Assembly (NCBI GenBank): GCA_021791145.1
Contig: JAJYXE010000027.1
Location: 1-59,674, forward strand
Length of the DNA: 59,674 nt
DNA from: Actinomycetes bacterium
GTDB taxonomy: Bacteria; Actinomycetota; Acidimicrobiia; Acidimicrobiales; RAAP-2
Direction of reading: 5' to 3'
Every line of letters starts with the position of its first letter. The stretch's first letter is position 1. Below the pieces are notes generated by a model. The model was not told the DNA's origin, searched no databases, and saw nothing but the letters and a program-made list of their open reading frames with translations. A program made the translations under genes and the position numbers. Below are positions 1-59,674 of the stretch, piece by piece.

Positions 1-156
1 GAGCGCGAGGGAGCAGGGGGCCGAGCCTCGCGCCCCAAAGCCCGCGCGGCGGCCCTCCCCGGTCGCCCCAAGCCCCCCGGTCGCCCCGCGCCCCCCGGTC
101 GCTCCGGCCCGCCCGCGCCGCCCCCGCCTCCCGAGCAGGGCCGGGCCGGCCGGTAG
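1..156 (+). CDS. C-terminal tail of an upstream gene cut by the window edge
   Basis: Frame 1 is open from the first base to a TAG at 154-156, which lies 11 nt before the aroH start. The 51 visible residues are rich in Arg, Pro, Gly and Ala and contain the repeat GRPKPP-GRPAPP-GRSGPP. This is a low-complexity basic tail, not a folded domain. Such tails are typical of RluB-type pseudouridine synthases, which often precede aroH/tyrA in actinobacteria, so rluB is a reasonable guess. Nothing in the visible part proves it. The tight spacing suggests the same operon as aroH. Confidence 0.5.
   Translation, partial: EREGAGGRASRPKARAAALPGRPKPPGRPAPPGRSGPPAPPPPPEQGRAGR
61..114 (+). repeat. 18-bp tandem repeat, three units
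   Basis: Units start at 61, 79 and 97 and share GGTCGCCCC. The third unit is diverged. The period is six codons and stays in phase with the open frame of the partial upstream gene. Confidence 0.75.
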
Positions 157-167
157 CATTCCGCCCC

Positions 168-536
168 ATGCCAGGGCACGTCCGCGCGCTTCGCGGCGCG
201 ACCACCGTCGGAGAGGACACCGAGGAGCAGGTGACCGCGCGGGTCCAAGAGCTCCTCGGAGAGCTCCTGGCGCGAAACGGCCTGGGGCTCGACGACGTGA
301 TCAGCGCGATCTTCACGGCGACCGCCGACGTGGTCTCGATGTTCCCCGCGACCGCCGCACGCGGCATCGGCTTCGGGGCGGTGCCGCTCCTGTGCGCCTC
401 GGAGATCCCGGTCCCCGGCTCCATGCCGCGCTGCATCCGGGTGCTCATGCACGTGAGCACCGAGCGGCCTCCCGCAGACCTCCGCCACGTCTACCTCCAC
501 GGCGCCCAGGTGCTGCGCGATGACCTCCCCGTCTGA
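168..536 (+). CDS. aroH: Chorismate mutase, AroH class
   Basis: This gene encodes a monofunctional chorismate mutase, which rearranges chorismate to prephenate in the cytosol on the way to Phe and Tyr. The 122-aa length matches the AroH (Bacillus subtilis type) trimeric fold. The N-terminus has the family pattern VRALRGATTV followed by an acidic 'EDTEEQ' stretch. The middle has CASEIPVPG, and the end has CIRVLMHV and RHVYLHGAQVLR, which carry the conserved Arg, Cys, Glu and Tyr positions of the active site. The ATG at 168 fits the family start. The 3' end overlaps tyrA by 17 bp, so the product of this enzyme feeds directly into the next gene product. Confidence 0.93.
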   Translation: MPGHVRALRGATTVGEDTEEQVTARVQELLGELLARNGLGLDDVISAIFTATADVVSMFPATAARGIGFGAVPLLCASEIPVPGSMPRCIRVLMHVSTERPPADLRHVYLHGAQVLRDDLPV

Positions 537-1692
537 GCCGCCCGGGACCGGCGGCGGGGAGCGCCCTCCGTCCGGGACCGGCGGCGGGGAGCGCCCTCGG
601 CCCGGGACCGGCGGCGAGGAGCGCGCCGGGCGGGCCCTCGTCGTGGGGACCGGGCTCATCGGAGGCTCCCTCGGCCTCGCGCTCCGGAGCCGGGGGTGGG
701 TGGTGCACGGCCACGACGCCGATCGCGCCCGCGCCGAGTCCGCCCTCGCGCGCGGCGCACTGGACGAGGTGGGAGACGACCCCGAGGCGACGGTCGCCTT
801 CGTGGCGACGCCCTCCTCGGCCGTGGCGGGGATCGCTCGGTCGCTCCTCTCGGACCCCTCTCGCCGGGCGGACCTCGTCGTCACCGACGTGAGCGGGGTG
901 AAGGCGGCGGTCGTCGGCGCGGTCGGCCATCCGCGCTTCGTGGGCGGCCACCCGATGGCGGGCTCCGAGCAGGTGGGCCTCGACGGCGCGGACCCCGACC
1001 TGTTCACCGGGGCCCTGTGGGTGCTCACCCCGACGCCCGAGACGGACCTCGGCGCCTTTGCGCGGGTGCGCGGCGTCGTGGCCGGCCTTGGGTCGGACGT
1101 GGTCGCGCTGAGCCCCGCCGACCACGACCGGCTGGTGGCGGTCGTCTCCCACGTCCCGCACCTCGTCGCCGCCACCCTCATGAACGCGGCGGCCGACACC
1201 GCCGCCCAGGACGCGGTGCTGCTCCGGCTCGCAGCGGGGGGCTTTCGCGACATGACCCGGGTCGCGGCGGGCCACCCGGGGATCTGGCCCGACGTGTGCG
1301 CCGACAACGCGCAGGCGATCGAGGCCGCGCTCGACCGCGTGATCGCCGACCTCGCCGCCATGCGCGACCGGGTGCGCGCGGCGGACCGCGGCGGTGTCTA
1401 CGACGCGCTCGAGCGCGCGAGCAGGGCGCGCCGGCACCTCCCGGCCCGTGGTGCGCGGCCCGAGGCGCTGACCGAGGTGCGTGTGCCGGTCCCCGACCGA
1501 GAGGGAGTCCTCGCGGAGCTTACGAGCGTGGCGGGCGATCTCGGGATCAACATCTACGACATCGAGATCGCGCACTCCGCGGAGGGCCCGCGCGGCGTGC
1601 TCCTCCTCGTGGTCGACGCCGCGGACGCCGGGAAGCTGCGCGACGCGGTCGGCCGGCACGGCTACCGCGCGACCGCGCAGGCGATCTCGTGA
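520..1692 (+). CDS. tyrA: Prephenate dehydrogenase with C-terminal ACT domain
   Basis: TyrA oxidises prephenate to 4-hydroxyphenylpyruvate with NAD(P). After a 30-residue repetitive N-terminus the Rossmann motif VVGTGLIGGSLGLAL appears at about residues 41-55. The prephenate-binding segment FVGGHPMAGSEQ is near residue 145. A C-terminal ACT domain (about residues 315-385, VPVPDREGVLAELTSVAGDL) suggests allosteric feedback by an aromatic amino acid. The start at 520 lies inside aroH, and the stop overlaps the GTG start of aroA by 4 bp, so the three genes appear translationally coupled. The Gly/Pro/Arg repeat at the N-terminus is unusual and is probably disordered. Confidence 0.93.
   Translation: MTSPSEPPGTGGGERPPSGTGGGERPRPGTGGEERAGRALVVGTGLIGGSLGLALRSRGWVVHGHDADRARAESALARGALDEVGDDPEATVAFVATPSSAVAGIARSLLSDPSRRADLVVTDVSGVKAAVVGAVGHPRFVGGHPMAGSEQVGLDGADPDLFTGALWVLTPTPETDLGAFARVRGVVAGLGSDVVALSPADHDRLVAVVSHVPHLVAATLMNAAADTAAQDAVLLRLAAGGFRDMTRVAAGHPGIWPDVCADNAQAIEAALDRVIADLAAMRDRVRAADRGGVYDALERASRARRHLPARGARPEALTEVRVPVPDREGVLAELTSVAGDLGINIYDIEIAHSAEGPRGVLLLVVDAADAGKLRDAVGRHGYRATAQAIS
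541..630 (+). repeat. 30-bp tandem repeat in tyrA, three units
   Basis: Units at 541, 571 and 601 share CGGGACCGGCGGCG and encode a ten-residue unit of the form PGTGGGERPP. The first two copies are nearly identical, which suggests recent expansion. Confidence 0.9.
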
Positions 1693-3671
1693 GCCCGCCC
1701 CGGCCGCCGGCCCGGCGCACGCCGGCGGTGCCCGAGACGGTGTTCGTCTCGGGCGGCGCGCCGCTCGGCGGCGAGCTCACCGTGCCCGGCGACAAGTCGA
1801 TCTCGCACCGCGCCTTCCTCATCGGCGCGGTCTGCGAAGGCACGACGCTCGTGCACGGCGCCTCCGACGGCGACGACGTCCGCCGGACCCTCGCGGCGGT
1901 CCGCGCGCTCGGCGCCGAGGTCCACGACGACGGCGAGGTCGTGACCGTGACCGGCGGGCGCGGCATACTGCGCGCACCTCGTGCGCCGATCGACTGCGGC
2001 AACTCGGGCACCGGCATGCGGCTCCTCGCGGGGCTCGCGTCCGGGATCGACGGGGAGACCGTCCTCACCGGCGACGCGTCGCTCTCCGCCCGGCCGATGG
2101 ACCGGATCGCGTCGCCGCTCGCGGCGATGGGTGCGGGTGTGGCGGGGCGGGGGCCGAGTTGCCTGCCGCCGCTCAGGGTGAAGGGCGGGAGGCTGCACGG
2201 GATCGAGTGGACCCCCGAGGTGGCGAGCGCGCAGGTGAAGTCGGCCGTGCTCCTGGCGGGGCTGTTCGCAGAGGGGGAGACCGTCGTGCACGAGCCGGTC
2301 CGCACGCGCCCGCACACCGAAGAGCTCCTCGCGCTCGCCGGCGCCAAGATCGAGGTCGAGGTCGCCGCAGATGGCCCGGGCGCGACCGTCCGGCTCTCAA
2401 GCGGCACGCCGCTCGCCCCGCTCGACCTCGTGGTCCCTGGCGACCCGTCGCAGGCCGCCTTCTGGGTGGTCGCCGCGTGCGTGACCCCGAACAGCGCGCT
2501 GCGGATCCGCCACGTCTACGCGGGAGAGACCCGCACCGGCTACCTCGGAGTCCTGCGCCGCATGGGGGCCCTCGTCGAGCTGGCGCCGGTCGGCACACAG
2601 CCAGGGGCGCAGCCCCACGAGGGAGCCGGGCCGACGGCCGACGTCTCGGCGCGCACCTCTGCGCTCGCCGCCACGGTCGTCGAGGCCGCCGAGATCCCCT
2701 CGCTCGACGAGGTGCCGGCGCTCGCGGTCGGCGCCGCGTGCGCCGAGGGGACCACGCGCTTCGTCGGGATGGGGGAGCTGCGGGTGAAGGAGAGCGACCG
2801 GCTCGAGGCCTGCGCCCGGCTCGTGCGCGCGACGGGGGCCGGCGCGGCCGTCGAGGGGGACGACCTGGTCGTCGAGGGCGTCGGCGCCGCGGGCCGCCTC
2901 TCCCACTTCCGCTTCGACGCCGAGGGGGACCACCGGATGGCGATGGCCGCGGCGGTCGCGGCGCTGGCGGCGGGCCCGGGGGAGAGCCGGATCGACGGCT
3001 TCGGCGGCGTGGCCACGAGCTACCCGGGGTTTCTCGGCGACCTGCGCCACGTGGGGGGCCGGGCCCGCGTCTGGCTCGTCGCCATCGACGGCCCGGCTGG
3101 CTCGGGGAAGTCCACGGTGTCGCAGGGGATCGCCGAGCGGCTCGGCCTCGAACGGCTCGACACCGGCGCCATGTACCGGGCGGTCGCCTGGGCGGCGCTC
3201 GCACGCGGGATCGACCCCGCCGACGCGCCCGCGGTCGGCGAGCTCGCGCACACAGCCGCCATCGATCCCGGACCGCCCGACGTGGTGATCGACGGCGAGG
3301 TCGTGACCGGCGCCATCCGCACCCCCGAGGTCAACCGCGCGGTCTCCGCCGTCGCGGCCAACCCCTCGGTGCGCAAGGCGCTCGTCGAGCGCCAGCGGGC
3401 GTGGGCGGCCGCACACGGCGGCGGCGTGGTCGAAGGGCGCGACATCGGGACGGTGGTCTTCCCGGATGCCGACCTCAAGGTCTTCCTCACCGCCGCCCCC
3501 GAGGAGCGCGCGCGCCGGCGGCGCGACGAGGAAGGGCTCGCGCGCCGAGACGAGCTCGACTCCACCCGCTCGGCGTCCCCGCTCGCCCGCGCCGAGGACG
3601 CGAGGCTCGTCGACACGACCGGGCGCAGCGTGGACGACGTGATTGACGAGATCCTCGGGTGGATCCGATGA
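1689..3671 (+). CDS. aroA-cmk: Fused EPSP synthase (AroA) and cytidylate kinase (Cmk)
   Basis: A single 660-codon frame covers two enzymes. Residues about 20-450 are 3-phosphoshikimate 1-carboxyvinyltransferase, with GDKSISHRAF, CGNSGTGMRLL and RVKESDRLEA. From about residue 460 a cytidylate kinase begins with the P-loop IDGPAGSGKSTVS, then DTGAMYRAV and EGRDIGTVVFPDADLKVFLT. The GTG at 1689 overlaps the tyrA stop (GTGA) and is the first start after it. No stop codon lies between the two halves. An internal GTG at 3051 could in principle give a free kinase. AroA acts in the shikimate pathway and Cmk phosphorylates CMP and dCMP, so the fusion reflects gene-order coupling more than a shared pathway. 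AroA-Cmk fusions are known in some proteobacteria. Confidence 0.93.
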   Translation: MSPPRPPARRTPAVPETVFVSGGAPLGGELTVPGDKSISHRAFLIGAVCEGTTLVHGASDGDDVRRTLAAVRALGAEVHDDGEVVTVTGGRGILRAPRAPIDCGNSGTGMRLLAGLASGIDGETVLTGDASLSARPMDRIASPLAAMGAGVAGRGPSCLPPLRVKGGRLHGIEWTPEVASAQVKSAVLLAGLFAEGETVVHEPVRTRPHTEELLALAGAKIEVEVAADGPGATVRLSSGTPLAPLDLVVPGDPSQAAFWVVAACVTPNSALRIRHVYAGETRTGYLGVLRRMGALVELAPVGTQPGAQPHEGAGPTADVSARTSALAATVVEAAEIPSLDEVPALAVGAACAEGTTRFVGMGELRVKESDRLEACARLVRATGAGAAVEGDDLVVEGVGAAGRLSHFRFDAEGDHRMAMAAAVAALAAGPGESRIDGFGGVATSYPGFLGDLRHVGGRARVWLVAIDGPAGSGKSTVSQGIAERLGLERLDTGAMYRAVAWAALARGIDPADAPAVGELAHTAAIDPGPPDVVIDGEVVTGAIRTPEVNRAVSAVAANPSVRKALVERQRAWAAAHGGGVVEGRDIGTVVFPDADLKVFLTAAPEERARRRRDEEGLARRDELDSTRSASPLARAEDARLVDTTGRSVDDVIDEILGWIR

Positions 3672-4441
3672 GCGCGGCGCCGGAGGGCGCCGGGCGGGAG
3701 GGCGCCGCGAAAGAGGGCGCCGGGCGGGAAGGCGCCGGGCGGGAGGCCGCTAGGCCGGAGGGTGCCGCGCGGGAGTTCCCGTTCGCGCTCGACACGCGCC
3801 GGACCCTTCCCTACCTGCTCGCGCGCCTCGTCTTCACGACGATCGTGGGGGGGTGGTTTCGCCCGATCGTGACCGGGCGAGACCACGTCCCGCTCGAGGG
3901 CCCCGCGATCATCGCCCCGGTCCACCGCTCCTTCGCCGACTTCGCGTTCTCGGCCTTCCTCACCCGGCGCAAGCTCTTCTTCATGGCCAAGGACGAGCTG
4001 TGGCGCAGCCGCGCGCTCGGCAGGCTCCTCGCCGCCCTCGGCGCCTTCCCGGTCCACCGCGAGGCGGCCGACCGCGAAGCGCTCCGGCGCGCCCAGGAGG
4101 TGCTCTGCCGCGGCCAGCTGCTCGTGCTCTTCCCCGAGGGCACCCGGCGGTCGGGCGAGACCGTCGCCGAGCTCCACGAGGGCGCCGCGTTCCTGGCGGC
4201 GCGGACCGGCGCGCCGATCGTGCCGGTCGGGATTGGCGGCTCGGACGTCTCGATGCCCAAGGGGCGGCGCATCCCCAAGCGGCTGCGGATCAGGGTCGTG
4301 GTCGGCGAGCCCATCCCCCCGCCGGCCCGCTCGGCCCACGGACGCGTGCCGCGCAGCCACCTGCACGCGACGACCGAGGCGCTGCGCGCGGCGATCCAGG
4401 CCGTCTACGACGAGGCACGCGGGGACTTCGAGCAGGGCTGA
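3668..4441 (+). CDS. plsC: 1-acyl-sn-glycerol-3-phosphate acyltransferase (PlsC family)
   Basis: This is a membrane-associated acyltransferase of phospholipid synthesis that acylates lysophosphatidate or a related acceptor. The catalytic H-x4-D motif is HRSFAD near residue 86, and the glycerol-phosphate binding motif FPEGTRRSGE is near residue 155. The ATG at 3668 overlaps the aroA-cmk stop (ATGA). A GTG nine bases upstream is in frame but less likely. The first 37 residues are a six-fold EGAGR-like repeat and not part of the enzyme fold. The gene ends the coupled string that begins at aroH. Confidence 0.88.
   Translation: MSAAPEGAGREGAAKEGAGREGAGREAARPEGAAREFPFALDTRRTLPYLLARLVFTTIVGGWFRPIVTGRDHVPLEGPAIIAPVHRSFADFAFSAFLTRRKLFFMAKDELWRSRALGRLLAALGAFPVHREAADREALRRAQEVLCRGQLLVLFPEGTRRSGETVAELHEGAAFLAARTGAPIVPVGIGGSDVSMPKGRRIPKRLRIRVVVGEPIPPPARSAHGRVPRSHLHATTEALRAAIQAVYDEARGDFEQG
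3683..3772 (+). repeat. 15-bp tandem repeat in plsC, six units
   Basis: Six consecutive 15-bp units begin GAGGGCGCC or a close variant and encode E-G-A-(G/A)-(R/K). The unit is five codons, so changes in copy number preserve the reading frame. Confidence 0.9.
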
Positions 4442-4445
4442 CAGC

Positions 4446-4530
4446 GGCGGTGCCGCAGCCGCACTGCTGCACCTGCACTGCCGCAGCCGCACGGCCGCAG
4501 CCGCAGTGCCGCAGGCGCACGGCCGCGCGG
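4446..4530 (+). repeat. Degenerate GCCGCA-rich repeat after plsC
   Basis: The sequence directly after the plsC stop is built from imperfect copies of TGCCGCAGCCGCA. No gene is supported here. It resembles the other short repeats at gene ends in this window. Confidence 0.6.
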
Positions 4531-4634
4531 ACGGCGCCCGTCGGGCGTCGGAGACGCCAACGAGCGGGGCGCCGTGCCGGCGACCGCACGCCCCGGCCCC
4601 GAGAGCACCGCAACGTTGCCGGCCGCACTCGACT

Positions 4635-4664
4635 GTAACAGGAATGGCATCTGAACGTTATACT
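4635..4664 (+). promoter_or_regulatory. Candidate promoter for the secreted protein gene at 5071
   Basis: A -10-like TATACT (4659-4664) is preceded after 18 nt by GTAACA (4635-4640), which matches TTGACA at four of six positions. This AT-rich patch stands out in a GC-rich region. If it is used, the transcript would have a leader of about 400 nt with at least two hairpins. Confidence 0.35.
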
Positions 4665-4705
4665 TTCGCAACATCGCGTGGGTAGTTCCACTGCGATCCG
4701 GAGGG

Positions 4706-4750
4706 GGGCCGCTCCTGTATCCCCATCCCCATCCCCTACAGGAGCGGTCC
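4706..4750 (+). other. Strong 14-bp hairpin with a pyrimidine loop in the leader
   Basis: The left arm 4706-4719 (ends GCTCCTGTA) pairs with 4737-4750 (starts TACAGGAGC), with one G-U pair. The 17-nt loop is made of three CCCCAT-like units. There is no T-run, so a regulatory RNA structure or protein-binding stem is as likely as a terminator. The stretch from 4751 to 5070 shows no gene. Confidence 0.6.
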
Positions 4751-5070
4751 CGCCGGGCCTTCCTCGCCTGCGCGCTTGCGCGGGCCGTGCTCGCCCCCGT
4801 GCGCGCCCCGCATCGAGACTGCTGACGTGCGCTTCGGCTCCGTTCGTGAAGAGCTCAATGCCGCCGGCAGGCACGGTGACCGATGACCGTTTTCCCTCGA
4901 CCGGTCCGGGGTACTAGAACTGCCGCCAGTAGCGAGAGGAGCGGAGGGCGGAGGACAGTGGGGGGACCGAGATGCGGAGGGATTCTCGTCGTGACATCCC
5001 GGCGCGCGCGGTCTGACCGGTCGTCGTCACCCGACCTCGTGAGGCACATCACCACCACAGAAGGAAGGGG

Positions 5071-7188
5071 ATGTCGATGAAGCGAAGGATCGGAGGCCTG
5101 ATCGGCGGTGCTGCCGCGCTGGGCCTCGTCTTGCTCGGCCTGCCTGGCGCCACGGCCCAGGCGGCCTCACCGCACAAGCCCGCACGCGGGCCGGCACCGG
5201 GCTACACGTTCACGGTGACAAACACGGGCACAAACGTGCTCTCCCTTGGCACCTCCTCGTTTTTGAAAACAGAGACGGCGACGGGAACACACGCGACAGG
5301 CACGGGGACACATGGTCTGACGGCGTCCTCGCGCATCCCCGCGGGACACGTGCCAGATATCGGGACGGGCGAGAACGTCGCGGGCGCGCCGGGACCCCGC
5401 GGGAAGGGGCGTCAGCCAAAGCCGAGTGCAGCCGCGATCAAGGCGGTCACGACCGCAGCGACGACCAAGACAGTCTCTGCCCAAGTGACAACTTCGGCGA
5501 ACCCCAGCCTCGCCTCGACGGCGGGCATCGACGCCTACGCCGAGGGGGTGTTGCACCCGGTGACCGTCACAGGAGTGGCACAGCCGCTTCCGGGAGTCGA
5601 CGTGGAGCCGCCGGACCAGGGACTCTGCTCGAACGGCACAAAGGTCATGGAGGTGAACAACGAGGTCATGCAGGTCTTCACAGCGAAGAACCTGAAGGCG
5701 CTGGGCGGGAACGGCATGGCCCTGGAGCGGCTCTTCAAGACCCCGGAGATCTTCGGCGGGACAGGCCACTCCGGCATCAACGTCCAAGGTGACCCGCGCT
5801 GCTTCTACGACCCCGCAAGTGGCCGGTGGTTCGCGTCCCAGATCTGGCTCGACGAGTCGGGTCTGGTCACACAGTACGGCTGGGCGGGTGTCTTCGTCGC
5901 AGTGAGTGAGACCGCCACACCGATGGGGAGATGGTACGTGTTCTTCATCCCCGACATGAGCGATGCGAAGGCAACGACAACCTGTAACAACCTTCCCTTC
6001 ACAACACTCCCGGGCGTGAAGAAGAAGCACGGGCGGGCCAATCCTTGCTTCGGCGACCAACCGCTGCTCGGCGTGAACGGCAACAGCGTGTACATCTCGA
6101 CCAACGAGTACTCGATCTACTCGGGCACCCTCGGTGGTGCCGCGAACGTGTACTTCTTGAGCAAGTCGGACCTGGTGAAGGGCGAGGCGTCGCCGATCTT
6201 CTGGGCGCACCCCGGTGACACCGTTGCACGTCCCGGCGCACCAGCGACACACACAGCGCTCCACTACCCGTGGTACTCCATCGTGCCGGCTGTCTCTGCG
6301 GGGACATACGTGTCGACAAACACAGGCACGCTGTACGGGCTCTCCAACGTGACATTCACGACAACGGGGGGGACCCAAGGCGCCGTGTGGCAGTTCACCA
6401 ACACCGCCGCAGTGACAGGGTTGGCACCCCACATCACAGGCTCGGTCGCCGTGGTGACAACGGTCGCCTACTCTGAGCCGGGACTTGCGACCCAGAAGGC
6501 AGGGCCAGTCCCGCTGGGGCACTTCTGGCGCCTGCTCGCGGATGCCACGACAGCGAAGCACCCCTACTCGACAACTAAGCCCATGCCCGAGGGGAAGATC
6601 GCGACCAACACAGACCGGGTGACGACCGCGGCCTATGACCCGGCCACCGGTGCGGTGTGGGCTGGGATCAACACCGCAGTCACACATACGACACAGACCG
6701 GCATCGCGTGGTTCTCTGGAGTTCCGCGCGGCGTGGGGGCAACACTGAAGGTGTCGACAGTGACCTCGGGGGTCCTCTCCGCGACGACAGGCGCGAACGT
6801 GTTCTTCCCGTCGATCACCTTCACGTCGAGTGGGAAGGGCTTGATGGACTACGCCCTGACGGGGACCACATACTTCCCGAGCACCGCGTACTCGCTCTTG
6901 ACAGGCACAATGCCGACAGGGATCCACGTGGCGCGGATGGGTGCTGGCCCGGAGGACGGCTTCACGGAGTACCAGTACGAGACAACCCCGACAGCGGCCT
7001 TCTACCGGCCGCGTTGGGGCGACTACTCGACGGCGCTCGCTGCGGGGACAACGTTCTTCTTCGCGAGCGAGATGATCAACCAGAGCTGCAGCCCGGGGAC
7101 GTTCGGCACAACATTCACCTGCGGCGGGACCCGCGACCGGACAGCCAACTGGGGCACGAGCGTGAACATGCTCCCAGCCACAGGCTGA
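5071..7188 (+). CDS. Large secreted protein of unknown function, possibly beta-propeller-like
   Basis: The 705-aa product begins with a Sec signal peptide: MSMKRR, a hydrophobic run, and a likely cut after GATAQAA. A second ATG at 5077 lies nine bases from AAGGAAGGGG and is an alternative start. After a disordered Thr/Ala-rich stretch (residues about 40-160) the protein becomes ordered. Segments such as DPRCFYDPASGRWFASQIW and CFGDQPLLGVNGNSVYIST suggest repeated beta-sheet blades. I do not recognise a named family and see no catalytic motif. Threonine codons are strongly biased to ACA (for example 8 of 16 in 6300-6535). The gene separates plsC from ispH and has its own promoter and terminator. 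Confidence 0.85.
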   Translation: MSMKRRIGGLIGGAAALGLVLLGLPGATAQAASPHKPARGPAPGYTFTVTNTGTNVLSLGTSSFLKTETATGTHATGTGTHGLTASSRIPAGHVPDIGTGENVAGAPGPRGKGRQPKPSAAAIKAVTTAATTKTVSAQVTTSANPSLASTAGIDAYAEGVLHPVTVTGVAQPLPGVDVEPPDQGLCSNGTKVMEVNNEVMQVFTAKNLKALGGNGMALERLFKTPEIFGGTGHSGINVQGDPRCFYDPASGRWFASQIWLDESGLVTQYGWAGVFVAVSETATPMGRWYVFFIPDMSDAKATTTCNNLPFTTLPGVKKKHGRANPCFGDQPLLGVNGNSVYISTNEYSIYSGTLGGAANVYFLSKSDLVKGEASPIFWAHPGDTVARPGAPATHTALHYPWYSIVPAVSAGTYVSTNTGTLYGLSNVTFTTTGGTQGAVWQFTNTAAVTGLAPHITGSVAVVTTVAYSEPGLATQKAGPVPLGHFWRLLADATTAKHPYSTTKPMPEGKIATNTDRVTTAAYDPATGAVWAGINTAVTHTTQTGIAWFSGVPRGVGATLKVSTVTSGVLSATTGANVFFPSITFTSSGKGLMDYALTGTTYFPSTAYSLLTGTMPTGIHVARMGAGPEDGFTEYQYETTPTAAFYRPRWGDYSTALAAGTTFFFASEMINQSCSPGTFGTTFTCGGTRDRTANWGTSVNMLPATG

Positions 7189-7212
7189 GCGCCACGCAGC
7201 ACGAGGCCCTGC

Positions 7213-7244
7213 CAGAGGGGGGCGGCTCCGGCCGCCCCCCTCTG
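7213..7244. terminator. Perfect 14-bp stem-loop between convergent genes
   Basis: The left arm 7213-7226 (CAGAGGGGGGCGGC) and right arm 7231-7244 are perfectly complementary around a TCCG tetraloop. It lies 24 nt after the stop of the secreted protein gene and faces the convergent glycosyltransferase, so it could terminate both transcripts. No U-tract follows, which is usual in high-GC actinobacteria. Confidence 0.8.
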
Positions 7245-7317
7245 CGCGTGTGGGCGCAGGACGCGTCGTCGCGAGCGGGAGCGGCCGCGCCGGCCGGGGC
7301 CGCCTGGACCGCGCGAA

Positions 7318-8151
7318 TCAGTGCCTGGAGCGTCCGAGGCTCGCCAGGCTCTTCTGCTCGCGCCGCCAGGTCCTGAGGATCACCGCTGCGTAGCGGAAGC
7401 CGTAGATCCAGTTGGCGCCCTTCTTGGAGGTGCCCGAGAGGCGCTCGTGCCAGACGGTCGGCCGCTCGGTCACCCGCCAGCCGCGGCTCATCGCGGTGAT
7501 GAGCAGCTCGGCGGTCTGGTACTGGTCCTGCTCGAGGCGCGAAGCGATGTCGGCGAGCATCGTGACCCGGAGCGCCCGGTAGCCGTTGGAGGTGTCGGTG
7601 AGCCTCGAGCCCATGAGGAGGTTCATGAGCCAGGAGAACCACCGTACGCCGAGCTTGCGGTAGCTGTCCGCGGTCTCGTCCACCCCGAGGCGCCGGGACG
7701 CGACCACGAAGTCCGCCTCGTCGTCGACGAGCGGCTGGAGCATGGTCTCCATCTCTGCGGGGTCGTTCTGCCCGTCGGCGTCGAGGGTGACCACGTAGCG
7801 GGCGCCGCCCGTGACGCACAGGTCGTAGCCGACGCGCAGCGCCACCCCGTGGCCGAGGTTGGTCGGGAAGACGAAGGTGACCGCGCCGGCCTCCTGGGCG
7901 ACCCGGTCGGTCGCGTCCTCCCCGCCGTCGACCACGACGAGCGGGGTCACCTCGAGGCCGCAGGCCTCGGCAGGGATCTTGGCGAGCACCGCGCCGAGGT
8001 TCGCCTCCTCCTCGTAGGCGCAGACGAGCGCGACGACGGGCGAGAGGGAGAGGTCCGGGTAGCGGGCCTCGAAGTCCTTGCGGCCCACGTCGATCGCCAG
8101 GCGCTGGAGCGCGACGAGGCGCGAGCGGCGGCCGTCCGAGACACTGGACAT
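7318..8151 (-). CDS. Family 2 glycosyltransferase (polyprenyl-phosphate sugar transferase type)
   Basis: The 277-aa protein has a GT-A fold start (VVALVCAYEEEANLGAVLAK, about residues 39-58), a VVVDGGEDAT segment, and the metal-binding DADGQND near residue 122. The helix-rich second half contains TDTSNGYRAL. This layout matches soluble dolichol-phosphate-mannose-synthase-like enzymes that move a nucleotide sugar onto a lipid carrier at the cytosolic membrane face. No transmembrane tail is seen. The ATG at 8151 is preceded by AAGGAGGGAGG. The gene lies 78 bp downstream of ispH on the same strand, so the two may be co-transcribed. Its product could serve glycosylation of the many surface proteins nearby, but that is inference. 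Confidence 0.85.
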   Translation of the reverse strand: MSSVSDGRRSRLVALQRLAIDVGRKDFEARYPDLSLSPVVALVCAYEEEANLGAVLAKIPAEACGLEVTPLVVVDGGEDATDRVAQEAGAVTFVFPTNLGHGVALRVGYDLCVTGGARYVVTLDADGQNDPAEMETMLQPLVDDEADFVVASRRLGVDETADSYRKLGVRWFSWLMNLLMGSRLTDTSNGYRALRVTMLADIASRLEQDQYQTAELLITAMSRGWRVTERPTVWHERLSGTSKKGANWIYGFRYAAVILRTWRREQKSLASLGRSRH

Positions 8152-8229
8152 GTCGGGGGTCCTCCCTCCTTCGTCAGGTGAGCAGGGGTGTGGGCGGAGC
8201 CGGAGCGGGGGTGGAGCGACGGCCGGGGC

Positions 8230-9288
8230 TCACGCGGCGGGGAGCGCGTCGGCCACGGAGAGGAGCTCGGCCGCCGAGGTCCCCCGGTCCTGGCCGACCG
8301 GGTCGATGGCAGCTCCCGGGGGGGCCGCGGTCGTGAGCGCGAGCGCGCCGGCGAGCGCGCGGAGCAGCTCGCGCAGCTCCGGCGGGGGCGGGAAGTACTC
8401 GTCCTCGGTGGTGACCGGGACAACGGTCACGCCCTTTCGCGGCGCGAGCCGCGCAACGACGGCCTCCACGACCGCCTCGGGAGCGGACGCGCCCGCGGTC
8501 ACCCCGACCGTGCCGGAGAGGTCGCAGGGGAGCTCCTCGGGCGTGTTCACGCGCACGACCCGCTCGCAGCCCGACGCGCGCGCGACCTTCTCGAGGGCGA
8601 CCGTGTTGGAGGAGTTGGCCGAGCCGATCACCACGATCGCGTCCACCCCGCCGGCGATCGCCTTGAGCGCGGCCTGGCGGTTGGTGGTCGCGAAGCACAG
8701 GTCGCTGCGGCCCGGGAGCCACAGGTCGGGGAAGCGGCGCTTGGCCTCCTCCATGAGCCCGTGCCACTCGTCGTGGCTGAGCGTGGTCTGGGCGAGGAGC
8801 GCCACCGGCGCCCCGTCGTCCAGGTCCGAGAGCGTCTCGAGGTCCTCTTCGGTCTCGATCAGGCGCACCGCGTCGGGAGCCACCGCCATGGTCCCGATGG
8901 CCTCCTCGTGGCCGGCGTGGCCGATGTAGAGGACCGTGTACCCCTTGCGGCTCCTGACTTTCACCTCGTGGTGGACCTTGGTCACGAGCGGGCACACCGC
9001 GTCGACGACCACCCCGCCGCGCCGCCGCGCCTCCTCTACGACCTCGGGGGCGGTCCCGTGCGCGCTCAGCATCACCGGGGAGCCCGGCGGCACCTCCGAG
9101 ACGTCGTCGACGAACACGACCCCCTGGACCCGGAACTGGTCGACCACCAGCTGGTTGTGGACGATCTCGTGGTAGCAGTACACGGGCGGCTCGAAGACCC
9201 TCACCATCCAGGCCAGGGCCTTGATCGCCTTCTCCACGCCCGCGCAGAAGCCCCGCGGCTCTGCCAGGATCACGCGCTCCACGGGCAT
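8230..9288 (-). CDS. ispH: 4-hydroxy-3-methylbut-2-enyl diphosphate reductase
   Basis: IspH (LytB) performs the last step of the MEP isoprenoid pathway, reducing HMBPP to IPP and DMAPP with a [4Fe-4S] cluster. The three cluster cysteines are C15 (PRGFCAGV), C99 (DAVCPLV) and C198 (DLCFATTNRQ). The substrate-site histidines fall in HEIVHN (residues 40-45), SAHGT (75-79) and GHAGHEE. The catalytic glutamate sits in the last of these. The IGSANSSNT and VTAGASAP segments near the end are also diagnostic. The 352-aa length is slightly long because of a non-conserved C-terminal tail. The gene is on the strand opposite to plsC and der, which it often accompanies elsewhere. Confidence 0.97.
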   Translation of the reverse strand: MPVERVILAEPRGFCAGVEKAIKALAWMVRVFEPPVYCYHEIVHNQLVVDQFRVQGVVFVDDVSEVPPGSPVMLSAHGTAPEVVEEARRRGGVVVDAVCPLVTKVHHEVKVRSRKGYTVLYIGHAGHEEAIGTMAVAPDAVRLIETEEDLETLSDLDDGAPVALLAQTTLSHDEWHGLMEEAKRRFPDLWLPGRSDLCFATTNRQAALKAIAGGVDAIVVIGSANSSNTVALEKVARASGCERVVRVNTPEELPCDLSGTVGVTAGASAPEAVVEAVVARLAPRKGVTVVPVTTEDEYFPPPPELRELLRALAGALALTTAAPPGAAIDPVGQDRGTSAAELLSVADALPAA

Positions 9289-9592
9289 ACGCTCAGGTTA
9301 CCGGCCCACGGTCCCTCTGAGGGTGCCGCGCTCTGCAGCGGTCAGCGGGCGCGGCGGCCCACGTCGGTGAGACGCCCCCTCTGTGCGGGAGGCTCGGCGG
9401 CCGACTGGTAGCAGAAACTCGCAGGGGCGGACCGCAGCACCGTCGGCCCGCGGGCCGGGTCGCCCTGCGGTGTCTGCGACACAACGCACGGCGGCCGCCG
9501 GCCGCGGCCCACCGGCGCCGCCGGGGCCGGACGTGCGATCCTGCTCGATCCCAGGGGACCGGAGAGGTGCGGACGCAGGTAGCCTTGGGGGC
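9289..9592. other. Divergent intergenic region without a gene
   Basis: This stretch separates divergent ispH and the DUF512 gene and must hold both promoters. It contains several GGCC/GGCCGCC-type self-complementary runs around 9445-9515. I see no convincing -10/-35 pair. Confidence 0.5.
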
Positions 9593-10969
9593 GTGTCGGC
9601 GCCCAAGGTGACGGCAGTCGCCGAGGCGTCTCCGGCGGAGCGTGCCGGCCTCGCCGTCGGCGACGAGCTCCTCTCGCTCAACGGTCGGCGCCCGCGCGAC
9701 GTGATCGAGTACCAGGCCCTCGTCGACGACGAGGTGCTGGAGGTGCGCGTCCGCCGGCAGGGCGCCGCCGGCGGGGCGAGCGCCGAGCTCGAGGTGCGCG
9801 TCCAGAAGGCCGCCGGCGAGCCGCTCGGGGTCGCCGTCGAGTCCGCCGTCTTCGACCGGGTGCGGACCTGCGACAACCACTGCGCGTTCTGCTTCATCCA
9901 CCAGCTGCCCAAGGGGATGCGCCGGAGCCTCTACCTGAAGGACGACGACTACCGTCTCTCCTTCCTCTACGGCAACTTCACCACGCTCACCCGCTTCACC
10001 GAGCTCGACGCCGAGCGGGTGCTCGGCGAGCGGCTGGGGCCGCTCTTCGTCTCGATCCACGCGACCGACCCCGAGGTGCGGGCGCGCATGCTGCGCAACC
10101 CCAAGGGCGCGACGAGCCTCCGGTGGCTGCGCGTCCTCCTCGAAGGGGGGATCGAGGTGCACGGGCAGATCGTCGTGTGCCCGGGGGTGAACGACGGCCC
10201 GGTCCTCGCCGACACGCTGCTCACCGTGCTCGACCGCTACCCGCAGCTCGCCTCGATCGGCGTGGTGCCCCTCGGTCTGTCGCGCTACTCGCACGAGCCC
10301 GAGATGCGCGACCACACCCCCGAGGAAGCCCGGGCGGTGTGCGAGGCGGTCGCCGAGTGGCAGGCGACGTACCTCGAGGTGCTGGGGCGGCGCCTGGTGC
10401 ACGCGGCCGACGAGTACTACCTCCTCGCCGGCCTCGACTTCCCCCCGTTGGACGCCTACGACGGCTTCCCCCAGCACGAGAACGGGATCGGCATGGCCCG
10501 CGCCTTCGAGGCCGCGTTCCGCGGGGACGACGACGCGGCCAGGGGCGTGCGGCCCGGCTTCTTCGCCTGGGTGGACGGCGCGCCGGCCGCCGGCTACCGC
10601 GCTCCGCGAACGGGGCCGGGTGCGGGGAGCACCCCCGAGCGGCTCGGCCGCCCGACCACGGTCCTCACCGGCGCCTATGGCGCCCGAGTGCTCGGCCCGC
10701 TCCTCCAGGGCCGCCCCCACGTGCGGGTGCTCGCGGTCGAGCACGACTTCTTCGGGGGCAACATCGGGGTCGCGGGCCTCCTCACCGGCCACGACCTCAT
10801 CCGCGCGCTCGAGCACGAGCCCGAGGGGCGGCGCTACCTGCTCCCCGACGCGTGCCTCTCGGAGGGCCGCTTCCTCGACGGCAAGACGCTCGCCGACCTC
10901 CCGCGCGCGGTCGAGGTGGTCGCCTCCGACGGCGCCGCGCTGCGCGAGGCGCTCGAGCCGAGCCGATGA
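9593..10969 (+). CDS. PDZ/radical-SAM-like DUF512 iron-sulfur protein
   Basis: The 458-aa protein starts with a PDZ-like segment (KVTAVAEASPAERAGLAVGD, about residues 5-24). A CxxxCxxC iron-sulfur motif, RTCDNHCAFCF, follows near residues 92-101, and then the DUF512-type region beginning with LYLKDDDYRLSFLYGNF. The C-terminal third (VLTGAYGARVLGP, DFFGGNIGVAGLLTGHDL) is the DUF512 domain. The biochemical function is not established. The family is widespread next to der, and here the stop codon overlaps the der ATG, so a role linked to ribosome maturation is plausible. The GTG at 9593 fits the first conserved residue. An in-frame ATG-initiated extension from 9383 is low-complexity and unlikely. 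Confidence 0.88.
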   Translation: MSAPKVTAVAEASPAERAGLAVGDELLSLNGRRPRDVIEYQALVDDEVLEVRVRRQGAAGGASAELEVRVQKAAGEPLGVAVESAVFDRVRTCDNHCAFCFIHQLPKGMRRSLYLKDDDYRLSFLYGNFTTLTRFTELDAERVLGERLGPLFVSIHATDPEVRARMLRNPKGATSLRWLRVLLEGGIEVHGQIVVCPGVNDGPVLADTLLTVLDRYPQLASIGVVPLGLSRYSHEPEMRDHTPEEARAVCEAVAEWQATYLEVLGRRLVHAADEYYLLAGLDFPPLDAYDGFPQHENGIGMARAFEAAFRGDDDAARGVRPGFFAWVDGAPAAGYRAPRTGPGAGSTPERLGRPTTVLTGAYGARVLGPLLQGRPHVRVLAVEHDFFGGNIGVAGLLTGHDLIRALEHEPEGRRYLLPDACLSEGRFLDGKTLADLPRAVEVVASDGAALREALEPSR

Positions 10970-12483
10970 GCGCGCGGCGGAGCGCTGGCAGCGCGCCGGG
11001 CGTTGACGTCACGCGAGGCGCTGGCACTCGGCGGCGCGGTGCCGCCGCCCGCCGCACGCGGCCGGTCGTGGTGGTGGCGGGGCGTCCCAACGTCGGGAAG
11101 TCGTCCCTCGTGAACCGCATCGTCGGGCGGCGCGCGGCGGTGGTCCAGCACGAGCCTGGCGTCACCCGCGACCGCAAGGAGCTCGATGCGGAGTGGGCGG
11201 GAGTGCCCTTCGTCGTGGTGGACACCGGCGGGTGGCTCGCAGCCGGCGACGTGCTCGACGCCAAGGTGAGCGCCCAGGCCGAGCGGGCGTTCGCCGACGC
11301 CGACCTCGTCCTCCTCGTGGTCGACGTGACGGTCGGCGCGACCCGAGAGGACGAGGCGACCGTGCGCGCCGTGCGCAGGGCCGGGACGCCGATGCTCCTC
11401 GTCGCGAACAAGGTGGACGACGCCTCACGCGAGCCGGGTGCGTGGGAGCTGCTCACGCTCGGCGCCGGCGACCCCTGGCCGGTGAGCGCGCTCCACGGGC
11501 GCGGGGCCGGCGACCTGCTCGACGAAGTGGTCCGCCGGATCCGCCCCGAAGAGCCGGCCGAGGGGCAGGGGGACGCAGCACCAGAGGGAGTGGCAGGGCT
11601 GGAGGCAGCGCTGGAGCTGGAGCCGGGGGCGGGGGCGGGTTCCGGTGGCCGGGGGCCGGTCCAGGCACAGGGCGCGACAGTGGTAGAGGAGTGGCACGAG
11701 CCCGAAGAGGGCGCCGACGTGCCGCGCGTCGCGCTCGTGGGACGGCCCAACGCGGGCAAGTCCACGCTCTTCAACCGGCTCATCGGCGAAGAGCGCTCGA
11801 TCGTCCACGACATGCCCGGCACGACGCGCGACTCGATCGACACGGTGATCACCACCGACGACGGGCCGCTGTGCTTCGTGGACACCGCCGGGATGCGCCG
11901 GCCGTCGCGCACCGACCGCGGGGTGGAGGCGTACTCGACGCTTCGCGCGCTGGAGTCCCTCGACCGCGCGGACATCGCGTTGCTGGTGATCGACGCAACG
12001 GTCGGTGCCACCCACCAGGACCAGCGGCTCGCAGAGCGCGTGAACGCGGCCGGGTGCCCCGCGGTCGTCGTGCTCAACAAGTGGGACCTCGTCGCGACCG
12101 GCGACCGCGAGGACGTGCTCGCAGGCGTCGCGGACCGGCTCGCCTTCCTGGGCATGGCGCCGGTGCTGCGGGTGAGCGCAAGGAGCGGTCGCGGGGTGCA
12201 CAAGATCCTCCCGGCGCTCCACGCTGCCGTCGACGCCTACCACCACCGGGTGCCCACCGGCGCGCTCAACCGGGCGCTCCAGGACATCCAGCAGGCGCAC
12301 CCTGCCCCCGGCGCACGCGTCCGCTACGGCGTCCAGGGCGCCGTCGACCCGCCGACCTTCACGCTCTTCGCCACCGGAAGGCTGCCCCAGACCTACCTGC
12401 GCTATCTCGAACGCGGGCTCCGGGAGCGCTTCGCGCTCGGGCCGACGCCCATCAAGCTGCGCGTGCGGGTCGGCGGCCGGTGA
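10966..12483 (+). CDS. der: Ribosome biogenesis GTPase Der (EngA)
   Basis: Der is an essential GTPase with two G domains that assists 50S subunit assembly. The first P-loop GRPNVGKSS lies near residue 39, with DTGG and NKVD following. The second, GRPNAGKST, lies near residue 260, with DTAGM and NKWD following. The C-terminal KH-like domain runs from about residue 425. The ATG at 10966 overlaps the upstream stop (ATGA). The 505-aa protein is longer than usual because of a basic N-terminal extension of about 30 residues. It also has a Gly/Ala/Glu-rich linker between the G domains (about residues 195-255), which looks disordered. Confidence 0.96.
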   Translation: MSARRSAGSAPGVDVTRGAGTRRRGAAARRTRPVVVVAGRPNVGKSSLVNRIVGRRAAVVQHEPGVTRDRKELDAEWAGVPFVVVDTGGWLAAGDVLDAKVSAQAERAFADADLVLLVVDVTVGATREDEATVRAVRRAGTPMLLVANKVDDASREPGAWELLTLGAGDPWPVSALHGRGAGDLLDEVVRRIRPEEPAEGQGDAAPEGVAGLEAALELEPGAGAGSGGRGPVQAQGATVVEEWHEPEEGADVPRVALVGRPNAGKSTLFNRLIGEERSIVHDMPGTTRDSIDTVITTDDGPLCFVDTAGMRRPSRTDRGVEAYSTLRALESLDRADIALLVIDATVGATHQDQRLAERVNAAGCPAVVVLNKWDLVATGDREDVLAGVADRLAFLGMAPVLRVSARSGRGVHKILPALHAAVDAYHHRVPTGALNRALQDIQQAHPAPGARVRYGVQGAVDPPTFTLFATGRLPQTYLRYLERGLRERFALGPTPIKLRVRVGGR

Positions 12484-12543
12484 GGAGGGGGACCGGGGGC
12501 GACTGGCATCCGGGGGCGCCCGGGAGTGTCATTGGGGGTTGCC

Positions 12544-12747
12544 GTGCCGTGGTGTGAGGAGTGCGAAGAGCTGGTCGAAGACGAGGCGCTCACCGAGGAG
12601 GGCGAGTGCCCGTCCTGCGGCACGCCGCTCGTCGAAGAGGTGAAGAAGCCCGTCCCCTGGTACTTCAAGCTCATGCTGGTCGCCTCGGTGATCTACCTCG
12701 GCTACCGCGCCTTCCAGGGGATCACATGGGTCGCCCACCACATCTGA
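12544..12747 (+). CDS. Small zinc-ribbon protein with one C-terminal membrane helix
   Basis: The 67-aa product has two CxxC pairs (CEEC near the N-terminus, CPSC near residue 26) that would bind zinc. One hydrophobic helix follows (WYFKLMLVASVIYLGYRAF). I place the start at GTG 12544, giving MPWCEECEE. An upstream GTG at 12526 would add six residues. The gene is 60 bp downstream of der on the same strand and may share its transcript. Function is unknown. After its TGA the same frame stays open for 63 more codons and includes the 18-bp repeat. Confidence 0.7.
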   Translation: MPWCEECEELVEDEALTEEGECPSCGTPLVEEVKKPVPWYFKLMLVASVIYLGYRAFQGITWVAHHI

Positions 12748-12761
12748 GCGTCCGCCAGGAC

Positions 12762-12783
12762 CGGGGGTCCTTCCGGGCCCCCG
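12762..12783 (+). terminator. GC-rich hairpin after the zinc-ribbon gene
   Basis: A 9-bp stem (12762-12770 with 12775-12783, one G-U pair) closes a TTCC loop 15 nt after the stop codon. No U-tract follows. Confidence 0.55.
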
Positions 12784-12807
12784 CTTGAGCGGTGTTGCGC
12801 GGGGGAC

Positions 12808-12933
12808 CTCGGCGCGCTGGAGAACCTCGGGGCGCTGGAGAACCTCGGGGCGCAGGCGAACCTCGGCGCGCAGGCGAACCTCGGCGCGCAGGTGAATCTC
12901 GGTGCGCAGGGCAACCTCGGCGCCCGCCCGTGC
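12808..12933 (+). repeat. 18-bp tandem repeat, about seven units
   Basis: Units begin at 12808, 12826, 12844, 12862, 12880 and 12898, with a decayed seventh at 12916. The core is CTCGGNGCGC. In the frame of the preceding gene the unit reads LGA(L/Q)xN and runs to a TGA at 12937. No start codon precedes the repeat in that frame. Confidence 0.9.
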
Positions 12934-12946
12934 GTCTGAGAGGGGT

Positions 12947-13672
12947 GTGGGTGAAGGTGCGCTCGTCGCCGCAAGGCTGCCCGTCCTCAGCGTGCCGGCG
13001 GTGACCGACCGGCGCGACGACGCAGTCGCGGCCCTCTTCGACGCCCACTACGCGAGCCTCTGTCGCCTCGCGACGCTCCTCCTCGGCGACGCCGGGCAGG
13101 CGGAGGAGGCGGTCCAAGAGGCGTTCCTCCGGACCTTCGCAGGCTGGCGCCGGCTGCACGACCCGGGGCGCGCAGGCGCCTACCTGCGGGCGGCGGTGGT
13201 GAACCAGTGCCGCTCTCGCGGCCGGCGCCGGTCGAGCGAGCAGCGCGCGAACCGCACGCACTGGGCCGGGAGCCGGGACGACGACACCTCGGCGGTCGAG
13301 CGCACCGGCGACGCGCTGGCAGTGCTCGACGCGGTGCGCGCGCTTCCCCAGCGCCAGCGGGAGGCGGTCGTGCTCCGCTACTACGCCGACCTCTCGGAAG
13401 CCGAGGTCGCGCTGGCACTGAGTTGTGCGGTCGGCACGGTCAAGTCCCAGCTGGCCAAGGCCCGTGCGACCCTGCTCCTGCGCCTCGCCGAGCCCGGCAG
13501 CGAGGCGGCGGTCGAAGACGCGGCGGCGACGGACGCTGCGGTGAGGGAGGCTGCGGTGGGGGAGGCTGCGGTGGGGGAGGCTGCGGTGGGGGAGGCTGCG
13601 GTGGGGGAGGCTGCGGCGACAGACACCGCGGTGAAAGAGGCTGCGGTCGAAGAGGCGGTCGTCGATGAGTGA
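12947..13672 (+). CDS. ECF RNA polymerase sigma factor (SigE-like family)
   Basis: Region 2 (FDAHYASLCRLATLLLGD through EEAVQEAFLRTFAGW) and region 4 (LPQRQREAVVLRYYADLSEA, then a GTVKSQLAKARATL helix-turn-helix) identify an extracytoplasmic-function sigma factor. It would redirect RNA polymerase in response to an envelope signal. The start is uncertain: GTG 12947, GTG 12992 and GTG 13001 are all in frame. The last 60 residues are an acidic Ala/Val/Glu repeat and are not part of the fold. The 3' end overlaps the next gene by 8 bp. That gene encodes a single-pass membrane protein expected to act as the anti-sigma partner. Confidence 0.88.
   Translation: MGEGALVAARLPVLSVPAVTDRRDDAVAALFDAHYASLCRLATLLLGDAGQAEEAVQEAFLRTFAGWRRLHDPGRAGAYLRAAVVNQCRSRGRRRSSEQRANRTHWAGSRDDDTSAVERTGDALAVLDAVRALPQRQREAVVLRYYADLSEAEVALALSCAVGTVKSQLAKARATLLLRLAEPGSEAAVEDAAATDAAVREAAVGEAAVGEAAVGEAAVGEAAATDTAVKEAAVEEAVVDE
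13547..13621 (+). repeat. 15-bp tandem repeat in the sigma-factor tail, five units
   Basis: Four identical units of GAGGCTGCGGTGGGG plus a variant fifth encode E-A-A-V-G. The identity of the copies indicates a young or actively homogenised array. Confidence 0.95.
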
Positions 13673-14486
13673 TCCCGCACGCCTCGAGGAGCGCCTGCGC
13701 GCCGCGATGGGTGCCGACGGGCCGCTCGGCCCGGCACGCGGGGGCCGGGGGAGCGGACCCGCAGGGGCGAAGGCGCGGGTGCTCGCCGGCATCCGCCGGC
13801 GCCGGCTGCGCAAGCTCGAGGGGCTGGGCGCGGCGGTGGTCGTGGCGATCGGGCTTGCGATCGGCCTGCCCCAGGTGCTCGCCGGCAGCCCGGCCCTCCC
13901 GACCCAGGGACGCGCGGCCAGCGGCGTCGCCCAGTCCGCCGGTCCCGCCGCTGGGCACGGGGCCTTCGCGCCGGTCCGTACCCCCGCCCGTCGCGTCGCG
14001 ACGTGCCGACTGCATGGGGGAAAGACGACGGCCTGCGGCAAGCTCGAGACCGGGGCGGGCGCGCGACGGCTGGCGATGGCGGCCGACGCGGCCAACGCGC
14101 CGATGGGGATCGTCACGGCCGCACCCGCCGCTCGCGCGCTCGGGAGCCCCCTCATCGTGCGCGAGGGGGCGGCGCTCCTCGTGACGCTGCCCCGGCTCAC
14201 GGCCGACTGGCGGTGGGGGAGCCCGAGCATCGCCGGGACATACGTGTACCACGGGTCGGGACCGCCGGTGGTCGTGCGCGAGGTCCGGGCACCGAGAGGC
14301 CTCCAACGGTTCCTCGTCCGGGGGAAGGACCCGCTCACGGTCGTCCTGTTGGCGCGAGAGGACGCGTCCTCTGGGCGCGGCACCCCCCCGTCGATCGGGA
14401 CCGGGACGCCAGGGACGACAGGGACGACCCGGACGGCAGGCACCTCGCCCGTGTGGGTCCTCGAGCTGAAGGTGGTGGGCAGATGA
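13665..14486 (+). CDS. Single-pass membrane protein, probable anti-sigma partner
   Basis: The 273-aa product has a short cytosolic N-terminus with a basic helix (about residues 38-60, ending RRRRLRKLEG). A single membrane helix follows near residues 62-82 (VVVAIGLAIGLPQVLAG), and the rest is a large extracellular part. It contains no zinc-anti-sigma HxxxCxxC motif, so the anti-sigma role rests on position: it overlaps the ECF sigma gene and has the expected topology. The C-terminus carries a Thr/Gly/Pro run before a final strand. It overlaps the SIMPL-domain gene by 4 bp. Confidence 0.7.
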   Translation: MSDPARLEERLRAAMGADGPLGPARGGRGSGPAGAKARVLAGIRRRRLRKLEGLGAAVVVAIGLAIGLPQVLAGSPALPTQGRAASGVAQSAGPAAGHGAFAPVRTPARRVATCRLHGGKTTACGKLETGAGARRLAMAADAANAPMGIVTAAPAARALGSPLIVREGAALLVTLPRLTADWRWGSPSIAGTYVYHGSGPPVVVREVRAPRGLQRFLVRGKDPLTVVLLAREDASSGRGTPPSIGTGTPGTTGTTRTAGTSPVWVLELKVVGR

Positions 14487-15280
14487 GGAGCGCCGGAGAC
14501 GGATGGGCCCGGGTCGGGCTGGCCGCGGCTGCGCTGGTCGTGGTGCTGGGCGGGGCCGGGGCAGGGGCTGCGCTCGCGTCGCGCGCCGGAGGGGCGATCG
14601 CCGGCGCGGCGACCCGGCGCGCCGGGACCGATCCGCCGCGCTGCGGCGGAGGTGCGCCCACGCTCACGGTGACGGGGCGGGCGTCCCTGTCGATCACTCC
14701 CGACCTGCTCACCGTGCGCCTCGACGTCCACACGACAGCGGCCGACGCGAGCAGCGCGCTCGCGCAGGACAACACCCTCACGGCCGCGGTCCTCCACGCG
14801 CTGTCCGCGGGTGGCGTCGCGCATCGCGACCTGCAGACGACGGGCCTCTCCATCCAGCCGGTCTACGCCGCCACAGGCCAGAAAGTGTCGGGCTACGGCG
14901 TCGACGACACGGTCGTGGCCAAGATCCGGGCGCTCTCGTCGGCAGGGACACTGATTGACGACGCGGTCGCCGCCGGCGGGAACGCGACGAGGATCGACTC
15001 GCTGTCGTTCTCCCTCACACGTCCCCTCCGCGCGCAGGCGCGGGCGCGGGACGAGGCCGTCCGCCAGGCGGTCGGCGACGCCAAGGCGATGGCGGCGGCC
15101 GCCAACCGGCGCCTGGGCGGGATCTGCGCGATGCGCGACCTCACGGCCACAGCGCCCACAGTCTCGACAGTGCCGATCGCCTTCGGGGCGGCCGCATTGC
15201 CGAACCGGGCCCCCGTGCCGCTCGAGACGGGGTCCGAGACCGTGGCCGCGCAGGTGAGGGTCGTGTTCGCCCTGGGGTGA
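14483..15280 (+). CDS. Secreted SIMPL-domain (DUF541) protein
   Basis: A signal-anchor (VGLAAAALVVVLGGAGAGAAL) is followed by the SIMPL domain from about residue 55. The domain opens with LTVTGRASLSITPDLLTVRLD and includes LQTTGLSIQPVY and a long AQARARDEAVRQAVGDAKAMA helix. These features are typical of this periplasmic or surface family, whose biochemical role is unclear. ATG 14483 overlaps the upstream stop. The arrangement sigma, membrane protein, SIMPL protein suggests that the last gene is an envelope-stress target or sensor accessory of the system. Confidence 0.85.
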   Translation: MRSAGDGWARVGLAAAALVVVLGGAGAGAALASRAGGAIAGAATRRAGTDPPRCGGGAPTLTVTGRASLSITPDLLTVRLDVHTTAADASSALAQDNTLTAAVLHALSAGGVAHRDLQTTGLSIQPVYAATGQKVSGYGVDDTVVAKIRALSSAGTLIDDAVAAGGNATRIDSLSFSLTRPLRAQARARDEAVRQAVGDAKAMAAAANRRLGGICAMRDLTATAPTVSTVPIAFGAAALPNRAPVPLETGSETVAAQVRVVFALG

Positions 15281-15362
15281 GCTGGGCTCGATCGCGCCGC
15301 CCCTCGTAAGCTCGTGACGTGCGCGATGCGAGCGGTCCGGGGCCAAGGGCCGGCGAGGGGAT

Positions 15363-16295
15363 GTGAGCACCTTCCTTTCTCCTTCTGCGTCGGCTCCGAG
15401 CGGCGCGGCGCGCCTGCGGGAGCTGCTCGGGCGCGACGAGCTCGTCGTCGCGCCCGGCGCCTACGACGCGCTCAGCGCGCGGCTCGTCGAGGAGGCGGGG
15501 TTCCCCGCCGTGTACATGACCGGGTTCGGCACGGCCGCGTCGTACCTCGGCCGCCCCGACGTTGGCCTTCTCTCGATGAGCGAGATGGCCGACCAGGCGC
15601 GCCGGATCGTCGGGGCGGTGGGCATCCCGGTGATCGCGGACGCCGACACCGGCTACGGCAACCCGATCAACGTGATCCGCACGGTCCACGAGTACGAGCG
15701 CGCCGGCGTCGCCGCCCTCCACCTCGAGGACCAGGAGGCGCCCAAGCGCTGCGGCCACCTCGAGGGGAAGCGGCTCGTGCCGACCGGCGACATGGTCGCC
15801 AAGATCGAGGCTGCGGTCGCCGCACGGCGCGACCCCGACGTGGTCCTGATCGCCCGCACCGACGCCCGGGCGGTCGAGGGGCTTTCGGCCGCGCTCGAGC
15901 GGGCACGCCGCTACCGGGACGCGGGCGCGGACGTCCTCTTTGTCGAAGCGCCGGAGAGCGAGGCTGAGATCGAGACGGTCGCGGCCGCGCTCGCGGGGGT
16001 TCCGCTCCTCTTCAATTGGGCCGAAGGAGGCAAGACCCCGCCGGTCACGAGGGAGCGGCTCGCCGAACTGGGCTTCCGCATCGTGATCTTCCCTGTGGGC
16101 GCGCTGCTGGCAGCCACGACGGCCGTCCGGACGCTGCTGGCGTCGATTGCCGAGACGGGCACCCCGGCGCAGGTGATGGATCGGATGGTGTCCTTCGGCG
16201 GCTTCCTCGAGCTCGTCGGGCTGCCCGAGATCCACGCGCTCGAGGAACGGTTCGCGTCGGCGCAAGCCGGAGAGAAAGAGGAGACGGAGGGCTGA
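15363..16295 (+). CDS. Isocitrate lyase / PEP mutase superfamily enzyme
   Basis: The 310-aa protein has the superfamily (beta/alpha)8 pattern. It includes VVAPGAYDALSARLVEEAGF, the metal-binding ADADTGYGN, HLEDQEAPKRCGHLEGK with the catalytic cysteine loop, and VLIARTDA. The KRCGHLEGK loop points to the methylisocitrate lyase, 2,3-dimethylmalate lyase or oxaloacetate decarboxylase subgroup and not true isocitrate lyase. The exact substrate cannot be read from sequence. GTG 15363 is preceded by GAGGGG. Its stop overlaps the start of the HbpS/GlcG-like gene by one base, so the two are co-transcribed. Confidence 0.85.
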   Translation: MSTFLSPSASAPSGAARLRELLGRDELVVAPGAYDALSARLVEEAGFPAVYMTGFGTAASYLGRPDVGLLSMSEMADQARRIVGAVGIPVIADADTGYGNPINVIRTVHEYERAGVAALHLEDQEAPKRCGHLEGKRLVPTGDMVAKIEAAVAARRDPDVVLIARTDARAVEGLSAALERARRYRDAGADVLFVEAPESEAEIETVAAALAGVPLLFNWAEGGKTPPVTRERLAELGFRIVIFPVGALLAATTAVRTLLASIAETGTPAQVMDRMVSFGGFLELVGLPEIHALEERFASAQAGEKEETEG

Positions 16296-16729
16296 TGGCC
16301 ACCACGTTCGACAAGCAGAGCGTCACTTGGGAGCTCGCGCAGCGGATGCTCTCGGCCGCAGAGGCGAAGGCCGGCAAGATGGGTCACGCCTTCGCGGTCG
16401 CGGTGGTCGACGAGAGCGGCGTGCTCAAGGCATTCGGCCGGATGGACGGCGCGCCGCTCCTCTCCGTGCAGATCGCCCAGGACAAGGCGTACACGGCGGC
16501 GGGGTTCGGCATGGCGACCGACGCCTGGCACGAATTCATCAAGAACGACCCGCCGCTCGCGGCCGGGGCGGCGACCGGGATCGACCGGCTGATCGTCTTC
16601 GGCGGGGGCTACCCGATCATCGTCGACGGCCGGGTGGTCGGGGGTGTCGGCGTGAGCGGCGGCCACTACACCCAGGACATGGAGGTCGCGAAGGCCGCCC
16701 TCGGCGTCCTCGGCGCTCTCAGCGCCTGA
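16295..16729 (+). CDS. HbpS/GlcG-like (DUF336) protein
   Basis: The 144-aa protein is a complete heme-degrading or heme-binding GlcG/HbpS family member. It opens with LAQRMLSAAEAKAGKMG. The core strands AFAVAVVDESGVLKAFGRMDGA and a GGGYPIIVDGRVVGGVGVSGG loop match the family. Members are often encoded beside catabolic enzymes, and GlcG is named from the glycolate operon. Coupling to the lyase upstream fits that pattern. Its role here, a cofactor chaperone or small-molecule binder, is unknown. No signal peptide is present. Confidence 0.87.
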   Translation: MATTFDKQSVTWELAQRMLSAAEAKAGKMGHAFAVAVVDESGVLKAFGRMDGAPLLSVQIAQDKAYTAAGFGMATDAWHEFIKNDPPLAAGAATGIDRLIVFGGGYPIIVDGRVVGGVGVSGGHYTQDMEVAKAALGVLGALSA

Positions 16730-16750
16730 CGCAGCGCAGGCCCGGCACGC

Positions 16751-16783
16751 GATCGGGCGGTCCCGGCAAGGCCGCGCCCGATC
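16751..16783 (+). terminator. Stem-loop terminator after the HbpS/GlcG-like gene
   Basis: GATCGGGCG (16751-16759) pairs perfectly with CGCCCGATC (16775-16783) around a 15-nt loop, 21 nt after the stop codon. Confidence 0.7.
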
Positions 16784-16970
16784 CGTAAAGGACCGCTGCC
16801 TTTTGCGCCCTCGCTACAGTCCGCGCGCTCGGTGCTCCGCGCGCGCTGTGACGAGAGGCCGGGTGTCGTGTGTCGCAGCTCGTCACAGCCATGACCCGCG
16901 AGTGACGCGCGCGATCCCCTCGAACGCGAGCGTGCCGCGCGCCTGACCGCCGCCGCGCGCGCCTGCGCAA

Positions 16971-16998
16971 TTGACGAAAAGTTGATCGCCGATAGTGG
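16971..16998 (+). promoter_or_regulatory. Weak candidate promoter
   Basis: TTGACG (16971-16976) is followed after 16 nt by TAGTGG (16993-16998), in a local AT-rich patch. The -35 is good but the -10 is poor. Confidence 0.25.
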
Positions 16999-17300
16999 CT
17001 GCAGTGTTCTTGCGGGAAAAGCATGGTCAGCCGAAGGGTGGACTTGTGTCACCGAGGGTGGAGGACGATCACGACGGCGACTTGATGCTGTCGCGACCGC
17101 TTCTCGTCGGAGCAGGGAGCAGCCGATGGAGCGACGCCAGGAGGCGCGCGAGAGGCTGACGAGCGCTACGGCGGTCGTCAGCACGCGTTCCCCAGGTGCG
17201 GTGGCCGCCTGGCCACGCGCGGAGCGCGCGTCACGCGTGTTCACGCCGTCGGACTCGCTCGTCACGTTGCACTCGCACGCGGTGCAACTGAAGAAGCCAT

Positions 17301-17332
17301 TCATCGGGAGTTCGCGGGGGGACTCCCGATGA
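17301..17332 (+). other. Perfect 11-bp hairpin in the leader
   Basis: TCATCGGGAGT (17301-17311) pairs with ACTCCCGATGA (17322-17332) around a 10-nt G-rich loop. It could be an attenuator, a terminator or an RNA-protein site. Confidence 0.65.
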
Positions 17333-17712
17333 CGCCCCGAACATCCGCCCAGGTCAGGGCAGTGTGCAGCCCGCGGTGCCCGGAAAGGGAGCCCGGGGCA
17401 GAGCGCCTCGTCGTCAAGACGTCGGGCCTGACGACCACCAGGTGCGCCTCACCACACCCGCCACACGCGTCACTCCCGCCACACGCGTCACGCACGTCAC
17501 GTGGCGCCAGCGTCACTGACGGCGACGCGCTTTGCGGCGGGAATGGCCCTGCGCTCTCAGGTCTCGGTCCCAGGCGACGGGTCGCACTGGCTCGCCCGAC
17601 GGCGGAGGGACCGACCATGGTGGCCGGTGAGGTGGTTGAGTGCCGCCTGGGGAGCGGCCGCGCGACGCGGCACCGGGGCGGCGCGCCCGTCTCACCGGCC
17701 ACCCCGTTCGCT

Positions 17713-17742
17713 GGGCGTGGAAGCGATCGCTTCCGGACGCCC
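17713..17742. promoter_or_regulatory. Long palindrome, candidate operator or RNA stem
   Basis: A perfect 16-bp palindrome GGAAGCGATCGCTTCC (17719-17734) is flanked by GGGCGT and ACGCCC, which also pair if GG at 17735-17736 is bulged out. It lies about 120 bp upstream of the first surface-protein gene. A dimeric regulator could bind it. Confidence 0.5.
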
Positions 17743-17864
17743 CCATGTGGGGCATCCCGACCAGTCCGCGCACCGTGCCCCGGTTTCCCCGCCAACGAAT
17801 GGCCGGCGCCACCGGTGAGCATCCCAGGAGTCGCAGTGAGAACCGCTGAGGACAAGGAGAGCAA

Positions 17865-18641
17865 ATGAAACTTCCAGGGTTGTTATTCAAGAGCAGCACC
17901 CGGGGCGCCTGGGTGCTGCTGGCCGGTATCGGCACGGCGGGGGCGCTCACGCTCGCACCGTTGGCGGTGGGAGTCGGCCAGGCTGGCGCGACAACTCCCA
18001 CGCCTGTCACGACGACCACCACGGTCGTCACGAACGGCACATGGACGTCTCCTCAAAGCGCTACAGGCAAGGTGCTCGTCGAGTGCCCGGTCACCACAAC
18101 CGGCGGGTACACATATGTCACCATCACAGGCGCCACATGGATCTGGGCGAACAAAGGACAGGCACCATGCCAGTCAACACCCCACGGCCCAGGCAGTGTG
18201 ACAGCCGGGACTGTCACGCTGACGACGACGTTCACAATCCCCGGCATCCCACAGGGCGCGACCCTCACACTGGCCGCTGACAACGGCGCCACAGTGCGCA
18301 TCAACACAACTGGCGTGGCCTCAGTGGGACCGAGCACAACAGCCTCAAACTTCAACACGAAGCACCACACGACAATCGCAGCTACAGCGTTCCGTCAGGG
18401 CACGAACACGATCACGATCATCGGGACGAACGAGACATCCAGCGGCTACAACCCCGCGGGAGTCATCGCCAAGCTCACAGTCGTCTCCACGTCGACACCA
18501 ACGAACCTGTGCAAGAAGACAGGGTGGAGGGATTGGACGACGGCGCCTGGACCGTTCCAGAACCAGGGTGACTGCGTCTCGTACTTCGTGAAGAACCCCA
18601 ACGGGAACGACCCGACAATCCCGAACACGGCGCAGTCCTAG
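17865..18641 (+). CDS. Secreted Thr-rich protein with C-terminal NQGxCVSY module
   Basis: The 258-aa product has a signal peptide (hydrophobic run LLAGIGTAGALTLAPLAV, cut near VGQAGA). A beta-sandwich-like body ends with NTITIIGTNETSSGYNPAGV. A C-terminal Cys-containing module (CKKTGWRDW through NQGDCVSYF) resembles short motifs seen at the ends of other bacterial secreted proteins. ATG 17865 follows AAGGAGA at good spacing. Threonine is coded by ACA in about 11 of 24 cases between 18177 and 18450, with ACC almost absent. It is the first gene of the surface cluster. No enzymatic motif is visible. Confidence 0.82.
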   Translation: MKLPGLLFKSSTRGAWVLLAGIGTAGALTLAPLAVGVGQAGATTPTPVTTTTTVVTNGTWTSPQSATGKVLVECPVTTTGGYTYVTITGATWIWANKGQAPCQSTPHGPGSVTAGTVTLTTTFTIPGIPQGATLTLAADNGATVRINTTGVASVGPSTTASNFNTKHHTTIAATAFRQGTNTITIIGTNETSSGYNPAGVIAKLTVVSTSTPTNLCKKTGWRDWTTAPGPFQNQGDCVSYFVKNPNGNDPTIPNTAQS

Positions 18642-18779
18642 TCCGTCGGCGCGGAGCCTGGGGGGTGTTGTGGCCAGTTCTGTCATCGGGAGAACCGAGT
18701 TCCTTGGTCCCCGACGTTCCGTCCGAGACGGGCGCCGGGTGACCGAGGGACCGATCACCATCGAAGGAGAGACCCAGCG

Positions 18780-19208
18780 ATGACCGACACCGCCGTCGAG
18801 CCGGTGACCGTGCTCCCGACTGTCGAGTCCGCCGCCAAGGCGGAGGTCCGCCTCTCGCGCTGGCAGAGCTTCGGGCTCGCGCTTGGCAGCCTCGTCCTGG
18901 TTTTCGGCCTCGGGCTCGTGGTGATGCTCGCAGGCGGTGCGGTCATCCACGCTCTCAAGCCCACACGGCACGTCGACATCTTCGCTGCCTTGCACAACCG
19001 CTGGGTGGTGGGCGCACTTCTCGGGATCGCGCTGCTCTGGCTCCTTCCCCCACACCCGTGGGCGAAGCGGGTCATGGCATCGGGCTCCCAAGAGCAACCG
19101 GCCAAGGCCGGTCGGACGGAGGACGGTGGCGGGGGGGCCTCCACCGTCCATCTCGTTGTACCAGGGCCGGGTCCCGTCCACCGGCCGACCGGAGGGCAGC
19201 CGGGCTGA
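18780..19208 (+). CDS. Small two-helix membrane protein
   Basis: The 142-aa protein has a cytosolic N-terminus of about 30 residues. Two membrane helices follow, LALGSLVLVFGLGLVVMLAGG and VVGALLGIALLWLLP, separated by a short basic loop, and the tail is hydrophilic. The start ATG follows AAGGAGA. It carries no signal-peptidase or sortase catalytic motif, so it is not the processing enzyme of its neighbours. Its position between two exported-protein genes suggests an accessory role at the membrane. Confidence 0.7.
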   Translation: MTDTAVEPVTVLPTVESAAKAEVRLSRWQSFGLALGSLVLVFGLGLVVMLAGGAVIHALKPTRHVDIFAALHNRWVVGALLGIALLWLLPPHPWAKRVMASGSQEQPAKAGRTEDGGGGASTVHLVVPGPGPVHRPTGGQPG

Positions 19209-19280
19209 CCAGCTCGGTCCGGCAGCGCACGGCACGCAGTAGAGCAGTATGCGAAAGACAACAAGGAGGATCCAAGAGAC

Positions 19281-20249
19281 GTGAAACGAGCAACCCTAAA
19301 GAAGAAGTACGTCGCCGGCGCACTTGCCGCCGGGCTCATCATGGGCGCCGGTGGGATCGCAGCCGCGTACTTCACCGCGACAGGAACTGGAACAGGCAAG
19401 GTCAACGTCGGTACAGCCACGCCGTTCAGCGTGACCCAGACCGCTGGTTCCCTGAGCGGGAAGCTGTACCCAGGCCAGTCCGTGACGACGACGTTCAAGA
19501 TCACGAACAACGGCGAAGGCATCGAGCACTACACCCTTACGTCGACAGACATCGTCGCGGCGATGAGCGCGAGCGGCACAGTGATCACAGCGTTCCAGAC
19601 GACACCAAGCCGAGAAGTGGTTCCAGGCTGCAAGGGATCGTGGTTCACGGCCACAGTCCTGAGTGGAAGCTCCAACACACTCAACCCTGGTGCTAGTACG
19701 ACAGCGAGCGTGAAGGTCACCATGACCAACGGGACAGGTAGTGGGTCGACACAGAACGCCTGCCAGACAACGTTCCCCAAGCTCGATGTCGCCTTCGGCG
19801 GACCCGCAGGCTTCGCGTTGTTCGAAGCAGAAGGTGGGAGCGCCCACTGGACTGGAAAGACCCAGGCCACACTGACGATCCCGGCGAATGCGCCCGCGCC
19901 CAACTCGACAGCCATCGGTGCGGCCGCGGGTATCGAGGTGCTGAAGCCTGGCACAGCCCTACCCACCACAGCGCCCACGTTCAAGACGAGTGCGGACCAC
20001 GCGGGCTCTCCGCGCTGGGACATCTTCTTCACTACAGGAGAACTCGTCGTGGGCTACCCAAGCAACGGTCCCGCAGGAGCAAACACAAAGTGGGCATTTA
20101 CAAACGGCAACAGCTATGTGCCGTGGTCCACAGTGCTCACGCATTACGCAGGGAAAGACGTGTCACAGGCGATCATCGTCATGACAGACACACAGCTCGG
20201 AACGACGGACGCCATCACGGCCGTCACATACGGCGGGCAGCACTTCTAG
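19281..20249 (+). CDS. Exported protein with SipW-type signal and LYPG module
   Basis: The 322-aa product starts with a basic segment, a hydrophobic helix (VAGALAAGLIMGAGGIAA) and the sequence AAYFTATGTGTGKVNVG. This matches the SipW-cognate signal class used by TasA/camelysin-type matrix proteins. A beta-sandwich follows with SGKLYPGQSVTTTFKITNNG. The second half (about residues 170-322) has two Trp-containing sheet segments and no known name. AAGGAGG lies upstream of GTG 19281. Alternate Thr codons (ACA, ACG) dominate. A structural fibre or matrix subunit is the best guess. The cognate signal peptidase is not in this window. Confidence 0.8.
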   Translation: MKRATLKKKYVAGALAAGLIMGAGGIAAAYFTATGTGTGKVNVGTATPFSVTQTAGSLSGKLYPGQSVTTTFKITNNGEGIEHYTLTSTDIVAAMSASGTVITAFQTTPSREVVPGCKGSWFTATVLSGSSNTLNPGASTTASVKVTMTNGTGSGSTQNACQTTFPKLDVAFGGPAGFALFEAEGGSAHWTGKTQATLTIPANAPAPNSTAIGAAAGIEVLKPGTALPTTAPTFKTSADHAGSPRWDIFFTTGELVVGYPSNGPAGANTKWAFTNGNSYVPWSTVLTHYAGKDVSQAIIVMTDTQLGTTDAITAVTYGGQHF

Positions 20250-20362
20250 TCCTGGTCACGTCGTAGTGGTCCGTAAGGACCGAAGGGTCCGGAGATATGT
20301 GAGGCCGGGTCACGGAGATGTCGGCTCCGCGGCCCGGCCATCCGGCCCCGTGAGCACACCAT

Positions 20363-20392
20363 CGAGCCCCAGACGATCACCTCTGGGGCTCG
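20363..20392 (+). terminator. Perfect 11-bp stem-loop terminator
   Basis: CGAGCCCCAGA (20363-20373) pairs with TCTGGGGCTCG (20382-20392) around an 8-nt loop, 114 nt after the stop. A smaller GGTCC-GTAA-GGACC hairpin lies near 20267. This separates the 19281 gene from the following operon, although partial read-through is possible. Confidence 0.75.
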
Positions 20393-20469
20393 CCGGTGGG
20401 TTCACCTACTCCTCAACAAGGCCGACAAGATGAGGATCTCGACGAGTCGATGAAGCACACGGTGGGTTC

Positions 20470-21105
20470 GTGACGACCAAGACATCGCTCTTTGCCGACG
20501 CCGTCGTGCGCGACCGGATCAAGGCACTCGGCGAGAGGGCCAGTGCGCACGCGACGCGCGAACGGCGGCGCACTCCGAAGCGAGCTCGTCTACGCACCAC
20601 CAGGCGGCTCGGCCCCCTTCGGCTCGCCCCAGGGGTGGTCGCCGTGACGACCCTTTTCCTCGGGCTTTTCGCCGGGACCGCCTACGCCTACTTCTCAGCC
20701 ACAGGCTCAGGGACCGGCGAGGTGAGCGTCGGACACCTCCAAGCGGTGGTCGTCGAGCACGCGACCGCCACGGTCACGACGCGGCTCTTCCCGGGCGGGA
20801 CCGGGACACTCGACCTGTCGCTCACAAATCCGAACACCTTTTCGGTGACCCTGATCGGTGTGACCGGTGACGGTCCGGTCACGGTGACAGGCGGCGGTTC
20901 GGCGTGCACGAGCGGCAGCGCAACGACACCGGGAACTTCGGGTGTCTCAGTGGAGGGCAGCCTCGCAACCGGTCTGAGCGACACGTTGGCGCCTGGATCC
21001 ACGTCGCTCACCTTCGCCAACGGAGCCTTGATGGCGACCAGCTCCAACACGACATGCCAGGGGGCCACCTTCCACATCCCGGTCGCCGTGACGGTGCACA
21101 CGTGA
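20470..21105 (+). CDS. Exported protein with SipW-type signal and LFPG module
   Basis: The 211-aa protein has an unusually long basic N-terminus of about 55 residues. A hydrophobic helix follows (VVAVTTLFLGLFAGTAYA), and then YFSATGSGTGEVSVG, again a SipW-type junction. The mature part carries RLFPGGTGTLDLSLTNP and a beta-sandwich with two cysteines. The TNTF-like turn after the LFPG strand aligns with the modules in the 19281 and 23247 products. The GTG start has a poor ribosome binding site. The stop overlaps the next start (GTGA), which begins a coupled operon that runs to 26645. Confidence 0.78.
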   Translation: MTTKTSLFADAVVRDRIKALGERASAHATRERRRTPKRARLRTTRRLGPLRLAPGVVAVTTLFLGLFAGTAYAYFSATGSGTGEVSVGHLQAVVVEHATATVTTRLFPGGTGTLDLSLTNPNTFSVTLIGVTGDGPVTVTGGGSACTSGSATTPGTSGVSVEGSLATGLSDTLAPGSTSLTFANGALMATSSNTTCQGATFHIPVAVTVHT

Positions 21106-22871
21106 GCAGGCTTCGACGACTCGGCGCGGCCGTGGCGAGGTCAGAGCGCACGGACCCTCGTCGTCCTCGGCTCCGCTACGTCGCGCTCATCGCCCTGGGC
21201 TTCCTCCTTGCCGCCTCCGGCGCCGCCTACGCCTTCTTTTCTGCCAACAGCTCGGGCACATACGGGCTCGCCCAAGCAGGACAGCTCGCCCCCCCGGCGT
21301 CGTTCTCTGCGAGCGTGATCTCGGCGTCGACGGTCGAGCTCACCTGGAGCGCCCCGACACCGGCTCCACCGGGGAGCTACTCCTACGTCCTCACCGGCAC
21401 ACTCGGGACCGGAGGCACCTGTTCGGCGTCCATGCCAGAAGGCGCCACCGGATGCAACGTCGAGGGGCTCACGTCGACCACGCACCACTCCTGGACGCTC
21501 GCCGTCAAGTTCCACACATGGCTGAGCACCCCGAAGCCCGCGTCGGCCACAACCAAAGGCGCGGTGCCCGCCCTCTGCGGGATCGGCGGCGTCACGTCGT
21601 GGACGGGGCCAGCGACAAAGCCCGTCGCCTATCCAGGATGCGTCCAGCCGACAGACCTGCTCGTCCTCGTCCTCGCCCGCTCGCACAACAACACGGCTGC
21701 GTGCCCACCAAGCTGGACACTGCGGGCGACAGGCACAGTGACCGCCGGGAAGTACCACGCCTTCTTGGAGGTGTGCTCACGGGTCTACGTCTCAGGGGAC
21801 GCCGTGACAATGACAGTCAAGGGCACAGCAGTGAGGGGATCGTCCGCTGAGGTCGCCGCGTTCGAAGGGGTGACAACGACGACCCCGTTCGACACCACAC
21901 CGACGAGCACGCAAGACTTCACGTCTGTATCGGCGAAGGGCGCAGCGACGTTCAGCGCCCCTGGCTTCACGACCACCGCTGCCCACGACCTCGCCCTCTC
22001 CGTCGTCATGGAGAACGACACGACGACGACGATCCCGGTGCTCAGCCTCACCGCGGCGCCCACAACACGCGGCTTCGACGCGCAGAGCTCAGGGGGGATG
22101 CAGAGCACAGAGAGCGACGCGCTCGACGTCGCCACGAAGCCCGCCACGGCTCCTGGACCTGTGGTGTTCCCCACCTGGACCAGCACCGTCACCAACGCGA
22201 CGGACGTGTGGATCGGCGAGAGCCTCGCCTTGCGGCCAGATCCTCCGAGCGGGTCGGTGAGCCCCGCTGCCTTGCTGTCGGCGCCCTCCGTCGCTGGGAT
22301 CAGCCCGTCGACAGGACCCGTGGTCGGTGGCACGCAGGTCACGGTCACCGGGACCGGCTTTGCCCCTACAGCGACGGTGTCCTTCGGGACGACGTTGGCG
22401 GCCAAGGTCACCGTCGAGAGCGCGACCGAGCTCGTCGCCACCTCGCCAGCGCACGGCGCTGGACCGGTCGATGTCACGGTGACCGAGGGCACAAGGACCT
22501 CGGCAACGTCCTCGGCCGACCTCTTCACCTACGTGACATCGGCGTCTTCTCCGTCGTCCTCGACCGCGCCAACCCTGACCGGTGTCGCGCCGTCGTCAGG
22601 GTCCGTCACAGGGGGGACCATCGTCACGGTCACCGGCACCGGGTTCACCACGACAACCGCGGTCGCCTTCGGGACAACCGCGGCTGCGAGGGAGACCGTG
22701 ACAGGGCCGACCCGTTTGACCGTCGTCGCGCCCCCGCACGCGATAGGGGTGGTCACACTGAGCGTGACCACGCCGTCGGGGACCTCGGATCCGAGCGCCG
22801 CTGACCAGTTCACCTACACGTCCCCGTCCGCTCCGGCGACACCGGGCAGCACAGCTGTGGGGACACGCTGA
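21102..22871 (+). CDS. Exported multidomain protein with two IPT/TIG domains
   Basis: The 589-aa product has a basic start, a membrane helix (VALIALGFLLAASGAAYA) and FFSANSSGTYG, a SipW-like junction. A fibronectin III-like segment follows (ELTWSAPTPAPPGSYSYVL). A lectin-like or jelly-roll part with TDLLVLVLARSHN and WIGESLALRPDP spans about residues 160-385. Two IPT/TIG Ig-like domains (VAGISPSTGPVVGGTQVTVTG and LTGVAPSSGSVTGGTIVTVTG) complete it. These folds mediate adhesion and surface display. GTG 21102 overlaps the preceding stop. No wall anchor is present at the C-terminus. Confidence 0.82.
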   Translation: MSRLRRLGAAVARSERTDPRRPRLRYVALIALGFLLAASGAAYAFFSANSSGTYGLAQAGQLAPPASFSASVISASTVELTWSAPTPAPPGSYSYVLTGTLGTGGTCSASMPEGATGCNVEGLTSTTHHSWTLAVKFHTWLSTPKPASATTKGAVPALCGIGGVTSWTGPATKPVAYPGCVQPTDLLVLVLARSHNNTAACPPSWTLRATGTVTAGKYHAFLEVCSRVYVSGDAVTMTVKGTAVRGSSAEVAAFEGVTTTTPFDTTPTSTQDFTSVSAKGAATFSAPGFTTTAAHDLALSVVMENDTTTTIPVLSLTAAPTTRGFDAQSSGGMQSTESDALDVATKPATAPGPVVFPTWTSTVTNATDVWIGESLALRPDPPSGSVSPAALLSAPSVAGISPSTGPVVGGTQVTVTGTGFAPTATVSFGTTLAAKVTVESATELVATSPAHGAGPVDVTVTEGTRTSATSSADLFTYVTSASSPSSSTAPTLTGVAPSSGSVTGGTIVTVTGTGFTTTTAVAFGTTAAARETVTGPTRLTVVAPPHAIGVVTLSVTTPSGTSDPSAADQFTYTSPSAPATPGSTAVGTR

Positions 22872-22872
22872 G

Positions 22873-23250
22873 ATGCAAGACGACGCGACCGCCTTCCTCT
22901 CGCACCCCGGCGCACCGGTCGGCACGACGCCTCGAGACCCGCCCACCTCTCTTTCAGAGGACCTCGGGCGCCTCCAGCGCTACGCGAAGGCCCTCCTCGA
23001 CGGCGTCGCTCTCCCAGAAGACGTCGACGAGGACTGGCCGGGGTTCTTCCGGCTCGCCGACGCGTTCGTGGTGGACGTGGGCTCTTCTCGCCTAAAGGCG
23101 CTGCGCGCCCAGGCGTCGCTCTTCGAAGGCTGGGGCGAAGACCCCCTCACCGAGGGCGACCGGGCCTTCTTGGTCCGGCTCTTGAACGAGACCGCTGACG
23201 CCTGGGGCGAACGGGCACATGGACCCAGGAAGACAAGGACTGCCCGATGA
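22873..23250 (+). CDS. Small cytosolic 'EDW/FF' family protein, paralogue A
   Basis: The 125-aa protein has no signal or membrane segment and looks all-alpha. Its core, RYAKALLDG through EDWPGFFRLADAFV and SSRLKALRAQ, aligns clearly with the product of 26133-26645. I do not recognise the family. It is coupled on both sides: it starts one base after the upstream stop and overlaps the next gene by 4 bp (ATGA). It is cytosolic inside an operon of exported proteins, so a role as chaperone, regulator or secretion adaptor is possible. That is inference from position only. Confidence 0.72.
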   Translation: MQDDATAFLSHPGAPVGTTPRDPPTSLSEDLGRLQRYAKALLDGVALPEDVDEDWPGFFRLADAFVVDVGSSRLKALRAQASLFEGWGEDPLTEGDRAFLVRLLNETADAWGERAHGPRKTRTAR

Positions 23251-25130
23251 GCGCTGCGGGGGAGAAGCTGCGCAGGGCGCTTTCGACCGCAGGGGTCGCG
23301 ATGCTCGTCGCCGTCGGGTCCTACGCGCTCTCCGGCGTCCTCGTCGCCCCCCACCCGGCGTTCGCCTTGAGCGCGGCGAAGAACTTCTCCATCACGAGCA
23401 CGGTTTATGCCACGACATGCACGAAGACAGCGACAGCGAAGCTCTACCCAGGGGTCGCGCGCTGCCTCGCGGTGAGCGTGCACGACCCGCTCTCGGTCGG
23501 CATCCACGTGACCTCCCTTACTGCGACGCTGACACCGTCGACGCCGTTCAGCCCGGTCACGACCACATCGAAGCTCGCCAAGTGCACACCATCGTGGCTG
23601 ACGCTCGGCACCCTTCCACACACATTCACGATCCCAGCCGGCGGCACAGACGTCGTCACGACCACCATCGAGCTCACGACAACGCGGACCAACCAGGACA
23701 ACTGCGAGGGCGGCACGTTCCACCTCGCCTACTCGGGCTCGGCCACCTTCACCGACACGACGACGACGGCCCTCACCATCACGGGCAGCAGGCACCAGCG
23801 CACCCTGCACGCCACCGTGACGCCCGGGAACCCCTCCTCCGACCCCTACGGCCCGGGCACCACGACAGCGCCGGTCCACCACGTGGTCTTCTACGCCTGC
23901 ACAACAGCCTCGTGCACGACGAGGTCGATGCTCGCCACCGCCACACTTTCGACAACGACACCGACCACCAAGGTCGCCACCGCCTCGACCAAGGTCACCG
24001 GGCTCTCGGCGGGCACCCACACCTTCGAGGCCGTCTACCCGGCCACAGCCGAGAACCCGGGGACATTCGCAGGCTCCTCTGGCTTCGCATCGACGACGGT
24101 CGCCGCCGCGCCGACCTCCCTCCCGCCACCCCCGGCACCCCCTGGCGCCCGCTTCAGCGTCAAAAAGACCGACACCCCCGGGACAGGCAAGCCCGTCGTG
24201 GCGGGCGGGACCATCGGCTACACGCTGAGCGCAAAGGACGTCGGCACAGCGCCCGGCACCGCCACGATCAGCGACCCTTTGCCCACGAACGTGACGCTGT
24301 CTGGGACCCCGGCGTGCGCGACAGTCGCTGCGGGGGACACCTGTGCGGTCACGGCCACGGGGTCCACGCTCACGATGACGGTCGACCTCGCCGCGGGCGA
24401 CTCGGCGAAGGCGGACTTCGACGCCGTGGTCAGCGCGTCGGACACGGCGAGCGTCACCAACACCGCCACGATCACCCAGGGCGCGTGCACAGCTGACGCC
24501 TGCACCTCTTCGGTCACCAACCCCGTCGTCGTCTTGAGCGTCGCAAAGTCCTCCACACCCCCGAGCGGCTCGGTCGTCTCGCACACAGCCCGGCTCACCT
24601 ACACGCTCACTGCCACCGACTCGGGCACCGCCCCTACGACACCGCTCACCCTGCGCGACACGGTCCCGGCCGGGACGACCTATGTGGCGGGCTCTGCCAC
24701 CTGCGGGGGGCAGCCGGGCTGCAGCGTGACCGAGGCGACAGGGACCATCACCTGGTCAGGGGTCGTCGTCCAGCCCGGCACCGCCAACGCCCTTTCCCTC
24801 AGCTTCGCCGTCATCGTCGAGAGGACCGACACGACGGGGGAGAAGATCGCCAACACCGCCACCTTCAGCAACGACGGGACGTCCACCTGCACCACGTCGA
24901 GGTGTGCGACCGACACGGTGACAGCGGTCGTGACAGCCAAGAAGAGCGCGGCGACACACGCACCCCCGCCGGTCTCGCCGATCCCCTCGGCGACCACACC
25001 GCACACCGGAGAGCCCTTCGCAGGGTCTTTCCCCTACGAGCTGGCCGGCATCGTCTTGGGGCTCGGGCTGCTCGGCGCAGGAGAGTGGCTCAGGCGACGG
25101 CGCCGCGCCCCGGCGCAGGGGTCCAGGTGA
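23247..25130 (+). CDS. Surface protein with LYPG module, DUF11 repeats and sortase-like tail
   Basis: The 627-aa product has a signal peptide ending near HPAFALSAA. An LYPG beta-sandwich follows (AKLYPGVARCLAVSVHDPLS, about residues 65-85). Next comes a region with four Cys (about 100-210), a bacterial Ig-like domain, and two DUF11-type repeats starting FSVKKTDTPGTGKPVVAGG and LSVAKSSTPPSGSVVSH. The C-terminus reads TPHTGEPF, a hydrophobic helix (LAGIVLGLGLLGAGEWL) and RRRRR, the layout of a cell-wall sorting signal with T in place of the usual leading L. Covalent anchoring by a sortase encoded elsewhere is likely. ATG 23247 overlaps the upstream stop. Confidence 0.85.
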   Translation: MSAAGEKLRRALSTAGVAMLVAVGSYALSGVLVAPHPAFALSAAKNFSITSTVYATTCTKTATAKLYPGVARCLAVSVHDPLSVGIHVTSLTATLTPSTPFSPVTTTSKLAKCTPSWLTLGTLPHTFTIPAGGTDVVTTTIELTTTRTNQDNCEGGTFHLAYSGSATFTDTTTTALTITGSRHQRTLHATVTPGNPSSDPYGPGTTTAPVHHVVFYACTTASCTTRSMLATATLSTTTPTTKVATASTKVTGLSAGTHTFEAVYPATAENPGTFAGSSGFASTTVAAAPTSLPPPPAPPGARFSVKKTDTPGTGKPVVAGGTIGYTLSAKDVGTAPGTATISDPLPTNVTLSGTPACATVAAGDTCAVTATGSTLTMTVDLAAGDSAKADFDAVVSASDTASVTNTATITQGACTADACTSSVTNPVVVLSVAKSSTPPSGSVVSHTARLTYTLTATDSGTAPTTPLTLRDTVPAGTTYVAGSATCGGQPGCSVTEATGTITWSGVVVQPGTANALSLSFAVIVERTDTTGEKIANTATFSNDGTSTCTTSRCATDTVTAVVTAKKSAATHAPPPVSPIPSATTPHTGEPFAGSFPYELAGIVLGLGLLGAGEWLRRRRRAPAQGSR

Positions 25131-25918
25131 CCTCGGCCCGCAAGGTGTGCGGGGGCCTTGTCGGGCTCTTCGCGGCGCTCGTGGTCGTCGGGCTCCCCGC
25201 AGGGCTCGCTGCGGCCGGGTCCCGACACCCTGCACCTGCGGGCATGACGCTTGGCGGGGGCTGCAAGGGGGTGCTCAGCGCACGCAGCGCCAGAGGCAAG
25301 CTCCTCGACACCGCCTCGGGGCCTGGGGCCCTGGGGGCGAGCCCGACACTGCCCTTCCACCTCGCTCGTGGGGAAAGGATCGAGTGGTCGGGCTCGGTGC
25401 CGGCCGCTTCTGGCCCTGAGACCTGGTGGGTCCACGTCGACGGGTTGGGGTTCCTCTCTGGCAGCACCCTCAACGCCTCGCACCTGACGAGCGCTGCCGG
25501 GACCACCACCCTCGACAGCCTGGTGCCCTCCTGGCTCGGTCTGACCGGCCGCTACGAGGTGACCGGCGCCCTTGTTGGGACCAACGCGAGCTGTGCGGGG
25601 GCGCTCTACGTCGCGCTCGGAGGCGACCCTGCGACCGGGGCGCTGCTTTGGGTGGGCATCGTCTTGTTCTTCGTCGGGCTCGCGCTCGTCCTTGCGGCCC
25701 GCCCGACCTGGTACGCGCGCTACAGGGCCGCACCCCCGGGCCCGCTCAAGGCGACAGCGCTCGTCCGCAGCCCGCGCACAACCCTTCCGACCGGCTCGGT
25801 CATAAAGACACGCATCGTCGTGCACACCTCTGCCCAGGCGAGGCCGGGTGCAGAAGAACCGGTCCGTGCACCAGCAGAGGTGGCCACGCCCCACGACCAC
25901 GACGGGAGCGGGTCGTGA
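25127..25918 (+). CDS. Exported membrane-anchored protein of unknown function
   Basis: The 263-aa product has a signal peptide (GLVGLFAALVVVGLPAGLAAA). An extracellular domain of about 130 residues follows, with segments WWVHVDGLGFLSGSTLN and GLTGRYEVTGALVG and two cysteines. A membrane helix near residues 168-190 (LLWVGIVLFFVGLALVLAA) leads to a basic cytosolic tail of about 70 residues. GTG 25127 overlaps the upstream stop. The long cytosolic tail is unusual for a structural surface protein and could contact the cytosolic paralogues encoded on either side. Confidence 0.75.
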   Translation: MTSARKVCGGLVGLFAALVVVGLPAGLAAAGSRHPAPAGMTLGGGCKGVLSARSARGKLLDTASGPGALGASPTLPFHLARGERIEWSGSVPAASGPETWWVHVDGLGFLSGSTLNASHLTSAAGTTTLDSLVPSWLGLTGRYEVTGALVGTNASCAGALYVALGGDPATGALLWVGIVLFFVGLALVLAARPTWYARYRAAPPGPLKATALVRSPRTTLPTGSVIKTRIVVHTSAQARPGAEEPVRAPAEVATPHDHDGSGS

Positions 25919-26124
25919 GGGCCGTCACACCCACACGCAGGCTCCGGCGCCACCCGATCCAGGGCCTGTTGGGCGGGCTCTTCATGGGGCTCGGGGCCGT
26001 GATCCTCCTTTCCCTCTCGGGGGCGGTCGCCTTCGGGACCTGGTCGCCGTTCGCCGCGATCGCCGGGGCCTTCGGGCTCGCAGGGCTCTTGGTCGGGCTC
26101 TTCGCCCCACGAGCACCGGGCTGA
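25915..26124 (+). CDS. Tiny two-helix membrane protein
   Basis: The 69-aa product has a basic N-terminus and two hydrophobic helices (LFMGLGAVILLSLSGAVAF and AIAGAFGLAGLLVGLFA) joined by a short turn. GTG 25915 overlaps the preceding stop, and the next gene begins 8 nt later. It may be a small subunit of a membrane assembly complex with the 25127 product. Confidence 0.65.
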   Translation: MRAVTPTRRLRRHPIQGLLGGLFMGLGAVILLSLSGAVAFGTWSPFAAIAGAFGLAGLLVGLFAPRAPG

Positions 26125-26132
26125 ACCGTCCC

Positions 26133-26645
26133 ATGAGAGAGGACCTCTTGGGCTACCTCGACGCGATCGACGAGCGCCTGGTGCACTGCCTCGACGCCGA
26201 GGGGAACCTCTCCAGCGCGACTGCAGCGCGCCTCTATCGTTATGCGCTCGCGATGCTCCAGGGCCACATCTCCCCTGCGCACGTCACAGAGGACTGGGGG
26301 GACTTCTTTCCACTCGCCGAGGTGTTCGTCCGCGCCTATGGGACCGAGCGGCTCCGCGCCCTTCACCGCGCGGCGGGGCTCATCTCTTCGAGGAGCGCCG
26401 GTGCGGGGCGACAGGGCGCAGTGGGCGACGGTGCGGGGACACCGGGCGTAGTGAGCGGGGGTGCGGGGCGACAGGGCGCAGTGGGCTGCGGTGCTGGGCC
26501 ACCGGGCGCAGTGGGCTGCGGGGTGGGGCCACTGGCCGCACTGGGCGATGCGGACTCGTCGTTGCTGGTCGACCTCGTGCGTGAACTGGGGAGCTTCGTC
26601 TACGCCCAGGTACGCCGGGGGAGCGGCGAGGAAGCGGCGGGTTAG
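26133..26645 (+). CDS. Small cytosolic 'EDW/FF' family protein, paralogue B, with repeat insert
   Basis: The 170-aa protein matches paralogue A over RYALAMLQG, then EDWGDFFPLAEVFV and TERLRALHRAAGL. From about residue 90 to 139 it carries a 10-residue repeat (GAGRQGAVGD type, five copies) that paralogue A lacks. It ends with a short amphipathic helix (SLLVDLVRELGSFVY) similar in position to the LLNETADAW helix of paralogue A. The duplication of this gene on both sides of the sortase-tailed protein argues for a working role in the locus. No known domain is recognised. Confidence 0.72.
   Translation: MREDLLGYLDAIDERLVHCLDAEGNLSSATAARLYRYALAMLQGHISPAHVTEDWGDFFPLAEVFVRAYGTERLRALHRAAGLISSRSAGAGRQGAVGDGAGTPGVVSGGAGRQGAVGCGAGPPGAVGCGVGPLAALGDADSSLLVDLVRELGSFVYAQVRRGSGEEAAG
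26400..26549 (+). repeat. 30-bp tandem repeat, five units
   Basis: Five in-frame 30-bp units share GTGCGGGG and GGGCG(C/T)AGTG, with the last one diverged. Each encodes ten residues rich in Gly, Ala and Val. Confidence 0.9.
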
Positions 26646-26679
26646 GGGCCCGGTTGGGCCCTTGGGTTGGTGCCCTGGG

Positions 26680-27555
26680 TTGGCTCTGCTACCCGCATGT
26701 CGCCCGTGCGCGCGCAGCCCCGGGTGGTGCGCGTACGCTGCGCGCATCGACGTCGAGCTCCTCTACCGCCAGCACCTGAGCGATGCCGACCGCCAGCTCC
26801 TCGCGGCCGCAGCACCCGGTCGTGACCTCGTCGGCGCGCTGGGATCCCCCGCGCTCGAAGCGGCCGTCTTCGACGCGGCCGACGAAGGGACCGGCGTCTA
26901 CGTCTCGCCGTTCCTCGCCTTCGCGGTTGCCGTGCACCGCACGGCCGAGGCGCTCAAGGGGGCGAGCTTCGTCGAAGAGCGCACCACTGGGCGCCTGCGC
27001 ATCCCTGTGTTCGACGTGGCGGCACTGCGCGGGCTCCTTGGCGATCCGCTGCGGCGCTACTTCTTCGTCGAGCTCTTGACGTCCTACACCCGGGTCTCGA
27101 GCGGTGTGACCTGGCGACGGACCGCGCTCGGGTGGCGGCGCCAGCGCTTCAGCGAGCTCGACCCGGTCCGCCTCGCGGCGCTCTTGGACGCGGTGGGACC
27201 TCTCGAGCGGCCCGGCATCTACCGGCGCCTGGGAGATCTGTGCCTGTTCTTGCTCGGGGTCTTCCCCGACCACCCCCCGCTCCCCGGGGGTGTGGGCTTC
27301 GACCGGCTGCTCCGCCACGGCGGCGTGCGTGGCGAGGACGCCGAGGACCTCGACGCCGTGGCGCTGTTCGAGAGGCTGGGCTCGACCTGGTACCGCACGG
27401 CGACGCGCCTTGCGGCCGCGACGGGCCAGCCGGTGACCGGGACTTTGGCGGTGGTGGGCGAGGTCGCCGACCGTTTCCACGAGGCGCGTCGCGTGCTCAA
27501 CGCAGTGACCGACCGCTACCTGTTCCCCCTGCGCGGGCGGTGGTTCCCCGGGTAG
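26680..27555 (+). CDS. Conserved-looking cytosolic protein of unknown function
   Basis: The frame is clearly coding from about 26740 (IDVELLYRQHLSDADRQLLA) to the stop at 27555. The product is mostly helical with no membrane segment. Notable pieces are YVSPFLAFAVAVHRTAEAL, RRYFFVELLTSYTRVSSG and ERPGIYRRLGDLCLFLLGVF. I do not recognise the family. No ATG or GTG lies in frame near the apparent N-terminus, so I give TTG 26680 as a tentative start. It follows paralogue B by 34 nt and may be the last gene of the operon. Confidence 0.7.
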   Translation: MALLPACRPCARSPGWCAYAARIDVELLYRQHLSDADRQLLAAAAPGRDLVGALGSPALEAAVFDAADEGTGVYVSPFLAFAVAVHRTAEALKGASFVEERTTGRLRIPVFDVAALRGLLGDPLRRYFFVELLTSYTRVSSGVTWRRTALGWRRQRFSELDPVRLAALLDAVGPLERPGIYRRLGDLCLFLLGVFPDHPPLPGGVGFDRLLRHGGVRGEDAEDLDAVALFERLGSTWYRTATRLAAATGQPVTGTLAVVGEVADRFHEARRVLNAVTDRYLFPLRGRWFPG

Positions 27556-27569
27556 CGGGCACGGCTTCC

Positions 27570-27630
27570 CGTTCAGGACGAGAGGCTCCCCGCTCAGGTC
27601 GAGAGGCCTCCGCTCAGGTCGAGAGGCCTC
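27570..27630. repeat. 20-bp tandem repeat at a convergent gene junction, three units
   Basis: Two identical 20-bp units (27591-27610, 27611-27630; CGCTCAGGTCGAGAGGCCTC) follow a diverged copy at 27570. The array overlaps the last codons of the minus-strand gene. The period is not a multiple of three. Confidence 0.8.
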
Positions 27631-28330
27631 CGGCCACCATGCGCACGAGTGTCGTCTGCGCGATGACCCTGCTCCCCAGCACAAGGAGCCGGTAGGCGCC
27701 GCCGCCCACGGGAACGGCGACGCTGAGCTGGAGGGTAGGCGAAGGCGCGGTGGGAGCGACGAGGCCCTGGGCGGCGAGCCACCTGGTGAGCGAACCCTGT
27801 GTCGCGAGCCACCCTGTGTAGGCGCCAACCTGGACGCGCGTCGCCGAGGGGGCCGGCCCGTTGCGCACATAGGGCGTCGGTGTCGACGCGGTCGGCGTCG
27901 CGGACGGCGTCACGAGCATGGTGACACACCCGCCGTTGGCACCGACCGCGGTACTGACCGTCGCTGTCGCGTACGGCGACACGGTGGGGACCGCCACCGG
28001 CGATGTCCGCGCGGCGCGCGGCACGCCGAGGGTGATCGCCTCACACGCCGGGCGGGCGCCCGCGGTGAGGCGGTAGCCGGCAGGCAGGTCGAACCAGTAG
28101 CCCGCGAGCTCCAGGAGGCCGGGGTGTCGTGGCACCGGGGAGGGTGACGCGCTGGAGGCGAGCGCGACGAGCCCCACGGCACCGATCATCACGGGCGCGA
28201 CGAGGGCCATCACGCGTCGTGCTCGGCGTCGACGGTGCCGACGCACGACGTCGTCGACCAGGTCACCGATCTCAACGGGCTCGGCGAAGTGGCGACGGAG
28301 CCGATCTTCGATGCAGTCGTCAGTGCGCAT
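27614..28330 (-). CDS. Membrane anti-sigma-like protein
   Basis: The 238-aa product has a cytosolic helix-rich N-terminus (RLRRHFAEPVEIGDLVDDVV), a basic run RRHRRRRARR, one membrane helix (VMALVAPVMIGAVGLVALA, about residues 40-58) and an extracellular Thr/Pro-rich domain of about 175 residues. It overlaps the upstream ECF sigma gene by 11 bp. This topology and position fit a transmembrane anti-sigma factor, although no named anti-sigma domain is visible. The layout parallels the sigma and membrane protein pair at 12947-14486. Confidence 0.72.
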   Translation of the reverse strand: MRTDDCIEDRLRRHFAEPVEIGDLVDDVVRRHRRRRARRVMALVAPVMIGAVGLVALASSASPSPVPRHPGLLELAGYWFDLPAGYRLTAGARPACEAITLGVPRAARTSPVAVPTVSPYATATVSTAVGANGGCVTMLVTPSATPTASTPTPYVRNGPAPSATRVQVGAYTGWLATQGSLTRWLAAQGLVAPTAPSPTLQLSVAVPVGGGAYRLLVLGSRVIAQTTLVRMVAGGLST

Positions 28331-28886
28331 GGTGCACCTCTACTTCTCCGGCTTCTTCAAGGTTCTCTTCTTCGGGGCTGAGCAGCACGCGGAGGCGATC
28401 CAACGCACGGCTCGTGGCGGACTTGACCGTGCCCTCGGGGACCCGCAGCGCCGCGGCCGTCTCGGGCACCGAGAGGTCGAGCAGGTAGCGCATGGCCACC
28501 ACCTCGCGCTGGAACTGCGGAAGGGCGGCGAGGGCGGCATCGAGCGCGACCCGGTCGCTCGGGTCCGGCGAGACGGTCACGGGACTCAGCACGACGGAGC
28601 CGGGGTCGGTGAGCGTCTCGGGTCGCCGTGCGCGCGGTCGCACCACGTCCCTGCAGACGTTGACGAGGACCGCCCCCGCGTAGCCCGACGGGTTCGACGT
28701 GACGTGCTCCCAGCGCCCGAAGACCCGCAAGAGCGCCGCTTGGGTCGCGTCCTCTGCCGCGGGGCGGTCGGCGAGGAGCAGCAGCGCGGTCCGCAAGAGC
28801 CTGGGCGTGACCTCGCGTGCGAACTCGCTGCACGCGTCCAGCGAAGCACGCCGGGTGCGGAGTCCTGAGCGTCGCGGCGCGGTCAC
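28320..28886 (-). CDS. ECF RNA polymerase sigma factor (SigE-like family)
   Basis: The 188-aa protein shows region 2 (FAREVTPRLLRTALLLLAD and EDATQAALLRVFGRWEHV) and region 4 (LPQFQREVVAMRYLLDLSVP and the GTVKSATSRALDRLRVLL helix-turn-helix). GTG 28886 gives the length usual for the family. The ORF extends upstream without conserved sequence. The gene is divergent from the 1,079-aa surface protein, which makes that gene a likely regulon member. Autoregulation from the shared 507-bp region is probable. Confidence 0.88.
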   Translation of the reverse strand: MTAPRRSGLRTRRASLDACSEFAREVTPRLLRTALLLLADRPAAEDATQAALLRVFGRWEHVTSNPSGYAGAVLVNVCRDVVRPRARRPETLTDPGSVVLSPVTVSPDPSDRVALDAALAALPQFQREVVAMRYLLDLSVPETAAALRVPEGTVKSATSRALDRLRVLLSPEEENLEEAGEVEVHHAH

Positions 28887-29393
28887 ACTGCAATAGACGA
28901 CGCGGTGGACCGCACCGTTCCATTGCGGGCTGCAGTCACGGGGCGGTTCCCGGTCCGATAGGCCCCCTGCTGATGGCGTGTACGGACTGTACGACGTGAG
29001 GTTGCGTGTCCAGGCTGCTTGCATCGCAGTCGGGGACATTGCTTCCATCGGCGTGTGACTGCCGATCACGAAGGGTGTGGCGGGTACACCTGTGCTGTCT
29101 ACGCCCAACGGTGGGGGAGCGGCGAACCGGCGGGGTAGGCCCTGGGCGGCGCGGATGTCGACCTTTGCGAACGTCTCGTACCCGCGTCGGATCGGCTTTT
29201 CGTTGGCGGCGGGATGGATTCTTCCCTGGCAGTCTCGTCGGGCCTTCGAGGAAGGTTCGACCGCACTTCGGCGGCGACCCAGGGCCTCGTACGCGGTTCC
29301 CCGACCGATGGTGGTCGCTGCGCTACGGTTTGGCGCCCACAACCGTGGTGCCGATGAACACCTGATGGGGAACCCGGAAGCGGAGGGAGCTGA
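28887..29393. other. Divergent regulatory region without a gene
   Basis: This region lies between the sigma factor and the large surface protein. It contains a GTAC-GGACT-GTAC inverted repeat near 28980 and no convincing ORF. GGAGGGAG just before 29394 is the ribosome binding site of the surface gene. Confidence 0.5.
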
Positions 29394-32300
29394 ATGAGAT
29401 CGTTGGCTGGTCGCCTCATGGGTGCGGTAGCGGGGAGGAAGCGTCGTTCGTTCCTCCCGATCCTCGGGGCGCTCGTCCTGGCGCTCCCCGCAGGTGCCGC
29501 CCTTGGCATGGGGGCAACCGCGCTGGCGCCCTCGGTTGCCGCCGCGTCGACAGGGTCCCCGACCACGTTCACCTCGTCGGGAACCTATCCGGTCCCTGCC
29601 GGCGTGTCCGCGGTGACGATCACCGCGATCGGCGGAAAGGGCGGCGCGGCTGGTGGCGCAGGCGGCGGCGCCGGGGGAGACGGCGGTGAGGTGACCGCGA
29701 CGCTTCCCGTGGCGCCAGGCGCCACGTTGTACGTGACGGTGGGCGCCGACGGTGCGTCTGGGTCGACGAGCATCACGTCCCCTGACGGCGGCGGAGGTGC
29801 TGCTGGTGGTGCGACACACGGCAGCGGTGGCGCGGGCGGTGGTGCGTCGTTGGTGCGGACCTGCGCCACATGCGCCTCTACAACAGCCGTGCTCGTCGTC
29901 GCCGGTGGCGGCGGTGGCGGCGGGGGCAACGGGCGCTACGGCGGCGGGGCCGGCGGGAAAGCAGGGTTCTCGGGAACATCGGGCTCCGACGGTGGGGTGC
30001 CCACCTTGGTCCACAAGGCGGGAGCTGGAGCCGGGGGCGGCACCGGCACTTCGAATGCCGGCGGCACAGCAGGCGTGCCGGGAAGCACATGCGCCACGTA
30101 CGGCGGGATCGGTCATGCCGGCGGCGCCGGCGGGGCGGGCACCCTTGGCAACGGTTTCGCCGGCGGCACAGTCTCGAAAGGCCTCGGGGGCCAGGGGGAG
30201 GGCGGGTCGGCGCCGGGCGGCGGTGGCGGCGGTGGTGAGGGCTACATCGGCGGCGGCGGCGGCGGAGGCGGAGGCGGCCTACCTGGCGGTGGCGGCGGCG
30301 GAGGCGGCGCGTGGTGCTTGGTCCAGAGCACAACACTTTCGGGTGGCGGCGGTGGTGGCGGTGGCGGCTCCGACTTCGTCGCAGCGGGAGTCCTTGGGAG
30401 CGCGACGGTCACCACCACGGCGGCATCCCCCGAGGTCGTGATCACTCCGGTGTTCGCCACAACGGTGACCCTCTACGTCGACGCCACGTCGGGCACCAAG
30501 ACGGCGGGGTGCACGGGCCCCGGAGCGACAGCGTGCAAGACGATCCAAGAAGGGGTCACCGCTGCCGAAGCGCTGCCCCGTGACGCGGTGACCGTCACAA
30601 TTGCTCCTGGGACATACACCGGTGGTGTCACCATCGCGGCGGGCGGGCTCGCCTCGCTCAGCCTGGTGGGCTCCGGCCCCGGCTCGACCCTCGTGAGCGG
30701 CGGCGGAACGACACGCGACTTTGCGATCACAAGTGGCACGGTGACGCTGAGAGGCCTCGCGATCGACGACGGCCACGCGACGCTGGGAGCCGGCGTCTAC
30801 AACGACGCCACGGCGACGCTCACCGACGACACGTTCTCGAACGACTCGGCGACTGCGACAGGCGGCGGTGTCTACAGCTCCGGCACCGCTACCATCATCG
30901 ACGACACCTTCTCGACAGACGTCGCGACAATCGGCGGTGGGGTCACAATCACAACAGGCCGCGGCACGCTGGTGGACGACACCTTCGTGCATGACTCCGC
31001 CGCAAACGGTGGCGCACTCGGGATCTACTCGACCGCCACCGCGGCGTTCGACACGTTCTCCGCCGACACCGCGACGGCAAACGGCGGCGCCATCGAGGAC
31101 GTCGGCACAGCGACGGTCACCGCGTCGATCTTCGACGCCTCGACGTGCGCCCGCACATCGACGCCCTTCTCCGGCTCCTTCGACGTCGTGACGTCCACAA
31201 CGGGATGCACGACATTCACGACATCCGTGACCGTCGACGCACCGACACTGCACCTCGCGACCACGCTCGAGACCAACACAGCGCCAACGTCGCCACCGAC
31301 CCTTGCCCTCCTCGCCGGCAGCCCCGCTCTCAGCGAAGTTCCCGGCGCGTCCTGCAAGGTCACAGCGAGCGGCACCTTGGTGACCACGGACGAGCGGGGG
31401 GTGACTCGCCAGACGACACCGGGGGCCGCCTGCGACGCGGGGGCCTTCGAGGGCGTCGGTGCGACGCCGGTCTCCTCCTCATCGGTCAGTTCCTCATCGG
31501 TCAGCGTCGAGCGCGTCTACGGCACGACAGCCGACGCGACCGCAGCCACGGAGCTCTCCCACGCGTTCCTCGGCACCTGCCCGGGCACCACCGGGAACCG
31601 TCCCGTCGTACTCGCGACCGACCAGACCTACGCCGACGCGCTCGCGAGCGCGTACCTGGCGAAGGATCTCGGCACCGGGACGCTGCTCACGCCGACGTCC
31701 ACGCTCTCTGTGGCGACGAGGGCCGAGCTCCAACTCGAGGGCATCACGCACGTCTACGTCGTGGGAGGTCCGCTGGCGGTGTCCCCAGCGGTCGTCGCGA
31801 CCCTGTCGTCTACCCCCGCCGACAGCTGCGGGGGCACGAGCCCGACGGGCTCGGACCTGCAGGTGACGAGGATCGCGGGTGCGACCGCGGCGACAACCGC
31901 CGCCAAGGTGGCGGCGTTCGTCGGTGCGGGTTTCGTCGGCACCGCCGATCTCGCGTCGTCCTACAAGTCGAACGGCGCGTTCAACACGACGAGCGGCATC
32001 TCGTCGGCATCCGGTCCCGGCGGAGCGGTCCCAACTGCGATCGTCGCGAGCGACCGGGAGTTCCAAGATGCAGAGGGAGGCGCGGTCCTCTCCTACGCAG
32101 CCGACCTCCCCATCCTCCTTGCGACACCCACGGCGGTTCCGGCTGCGACCACGCAGGCGATCGGCTCCCTCGGGATCCGCCAGGTGGTGCTCCTGGGCGG
32201 CCCGCTCGCGGTCTCCACAGCCGTCGTCGCCGGCCTGCAAGCGGCCGGGGTCTCGGTCCTGCGGGTCGCGGGCGCCGACTACATGGGGACCTCGGTCGAG

Positions 32301-32633
32301 CTCGCCAAGCTCGAGACCGCTTCTTCGGGAGCGCATTCCGGCTTCGGCTGGGACACCCGCACCGGGGGGCTTGCGGTCGCCCGTGGCAACGGCTTCGAGG
32401 ACGGGCTCGCAGGGGCGGACCTCGCCGCCCGCGGCTACCACGGCTCGGGGCCGGTTCCCATCGTGCTGACCGAGAGCCAGTCCACGATCGGCAGCGACCT
32501 GGCGAGCTACCTGCGTGACGTGGGAAGCCATGGGATCGGAAGCCCGGCCACGCGGGTCGCCTTCCTCATGGTGCTCGGCGGTCCCGAGGCGCTCTCGTCC
32601 GAGATCGTCCGCACGATGGCGGCGAACCTGTAG
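29394..32633 (+). CDS. Modular surface protein: Gly-rich, beta-helix and cell-wall-binding repeats
   Basis: The 1,079-aa product begins with a long signal peptide (LPILGALVLALPAGAALGM, cut near APSVAAA). Residues about 45-345 are Gly-rich, with runs such as GGAAGGAGGGAGGDGG. A parallel beta-helix follows (about 350-640), with repeated 'DDTFS-D-ATGGGVY' rungs. The C-terminal 370 residues hold three PF04122 cell-wall-binding repeats, recognisable by ATDQTYADALASAYLA, VYVVGGPLAVSPAVV and VVLLGGPLAVSTAVVAGL. PF04122 attaches proteins non-covalently to wall polymers. The protein is probably a large adhesin or coat component under control of the divergent sigma factor. Confidence 0.88.
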   Translation: MRSLAGRLMGAVAGRKRRSFLPILGALVLALPAGAALGMGATALAPSVAAASTGSPTTFTSSGTYPVPAGVSAVTITAIGGKGGAAGGAGGGAGGDGGEVTATLPVAPGATLYVTVGADGASGSTSITSPDGGGGAAGGATHGSGGAGGGASLVRTCATCASTTAVLVVAGGGGGGGGNGRYGGGAGGKAGFSGTSGSDGGVPTLVHKAGAGAGGGTGTSNAGGTAGVPGSTCATYGGIGHAGGAGGAGTLGNGFAGGTVSKGLGGQGEGGSAPGGGGGGGEGYIGGGGGGGGGGLPGGGGGGGGAWCLVQSTTLSGGGGGGGGGSDFVAAGVLGSATVTTTAASPEVVITPVFATTVTLYVDATSGTKTAGCTGPGATACKTIQEGVTAAEALPRDAVTVTIAPGTYTGGVTIAAGGLASLSLVGSGPGSTLVSGGGTTRDFAITSGTVTLRGLAIDDGHATLGAGVYNDATATLTDDTFSNDSATATGGGVYSSGTATIIDDTFSTDVATIGGGVTITTGRGTLVDDTFVHDSAANGGALGIYSTATAAFDTFSADTATANGGAIEDVGTATVTASIFDASTCARTSTPFSGSFDVVTSTTGCTTFTTSVTVDAPTLHLATTLETNTAPTSPPTLALLAGSPALSEVPGASCKVTASGTLVTTDERGVTRQTTPGAACDAGAFEGVGATPVSSSSVSSSSVSVERVYGTTADATAATELSHAFLGTCPGTTGNRPVVLATDQTYADALASAYLAKDLGTGTLLTPTSTLSVATRAELQLEGITHVYVVGGPLAVSPAVVATLSSTPADSCGGTSPTGSDLQVTRIAGATAATTAAKVAAFVGAGFVGTADLASSYKSNGAFNTTSGISSASGPGGAVPTAIVASDREFQDAEGGAVLSYAADLPILLATPTAVPAATTQAIGSLGIRQVVLLGGPLAVSTAVVAGLQAAGVSVLRVAGADYMGTSVELAKLETASSGAHSGFGWDTRTGGLAVARGNGFEDGLAGADLAARGYHGSGPVPIVLTESQSTIGSDLASYLRDVGSHGIGSPATRVAFLMVLGGPEALSSEIVRTMAANL

Positions 32634-32658
32634 GGGAGGAGCCCTGTAGGGGAGGAGC
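32627..32658 (+). repeat. 16-bp direct repeat spanning the stop codon
   Basis: CCTGTAGGGGAGGAGC occurs at 32627-32642 and again at 32643-32658. The TAG stop of the surface protein lies inside the first copy. From 32659 to 32966 I see no gene, only GC-rich sequence with a small GCGCG/CGCGC inverted repeat near 32920. Confidence 0.85.
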
Positions 32659-32966
32659 GGCAAGGTAGCGACCCGGCTCGGGCATCCCGATCGGCGAAGC
32701 TCGTCGTAGAGGCGTGAGCGGGCTCTCCGGATCCGTCGGGACGGGCGAGCCCCGAGGTGCTGGTACCGCCGGTGCCCGGTGCAATGGCGGGGTCGGGCTG
32801 AGGAAGCACCCAACGCTCTCTTCGCGGCGCTGGACGTCGATGCCGGCGCGTTGGACCGGCAAGCCAGGAGGCCGACGTCGATGCCCGGTGCCATCGGTCG
32901 GCGTCCTGTTTCGACTCGGCGCGCAAGCGCGCTTCGCCGGGCGTGCAGGGCTCGCGGGGTCGCCGC

Positions 32967-33485
32967 TCAGTGCCGGGGGCGGACTGCCCAGAGGGTGCAG
33001 CCGGCGACGGCCACCGGCCAGAGCTCCCAGGCGCCGGCGACGGCTTGGGCGATCACCGCGGCGAGCACCCCGACGGCAGCCAGCGCGGCCAAGCCGAGAG
33101 GCAGGAGCTGTCGGCGAGAGGGCTGCCGGCGATCGACCGGCAAGGGTTGTGCCCGCTGCGGGAGATCCCCGACCTGGTCGGTCAGCTCATGTCGGTGCCG
33201 GCTGTGCAGGACGGCCTCGATGCGCACCTTCGCCTCGTCGAGCGTGAGTCGCCCCTCCCCGACGGCGTAGGAGATCGCCTGGAGCGCCTCGTCGCGCTCG
33301 GCGTCCGACGCGAGCACCACAGGAGACCGGTCCTCGTGGACCCTGGCTCCGGCACGCACCTCCGCCGCGGGTACACGCACCCGCCGAGGGCCGCACCCCC
33401 TGACGCCGCCCAGGGCGGCGGTGAGGAGCGCCAGCAGGATGAGCGGGGCGAGGTAAACGAGGAACGACAGCCCGATGTCAAGCAC
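32967..33485 (-). CDS. DUF1707-type membrane protein
   Basis: The 172-aa protein has an N-terminal membrane helix (LSFLVYLAPLILLALLTAAL). A DUF1707/SHOCT-like segment follows (ASDAERDEALQAISYAVGEG and RLTLDEAKVRIEAVL, about residues 57-95). Two closely spaced C-terminal hydrophobic helices complete it. DUF1707 proteins are common in actinobacteria and often contact other membrane components, with unclear function. The GTG at 33485 is tentative. The gene is convergent with the surface-protein gene. Confidence 0.72.
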   Translation of the reverse strand: MLDIGLSFLVYLAPLILLALLTAALGGVRGCGPRRVRVPAAEVRAGARVHEDRSPVVLASDAERDEALQAISYAVGEGRLTLDEAKVRIEAVLHSRHRHELTDQVGDLPQRAQPLPVDRRQPSRRQLLPLGLAALAAVGVLAAVIAQAVAGAWELWPVAVAGCTLWAVRPRH

Positions 33486-33721
33486 CGGGCCCAAGCCTAT
33501 GCAATGGCGCCGCCCGGGGCACGTGCGCGGTCTGGGCACAGAGACACCGTGACCCGAGGCGGGGCGTGCGACCAGGCACGCTGTACTGTTGGGATCGTTT
33601 CGTGGCTGCGCCGCGGGGAGCGGCACCCGTAGGGGCGGCTGCGGACCTGTCCCGGTGTGGCCCGCAGGGACGGCAGTGCAAAGGACGAGCAGTGAAGCGG
33701 GATCTGGGCGGAGGGAGGAGC

Positions 33722-36628
33722 ATGCCCGGCTCCGCTGGGTACGGCGGCAACGCAGCGACGATCGCACACCGGGCTCGGGGAGACGGCACAGCACGCGCGT
33801 CGCCGATTGCACAACCCGTACGTGGCTCGGGCCGCTGGCCGAGCGTGGCCGGCCCGCTCGTGCTCGTGGGCCGCAGCCGTGAGCTGGCGGAGCTGGCAAG
33901 CGCGCTGGCCACGGGACACCCTGTCACGCTCGCCGGCCTGGACGGCATCGGCAAGACCCGCCTCGCGCTCGAGGCGGCCGCCCGTCTTGGAGAGCTCGCC
34001 GACGGCACCGTCGTAGTCGAGCTCGAAGGGATCGCACATCCGTCCTTGGTGATCGCAGCCGTGGCGGAGGCCCTCGGCGAGCACGACCTCTTCACCTCCC
34101 TGCCCGATGTCGCTCGGACCCTTGCCTCGAGGGAGCTGCTCCTCGTGCTCGATGGCGTCGACGAGGCAGTCCGAGCCACTGCCACGCTGGTCCGGTCCAT
34201 CGCCGAGGAGTGTCGCGGGGTACGGATCCTCTTGACGAGCCGCCGGCCGCTCCGCGTCCCCGATGAGCAGGTGCTGCGCGTGGGCGCCCTGTCGGTGCCG
34301 CCGGCCGCTCTGCGCTCCCCCGAGCTGATCCACGCCTACGAGGCGCCCCAGCTGCTCGCCCGGCGAGCACAGCTCGCCGTTCCGGATCTCGAGCTCGACG
34401 CGTCGGGGTGGGACGCGGTCGCGCGGATCTGCAGGGACCTCGCCGGCGTCCCCCTCGCCCTCGAGATCGCCGGATCGCTCGCCGCATCGGGCCCGATCGA
34501 GAAGCTCGCCGACGAGCTCCATGCACGCCTGCATGCGGCCGCAGGCGACCGGGCGCGCGCCGACCCGCAACGTGCGCTCGACGCGCTCATCATGTGGAGC
34601 ACGGCGCTGCTCGACCCCGCCGAACGCCAGCTGCTCGACCACCTCGCGGTCTTCGCCGGCGGGGTCGAGGCCGCGACGCTCCACCGGGTCGTGGCTGGGA
34701 CCGGGAGCGCACCGATGCTCACCGAGGTGGTGGCCGGGCTCGCAGGTCTGGTCGACCGGTCGATCGCTGTCGTCGGAGGACGGGGCGCGATCGGCCGTTA
34801 CACGCTGCGCCCGCTCGTGCGCCGCCATGTGGTCCGACAGCTCGGACGCGAGGGTCGGCTGGGCGTCCTCACGCGGGCCTACCTCGAGTGGTGCCTTCAC
34901 GCGGTCCGAGGCGCAGAAGAGGCGCTCGTCACCGGTGCGCACCAGGCGGAGTGGCTCGAGCGTCTCTCACTCGAGCAGCGCAACATCCGAGAGGCGCTGA
35001 GCATCGCGTGCGCATCGCGTGACCATCTGACTGCTGCGGGGCTGGCGAAGGAGCTGTGGCGCTACTGGGAGCTGCGCAACCAGCTCAGCGAAGGGCGCCG
35101 CTGGCTGGAAGAGATCCTGAGGATCGTCCCTGCAGACGCGCCCGAACGCTTTCACCTGCTCGACGGTTTGGGGATGCTCGCCTGGCGCCAGGGTGACCAC
35201 CCGGCCGCTCGCGAATCGCTCGCCACCGCCCGTGCGCTTGCGCTCGAGAGTGCGAGGCGCGACCTCGGGGCGAGGGCGCTCAATCACCTCGGGCTGGTCG
35301 CGCTCTTCTCCGCGGAGCTGGGTCCGGCAGCGTCGCTCTTCTCTCAGTCCCTTGGCCTGCTCGCCGAGCTGGATGCACCCGGTGAGTCAGCGCTGGTCTC
35401 TGCGAACCTCGCGCTCGTCGCCGTCCAGCAGGGCCGCTACGAGGACGCATGCCGGGATCTGGGGCAGACCGCGACCTTGCAGCTCGCGCTGGGCGACCTT
35501 CACGGCCGTGCGATCAGCCTTCTCCATCGCTCCATCGCCTGCTGGTTCTTGACCGCGCGCGAGCAGGGCCGAACGGACGCGCTCGAAGCGGCGGTGGCCT
35601 TCGAAGAGCTCGGCGACGATCGGAGCCTCGCCTTCTCCTTGCTCGCGCTGGCGGCCTGTGTGGCCGAGCCACATCCTTTCCTCGCGCTGGAGCTTGCGGG
35701 ACTGGCAGAAGGGCTCGGTGAACGTCTCGGGGTCCTCCTGCCGGCCGGCTGGGACGGACCGCTCGAGGCAGCGCTGGCGCCGGCACGCACGAAGGCGGGT
35801 GCACGCACCAAGGAGCTGGCCCACGAGGGCCGGCTCGCTTCCCCCCACGAGCTGCTCGCCAGGGTGGCCGCCGCGATCGGGCCGGCCCCGGGCGCCAGCG
35901 ATGCGCGGCCGTGGGCGGTGATCTCCGCGCTCGGCGGGTTTGCAGTCGTGCAGGGCACCCGCCACGCTCACCTCGAGCCACAGGTTGCCCGGCTCGTCCA
36001 GCTCCTCGTGGTGGAGCGAGCGGGGCTGCACGTCGAGCAGGCGATCGAGGTGCTCTGGCCCGAGGTCACCGTCGAGCGTGGTCGGCGCCGTCTGCGCAAC
36101 GTGCTAAGCCGTCTCCACCGGGCAGCCGGCCCGCTCGTGGTGCGAAGATGCGACCTGCTGGTGCTCGGACAAGGTGTCGAGCTCGACGTGGCCTGCTTCG
36201 AGGTCGAAGCGGCCCGGGCGATCGCGACGTTGCGAGAAGGCGACAGCGAGCTCGGGCGCCGCCAGGCCGCTGCAGCCCTTGCCGCCTACCGCGGCGATCT
36301 GCTGCCCGACGCCCTCTACGAGCCGTGGTCGGCGAGCGCCCGCGAGCGGCTCCGCCGCCTTCGCCTGGGGCTGCTCGACACCTGGGCGCAGTCGGAGCTC
36401 GCCAGCGGCAACGTCCAGGAGGCCGAACGCTGCCTGCGCGCAGCGATCGACTCGGATCCGGTGGACGAGGATCGCTACGTGGGCCTCGCCGAGCTGCTGG
36501 CCGACCACGACCGCTTCGGAGCCGCCCTCGAGGTGCTCAATCGGGCACGTGCGCTTGCCGGGGAGCTGGGTGTGACGGTGTCCTCTCGCCTCGTCGGGCT
36601 CGAGCGGCGGGTGCGCGGGCAGGTCTGA
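33722..36628 (+). CDS. Large ATPase-TPR regulator with C-terminal BTAD domain
   Basis: The 968-aa protein is a STAND-type signalling ATPase. An N-terminal nucleotide-binding domain has the P-loop GLDGIGKTRLAL near residue 77 and Walker B ELLLVLDGVDEA near residue 140. TPR-like helices run from about residue 430 to 700. The C-terminus (about 735-965) holds a winged-helix-like LEPQVARLVQLLVVERAGLH segment and a bacterial transcriptional activation domain (DEDRYVGLAELLADH). SARP/AfsR regulators carry these DNA-binding and BTAD parts at the N-terminus, so the order here is reversed. ATG 33722 follows GGAGGGAGGAG. The ligand is unknown. Confidence 0.83.
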   Translation: MPGSAGYGGNAATIAHRARGDGTARASPIAQPVRGSGRWPSVAGPLVLVGRSRELAELASALATGHPVTLAGLDGIGKTRLALEAAARLGELADGTVVVELEGIAHPSLVIAAVAEALGEHDLFTSLPDVARTLASRELLLVLDGVDEAVRATATLVRSIAEECRGVRILLTSRRPLRVPDEQVLRVGALSVPPAALRSPELIHAYEAPQLLARRAQLAVPDLELDASGWDAVARICRDLAGVPLALEIAGSLAASGPIEKLADELHARLHAAAGDRARADPQRALDALIMWSTALLDPAERQLLDHLAVFAGGVEAATLHRVVAGTGSAPMLTEVVAGLAGLVDRSIAVVGGRGAIGRYTLRPLVRRHVVRQLGREGRLGVLTRAYLEWCLHAVRGAEEALVTGAHQAEWLERLSLEQRNIREALSIACASRDHLTAAGLAKELWRYWELRNQLSEGRRWLEEILRIVPADAPERFHLLDGLGMLAWRQGDHPAARESLATARALALESARRDLGARALNHLGLVALFSAELGPAASLFSQSLGLLAELDAPGESALVSANLALVAVQQGRYEDACRDLGQTATLQLALGDLHGRAISLLHRSIACWFLTAREQGRTDALEAAVAFEELGDDRSLAFSLLALAACVAEPHPFLALELAGLAEGLGERLGVLLPAGWDGPLEAALAPARTKAGARTKELAHEGRLASPHELLARVAAAIGPAPGASDARPWAVISALGGFAVVQGTRHAHLEPQVARLVQLLVVERAGLHVEQAIEVLWPEVTVERGRRRLRNVLSRLHRAAGPLVVRRCDLLVLGQGVELDVACFEVEAARAIATLREGDSELGRRQAAAALAAYRGDLLPDALYEPWSASARERLRRLRLGLLDTWAQSELASGNVQEAERCLRAAIDSDPVDEDRYVGLAELLADHDRFGAALEVLNRARALAGELGVTVSSRLVGLERRVRGQV

Positions 36629-36668
36629 AGGATGCGCGGCGGATGCGCGTCCGTCGCAACATGGCGCG

Positions 36669-36863
36669 GTGGGCTCATCGGTCGCCGTGGTGCTGCACCT
36701 AGCCGAACAGGCGCTCGACGAGGGACGCCTGGCAGGAGAGGCCGAGATCGTCGAGACCGGGATGCGGGGGATCGTGCGCGACGGCAACGAGCTGGTGAGC
36801 TTCGTGCGGGCACACCGCTCCCCAGGCTCGGTGGCGACGACGTCACTTCACACAGCGAAGTGA
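36669..36863 (+). CDS. Possible 64-aa protein downstream of the BTAD regulator
   Basis: The frame reads VAVVLHLAEQALDEGRLAGEAEIVETG and NELVSFVRAH, with a believable helix and strand pattern. It begins with GTG 41 bp after the regulator stop. The ribosome binding site is poor. The stop codon forms the end of a hairpin. I do not recognise a family, and it could be chance. Confidence 0.45.
   Translation: MGSSVAVVLHLAEQALDEGRLAGEAEIVETGMRGIVRDGNELVSFVRAHRSPGSVATTSLHTAK
36843..36863 (+). terminator. 7-bp stem-loop overlapping a stop codon
   Basis: TCACTTC (36843-36849) pairs with GAAGTGA (36857-36863) around a 7-nt loop. It probably ends the regulator transcript before the next secreted gene. 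Confidence 0.5.
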
Positions 36864-36927
36864 AGGCACAAGCCGCGTCGGCGCAGTGCCAGTGGGAACG
36901 AGAACCGACCAAGGAGGAAAGTCGCAG

Positions 36928-38763
36928 ATGACCCGATCCCCACGACGTCCGAGATCTCCACGACCTACGAGTCGCACGGCACGGCGCGTCGTGACGGGCC
37001 TCCTCGGGGTCGGCGGCCTCGCCGTGCTTGGCCTGCCCGTCGTGACGCTCGCCGGCGTCGGAGGCGCCCTGGCGCTCGGCCAGGCTCCGGCCTCCGCGGC
37101 GGCGACGTGTGTCCAGGCCGGCACAACCGGCCTCAGCGCGGCCAAGGTCGTCAGCACGTCGACATCCACGCTCACAGGCACAACGATCACAGCGAAGAGC
37201 TGCGACGTCGGTCTCTACGTGGGCCCGACAGCGAAGAACGTCACCATCAAGGGTGTCACCGTGACCGGGGCGAACGACGAGGGGATCCTCGTGCAGAACT
37301 CGACAGACGTCACGGTGGAGGACTCGGTCGTCAAGGGCGACGGCACCTCACCGACACCGGCGATCGCCTTCGACAACGCGTTGGAGCTCATCGGGACGTC
37401 CAATTCGAAGGTGGAGGGGAACACGTTGAGCGGCGACTTCGCCGGAGGCATCGGCGTCGCCGACGACGGCCCGACGAACCCCGGCGGGCCCAAGCCGAGC
37501 ACACTTCGGCCGTCGAACAACGACGTCATCAGCGGGAACACGATCTCAGCTGTGTACGGCGGCTGCAGCATCGTCTTCTCGTCCCGCAATCCCGGCGCGG
37601 GGATCACCGGAGGAGCCATCTCCCACAACACCTTGACCGGCAGCCCCGGGCACTTCGGTCCTCATGGCCCGGTGATCGGCAACATCGTGGTCGCAACGGC
37701 CGGCGTGGGCGCATCGCTCTCGGGTGTGGCCGTGACAGGGAACACCGTCACTGGCGCCGGGCTGCCCGGGATCATCGTGCACGGCGACGCGCCCGGTTCG
37801 AAGGTGTCGGCCGTCACGGTCGCCGGCAACACGCTCTCCGGGGACGACTGGCTGACGACAGACGGCCCGGCGGTTCCCGCAGGGATCGTGGTCGCCACGT
37901 CTCCCATCCCGCCCCCGGGCTCGCCTGTCGTCACCGGCACGTCGATCAAGAACAACACGGTGAGTAACGAGTTCTACGACGTGTGGACGTCGGGAGCGAC
38001 CGGGAGCGCCGTCGGGTCGAACACCTTCAGCGTGCTCCGCGGCGGCACCGAGGCCTATTCGACGCCGATCCCGGGGTCCGGCTACTGGGAGCTCGCCTCC
38101 GACGGCGGCGTGTTCACCTTCGGGTCGGCTGGCTTCTACGGCTCGGCGGCCGGCAGAGCGCTCGGCTCGCCAGTCGTGGGCATGGCACCCACCTTCGACC
38201 AGGGCGGCTACTGGCTCGCTGAGGCGAACGGCGCGGTGAGCGGGTTTGGGGACGCCGCCAACTACGGCTCGATGGCCGGCAAGTCGCTCGGCGCCCCGAT
38301 CGTGGGCATCGCTCCCACGCCCTACATCCCGAGCAGCACCCCGGGGGGAACCCCGACACCGGACGGCAAGGGCTACTGGCTCGTGGGCCAAGACGGCGGT
38401 GTCTTCACCTTCGGCGACGCGAAATTCTACGGCTCGCTCCCAGGGATGGGCGTCCACGTCTCTGACATCGTGGGCATGGTGGCCACCCCCGACGGACACG
38501 GCTACTGGCTCGTGCGGAAAGACGGCGGGGTGTTCAGTTTCGGCGACGCGGGCTTCTACGGCTCGCTCCCGGGCATGGGCGTCCACGTCTCTGACGTCGT
38601 GGGCATCCTGGCGACCCCCGACGGGCACGGCTACTGGCTCGTGGGCAAAGACGGCGGGGTGTTCAGCTTCGGCGACGCCCGGTTCTTCGGCTCGATGGGC
38701 GGGGCGCACCTGGCCGCCCCGGTCGTCGGAGGCGCGGCCGTCGGCGTGACCGCAGCCGGCTGA
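36928..38763 (+). CDS. Secreted beta-helix protein with five GGVFxFG repeats
   Basis: The 611-aa product has a twin-Arg-containing basic start, a signal helix (VVTGLLGVGGLAVLGLPVV) and a cut near APASAAA. Residues about 55-375 form a right-handed parallel beta-helix (VTGANDEGILVQNSTDVTVE; VIGNIVVATAGVGASLSG). The C-terminus carries five repeats of about 43 residues with the core GYWLVGKDGGVFSFGDA and FYGSLPG. Such repeats appear in many surface proteins of Acidimicrobiia and may build a propeller or solenoid. ATG 36928 follows AAGGAGG. No wall anchor is seen. Confidence 0.85.
   Translation: MTRSPRRPRSPRPTSRTARRVVTGLLGVGGLAVLGLPVVTLAGVGGALALGQAPASAAATCVQAGTTGLSAAKVVSTSTSTLTGTTITAKSCDVGLYVGPTAKNVTIKGVTVTGANDEGILVQNSTDVTVEDSVVKGDGTSPTPAIAFDNALELIGTSNSKVEGNTLSGDFAGGIGVADDGPTNPGGPKPSTLRPSNNDVISGNTISAVYGGCSIVFSSRNPGAGITGGAISHNTLTGSPGHFGPHGPVIGNIVVATAGVGASLSGVAVTGNTVTGAGLPGIIVHGDAPGSKVSAVTVAGNTLSGDDWLTTDGPAVPAGIVVATSPIPPPGSPVVTGTSIKNNTVSNEFYDVWTSGATGSAVGSNTFSVLRGGTEAYSTPIPGSGYWELASDGGVFTFGSAGFYGSAAGRALGSPVVGMAPTFDQGGYWLAEANGAVSGFGDAANYGSMAGKSLGAPIVGIAPTPYIPSSTPGGTPTPDGKGYWLVGQDGGVFTFGDAKFYGSLPGMGVHVSDIVGMVATPDGHGYWLVRKDGGVFSFGDAGFYGSLPGMGVHVSDVVGILATPDGHGYWLVGKDGGVFSFGDARFFGSMGGAHLAAPVVGGAAVGVTAAG
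38371..38757 (+). repeat. 129-bp tandem repeat, three near-identical units
   Basis: Units starting at 38371, 38500 and 38629 each open with GGCTACTGGCTCGTG. They encode the last three GGVFxFG repeats. Two older copies upstream (from about 38080) are diverged. Confidence 0.9.
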
Positions 38764-38782
38764 GCAGAAAGGAGGGTGCAAG

Positions 38783-39421
38783 ATGACGGACCTCAGGGTC
38801 GCGGCGCCCGACGCTTTGCCGGTGCACGCTCCCCCTGCCGGTGCGCAGGTCCGGCAGGGGGAGCAGGCCCCCTCGCCGGTCGTCGCCGTGCGGGGGCTGC
38901 CGGTCGTCGCAGTGGTGCTCGCCGGCCTCGTCGCGGCGACCGCCACGAACGGGCTGTGGGCCCTCGACTTCTTCCACGTCGTGGGCGGAGCGATGTGGAC
39001 GGCCCTCGATCTCTTCTTGGGGTTCGTGCTCGGACCCATCCTCGGGCGGCTCTCCATCCCCGCCAGGATCGAGCTCACGAGGCGCCTCATGCCCAAGATG
39101 GTGCTCCTCATGCCGACGCTCGTGACCTGCACCCTCGCTGGGGGCTGGCAGCTTGCGCGGCACCTCGGGTACCTCGATGCCGGCTATGTGAACCACCCGT
39201 GGGTCGTGGCTTCCTTCATCGTGGTGGCGGTCATGGCCGTCGTCGCCCTCGGCGTGCTCGAGCCGGCAAACATCGCGGTGCTCTTCGAGCTGCGCAAGCC
39301 CCGGCCCAACGGAGCAGTGATCGAGCGCCTGATGCGCCGCTTCATCTTCACCGCGGGGATCACCGGCGCGATGCAGGTGGCGACGCTCGTCATCATGACC
39401 CGCCTGGCGACCGGCTCATGA
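38783..39421 (+). CDS. Integral membrane protein with conserved His near a helix
   Basis: The 212-aa protein has a cytosolic Pro-rich N-terminus. Four to five helices follow, including LPVVAVVLAGLVAATATNGL, FFHVVGGAMWTALDLFLGFVLGP and VASFIVVAVMAVVALGVL. The FHVVGGAMWTALDLF pattern resembles membrane proteins of the CopD/DUF2269 type, in which a His binds metal or heme, but the match is loose. ATG 38783 follows AAAGGAGG. The next gene overlaps by 4 bp. Confidence 0.75.
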   Translation: MTDLRVAAPDALPVHAPPAGAQVRQGEQAPSPVVAVRGLPVVAVVLAGLVAATATNGLWALDFFHVVGGAMWTALDLFLGFVLGPILGRLSIPARIELTRRLMPKMVLLMPTLVTCTLAGGWQLARHLGYLDAGYVNHPWVVASFIVVAVMAVVALGVLEPANIAVLFELRKPRPNGAVIERLMRRFIFTAGITGAMQVATLVIMTRLATGS

Positions 39422-39909
39422 CCGGGACGGCGCCATCGGGGGCGATCCCCAGCACCGACGGGGACGCCGGCGACGAGCGCGCCGACGGCGGGTCGCAAGG
39501 TGCCACAGTGCTTACTCGACGGCTGCCACCGATCGCCGAGCTGGTGGTCGGCTCGCTGGCTCTCATGCTCACCGGCGGGGTCTACCTCGCGGCGCACCTC
39601 CCGCATCCGCCACCACTCGCCCCCGCGGTAGCCCTTCTCGCCGCCGGCGCGGTGCTGACCGTGGTGGCGGTCGTCCTCTTGGCGCGCATCCGTCCCTTCG
39701 CGTGGAGGACCTTTTTGGCCGTTGCACGCTGGGCGTTGCTCGCGTACGCGGTGATCGCCGGCCTCCTCGCCTACGTGTTCGTCGACGACGGCACGCGAGG
39801 GGCCACCTTGGCCGTGCTCGTCTTGACGCTCGCCGTCTTCGCCGTCGACGTGCCGGCCGTCATCGCGTTCACCGTCGCCCGTTACGACGAGCCAGTGCCG
39901 GGCCGATGA
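39418..39909 (+). CDS. Four-helix membrane protein
   Basis: The 163-aa product has an acidic N-terminal tail of about 35 residues and four hydrophobic helices: LVVGSLALMLTGGVYLAAHL, LLAAGAVLTVVAVVLLARI, WALLAYAVIAGLLAYVFV and LAVLVLTLAVFAVDVPAVIAF. It is coupled to the preceding membrane protein (ATGA overlap). The two probably form one complex. Function is unknown. Confidence 0.72.
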   Translation: MTGTAPSGAIPSTDGDAGDERADGGSQGATVLTRRLPPIAELVVGSLALMLTGGVYLAAHLPHPPPLAPAVALLAAGAVLTVVAVVLLARIRPFAWRTFLAVARWALLAYAVIAGLLAYVFVDDGTRGATLAVLVLTLAVFAVDVPAVIAFTVARYDEPVPGR

Positions 39910-40012
39910 CAGCGACCGGTCAGACCGACCGGCGTGCACCGACCAAGAACGAAGACGAAGGAAGAAGAAAAAAAACCAGACCGTCCGCGGCAACGGAGGG
40001 GACGGAGGCAGA

Positions 40013-40030
40013 GGCACCGACAGCGGTGCC
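40013..40030 (+). terminator. 7-bp stem-loop after the membrane-protein pair
   Basis: GGCACCG (40013-40019) pairs with CGGTGCC (40024-40030) around ACAG. An A-rich patch (39960-39977) lies just before it, which is unusual for this genome. Confidence 0.5.
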
Positions 40031-40108
40031 GCCTGCGTTCCCGGTCGGCCGACTGCATGACGAACGCGAAGGCGTCCGCGAGCTTGTCGTTCGGTGGGGA
40101 AGAGGCAG

Positions 40109-41791
40109 ATGAACCCTGCGCTCGACGCACCGGCGACCTACACTGCTCGAGATCATCCGGCCAGCGGACTGGAAGCACCAGCGTTCTATGGCCCACGGTG
40201 GCCGAGACAGACATCGATGACAATCTACGAACTTGCCGCTGCCTCCCTCGGCGCAGTGGGGGCGCCGGTTGCGGCATACCTGAGCGTCCGCTCGAGCCGG
40301 AAGCGACGGCGTCGGAGGCGCGCGAGAAGGAACGCGCTCCGACAGACCGCACGGGCGAGCGCGGACACCCCGGCTGACTTGGCGAACTTGCGACGGGCAG
40401 TCATCACAACCGGTGACGAGCTACGCGAGGACTCCCGCTACGACGAGCTGCTCGAACTGATCTCGAGCGCGGCGACAGCCTCGGTCCCCAAGACGGTGGC
40501 ACGCGAGTACCTCCACTTCCTCCACAAGGCGTTCACAGAGGAAGAGCTCCGGCCCACCTGGCCACGCCCGGACCTGAGCGGCGCGCGGCCGAACGCACCT
40601 GTCTCCACCTCGGTGGAACGCTGCCCCTATCCCTGCGCCGAGCCCCTCGCACGGCCCCGAACTGGACACGACGTCCATCAGCAGTACTCCGGTGCACTCC
40701 ATCGGATCCTGTGGGGTGACGTCCCGCTGCTCGAGGTGGCGTTGTTGCGAGCGCCGCCGTCGGGCGCGTGGAGCGCCGACGAGATCGCTTGGACCCACAT
40801 CGAGGAACCGTACGTCCCTCCCCCCATTTGGGGCGCGATCGACGCTCACGATCCTCATCCCTTTGACGTGTGCCGTGACGCGAACGACCGGGTCGCTGGC
40901 CGGCACATCCGCCTGGCTGTCGCCGAACAACGCCGGGCACTTGACGACCCGTTGGGGCTCGAGCTCTTCTGGCAGTCGATCTCGTGGCTGGACAGCACCC
41001 GTACCAACGGACGCATCATTCGCAACGTCCAGCACGACGGGCACCCGATATGGGCGTGGTTCGAGGCTGAGGACCTCCTCACTCCACCCCTGTCGGGCAA
41101 TGCGTCGCACAAGGACGTGCCGTTGGCGAACCGCCTCGCCATCAATCTGGCAGTGATCGTGCGAGAGCCGGGCCGGGACCTGGCTCTCTTCCAGGAACGT
41201 CCCATGTTGGATTTCTCAGCCGGCAAGCTGGAGGCGGGCGCATCGGAGTCCGTCCACGGGGACAAGACCTGGAGCGCGGAGGAGACGGATATTGCCGATG
41301 GAGAGCCGGATCTGGAGAACGTCGCCCATCGCTGCTTGTGGCAAGAGCTCGGGCTCGCAGCCGCGCGGACTGAGGGGCTCCAGGCGGTCTCCACTTTCCC
41401 GATCGAGCTCGCGTTCACTGCGCTGGTCCTGAACAAGCAGGAGCTGAGCCCGCGCCTGCTGGGCTATGCCATCCTCAGGACCACGCTGGCTGAGGTCGAG
41501 CGGGCGAACCGGCTCAGCCTCACCTCGAATCTGGCACACCCGCGGTTCGGCCCGAGGCGGAAGGTCAAGGATGCGCGCAGCTGGGAGCACGTGCACTGGC
41601 TCGAGGCAACGTGGAGCGCGCTCTCTCCGATCATGCGCCGCCCAGACGCGCTGACCCCTGAGTGTCGAGCGAGGCTGCTCTTCTTCCTGCGCAGCGTCGA
41701 CCCTGCCGGAGAGCACCAGGAGATCGACGCGTCAACGCCACCACCTGCTTGGATGCCGAAGCGAGCAAGGCGATCTGCGTCTGGAGCGTGA
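40109..41791 (+). CDS. Membrane-anchored protein with degenerate Nudix domain
   Basis: The 560-aa product has one hydrophobic segment near residues 39-56 (ELAAASLGAVGAPVAAYLSV) followed by a run of basic residues (RKRRRRRRARR), which suggests a membrane anchor. A helical middle part of unknown type follows. From about residue 345 a Nudix-like fold appears: NLAVIVREPGRDLALFQERP, a SAGKLEAGASES loop, and the helix ENVAHRCLWQELGLA. In that helix the usual REUxEE is reduced to RCLWQE, so catalysis may be lost or altered. ATG 40217 is an alternative start just before the anchor. The gene appears less GC-rich than its surroundings. Confidence 0.68.
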   Translation: MNPALDAPATYTARDHPASGLEAPAFYGPRWPRQTSMTIYELAAASLGAVGAPVAAYLSVRSSRKRRRRRRARRNALRQTARASADTPADLANLRRAVITTGDELREDSRYDELLELISSAATASVPKTVAREYLHFLHKAFTEEELRPTWPRPDLSGARPNAPVSTSVERCPYPCAEPLARPRTGHDVHQQYSGALHRILWGDVPLLEVALLRAPPSGAWSADEIAWTHIEEPYVPPPIWGAIDAHDPHPFDVCRDANDRVAGRHIRLAVAEQRRALDDPLGLELFWQSISWLDSTRTNGRIIRNVQHDGHPIWAWFEAEDLLTPPLSGNASHKDVPLANRLAINLAVIVREPGRDLALFQERPMLDFSAGKLEAGASESVHGDKTWSAEETDIADGEPDLENVAHRCLWQELGLAAARTEGLQAVSTFPIELAFTALVLNKQELSPRLLGYAILRTTLAEVERANRLSLTSNLAHPRFGPRRKVKDARSWEHVHWLEATWSALSPIMRRPDALTPECRARLLFFLRSVDPAGEHQEIDASTPPPAWMPKRARRSASGA

Positions 41792-41798
41792 CGGCGCG

Positions 41799-41822
41799 TC
41801 GACGGTTCGGTTCGACCGTCGA
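41799..41822 (+). terminator. 8-bp stem-loop after the Nudix-like gene
   Basis: TCGACGGT (41799-41806) pairs perfectly with ACCGTCGA (41815-41822) around TCGGTTCG, 8 nt after the stop. Confidence 0.7.
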
Positions 41823-41980
41823 AGCCGGGAGGGCCATACGCGGGGCGGAGGGTGATGGGGCGGTGCCGGTACCCCCCTTTGAGTAGAGCGGGTTCTAGCT
41901 ACACCTGGCCAGAGGCGGCTTCGCAGCGACGGTAGACCTCGCCCCCAAGCGGGGTCATCCGGACGAAAGGACGACATAGC

Positions 41981-42307
41981 ATGGCACTGATGGACGAGGT
42001 TGCGCGCCAGCAGTTTCTGGAGACGCTGCGGAACGATGAGGAGTTACGGGCCGCAGTCCGGCGCGAGCTTCTCACCGAGGAGCTGCTGAGCACGCCCCAG
42101 ACGGTGACGGCCCTGAGCGGCGATGTGAGAGCTCTCGTCGAAACCACGCGGAACCTGCTCCAGACGAGCGTGGCCGGCTTCGAGAACATCGGCCGTGAAG
42201 CCGCCCAGCACAAGGCTCAGACCGCCGCCGGGTTCACGACTGCCGGAGCCCGGTTCGACCAGCTTGGTGCAGCGATTGCCGAATTGAAAAGAGAACGGGG
42301 CACATAG
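41981..42307 (+). CDS. Small coiled-coil protein
   Basis: The 108-aa product opens with QQFLETLRNDEELRAAVRRE and LLTEELLSTPQTV. This resembles the start of a family of longer proteins whose C-terminal part is a PD-(D/E)XK-like domain (DUF3782 type). Here only the helical N-terminus and a second heptad-rich stretch (about 45-105) exist, so it may be a truncated member. ATG 41981 follows AAAGGACG. It lies 189 bp after the Nudix-like gene, with no other gene between. Confidence 0.65.
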   Translation: MALMDEVARQQFLETLRNDEELRAAVRRELLTEELLSTPQTVTALSGDVRALVETTRNLLQTSVAGFENIGREAAQHKAQTAAGFTTAGARFDQLGAAIAELKRERGT

Positions 42308-42352
42308 CCCTGGAGAGTGCGGCCCCTCGTGCGGCCGCCTCTTCTCATTTTC

Positions 42353-42748
42353 TCATTTCACTGGACCACGGGCCGGACTCGGCGTCCCTCTTGGGTGATA
42401 GTGACGGGGTCCGAAAGCCTCGGCACAACGCGCGCCGAGTGCCGCCGAAAGTCCAGTGCCACGCCGGCGGGCCAGATCTTCCCGGATGGCCTTCGCCCAG
42501 TCGTCCGCATTGTCCTGTCGGTTGAGATGCAGGCGGATGAGCTCGAGAAGATGGTTCATGCGGGTGGCGTTGCGGAAGGTCCTAGCGCCGGCGCTCGAGC
42601 ATTTGACGGATGTCGCCGATCTTGGGGTCCAGGGCTCCGGTCGAGTAGTGCGCGGGGATCCTGTTGCGTCAGGCGGTCTGCGCGGTCATCTGCGCGTCCC
42701 AGTGGGCGACCCAGGCACTCGTGCGCTTGAGACCGGCCTTCACGACGG
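42353..42748 (-). pseudogene. Decayed C-terminal part of a transposase-like gene
   Basis: Reading the minus strand across two in-frame stops and one frame change gives VKAGLKRTSAWVAHW, then HYSTGALDPKIGDIRQMLER, then FRNATRMNHLLELIRLHLN. This succession resembles the tail of actinobacterial transposases (a ring of 'STGALE...L...FRN..R.N.LLELMRL'). The last segment alone could be translated from ATG 42559 (68 aa). I see no paired terminal inverted repeats. The identification rests on memory of the pattern and is moderate. Confidence 0.45.
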
Positions 42749-43716
42749 TTCTCGTGGACGCTTGTCACCCCTGCGGCGAGCGCGCCGCGTCGTTGAGGAG
42801 CGAGCGGAAGCTGGGGCGCGTGGCTCGGCTGGACGGTGACGAGGAGGAGGGCAGCCGCCATCACCGCCATTCCCGCCCAACCCAGAGGCGAAAGGCGCTC
42901 GTGGAGCACGAGCACGGCCAATACGGCGGCGACGGCCGGTTCCAGGAGCGACAGCGTGGTGGCGGCACTGGCGCCGATCGCGGACAAGTCCCGTCCGAAC
43001 AGTCTGTAGCCGACGAACATCGGGACGACCGCCAGGTAGGCGGCCGCGCCGAAATTGCGCCACGTCGCGATGATGGGCGCTCCGGTGACGAGCAGCACTG
43101 GTAGCAGAAGGACTCCGCCCACGCCGAAGATCGAGCCCATGACAGGCGCAGTCGGCAGCCCGCGTCGCATCACCCGTGCCGCCCCCCAGGAGTACAGCGC
43201 GTAGGCGAGGCCGGCGAGGAGCCCCAGGGCCATGCCGGCCATTGGATCTGAGCCGAAGTCATGGGCACCTGGCCTCGTCCTCGAGGTCTGAGCGAACGCC
43301 AGCGCGGCGAGCCCGAGCACGCCGGCACACCCACCCAGTGCCCACCGCGGGGAGATCGGCTGGCGGTCGACCACGCGCTCGACGAGCACGGCTGCGAGCG
43401 GTGCCGAGCCGATGGACACGACCGTTCCCACCGCGACGCCCGCCAAGCGCATCGAGGTGTAGAAAGCGAGTGGGTAGCCCCCGACCGCCACACCCGACAG
43501 CACGATCGATCGCCACTGAGCGTGCAGGTCGGCGCGACGCGAGCGGATCGTGGGAAATGCCACCAGGGCCTGGAGCAGGCCGCCGACGCCCATCGCCGCC
43601 GCTCCCACTGCGACCGATCCGATGGACGGCGCCAGGGCTGCGACCGTGCCGGTCGTTCCCCACAGAAGGCTGGCCGCGAGGACAGCCGTGCTCCCGTACG
43701 CGGCACTTCGTCTCAA
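42556..43716 (-). CDS. EamA/DMT-family transporter with abnormal C-terminal extension
   Basis: Ten hydrophobic helices in two five-helix halves identify a drug/metabolite transporter-type exporter. The first half contains VLAASLLWGTTGTVAAL and the second ALGLLAGLAYALYSWGAARV. The domain should end near LLLVTVQPS (about residue 305), yet the frame runs on for about 80 charged residues that lie over the transposase-like remnant in another frame. The original stop seems lost. TTG 43716 overlaps the TetR stop (TTGA), which supports both this start and translational coupling to the regulator. Confidence 0.8.
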   Translation of the reverse strand: MRRSAAYGSTAVLAASLLWGTTGTVAALAPSIGSVAVGAAAMGVGGLLQALVAFPTIRSRRADLHAQWRSIVLSGVAVGGYPLAFYTSMRLAGVAVGTVVSIGSAPLAAVLVERVVDRQPISPRWALGGCAGVLGLAALAFAQTSRTRPGAHDFGSDPMAGMALGLLAGLAYALYSWGAARVMRRGLPTAPVMGSIFGVGGVLLLPVLLVTGAPIIATWRNFGAAAYLAVVPMFVGYRLFGRDLSAIGASAATTLSLLEPAVAAVLAVLVLHERLSPLGWAGMAVMAAALLLVTVQPSHAPQLPLAPQRRGALAAGVTSVHENRREGRSQAHECLGRPLGRADDRADRLTQQDPRALLDRSPGPQDRRHPSNARAPALGPSATPPA

Positions 43717-44369
43717 GGTGATCTTTCGCCCACGACTGAGTCGACGAGCGCCAGGGCGAGTGCACGGACGCGGTGCAGGCGATCCGAATGACCCTCGAGG
43801 CCCGCCCGCGCCATGGCACCTTCGAGGAGGTACGACAATTGCTCCGCGAGCCGTTGTGCGTCCGGTCTCCGAAGACCGTTCAGCTCGACAAGACGGGCGG
43901 CCAAGAGATGCTCGACCTCTTCCTTGTGCCGTCGCACCACGTCGCGCCCCGGGGACCCAACGGGCATCTCTGCCGCTGCGTTGAGGAGCCCGCAGCCTCG
44001 AAACCCATGGCTGTGTGCCATCTCGGCGTGGTCGATGTAGGCGTCGAAGATCGCTGCGACGCGCTGGCGCGCATCGCCCGCTGCCTGTGCCAGCCTGTGG
44101 CGATAGAGGAGAAGCCACTCCTCGTGGCGCGCCTCGAGGTAGGCGAGCACCAACTCTTCCTTGCTGGCGAAGTTGTTGTACAGGCTCATCTTCGCGACTC
44201 CGGCGGCATTGGTGATCGTGTCGATGCCGGTGCCGTTGATGCCGCGGTCGTAGAAGCAGTTGGCTGCCGCCGCGAGCAGGCGAGCTCGCGCCGGGCGGCG
44301 AGATGACGTCGCGGTCGACCTGTGCGGGAGCGCATGGGGCTCGGAACGAGCTGTGCTGCTTCTGGGCAC
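43713..44369 (-). CDS. TetR-family transcriptional regulator
   Basis: The 218-aa protein has an N-terminal TetR helix-turn-helix (ARLLAAAANCFYDRGINGTG through GVAKMSLYNNFASKEELVLA, about residues 29-75) and a ligand-binding C-terminal half with a Cys (GCGLLNAAAE). It is encoded immediately upstream of the EamA exporter and overlaps it. This is the standard arrangement of a repressor with the efflux pump it controls. A 20-bp inverted repeat lies directly before GTG 44369, so the transcript may be leaderless and autoregulated. Confidence 0.88.
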   Translation of the reverse strand: MPRSSTARSEPHALPHRSTATSSRRPARARLLAAAANCFYDRGINGTGIDTITNAAGVAKMSLYNNFASKEELVLAYLEARHEEWLLLYRHRLAQAAGDARQRVAAIFDAYIDHAEMAHSHGFRGCGLLNAAAEMPVGSPGRDVVRRHKEEVEHLLAARLVELNGLRRPDAQRLAEQLSYLLEGAMARAGLEGHSDRLHRVRALALALVDSVVGERSP

Positions 44370-44371
44370 AA

Positions 44372-44391
44372 TAGGTAGGTTAGTCTACCTA
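44372..44391. promoter_or_regulatory. Probable TetR operator
   Basis: TAGGTAG (44372-44378) and CTACCTA (44385-44391) form a perfect inverted repeat with a 6-bp spacer, two bases before the TetR start codon. Size and symmetry fit a TetR dimer site. Confidence 0.7.
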
Positions 44392-44471
44392 GGCAGATCG
44401 GGCACTTCGCCGGCGGGCATGCCGCTGGAGAGGTGCTCTACGGCGACCCTCGACCGCGTGGCGAGCCCCGC

Positions 44472-45536
44472 TCAACGGTTGTTTTCAGTGCCACGAACGT
44501 TGGGGCCACCTGCAGCGAGGACCCAGATCGCCGCCGTGCGCGAGGTCACACCGAGCATGCGGTACGCGTGCTCCAGATGCTTGCCGACGGTGCGCACGCT
44601 CAGCCCGAGCGTGCGGGCGATCTCGGCGTCGCTCAAGCCCTGGCCGACGAGCTCGAGGATCTCGCGCTGGCGCGCGGTGAGGGGAGTGCGACCGGCACGC
44701 GGCGATTCGCTCAGGAGGGCCAGGAACCCTTCCCTGTCGTCGCGTGAGCAGCGAACCAGCCGGACCACCAGATCGGCGTACGACCCGGGCACCACGAGGG
44801 GGTCCGGTGCGGCCGCCGGTGTGCCGCTCGCCATCCGCACCACCTCCCGTGAGGCCCACGCGACGAGTAGTTCGGGCAGTCTGTAAATTCTCTCGGTCCC
44901 CGGGAGGTACGCCTGGGCGAGCCGTGCGGCGCAGTCCGTCGCGTAGAGGAGAGTCCCCTCCGAGTCGAGCTCGATGACGGGAGCGTCGATCGCCTCGAGG
45001 GCCGTCATGGTCGGCACCGACTGCACGAGCCGGCTGAGCGCGAGCGCGTTGGCATGAGCACGTGCGAAGTGCCGGCGGAGCAAGTTCACCGCGTCGCGCT
45101 CAGCATCGCAGAAGTCCGGCCGTTTGCGGTTGAGCGCGATGCCCACCACCGTCCTCGCAGCGCTTGGCAGCGTGACGGCCAGCTGGTAATCGACGCCGAG
45201 CGGTCCATAGAACTCCCGGTACAGCCCGGTCGCACGAAACGTACGGTCCGGGCACAGGTCCGAGATCCGATGGGCTCGCACGTCTCCCGTGCGTGCGTAG
45301 TGCGTCACGAGAGGGTGCTCGTCGAGGTGGCTCGCAAAGATCGCTACCGCGTCGGGGAACGTCGGCGCCTCAGGCGGGTCCACGTAGACTTGTGCTTCCA
45401 TCGAGCCGGGGAGCAGCACGTTGTAGCTCGTGATGTCAGAGTCGACGAGCCGCGCCGCTGCCGTGATCGCCCGTTGGGGGAAGGACTCAGCGGTCGCCAG
45501 CCCGTAGAGCTCCTCCAACGCGTCTGAGATCGCCAT
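44472..45536 (-). CDS. LuxR-type regulator with N-terminal sensor region
   Basis: The 354-aa protein ends in a LuxR helix-turn-helix (LTARQREILELVGQGLSDAE and RTLGLSVRTVGKHLEHAYRM, about residues 278-340). The N-terminal 250 residues look like a GAF/PAS-type sensor and include DFCDAERDAVNLLRRHFARA, a helix typical of this regulator group. I choose ATG 45536, which follows a GGGGG tract. A GTG at 45608 would add 24 unconserved residues. It is divergent from the small secreted protein at 45684, which may be its target. Confidence 0.82.
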   Translation of the reverse strand: MAISDALEELYGLATAESFPQRAITAAARLVDSDITSYNVLLPGSMEAQVYVDPPEAPTFPDAVAIFASHLDEHPLVTHYARTGDVRAHRISDLCPDRTFRATGLYREFYGPLGVDYQLAVTLPSAARTVVGIALNRKRPDFCDAERDAVNLLRRHFARAHANALALSRLVQSVPTMTALEAIDAPVIELDSEGTLLYATDCAARLAQAYLPGTERIYRLPELLVAWASREVVRMASGTPAAAPDPLVVPGSYADLVVRLVRCSRDDREGFLALLSESPRAGRTPLTARQREILELVGQGLSDAEIARTLGLSVRTVGKHLEHAYRMLGVTSRTAAIWVLAAGGPNVRGTENNR

Positions 45537-45683
45537 CCCCCAGGCGCCGGGCGCCCGGGTGGTCCCACCGCGCACAACAGAAGCGTACGCACAATTCCGT
45601 ATCGACACACCGACTCCTTGGCAGCATCATCGTCAGCTGGAAAGCGCCGGTGGCGACGCCGGCAGCGGCGGAAGGAGGAGCCC

Positions 45684-46148
45684 ATGCACTTTGGACGCAA
45701 GGCGGCTGCAGCAGTCGCTGTCGGGGCGATGGCGGGAGCGCTGAGTGTCGCGGCACCCGCGTTCGCGGCCTACGGGGCTGGCAGCGTGCACCAGATCGCG
45801 ATCGCGGCGAACTTGCCGCCGAACCTCTTTGGTCCCGGCACCGGCGGAGGGATCTGGCTGTGGATCCAGCTCACAGGCAATGGAGCAGGCACCTACGAAG
45901 GGGCTGACTGCCTGCATCACGGGACAGCGATCACACCGACGCATCCGACGGGCGCCGGTCACGACGCCGGGACAGTGACGTGGAGCCTGACGGGGACAAC
46001 AGTCGTGATCACAGGGGTCCACATCGGGCCCACAGCGGTGACGATCACGGTCTCGAACAACGACGGCCACTACATGCTCGGCGTGACGACAGTGTTCAGC
46101 GGGCTCGGGACAGTCCCCGGGAGCGCCAACGTCCAAGTCGCGCCGTAG
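45684..46148 (+). CDS. Small secreted protein of unknown function
   Basis: The 154-aa product has a clear signal peptide (AAAAVAVGAMAGALSVAAPAFA). A compact beta-rich domain follows, with GGGIWLWIQLTG, one Cys in EGADCLHHG, and VTWSLTGTTVVITG. Segments GPTAVTITVSN and HYMLGVTTVF complete a likely beta-sandwich. ATG 45684 follows AGGAGG. A terminator lies 12 nt after the stop, so it is monocistronic. ACA threonine codons are frequent. Confidence 0.8.
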   Translation: MHFGRKAAAAVAVGAMAGALSVAAPAFAAYGAGSVHQIAIAANLPPNLFGPGTGGGIWLWIQLTGNGAGTYEGADCLHHGTAITPTHPTGAGHDAGTVTWSLTGTTVVITGVHIGPTAVTITVSNNDGHYMLGVTTVFSGLGTVPGSANVQVAP

Positions 46149-46160
46149 GCCGGGATTCTC

Positions 46161-46196
46161 GGCGTGGGCGGGGGCCGGCAGCGGCCCCGCCACGCC
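46161..46196 (+). terminator. Long GC-rich stem-loop terminator
   Basis: GGCGTGG...CC (46161-46176, two bulged G) pairs with GGCCCCGCCACGCC (46183-46196) 12 nt after the stop of the small secreted protein. Confidence 0.75.
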
Positions 46197-46207
46197 TGCG
46201 GCTGGGT

Positions 46208-46362
46208 TGCGCCTATCTCAGCCAGCCTTCTTGCGCGACTGGGGAGCCGGTGTGGACCAGAGTCGGCTCTCGCCCCCGGCGGAGCATCGAATGCATGGAG
46301 AAGTAGCCGACCGATGACGCTCCCTGGTTGCAACGATGTCGGACAAGGGATGAGATAGCGCA
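46208..46362. repeat. 155-bp stretch bounded by inverted repeats
   Basis: TGCGCCTATCTCA (46208-46220) and TGAGATAGCGCA (46351-46362) are inverted copies differing by one base. No ORF inside is convincing. It could be a miniature transposable element or a long-range RNA pairing. No obvious target-site duplication is visible. From 46363 to 46803 I see no gene. Confidence 0.4.
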
Positions 46363-46803
46363 GCGCGACCTGCGTGTCGATACGGAAACTCCGTAGGCGT
46401 GGCGCGCGAGCCGAGACCAACGCTCCACGGTCGCAGGCGCGGCGGGGGCTCCGACGCGTGGCAAGCGAAGTGCGACGTACAAGGGCCGCGCGTGACGGAC
46501 GCGGACGGGTGGAGCCACTCGTTGGGTCGCAGATCCCGAGTGGCGCTCCCGTCGAGCGGCCGCCACGTGCGTCCGGTGCCCGGGGCTTTCGGGCTGCCGC
46601 GCCGAGGCGGGCTCACCGGCGCAGGTCCATGATCCGTGGCCTGGGACGCCGGCTCCTCGGAGTCCGCATCGGCACCGTCCGCACCGTCCTCGCCGTCCTC
46701 GCAACCCGAGCTGGGCGTCGGTTGCATCGGGAGTGCAGAGGCGCTATGGTTCGCGGTCTTGGGCTCCGCGGAGGGGGTCCCGTGGCGGGATGAGAGGTGC
46801 GGG

Positions 46804-48297
46804 GTGTTGCACGATCGGTCCAAACGGTCCCAGCCGTCCCCGCGCCCCAAGGCGCGGCTCGGACGCCGGGGGCTCGTCCCTGTCGCGGTGAGCGTCGCGG
46901 CGGCAATTGCCCTCGCGGTGGGAGGGTCCTTGGTGGGGCTCGGAGCGAGCGTCGCGGCCGGGTCGGGCGGCAAGCACTGCAGCTCGTCTGCGACAAAGTG
47001 CTTCGGGTTGTCCATCTCGCCCAAGACAGCGCCGCCCGGGTCCAGCACCAAGTTCAAGTTCACAGTCACGAACGACGCTCCGACGCAGAACCTCGGATCG
47101 CTCGAGGTCAGCAAGCCCGCCGGCTTCAAGATGACCGGTGCCTCCACGCCGAGGGGGAAGGTCGTGACCACCGCGACAACTGCGCTCTTCACGACACTGA
47201 CAGTCGGGCCGGGCGGAGCTGTCACGTTCTTTGTGACAGCGACGGCCCCGTGCACGCCCGAGACATACCGCTGGGGCATCCAGGTGAAGCAGTCGAACAA
47301 CTTCAGCGGCACCGGGAACACATTCGCCATCGCGAAGACGACAGCGACAACGGTGGGCGGACACGTCACGGCTGGGACAGGAGGGTGCTCGGTCGCGTTC
47401 GTGCCCACGAGCGAGCCCCGTACCACCGTGCGCACATCGCCGATCCTGAACGGGTTCGACTCGACCGGGTCGGCGGTCGAAGCCGCGGTGTACACGCACA
47501 CAGGGGCCATCGCCGCGACATTCACCGGGTCGATCACCCTCTCCCTGTCGCAGAACCCGACCGGCGCGACGCTCTCGGGCGGCAAGGCGGTGACGGAACC
47601 GGCGACGAACGGCGTCGCGTCCTTCTCGACCTTGTCCGTCAACCTGGTCGGCAGTGGCTACCAGCTGGAGGCCACGAGCCCCGGCCTGACGGCCACTCCC
47701 CCCACCGGGCTGTCTCCCTTCTCCTCTCTCTTCTCCATCTACACACAGCTCGTCTCGTGCACGACCTCCTCGTGCAGCGCTGCAGGGGGCACGACATCGA
47801 AGGGCAAGACACGGATCGCACTGACCGAGACCACGACGTCCGCGCCGCTCGGAGGCTTCATCGGGTTCGGCTTCGGCGGATCGCTCGCCGCACTGACATT
47901 CGAGAGTGAGTGCGGGGCGACCTATCTCGTTCCTGCAGCCGACATCGCGAGCACGGACGTGTTCAACCACACAGGCGTGGCGGTGAACGAGAGCGGTTCG
48001 AGCACAACATGGACGGTGGTCTACGAGATCACAAAGTCGATCGTGAAGAGCTCCGGTCAGAACGGAGCGTCGCAGTGGCAGGTGTGCTACGTGTCGACGA
48101 CACCGTTCACGACGGCGAGCGGAGCGCAGGCCATCGAGGTATCGACAACGAGCACGGACGTCTCCTACTACGTCGGTCTCCTTCCGACGAGCGAGCTCGC
48201 ACCCGGGATGCCCTACATCAAGACACGCCACAAGGACAATGCGGGTGACGAGCTCATCACGATCAAGGCGAGCGGAGACGGGTTCATCAGGCCATAG
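46804..48297 (+). CDS. Secreted or membrane-tethered beta-sandwich protein
   Basis: The 497-aa product (from GTG 46804) has a basic start and a hydrophobic signal helix (GLVPVAVSVAAAIALAVGG). A DUF11-like beta-sandwich follows (CFGLSISPKTAPPGSSTKFK, about residues 60-170), then Thr/Ser-rich sheet segments and a final part with two Cys pairs. There is no anchor at the C-terminus. Upstream in-frame codons from 46636 are low-complexity and probably untranslated. Thr codon use is again ACA-rich. Function is unknown. It precedes the cyclase gene by 48 bp on the same strand. Confidence 0.78.
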   Translation: MLHDRSKRSQPSPRPKARLGRRGLVPVAVSVAAAIALAVGGSLVGLGASVAAGSGGKHCSSSATKCFGLSISPKTAPPGSSTKFKFTVTNDAPTQNLGSLEVSKPAGFKMTGASTPRGKVVTTATTALFTTLTVGPGGAVTFFVTATAPCTPETYRWGIQVKQSNNFSGTGNTFAIAKTTATTVGGHVTAGTGGCSVAFVPTSEPRTTVRTSPILNGFDSTGSAVEAAVYTHTGAIAATFTGSITLSLSQNPTGATLSGGKAVTEPATNGVASFSTLSVNLVGSGYQLEATSPGLTATPPTGLSPFSSLFSIYTQLVSCTTSSCSAAGGTTSKGKTRIALTETTTSAPLGGFIGFGFGGSLAALTFESECGATYLVPAADIASTDVFNHTGVAVNESGSSTTWTVVYEITKSIVKSSGQNGASQWQVCYVSTTPFTTASGAQAIEVSTTSTDVSYYVGLLPTSELAPGMPYIKTRHKDNAGDELITIKASGDGFIRP

Positions 48298-48345
48298 GCG
48301 CCGGGCTGGCACCCGGGCCCGGTAGTCGGACGCCGGGAGAGAACC

Positions 48346-51300
48346 GTGCAGCGCTGCCCGTCGTGCAACGAGGAGAACCCGGACAAGTTCCGGATGTGCG
48401 GCTTCTGCGGCACCCCGTTGCAGGCCGCGGCTCCGCCCGAAGAGTCCCGCAAGACGGTCACGATCGTCTTCTGCGACCTCAAGGGCTCCACGAGCCTCGG
48501 GGAGAAGCTAGACAGCGAAGCGCTCCGTGAGGTCCTCGCGGTCTACTTCGCCGCGATGAAGGAGGTCCTCGAGCGCCACGGCGGCACGGTCGAGAAGTAC
48601 ATCGGCGACGCGATCATGGCCGTCTTCGGGCTCCCCCGGATGCACGAGGACGACGCGCTCAGGGCGGTCCGCGCGGCCCTCGAGATGACCGAGGCGCTCG
48701 TCGCCGTCAACGTCCGGCTCGAGGCTGCCTGGGGGGTGACGCTCGCCAACCGCACCGGCGTCAACACCGGAGAGGTCGTCGCCGGCGACGCGTCGACGGG
48801 ACAGCGGCTCGCGACCGGGGACACGGTGAACGTGGCCGCCCGGCTCGAGCAGGCGGCGCCCGAGAGCGAGGTGCTGATCGGCGAGTCCACCTACCGGCTC
48901 GTCCGAGGCGTCGTCCAGGTCGAGCCCGTGGCGCCGCTCGAGCTGAAGGGCAAGTCGGATCGGGTCCCCGCGTACCGGCTCCTGGCGGTCACCGAGGGGG
49001 AGGCGATCTCCCGGCGTGTCGACCTCCCCATGGTCGGCCGTGAGGCCGAGCTGTCCTCCGCCCTCGAGACATTCCGCGCCTGTGCGGCGGAGAGACGCTG
49101 CAGGATGCTCACGGTCGTGGCGCAGGCCGGCCTCGGCAAGTCGCGGCTCGTGGCGGAGATCGTCCGCTCGATCGGCGACGACGCCCGGGTGCTCCGGGGG
49201 CGGTGCCTCTCCTACGGGGACGGTGCGACCTTCCTTCCGCTCATCGAGGTCGTGCGGCAAGCCGCGGGGATCGACGACGACGACGACGACGCCCGCACGC
49301 TGGAGAAGCTCGAGGAGCTCGCCGGGCCCGAGCGAGGGGACGTGGCCGACCGGCTCGCGTCCGTGATGGGGCTCTCGGAGGTCCACTACGGCAAGGACGA
49401 GCTCATGTGGGCCGCGCGGACTCTCCTCGAGACCCTGGGCGCGCATCGCCCGCTCGTCGTGGTCTTTGAGGACATCCACTGGGCGGAGCCGACGCTGCTC
49501 GACCTCATCGAGCACGTGGTCGACGTCTCGAGCGGCGCCCCCGTCTTCCTTGTGTGCGCGGCCCGCCACGAGCTCCTCGACGAGCGTCCGGGGTGGTGCG
49601 AGACCCGGGGCAACGCACGCCGTATCGAGCTCGCCGAGCTGTCGGCGACCGACAGCGCCACCGTCGTGAAGAACCTGGTCGGGAAGGCGGAGCTTCCCGA
49701 GGCCCTCGAGCGCCGGATTACCTCGGTGGCCGGGGGGAACCCGCTCTACGTCGAGCAGATCCTCTCGATGCTCGTCGACGAGGGGGTGCTCCGCACAGAG
49801 GGCGGACGGACGAGCTTCGTCGGGGCGGCGGCCGACCTCGCGATCCCAGAGAGCATCGCGGCCCTTTTGGCCTCACGGCTCGACCTTCTCGGGTCCCAGC
49901 ACCTCGCGGTGCTCACCAGGGCGTCGGTGATCGGGATGGAATTCGCCACGAGCGAGCTCGTGGCGCTCGCACCCCCAGGGGAGGAGACGGCAGCGATCAC
50001 CGCCGCCCTGGCCGCCCTCGAGACGAAGCGCTTCGTGCGCGGGCGGCCCGCGCTCGGCAAAAGAGGGGACGAGCGCCGGCTCGAGAGCGTCGCGGGGCTC
50101 GACGGCGTCGCGGGGCTCGACGGCGTCGCGGGGCTCACCGGCGACGGAGCCGACCCTTGGGAAGCGAGCCACGAGTTTGCGCATGCGCTCGTGCGCAGCG
50201 TCGCCTACGACCGCCTGCTCAAGCGCAATCGGGCCGGCTTGCACGAGCGGTTCGGGGAGTGGCTGGCAGAGCGGAGCGGGTCTCGCCTCGCCGAGGTCGA
50301 AGAGCTCATCGGCTACCACCTCGAGCAGGCCTACCGGAGCCTGATGGAGCTCGGGCCCCTGACGGAGGCGGGGAGGTCTCTCGGCATCCGCGCCTCGGGA
50401 CACCTTTCGTCCGCGGGCTCCCGCGCGCGGAGCCGCGGGGACATGCCCGCCGCGGCGAACCTCTTGCGGCGTGCCTCCGCGATGCTCGACGAGCGCGACC
50501 CGAGACGTCCCCGCCTCCTCCTCGACGCCGGGGAGGCGCTCGCCGAGGCGGGAGAGCTCGAGGCGGCCGCCCGTGCGCTGAACGACGCTCGAGAAGCCGC
50601 GCTGCTGCTCGGTGACGCGAAGTTGGCGCGCACGGCGAGGCTCGCCACGCTCTACCTGCGCTACACGACGGGGCCCGAGCGCCGCGAGGGGGTGCTGTCG
50701 GAGGTCGAAGCGATGATGCCGGCCCTCGACGCCGACGGCGACCACGCAGGGCTCGCGCGTGCGTGGCGCCTCGTCGCGTACCTCCAGTGGGACGTTCTGC
50801 AGTACGGACGGGGCTCCGAGTCCGCCGAGCGGGCGAGCGAGCACGCCGCCGCCGCCGGTGACGACGTGCTCGCGCGGAGCTTCCTCGGGTCGCTCGCCGG
50901 TGTGGCGGTGTTCGGCTCGACGCCCGTCGAGGAGGCCCTGGCGATCTGCGAGTCCGTCCTCGCCCGCGCGCGCGACGACCGCAAATCCACGGCGATCGCC
51001 GAGGCCGCGCTGGGGCACCTGGAGGCCATGCGGGGGAACTTCGACAGGGCCAGGCAGCTCTACCGGAAGAGCCGCGCCTCGCTCGAGGAGTTCGGCTGGC
51101 GCCTCTGCGCGGCGCTCACCTCACTCGACTCGGCGGACATCGAGGTCCTCGCAGGCGACCTGCACGCCGCCGAGGCCGAGCTCTGCCGGGACTTCACGTC
51201 GCTCGAGGAGATGGGCGAGCACAGCTTCATCGCGATGACCGCGGCGATGCTCGCCGACGTCCTGTACCGTCAGGAGGACTACGAGAGCGCCGACCGGTTC

Positions 51301-51693
51301 GTGCTCCGGGCGCGTGAGGTGGCCTCGCCCGACGACGTCGGTGCCCAGTTCCTCTGGCGCTGCGTGAACGCCAAGCTCCTCGCACGCCGCGGCCGGCGAG
51401 AGCAGGCGCGCGAAGAGATGACCGCCACGCTGGCGCTGATCGAGGAGTCCGACCAGCTGGACCTCCAGGGGAAGGGCCTGCTCGACCTCGCCGAGATCCA
51501 GCTTGTGCTCGGCGACGCGCAAGGCGCGCACACGTCGTGCGTGGCGGCCCAGGAGAAGTTCGACCAGAAGGGGAACCTCGTCCTCTCGGAGCGCGCGAGG
51601 TCCCTGGCCGAGGGTCTGCGGTCTCCTGCGGGGATGCGCCACGGCTCGATGGAGACGAGCGGCGTGGGGACCGCCGCCCTCCGGCGAAGCTGA
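48346..51693 (+). CDS. Class III cyclase-ATPase-TPR signalling protein with zinc ribbon
   Basis: The 1,115-aa protein starts with a zinc ribbon (CPSCNEENPDKFRMCGFCG). A class III nucleotidyl cyclase domain (about residues 36-205) carries the metal aspartates in FCDLKGSTSL and KYIGDAIMAVFG and the NVAARLE helix. An AAA/STAND ATPase follows (P-loop AQAGLGKSRLV near residue 261; Walker B LVVVFEDIHWAEPTLLDLIE), then TPR-like repeats to the end. Such proteins make cAMP or cGMP or act as regulated scaffolds in actinobacteria. The start is GTG 48346. An 18-bp repeat near 50089 adds a DGVAGL run in the ATPase-TPR linker. Confidence 0.87.
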   Translation: MQRCPSCNEENPDKFRMCGFCGTPLQAAAPPEESRKTVTIVFCDLKGSTSLGEKLDSEALREVLAVYFAAMKEVLERHGGTVEKYIGDAIMAVFGLPRMHEDDALRAVRAALEMTEALVAVNVRLEAAWGVTLANRTGVNTGEVVAGDASTGQRLATGDTVNVAARLEQAAPESEVLIGESTYRLVRGVVQVEPVAPLELKGKSDRVPAYRLLAVTEGEAISRRVDLPMVGREAELSSALETFRACAAERRCRMLTVVAQAGLGKSRLVAEIVRSIGDDARVLRGRCLSYGDGATFLPLIEVVRQAAGIDDDDDDARTLEKLEELAGPERGDVADRLASVMGLSEVHYGKDELMWAARTLLETLGAHRPLVVVFEDIHWAEPTLLDLIEHVVDVSSGAPVFLVCAARHELLDERPGWCETRGNARRIELAELSATDSATVVKNLVGKAELPEALERRITSVAGGNPLYVEQILSMLVDEGVLRTEGGRTSFVGAAADLAIPESIAALLASRLDLLGSQHLAVLTRASVIGMEFATSELVALAPPGEETAAITAALAALETKRFVRGRPALGKRGDERRLESVAGLDGVAGLDGVAGLTGDGADPWEASHEFAHALVRSVAYDRLLKRNRAGLHERFGEWLAERSGSRLAEVEELIGYHLEQAYRSLMELGPLTEAGRSLGIRASGHLSSAGSRARSRGDMPAAANLLRRASAMLDERDPRRPRLLLDAGEALAEAGELEAAARALNDAREAALLLGDAKLARTARLATLYLRYTTGPERREGVLSEVEAMMPALDADGDHAGLARAWRLVAYLQWDVLQYGRGSESAERASEHAAAAGDDVLARSFLGSLAGVAVFGSTPVEEALAICESVLARARDDRKSTAIAEAALGHLEAMRGNFDRARQLYRKSRASLEEFGWRLCAALTSLDSADIEVLAGDLHAAEAELCRDFTSLEEMGEHSFIAMTAAMLADVLYRQEDYESADRFVLRAREVASPDDVGAQFLWRCVNAKLLARRGRREQAREEMTATLALIEESDQLDLQGKGLLDLAEIQLVLGDAQGAHTSCVAAQEKFDQKGNLVLSERARSLAEGLRSPAGMRHGSMETSGVGTAALRRS
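50089..50142 (+). repeat. 18-bp tandem repeat in the cyclase gene, three units
   Basis: GTCGCGGGGCTCGACGGC is repeated at 50089 and 50107, with a variant at 50125. It encodes VAGLDG in phase. Confidence 0.92.
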
Positions 51694-51710
51694 GGCCTGC
51701 GGCTCTCCTC

Positions 51711-52066
51711 TTGCTTGCGGACGTGGCGGCCCGGGTCGGGATGCGGGTGCCGTCGCTGTATTCGTACTTCGCGTCGAAGAACGAGATCTACGACGCCATG
51801 TTCGCCCAGGGCAACGACGAGCTCATCGAGCTCATCAAGGAGCGTCAGGCCGACCTCCCGAAGAAGCCCCGAGAGCGGCTGCGGGGAGAGTTTCGCCTCT
51901 ACTTCGACTTCTGCACGCAGGACCCGGTCCGCTACCAGCTGCTGTTCCAGCGGACGATCCCCGGCTTCGAGCCCTCGGAGGCCTCCTACGCCAAGGCGCT
52001 CGAGGTGCTCAGGCTGTTCCGGGAGGACCTCGCCAGCTTCGGACTGGCCGGTGACCAGCAGGACGG
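51711..52066 (+). pseudogene. TetR regulator remnant, truncated at both ends
   Basis: The frame begins within a TetR helix-turn-helix (ADVAARVGMRVPSLYSYFAS) and continues through NEIYDAMFAQGNDELIELIK and DPVRYQLLFQRTIPGFEP. The first half of the DNA-binding domain is absent, and the end after LASFGLAGDQQ is lost. It starts 18 nt after the cyclase stop. The frame then runs into the SRPBCC remnant out of phase. Confidence 0.7.
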
Positions 52067-52417
52067 GAGGACGGCGCATCTTCGCCGGCCACGCCCGGGG
52101 CGCGCTTTCGAGGCTGGAACCGCTACGGGCGCATGAAGTGGTCGGTCGCCTGCCAGGTGAAGACCGCAGTGCCCGAGAAGGAGCTCAGCTGGTCCACTCT
52201 GGTGCGGGGAAGGGAGATGGCCACCTGGTGCTACCGCCTCGAGCCTTCCGGCGGCGGGGTGGACCTGGTCGAGTCCTTCGAGGTCCACTGGCTGCCGATC
52301 TCCGCCCACATCGTCGAGGACTATTTCATGGCTGACCGGGACCGCCGCCGGGAGCAGGCCATGCGCCAGACGCTCGGACGCATCAAGGCAATGGCCGAAG
52401 CCGAATCCAGCTCCTGA
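52067..52417 (+). pseudogene. SRPBCC (polyketide cyclase-like) protein remnant, 5' part missing
   Basis: In the frame of ATG 52133, read from further upstream, the sequence PGARFRGWNRYGRMKWS continues to CQVKTAVPEKELSWSTLV, WCYRLEPSGGGVDLVESFEV and a C-terminal helix ending IKAMAEAE. This is the second half of an SRPBCC-type ligand-binding fold. The first half is absent. TetR and SRPBCC genes are frequent neighbours, so a single deletion between them explains the join. Translation from ATG 52133 would give a 94-residue fragment. Confidence 0.65.
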
Positions 52418-52543
52418 CGGCGACGAGGTAGGCGACCGACCAGAGCTCGTGAGGCAGACGATCGGGCGTTCCCGTGGTGAAGGCGGGCGCTAGCCGCTCC
52501 GGCCCTCCACGCGAACGGCCTGTTCAGCAGTGGGATCCAGTAT

Positions 52544-52654
52544 TCAGACCCTACGCGGTGGCGCTGCGTTCGCCACCGGCAGGTGCAACACCACCACGGC
52601 GACAACCCCGATCGAAAGACTCGAGCCGATGAGAGCGAGGCCGGCGTCTCTCAT
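52544..52654 (-). CDS. Possible 36-aa membrane peptide
   Basis: A short frame starts 18 nt after the DUF3089 stop and encodes a single hydrophobic helix (GLALIGSSLSIGVVAVVVLH) with a basic end. It could be a microprotein of the operon or the leftover N-terminus of a membrane gene. The ribosome binding site is weak. Confidence 0.3.
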   Translation of the reverse strand: MRDAGLALIGSSLSIGVVAVVVLHLPVANAAPPRRV

Positions 52655-52672
52655 TCCTGTCTACGGTCCCGC

Positions 52673-53878
52673 TCAGCGATGGCTCGCGTAGGTCGCCTCC
52701 GCGGCCCGGACGTCTTCTACCAGGTTGCCCAGTGCGAGGTTGATGTCGTCCAGGTGGTAGCCCCAAGCCGGGCCGAGCGACTCGGTGATCACCGGCCGGC
52801 CGCCCGCGGCGAGGGTGTCGATCTGAAGCCAGGTGGCCCCGCCCCCGGCGCGGCAGCTGGCCGAGTAGAGGTCAGGGTAGGCGACCCAGTGAGTAACGAT
52901 CGGCGGGGGAGGGACGGGAGACTGGGCTTTGAGAAAGTAGGGGTCCAACGTGGCAGTGCCACCGCCGATGGCTCCTGGGTTCACGCAGGCGACCTGCACG
53001 CCCTCCGTCGCCATCTGCCCCGACTGGAGGCTGACACCTTGGCCGGGCCGACCGAACTCCGAGTCAGCCGGGGGCCGCGAGGGGAAGCTGGAGTAGGCGA
53101 TGACGCATCCGGATTGGCCTTTCGCCGTACAGAGCGCCAGGTGGCGGAAGGTCGCGCCCACGGTCTTGCCCGTGGGGACGGTGACGTTGCCGCCGGCCAG
53201 GATGGCCACGACCGTCCGCCGCCTCAGGGCGCGGTTGGGGTCGACCTGGGAGGAGAGCAGCCGGATGAGCATGGCCGCCCCTTGAGAGTGGCCAATGAAG
53301 ACGACGGGCCGGCCGTGGTTGTCGTGGGTCAGGTAGTCCTTCCAGGCCGCCAGCACGCTGTCGTAGGCGATCGTGTCGGCTCGAGGGTCGGACCCGAGCC
53401 CCTTGGCAAGGGACGCCTCGGTGCGCTGGCGGTACATGGGCGCCCACACCCGGCAGACTTGGGAGAACCTGGAGGCCTGGGCTTCGGCGGCCAGTCGCTC
53501 GCCTGGCTGTATCTCCAGGTTGGCGTTGTCGGACGGCTGCGTGCTGACGGTGGGATAGACGTAAAAGCAGTCGAAGCTCGACGAGCGGTCGATCGAGGAG
53601 CTTTCGACCTTCCTCGGGCCCTCAGCCGGGACGACCGTGGTGCTGAGGCTGGCGGTGCACGGGTCGCCGGCCCGACCGGGACGGCACAGCCACACCGTTT
53701 GGGCCTGGTCGGAACGAGCGGCGGTGGTCGCCGCCACCGATCTCGACCGACTCGTCGAGGCCGCCATCGACCCGCAGGCGGCCAGGACCGCGGCGGCGAC
53801 GCCGAGAGCCAGCGCCGGGGCGAGCGCCCGCCACCGCCTCCGACCCTGTCCTGGACACAATAGGCAACCGGGTTGCAT
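52673..53878 (-). CDS. DUF3089 lipase-like lipoprotein
   Basis: The 401-aa product has a signal peptide with the lipobox VLAACG near residue 35, so it is probably lipid-anchored outside the cell. An alpha/beta-hydrolase of the DUF3089 family follows: CFYVYPTVSTQ, FSQVCRVWAPMYRQ, and the nucleophile elbow FIGHSQGAAML with the catalytic Ser near residue 201. The C-terminal His of a triad probably lies in GYHLDDINLALGNL. Family members are thought to act on lipids or esters, but the substrate is unknown. The start codon lies within a palindrome shared with the divergent MarR gene. An in-frame TTG slightly downstream is an alternative start. Confidence 0.85.
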   Translation of the reverse strand: MQPGCLLCPGQGRRRWRALAPALALGVAAAVLAACGSMAASTSRSRSVAATTAARSDQAQTVWLCRPGRAGDPCTASLSTTVVPAEGPRKVESSSIDRSSSFDCFYVYPTVSTQPSDNANLEIQPGERLAAEAQASRFSQVCRVWAPMYRQRTEASLAKGLGSDPRADTIAYDSVLAAWKDYLTHDNHGRPVVFIGHSQGAAMLIRLLSSQVDPNRALRRRTVVAILAGGNVTVPTGKTVGATFRHLALCTAKGQSGCVIAYSSFPSRPPADSEFGRPGQGVSLQSGQMATEGVQVACVNPGAIGGGTATLDPYFLKAQSPVPPPPIVTHWVAYPDLYSASCRAGGGATWLQIDTLAAGGRPVITESLGPAWGYHLDDINLALGNLVEDVRAAEATYASHR

Positions 53879-53879
53879 A
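53861..53879. promoter_or_regulatory. Probable MarR operator between divergent genes
   Basis: TAGGCAACCGGGTTGCATA is an inverted repeat (GCAACC/GGTTGC around one central base, with matching TA ends). It covers the start codon of the DUF3089 gene and lies 21 bp before the MarR gene. The size fits a MarR dimer. Confidence 0.65.
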
Positions 53880-53884
53880 GCTAG

Positions 53885-53890
53885 TAGTAT
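53885..53890 (+). promoter_or_regulatory. Candidate -10 element of the MarR gene
   Basis: TAGTAT ends 9 nt before GTG 53900. If it is used, the transcript would start at or just before the GTG, so the message would be leaderless. No matching -35 is evident. Confidence 0.4.
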
Positions 53891-53899
53891 CGTGACCTT

Positions 53900-54418
53900 G
53901 TGGTCCCGGAGTCAAGATCCCCGTACCGCTTTGGCGACCTGCTTGCCCTCGCTCGTCAGAGCTGGGTGAGCCAGATGTCGAGCGGCCTGGCCGAACTGGG
54001 CTACCCCTACTACCGCCGCAGCGACGCAGCCGTCATGCGGCTCCTCAAACGGGGGCCACTGTCGATCGGCCGCCTCGGCGAGGCACTCGGCGTCACCCGC
54101 CAGGCTGCCCGCAAGGTGGCCGACGGGCTGGAGCGCCGCGGGTTCGCGGTGACTGCACGCGACGAACTGGACTCCAGACAAGTCAACATCGTGCTCACTT
54201 CTGGAGGCGAGGCCTACGCCCGGGCTGTCGTAGCCGTGATCGACCGTCTCGATGAGGAGCTTCGCCAGCGGGTGGACCCAGACCAGCTCATGGCCGCCGA
54301 TGCCGTGCTGCGCGCGGTGCTCGACGACGATCGGTCCCGCCGACGGGCTCTCAGGCTGGCACCAGGCTCACTTGACTCGACGGAGGCAATGCCCACCGAG
54401 CTTGGCGCTCCGCCATGA
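53900..54418 (+). CDS. MarR-family transcriptional regulator
   Basis: The 172-aa protein has the MarR winged helix-turn-helix (AAVMRLLKRGPLSIGRLGEA, LGVTRQAARKVADGLERRGF, then wing residues DELDSRQVNIVLTSGG). Amphipathic dimerisation helices lie on both sides. The divergent arrangement with the DUF3089 lipoprotein gene and the shared palindrome suggest that it represses that gene and itself, with relief by a hydrophobic ligand. The C-terminal 25 residues are unstructured. Confidence 0.87.
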   Translation: MVPESRSPYRFGDLLALARQSWVSQMSSGLAELGYPYYRRSDAAVMRLLKRGPLSIGRLGEALGVTRQAARKVADGLERRGFAVTARDELDSRQVNIVLTSGGEAYARAVVAVIDRLDEELRQRVDPDQLMAADAVLRAVLDDDRSRRRALRLAPGSLDSTEAMPTELGAPP

Positions 54419-54681
54419 AAGCGAGCAGTCAACTTCCATATTGTTGATTGTTGTCAGGGACGCGCCCCATCCTCCTGCTATCGGGTGTCGCCGGCGAACC
54501 TCGGCGGTATCGGTGGACAAAGAGCTCGCCGATGGCCGCCCGGGCGTGATCAGGAAGTCATGCCTGACTGAGGCCCAGTGGAGGATCGCAGCGCCTTGGC
54601 GGCGTGACTGGCGCGTGGTCTCGATCCGCTTGCACTCAAAGAGCAATCGCGCGAGCATCGACCGCGGTAACGGAGGCGGAC
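54419..54681. other. Intergenic stretch without a recognised gene
   Basis: No frame has convincing coding character. GGAGG at about 54672 is the ribosome binding site of the next gene. AT-rich TCCATATTGTTGATTGTTG near 54434-54452 could hold a promoter. Confidence 0.5.
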
Positions 54682-57600
54682 ATGGGGCGTCCGGGTCGCT
54701 TTTCCTGGCCGCGGTGCCCTCGGACCGTGGTGCCCGCGGGTGGCTCGAGGCCGGAGTCGTCTGGTCGGTCCACGAGCCGGCGCCGGTGGGGGCTCGGGCT
54801 CCTCGCGCTGGCCGGGGCGGGAGCCGTCGCGCTCGCGCTCGCTCACCCCGCCGCGGTCGCGGGCGCATCGGCGCCCCGCCCCGCGCCCCCTGAGACCCCC
54901 ACGGCCAAGGGCTACTGGCTTGCCGGCGCCGACGGCGGGGTCTTCAGCTTCGGGACCGCGCGCTACTTCGGCTCGATGGCGCACGCGTCGCTCGCGGCCC
55001 CGGTGGTCGGGATCGCGCCGACCCCCACAGGCAAGGGCTACTGGCTCGCCGGCGCCGACGGCGGGGTCTTCAGCTTCGGGACCGCGCGCTACTTCGGCTC
55101 GATGGCGCACGCGTCGCTCGCCGCCCCGGTGGTCGGGATCGCACCGACCCGCTCGCCGCTCTCGGTGCCCTCACGATCCACGGGGGGGCCGACGACCGGT
55201 GGGCTCGTCCTCACGGTCAGCAACGTGCCGACGGGCGCCACGCCCTCGATCCTCGTCTCGGGACCGGGTGGCTATCGAGCGACGCCATCGGGATCGGCGA
55301 CGCTGACCGGGTTGCTTTCCGGCAACTACGTGGTGAGCGCGAAGCCGGTGTCTCAGGGCGGGGCGACCTACTACCCGAGCGTCAGCGCCAGCCCGGCCAC
55401 GGTCCAGCCCGGTCAGCTGTCCCAGGTCACCGTCTCCTATCTCGACGAGGTGCTCGACACGACCAAGGTCGTCCCCGCCGGCGTCGCCGCGGACCTGACG
55501 GCTGTCAGCGCCGACTCGCTGACCTTCACGGTGGGCGCCACAGTGCCCTCGCCACTGGCCACATTGCAGGTGGGCTACGTGCTGGTGTTCGGGATCTCGG
55601 CCACCACCCCCGACGGGCTGCTCGTCCGGGTGACCTCCGTCACGGAGGGCAACGGTCAGGTGATCGTCGGCACCGCGCACGCGGGCCTGGCCGACGCGGT
55701 TCCCCAGGGCGCCTTCAGCGCGACCGACACGCTCACAGACACACAGATCACCTCCAGCGTCCGGGACACCCCAGGTGTGACCCTGCTCGCCTCGACGCGC
55801 AAATTGGCGCCCGCGTGGTCCCTGCGCTCCGCACCGTCACTTTCCCGCTCGAGGCGCGGGCCGGCGGCGGCGCCCGCCTGGGAGCGCAACGACTTCGGCC
55901 TCACATTCACCACAACCCTGTCGTGCGGCGGCGGGCCGGAGATCTCGCTGGGCGGGACAGTCCACTTCAGCCCGTCCTTCCACTTCAGCGCGACATGGTC
56001 GGTGCTCACAGGGCTGCACGCGACAGTCTCGGGCTCGCTCACCGAGGAGACCCACCTCTCGGTGAAGGCGGGCGGGGTGGTGGGCTGCACGGCGAAGTTC
56101 CTGCTCGACACCATCGACTTCGAGCCGATCGACGTCCAGATCGGGCCGGTCCCGGTGGTCATCTTCCCCACGGTCGACGTCTACGTGCTCATCACCGCAG
56201 AGGGACTGGTGAAGGTGACATGGGGCGCGAGCTACACGCAGACCTCGACGGTGAGTGCCGGGCTCGCGGTCCACAACGGCACATTCACTCCGTTCAGCAG
56301 CCACACGCAGAGCGTGCAGTCCACACAGGCACCGACGACCCCCGAAGCCGGCTTCTCGGTGAAGGTGGCCGTCGGTCCCACGCTCGACCTGCTCGTCTAC
56401 GACGTGGCGGGGCCGGAGGTCAACCTCGACGGGTTCGTCACACTCGACATCGCCCCGACAAGCTCGCCGTGGTGGAAGCTCGAGGCCGGGCTCGAGGCGG
56501 GCGCCGGGTTCACGATCACACTCGGCGGGCTCATCAAGGTCGTCACAATCTCGGACCCGGGCCTCCTCACGTTCGCGGTGGTGATCGCCGAGGCAACACC
56601 CGGCCAGTCCGCTCCGCCGCCCCAATTCACCACCACGACAACCCTGCCGGGGGCGACCGTGGGTGAGCCCTACACACTTCCGATCGCCGTCACCGGCGGC
56701 GCACCGCCCTACGAGTGGTCGGCGTTGGGCCTGCCGTCAGGGCTCAGCCTCGACGGGACGACCGGCGTCCTGAGCGGCACGCCCCAGTACGACGGCACGT
56801 CCCGGATCCCGGTGACCGTCAAGGACAGCATCGGCCACCAGATCACACGGACCTTCACCTTGGTCGTCACCGGTCCGACCATCACCACGACGTTCCTCCC
56901 GGACGCGGAGTACGAGGTGCCCTACCGCTCTACCCTGCAGGCAGCCGGCGGGGTCGGGACGCTCACCTGGTCGGTCTCCACCACCTACCCGAACGCCCTC
57001 CCGACAGGCGTCACCCTGACGGCGAACGGCAGCCAGGCCGTGCTCCAGGGGTCGCCCACCGCAGGCGGCTTCAGGATCTGGACACCCACGTTCACCGTCA
57101 CCGACCAGAACGGCAACGCCGAGACGGTGACGCTCACCATCGTCGAGCTGCTCGGGCCTGCGATCTGGACACAGGGGATCGGCAACACAACGCTGCCCAA
57201 CGGGCAGCCGACACCCGCCGTCACCACAGTGCCGCGGACCGGTGAGGTGAGCGTGCCCTACCAGGCGCAGTGGGTGGCAGGCGCCGCGTTCAGGGCGTCG
57301 CCGCTCACCTGGTCGCTCGCGTCGGGGTCCCTGCCCACAGGGGTGAGCGGCGTGAGCTGCGCCGACCCGCCTCACTGCTACATCGGCCGGGCAGAAGGCA
57401 CCCCCACGCGCGCCGGCACGTACACGTTCACCGTCGAGATCACGGACCCGCTCGGGGGGACCGCCACCCAGACCGACACGGTCAGCGTGCACGCCGTGCC
57501 GACGATCACCACGACCTCGCTGGGGACACACATCCTCGCGGGCACCCCCTATCAGGTCCCCGTCTCTGCAAGCGGCGGCACCGGCCCGTACGCGTGGCAT

Positions 57601-59613
57601 GCCACGAGCAGCGGGTTCCGAAGCGTGTCCGTCTCGGGGACGGGGGCGAGCGCGACCGTGTCGTTCACGACCACGACAACTCCCGGCACCTACGGGGTCA
57701 CGCTCAGCGTCACCGACGCCGACGGGCTCGCCGCCGTCAAGACCCTGACACTGCACGTCGCCGCGCGCCCGCCGATCGCGATCTCCCCGTCGTCGCTGCC
57801 GGGGGCGGACGACACAGTGCCCTACGACGTCACCTTCGGTGCCACCGGGGGGAGCGGCGGGCCCTACACGTTCTCCATCTCGGGGTCCCTGCCCACAGGG
57901 GTGTCCTTCGACTGCTCGCCGAGCGCGAGCGACTGCACGACAGCCACCCTGAAGGGCACCCCCCGCACGACCGGCACGTTCTCGGTCGATGTCACCGCCA
58001 CGGACTTCGCCGGCCACACCGGCACCGCCGCCGACACCCTGAAGGTGGCCACACCGTTGGTCATCTCCACGACGAGCCTTCCGCCGGCGACGGTGAACCC
58101 CACAACCGAGACGGTCGCCACAACAGCGGGGACCGCCACCGCGTACGCCCGCTACACCGCCTCGATCCGGGCCACACAGGGGACCGAGCCGATCGAGTCG
58201 TGGACGGTCTCCGCGGGCTCGCTCCCCGCCGGGCTCGGTCTGAGCCGGACACCGACGGACCCGACAGTCGCTGTCGTCTCGGGGACCCCCAGCACCACAC
58301 CGGCCGAGGTGGCGAAGAGCTCCACGTTCACCGTGACGGCCACCGACGCGGCCGGCGGGACGGCCGCCCGCCAGTTCACCCTCGGTGTGCCGCTGCTGCT
58401 CGTCACGACAGCCCCGACCGGGGCCACCCTGCGCGAGGCCCAGCAGGGCGTCTTCTACCGCGCCGCGCTGTCGGCGGTCGGCGGGTCCGGGCCCTACGCA
58501 TGGAGGGTTCCCACAGGCGCCGCGCCGCTGCCGGCCTGGTCGACGGGACCGTCGTGCGCCGACGCCGCCTGCGACCAAGCGGAGCTCTCGGGGGTGCCCA
58601 CAGCCACCGGCACATTCTCCGTGGACGTCGAGGTGAGCGACCCGACAGGGGCGACCGCCGTCCACGAATACGAGCTCACGGTCGTGCCGCCGCCGCGGGT
58701 GCCACCGGGCACACTGCCCACGGCCGAGGTCGGGGTCTACTACGCCGAAGGGCTCTTCCCCACAGGGGGATCCCGGACACCGCAGGTGAGGTACACATGG
58801 ACGCTAACAGCGACAGCAAAGGCCACGATGCCTCCCGGTCTCACCCTGGCCGCGACAGGGCTGATCTCCGGCACCCCGACGGCCTCCGGCACTGACACGA
58901 TCCCGGTGGTCCTGAAGGAGTACACAGGCACAACGCTGGTCGATACGACCAATGGATCCCTCACTCTCGGGGTCGCCCCGCACGTCGTCATCAGCCCCAC
59001 GATCCGGTGCTACACGTTCGGCGGCCCCGAGCGGGTGGTCAGGTGCGCCGCGACACTCCCGCCGGCCGAGGTGGGCGTCGCGTACTCGTTCCGGTTCAGC
59101 GCGTCGACAGGCGTCGTCCCCTACAGCTTCTCGGCGCTGGGCACACTCCCGCCCGGGCTGACCCTCAGCCAGACAGGCGCAACAGTCCTGCTCTCGGGCA
59201 CGCCGACCGAGGCCAGCCCGTCGCGGGGTGCGTACGGGTTCGGCATCGCCGTGACCGACGCCCGGGCCGGCGAGGAGGTGGCCGGGGTCGGTGGCTTCTA
59301 CGACGCCAACCCGCTCACCGTCTACCCGGCGCTCTCGCTCGTCACCGCGGCTTTCGACCCCGGCGAGAACTGCGCGCCGTACTCCCAGACGGTCTCCGCC
59401 ACCGGCGGCGATCCCCCCTACACCTGGTCGGCGACGGGGCTCCCGTCCGGGCTCTCGCTCACACCCGCGACCGGGACGATCAGCGGCGTCCCCAAGGTGG
59501 CGCCGGGGACCTACCCGGTGACGCTCTCGGTCACCGATCAGCTCGGCGTCGACCTATGCCGAGACCGCGACTATCCCGACACGGCGGTGAACGAACCAGG
59601 TGGCAGGCGGTGA
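54682..59613 (+). CDS. Giant surface protein with GGVFxFG repeats and Ig-like putative adhesion repeats
   Basis: The 1,643-aa product starts with an extended basic region and a signal helix (GLGLLALAGAGAVALALAHP, cut near AGASA). Two nearly identical 42-residue repeats (GYWLAGADGGVFSFGTARYF) follow. A domain of about 450 residues comes next, with beta-rich segments such as ISLGGTVHFSPSFHFSATWS. From about residue 650 there are about nine Ig-like repeats of the He_PIG type, each with a core such as GLPSGLSLDGTTGVLSGTP or LPTGVSFD. Such repeats build long adhesin stalks. No sortase signal or membrane helix is present at the C-terminus, so attachment is unclear. ATG 54682 follows GGAGG. ACA threonine codons are common. 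Confidence 0.87.
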   Translation: MGRPGRFSWPRCPRTVVPAGGSRPESSGRSTSRRRWGLGLLALAGAGAVALALAHPAAVAGASAPRPAPPETPTAKGYWLAGADGGVFSFGTARYFGSMAHASLAAPVVGIAPTPTGKGYWLAGADGGVFSFGTARYFGSMAHASLAAPVVGIAPTRSPLSVPSRSTGGPTTGGLVLTVSNVPTGATPSILVSGPGGYRATPSGSATLTGLLSGNYVVSAKPVSQGGATYYPSVSASPATVQPGQLSQVTVSYLDEVLDTTKVVPAGVAADLTAVSADSLTFTVGATVPSPLATLQVGYVLVFGISATTPDGLLVRVTSVTEGNGQVIVGTAHAGLADAVPQGAFSATDTLTDTQITSSVRDTPGVTLLASTRKLAPAWSLRSAPSLSRSRRGPAAAPAWERNDFGLTFTTTLSCGGGPEISLGGTVHFSPSFHFSATWSVLTGLHATVSGSLTEETHLSVKAGGVVGCTAKFLLDTIDFEPIDVQIGPVPVVIFPTVDVYVLITAEGLVKVTWGASYTQTSTVSAGLAVHNGTFTPFSSHTQSVQSTQAPTTPEAGFSVKVAVGPTLDLLVYDVAGPEVNLDGFVTLDIAPTSSPWWKLEAGLEAGAGFTITLGGLIKVVTISDPGLLTFAVVIAEATPGQSAPPPQFTTTTTLPGATVGEPYTLPIAVTGGAPPYEWSALGLPSGLSLDGTTGVLSGTPQYDGTSRIPVTVKDSIGHQITRTFTLVVTGPTITTTFLPDAEYEVPYRSTLQAAGGVGTLTWSVSTTYPNALPTGVTLTANGSQAVLQGSPTAGGFRIWTPTFTVTDQNGNAETVTLTIVELLGPAIWTQGIGNTTLPNGQPTPAVTTVPRTGEVSVPYQAQWVAGAAFRASPLTWSLASGSLPTGVSGVSCADPPHCYIGRAEGTPTRAGTYTFTVEITDPLGGTATQTDTVSVHAVPTITTTSLGTHILAGTPYQVPVSASGGTGPYAWHATSSGFRSVSVSGTGASATVSFTTTTTPGTYGVTLSVTDADGLAAVKTLTLHVAARPPIAISPSSLPGADDTVPYDVTFGATGGSGGPYTFSISGSLPTGVSFDCSPSASDCTTATLKGTPRTTGTFSVDVTATDFAGHTGTAADTLKVATPLVISTTSLPPATVNPTTETVATTAGTATAYARYTASIRATQGTEPIESWTVSAGSLPAGLGLSRTPTDPTVAVVSGTPSTTPAEVAKSSTFTVTATDAAGGTAARQFTLGVPLLLVTTAPTGATLREAQQGVFYRAALSAVGGSGPYAWRVPTGAAPLPAWSTGPSCADAACDQAELSGVPTATGTFSVDVEVSDPTGATAVHEYELTVVPPPRVPPGTLPTAEVGVYYAEGLFPTGGSRTPQVRYTWTLTATAKATMPPGLTLAATGLISGTPTASGTDTIPVVLKEYTGTTLVDTTNGSLTLGVAPHVVISPTIRCYTFGGPERVVRCAATLPPAEVGVAYSFRFSASTGVVPYSFSALGTLPPGLTLSQTGATVLLSGTPTEASPSRGAYGFGIAVTDARAGEEVAGVGGFYDANPLTVYPALSLVTAAFDPGENCAPYSQTVSATGGDPPYTWSATGLPSGLSLTPATGTISGVPKVAPGTYPVTLSVTDQLGVDLCRDRDYPDTAVNEPGGRR
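54907..55152 (+). repeat. 126-bp tandem repeat, two near-identical units
   Basis: Copies at 54907 and 55033 differ at very few bases, showing a recent duplication. Each encodes one GGVFSFG repeat. Confidence 0.93.
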
Positions 59614-59674
59614 GCGGCTGGAATTTGTCGGGATAGTTCCGGTGGCCTGAGCCTTCTGGGGTCGGGGCGGGTGT
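59614..59674 (+). other. Window end after the giant surface protein
   Basis: The last 61 bases show no gene start, and no hairpin was recognised. Confidence 0.4.

Follow-up and report, generated by a model that had tools for sequence, protein, structure and literature searches.

TasA fibres keep Bacillus biofilms together, and signals of the SipW type are known from the matrix fibres of TasA and camelysin. Donor-strand fibres with SipW-type export have been worked out in Bacillus. TasA is described as assembling via an N-terminal strand that completes the next subunit (PMC9674648) and TapA as a disulfide Ig protein whose N terminus is donated (PMC10151520). In the archaeal thread filament Saci_0406, the sandwich subunits are reported to be connected via donor strands from their N termini (PMC9715654). 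The locus described here lies at positions 17865-26645 of the window, by which we mean the whole analyzed stretch of DNA (59,674 nucleotides, GC content 70.8%). We consider it marginally more probable than the opposite that the products of this locus form a surface polymer of the TasA/camelysin kind.

Ten genes, named here by their first nucleotide, were read in this region, every one of them on the + strand (Table 1). The seven genes from 20470 to 26645 are as tightly packed as proposed in the initial annotation, with four overlaps of 4 nt and gaps of 1 and 8 nt at the remaining two junctions. The start of this packed run at 20470 agrees with a separate 19281 transcript. The spacer upstream of 20470 (20250-20469) folds strongly (MFE -107.4, z -4.5; as good in 0 of 200 shuffles); it had no Rfam match, and the terminator scan placed no site here, that is, no classical terminator. 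The spacer possibly acts as a terminator or attenuator that separates 19281 from the genes after it, and because of its strong folding 19281 may be a transcription unit of its own.

Table 1. Features read at positions 17865-26645 of the window.
Position	Strand	Feature	Remark
17865..18641	+	exported 258-aa protein	good Shine-Dalgarno by eye
18780..19208	+	small protein, two hydrophobic stretches (by eye)	
19281..20249	+	SipW-type signal, shared module ~46-175, C-terminal beta-sandwich ~175-322	good Shine-Dalgarno by eye
20250..20469	+	spacer, strongly folded, 220 nt	
20470..21105	+	SipW-type signal after long N-terminal stretch, then shared module	nearest to camelysin
21102..22871	+	SipW-type signal, fibronectin-like stretch (by eye), two IPT/TIG domains	
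22873..23250	+	small protein without signal, unnamed family	
23247..25130	+	signal, shared module ~41-175, DUF7927 and DUF11 repeats, TPHTG, hydrophobic stretch, Arg-rich tail	
25127..25918	+	signal, exported domain, single hydrophobic stretch, tail (by eye)	
25915..26124	+	69-aa protein, two hydrophobic stretches (by eye)	
26133..26645	+	22873 paralogue, insert encoded by 30-nt repeats	

Part of the 17865 product resembles a stretch of alpha-L-rhamnosidase (NCBIfam NF041573, E 2.5e-9; its 35.5 bits are far under the cut-off of 1720). The best Pfam match of this protein had an E-value of only 0.21 and a PDB sequence search gave no match; from its sequence, it possibly carries a carbohydrate-binding domain. 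The 3' end of 18780, translated in another reading frame, resembles by eye the N-terminal extensions of the proteins P0005, P0025, and P0026, so that these are probably preceded by a relative of 18780.

The proteins 19281, 20470, and 23247 share a module of ~115 residues. The L(Y/F)PG signature and the N or D after it, on which the proposed relationship of the three had been based, were found in each of them, and hhalign comparisons with controls place the similarity beyond chance. Mature domains (19281 family, 16 rows; 20470 family, 50 rows; 23247, residues 41-175) scored 40.1 for 20470 x 19281, 33.4 for 20470 x 23247, and 28.5 for 19281 x 23247, with the best of 50 shuffles at 16.8, 18.4, and 18.1, respectively. 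A reversed 19281 profile reached 12.6, and the highest score among seven further stretches of the locus was 20.9, for the DUF11 part of 23247. The weakest pair, 19281 x 23247, had a probability of 38% (E 3.3e-4), or 21% with longer pieces. Comparisons of the 19281 family with the 20470 family and with the first module gene of Arthrobacter (see below) that included the signal were excluded as module evidence.

Landmarks of the module are LxPG, a turn at N or D, and two Cys, one central and the other close to the end beside Gln (QNAC in 19281, QDNC in 23247, CQG in 20470). The Cys pair is invariant in the alignments (C117 and C161 in 19281, C146 and C196 in 20470). The 23247 module has four Cys (58, 73, 113, 153), the last two of which match the pair of 19281 and 20470 in the alignment. 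An HMM trained on the three proteins detected no further window frame at E up to 1. With the HMMER filters off, 21102, which is not counted as a module carrier, scored 5.2 bits compared to 3.4 for the best shuffle. Under the same setting, P0024-P0026, all outside the training set, gave 32.5, 25.4, and 24.4 bits (best shuffle 3.4) with the module at the C-terminal end (residues ~262-377); default filters miss these proteins as well as the first Arthrobacter gene. The occurrence of a single module in three partner proteins of one cluster, the conserved Cys pair, the differing architectures found where the major subunit is expected, and the 22873 family (see below) are the less ordinary features of the locus.

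The hydrophobic helices of 19281, 20470, and 21102 end, as stated in the initial annotation, at sites of the AYF/AFF type (GIAAAYFTATG, TAYAYFSATG, and AAYAFFSANSS, respectively), and the proteins read as exported. Their assignment to the SipW-signal class was not reproduced by the corresponding NCBIfam model (TIGR04088): none of the three was listed at E up to 1, and in the 20470 family the model picked up 2 of 50 members at E up to 0.05. A pattern joining the A-Y/F-F type site to LxPG fits 103 of 129 proteins; the distance is exactly 33 in 46 of them and 30-36 in 90. The claim that neither a signal peptidase nor a sortase is encoded here held within the genes covered. With the SipW-like enzyme of Arthrobacter as query, the best tblastn match in the window had an E-value of 0.5, and S26 and sortase families were absent among the 29 window proteins run through Pfam, which are part of the window's genes.

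A counterpart cluster was found on plasmid NZ_AP024648.1 of Arthrobacter sp. StoSoilB13, which was first picked up by a weak match (E 0.07). Three neighboring genes contain the module, scoring 108, 33, and 23 bits with the module HMM, in whose training set they are absent (filters off; 60 shuffled sequences, ≤3.4), and in tblastn each window protein was best to a different Arthrobacter gene (20470, E 2e-16; 19281, 0.001; 23247, 0.015). The cluster includes a clear relative of 20470 (hhalign E 1e-37), and two of the three starts are of the SipW type by eye. A search of relatives for the gene order had been proposed: the module in three adjacent genes was seen in this one record, but the full order in no relative, and the order in Arthrobacter is unlike that of the window. 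A fourth Arthrobacter gene has a SipW-like start and a fibronectin-like part, with an apparent frame break in the record and without BLAST similarity to 21102. Within 35 kb, 22873 had no match, while 18780, 25127, 25915, and 26133 had none better than E 0.1. The comparison of the 19281 family with the anchor-like protein of Arthrobacter gave a probability of 2%. Among 72,556 plasmids, the Arthrobacter relative of 20470 matched solely itself.

Approximately 10 kb from the Arthrobacter module genes, a SipW-like peptidase and a TasA-like gene are encoded, a precedent for the earlier suggestion that the peptidase acts from outside the cluster. The TasA-like protein scored above the cut-off of TIGR04088; the module HMM did not recognize it (3.3 bits, within the shuffles). 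The peptidase exceeds the cut-off of the model for archaeal-type signal peptidases and reached 68.1 with the Bacillus SipW model, under the cut-off of the latter.

The search with 20470 gave 103 matches, itself included, and its relatives with organism names belong to Acidimicrobiales (P0093, P0098) and Actinomycetota (P0102), so that the window probably derives from an actinobacterium, perhaps an acidimicrobial one. Alignments contained 22 and 16, respectively, of the 26 matches of the 19281 search, 50 hand-picked matches of the 103 (20470 included), and 15 of 17 matches plus 26133 for the 22873 family. To call the locus undescribed was too strong, as the title of P0093 reads "TasA family protein [Acidimicrobiales bacterium]" and that of P0085 "predicted ribosomally synthesized peptide with SipW-like signal peptide". 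SipW-type exported sandwich proteins are a known kind, and one relative is already labeled TasA family. With regard to a swappable slot, similar signals and upstream regions occur with the module followed by the jelly-roll (19281) or with another domain and the module last (P0025, P0026).

The 19281 and 20470 families are indirectly linked by matching longest-contig sizes: five sizes (3149, 8949, 6137, 1811, 10588), among 25, were common to both, whereas shifted controls averaged 0.2 and never exceeded 1. The 22873 family, with 16 relatives besides itself, had a single size (21,576) in common with the 20470 family, for a control mean of 0.26 and maximum of 2, and no size in common with the 19281 family, so that linkage was not evident for it. 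These counts covered 25 of 26 (19281), 101 of 103 (20470), and 16 of 17 (22873) entries, own entries and one without a size being left out. The proteins 22873 and 26133 are paralogous (49% over 53 aa). Neither Pfam nor NCBIfam gave a match for 22873, and the PDB profile search with its family returned nothing useful (E 0.019 over a short stretch only).

In the structure search with the models, the predicted fold of the module was a generic Ig-like (Ig/NEW3-type) sandwich. The C-terminal partner domain of 19281 is a predicted jelly-roll, the matches of which include carbohydrate-binding and glycosidase domains. A specific fold link to TasA or camelysin, the comparison suggested in the initial annotation, did not emerge, since TasA was outranked by other Ig-like sandwiches. 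For the 19281 model, the TasA fibre 8aur was found at Foldseek rank 30 (E 0.054, TMt 0.29, rmsd 14.4); for the 20470 model, it was not among the 50 matches listed. At the sequence level, PF12389 (camelysin) matched 20470 with an E-value of 2.3e-4 and 21.5 bits, under the cut-off of 22.5. Residues 57-135 were aligned to positions 10-87 of the 196 in the profile, nearly gapless over signal, cleavage site, and LxPG. In the 20470 family, 14 of 50 members matched at E up to 0.01; in the 19281 family it was 1 of 16, and 19281 itself had 15.3 bits (E 0.018).

The mature stretch before LxPG in proteins of the 19281/20470 kind is glycine-rich, poorly ordered, and ~33 residues long. Its confidence was low in both monomer models, which is consistent with a free donor strand. 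Mean column identity of the N-terminal stretch vs. the module was 0.76 vs. 0.70 in the 19281 family and 0.61 vs. 0.60 in the 20470 family. As the stretch is barely more conserved than the module, our estimate for the surface polymer was lowered a little, to only just above even, and that for a distinct disulfide-stabilized fibre system also fell slightly, whereas that for separate adhesins rose by a small step.

The locus might work as follows. The proteins 19281, 20470, and 21102 would be exported and, to judge from their sequences, cut at the A-Y/F-F site by a SipW-like (archaeal-type) peptidase encoded elsewhere. As read from sequence and models, mature proteins of the 19281/20470 kind start with the glycine-rich stretch and continue into the Ig-like LYPG module, whose conserved Cys pair would form a bond. 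By analogy to the TasA donor strand, the N-terminal stretch may pair with the module of the next subunit and so build a chain. Domain make-up and ribosome sites judged by eye suggest 19281 (extra C-terminal domain, good ribosome site) as the abundant subunit, 20470 as a minor or starter subunit, and 21102 as a candidate adhesin or tip protein. The cell-proximal piece would be 23247, in which the module is combined with DUF11 repeats as a stalk and with a tail for the membrane or wall. Its putative anchor role, already assumed in the initial annotation, is based on TPHTG, the hydrophobic stretch, and the Arg-rich tail, and none of the NCBIfam anchor models matched at E up to 1. For the 22873 and 26133 proteins, a role as regulators or export partners is a guess. 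In favor of the polymer reading are the module similarity with its controls, the three Arthrobacter genes with a peptidase and a TasA-like gene nearby, the camelysin matches, the narrow spacing between site and LxPG, the poorly ordered N-terminal stretch, and the contig-size linkage. Against it count the weak TasA fold match, the failure of the module HMM on the Arthrobacter TasA-like protein and of TIGR04088 on the window proteins, the unremarkable conservation of the N-terminal stretch, the single Arthrobacter record, and the spacer that may set 19281 apart.

The same proteins could be separate surface adhesins or lectins that do not polymerize. They would have the export route in common, as well as the Ig-like module, used as a stalk or protein-protein domain. 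We regard this as a serious candidate, albeit clearly short of even probability. The generic Ig/NEW3-type sandwich would fit it, as would the jelly-roll of 19281 with its carbohydrate-binding and glycosidase matches and the possible carbohydrate-binding part of 17865. The module follows the signal in 19281 and is C-terminal in P0024-P0026, as in modular adhesins, and the N-terminal stretch is scarcely better conserved than the module. However, three module proteins are clustered both here and in Arthrobacter, and the distance from the cleavage site to LxPG is narrow, both of which speak against separate adhesins.

Covalent assembly appears improbable. A sortase-linked pilus, in which 23247 is the sortase substrate and 19281 and 20470 are covalently joined pilins, would account for the tail of 23247 (TPHTG, hydrophobic, Arg-rich) and its DUF11 repeats, but the ends of 19281 and 20470 have no sorting tail and 23247 is the only protein of the cluster with a TPHTG tail. 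Moreover, no sortase family occurred in the 29 window proteins scanned, and LPXTG-anchor models did not match 23247 at E up to 1. Secreted proteases are less probable still. PF12389 is entitled camelysin metallo-endopeptidase and the score of 20470 is near its cut-off, but the match (profile 10-87 of 196) extends over the signal and no further than the beginning of the module, and His and Glu are absent from the (nearly) invariant columns of the 20470-family alignment.

A more far-reaching form of the surface-polymer reading, which we rate as rather unlikely, is a distinct disulfide-stabilized donor-strand fibre system of Actinomycetota, apart from Bacillus TasA, with a swappable major-subunit slot and the 22873/26133 pair acting, prior to export, on the extended N terminus of 20470. 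Apart from this special form, a linked set from actinobacteria in which a single Ig-like module recurs in subunit-, starter-, and anchor-like proteins would extend the mechanism to another phylum. It would also offer concrete proteins for cryo-EM and for asking about the purpose of cleavage before aromatic residues.

Compared to TasA/TapA/SipW of Bacillus subtilis, the locus differs in that no peptidase was found in the window, the TasA-like protein was missed by the module HMM, and the fold match is weak. Extra jelly-roll, TIG, and DUF11 domains and two signal-less small paralogues distinguish the cluster further. Camelysin (CalY, PF12389) is matched by part of the 20470 family, 20470 itself being just under the cut-off over the first part of the profile, and the Saci_0406 thread resembles the locus in principle only. 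In common with TasA/TapA/SipW are the type of cleavage site ahead of aromatic residues, the LxPG-type sandwich that follows, and the small co-exported cluster. With TapA as described (PMC10151520), the locus also shares a Cys pair within an Ig-like module.

Neither of the small proteins encoded by 22873 and 26133 (genes are named by their start coordinates) was given a name by Pfam or NCBIfam. The core SLFEGWGEDPLT-DR-FLVRL-NE, common to the relatives of 22873, is retained only in part in 26133, and the Gly-rich insert of the latter, the product of 30/60-nt tandem repeats, is missing from the aligned relatives of 22873. For the 220-nt spacer between 19281 and 20470, no match was found in Rfam.

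Coordinates of the features
Feature	Sequence	Position	Remark
Spacer, 220 nt	Window	20250-20469	Very stable hairpins, z -4.5
Small protein, paralogue of 26133	Window	22873-23250	Without signal
Small protein, paralogue of 22873	Window	26133-26645	Without signal
Tandem repeats, 30/60-nt units	Window	26393-26548	Inside the 26133 gene
Large surface protein, Gly-rich, with CWB2 repeats	Window	29394-32633	
Large surface protein, beta-helix	Window	36886-38763	
Large surface protein with He_PIG and PKD domains	Window	54604-59613	
TasA-like gene, then SipW-like peptidase	L003	23812-25346	Arthrobacter plasmid

Numbered from putative start codons, the part preceding the SipW-type site (the presumed cleavage site) is unusually long in the 20470 protein (site at approximately residue 70) and in the collection proteins P0071, P0080, and P0133 (residues 130-142). 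On the Arthrobacter plasmid (L003), the TasA-like and SipW-like peptidase genes are located ~10 kb away from the three adjacent genes with the shared module.
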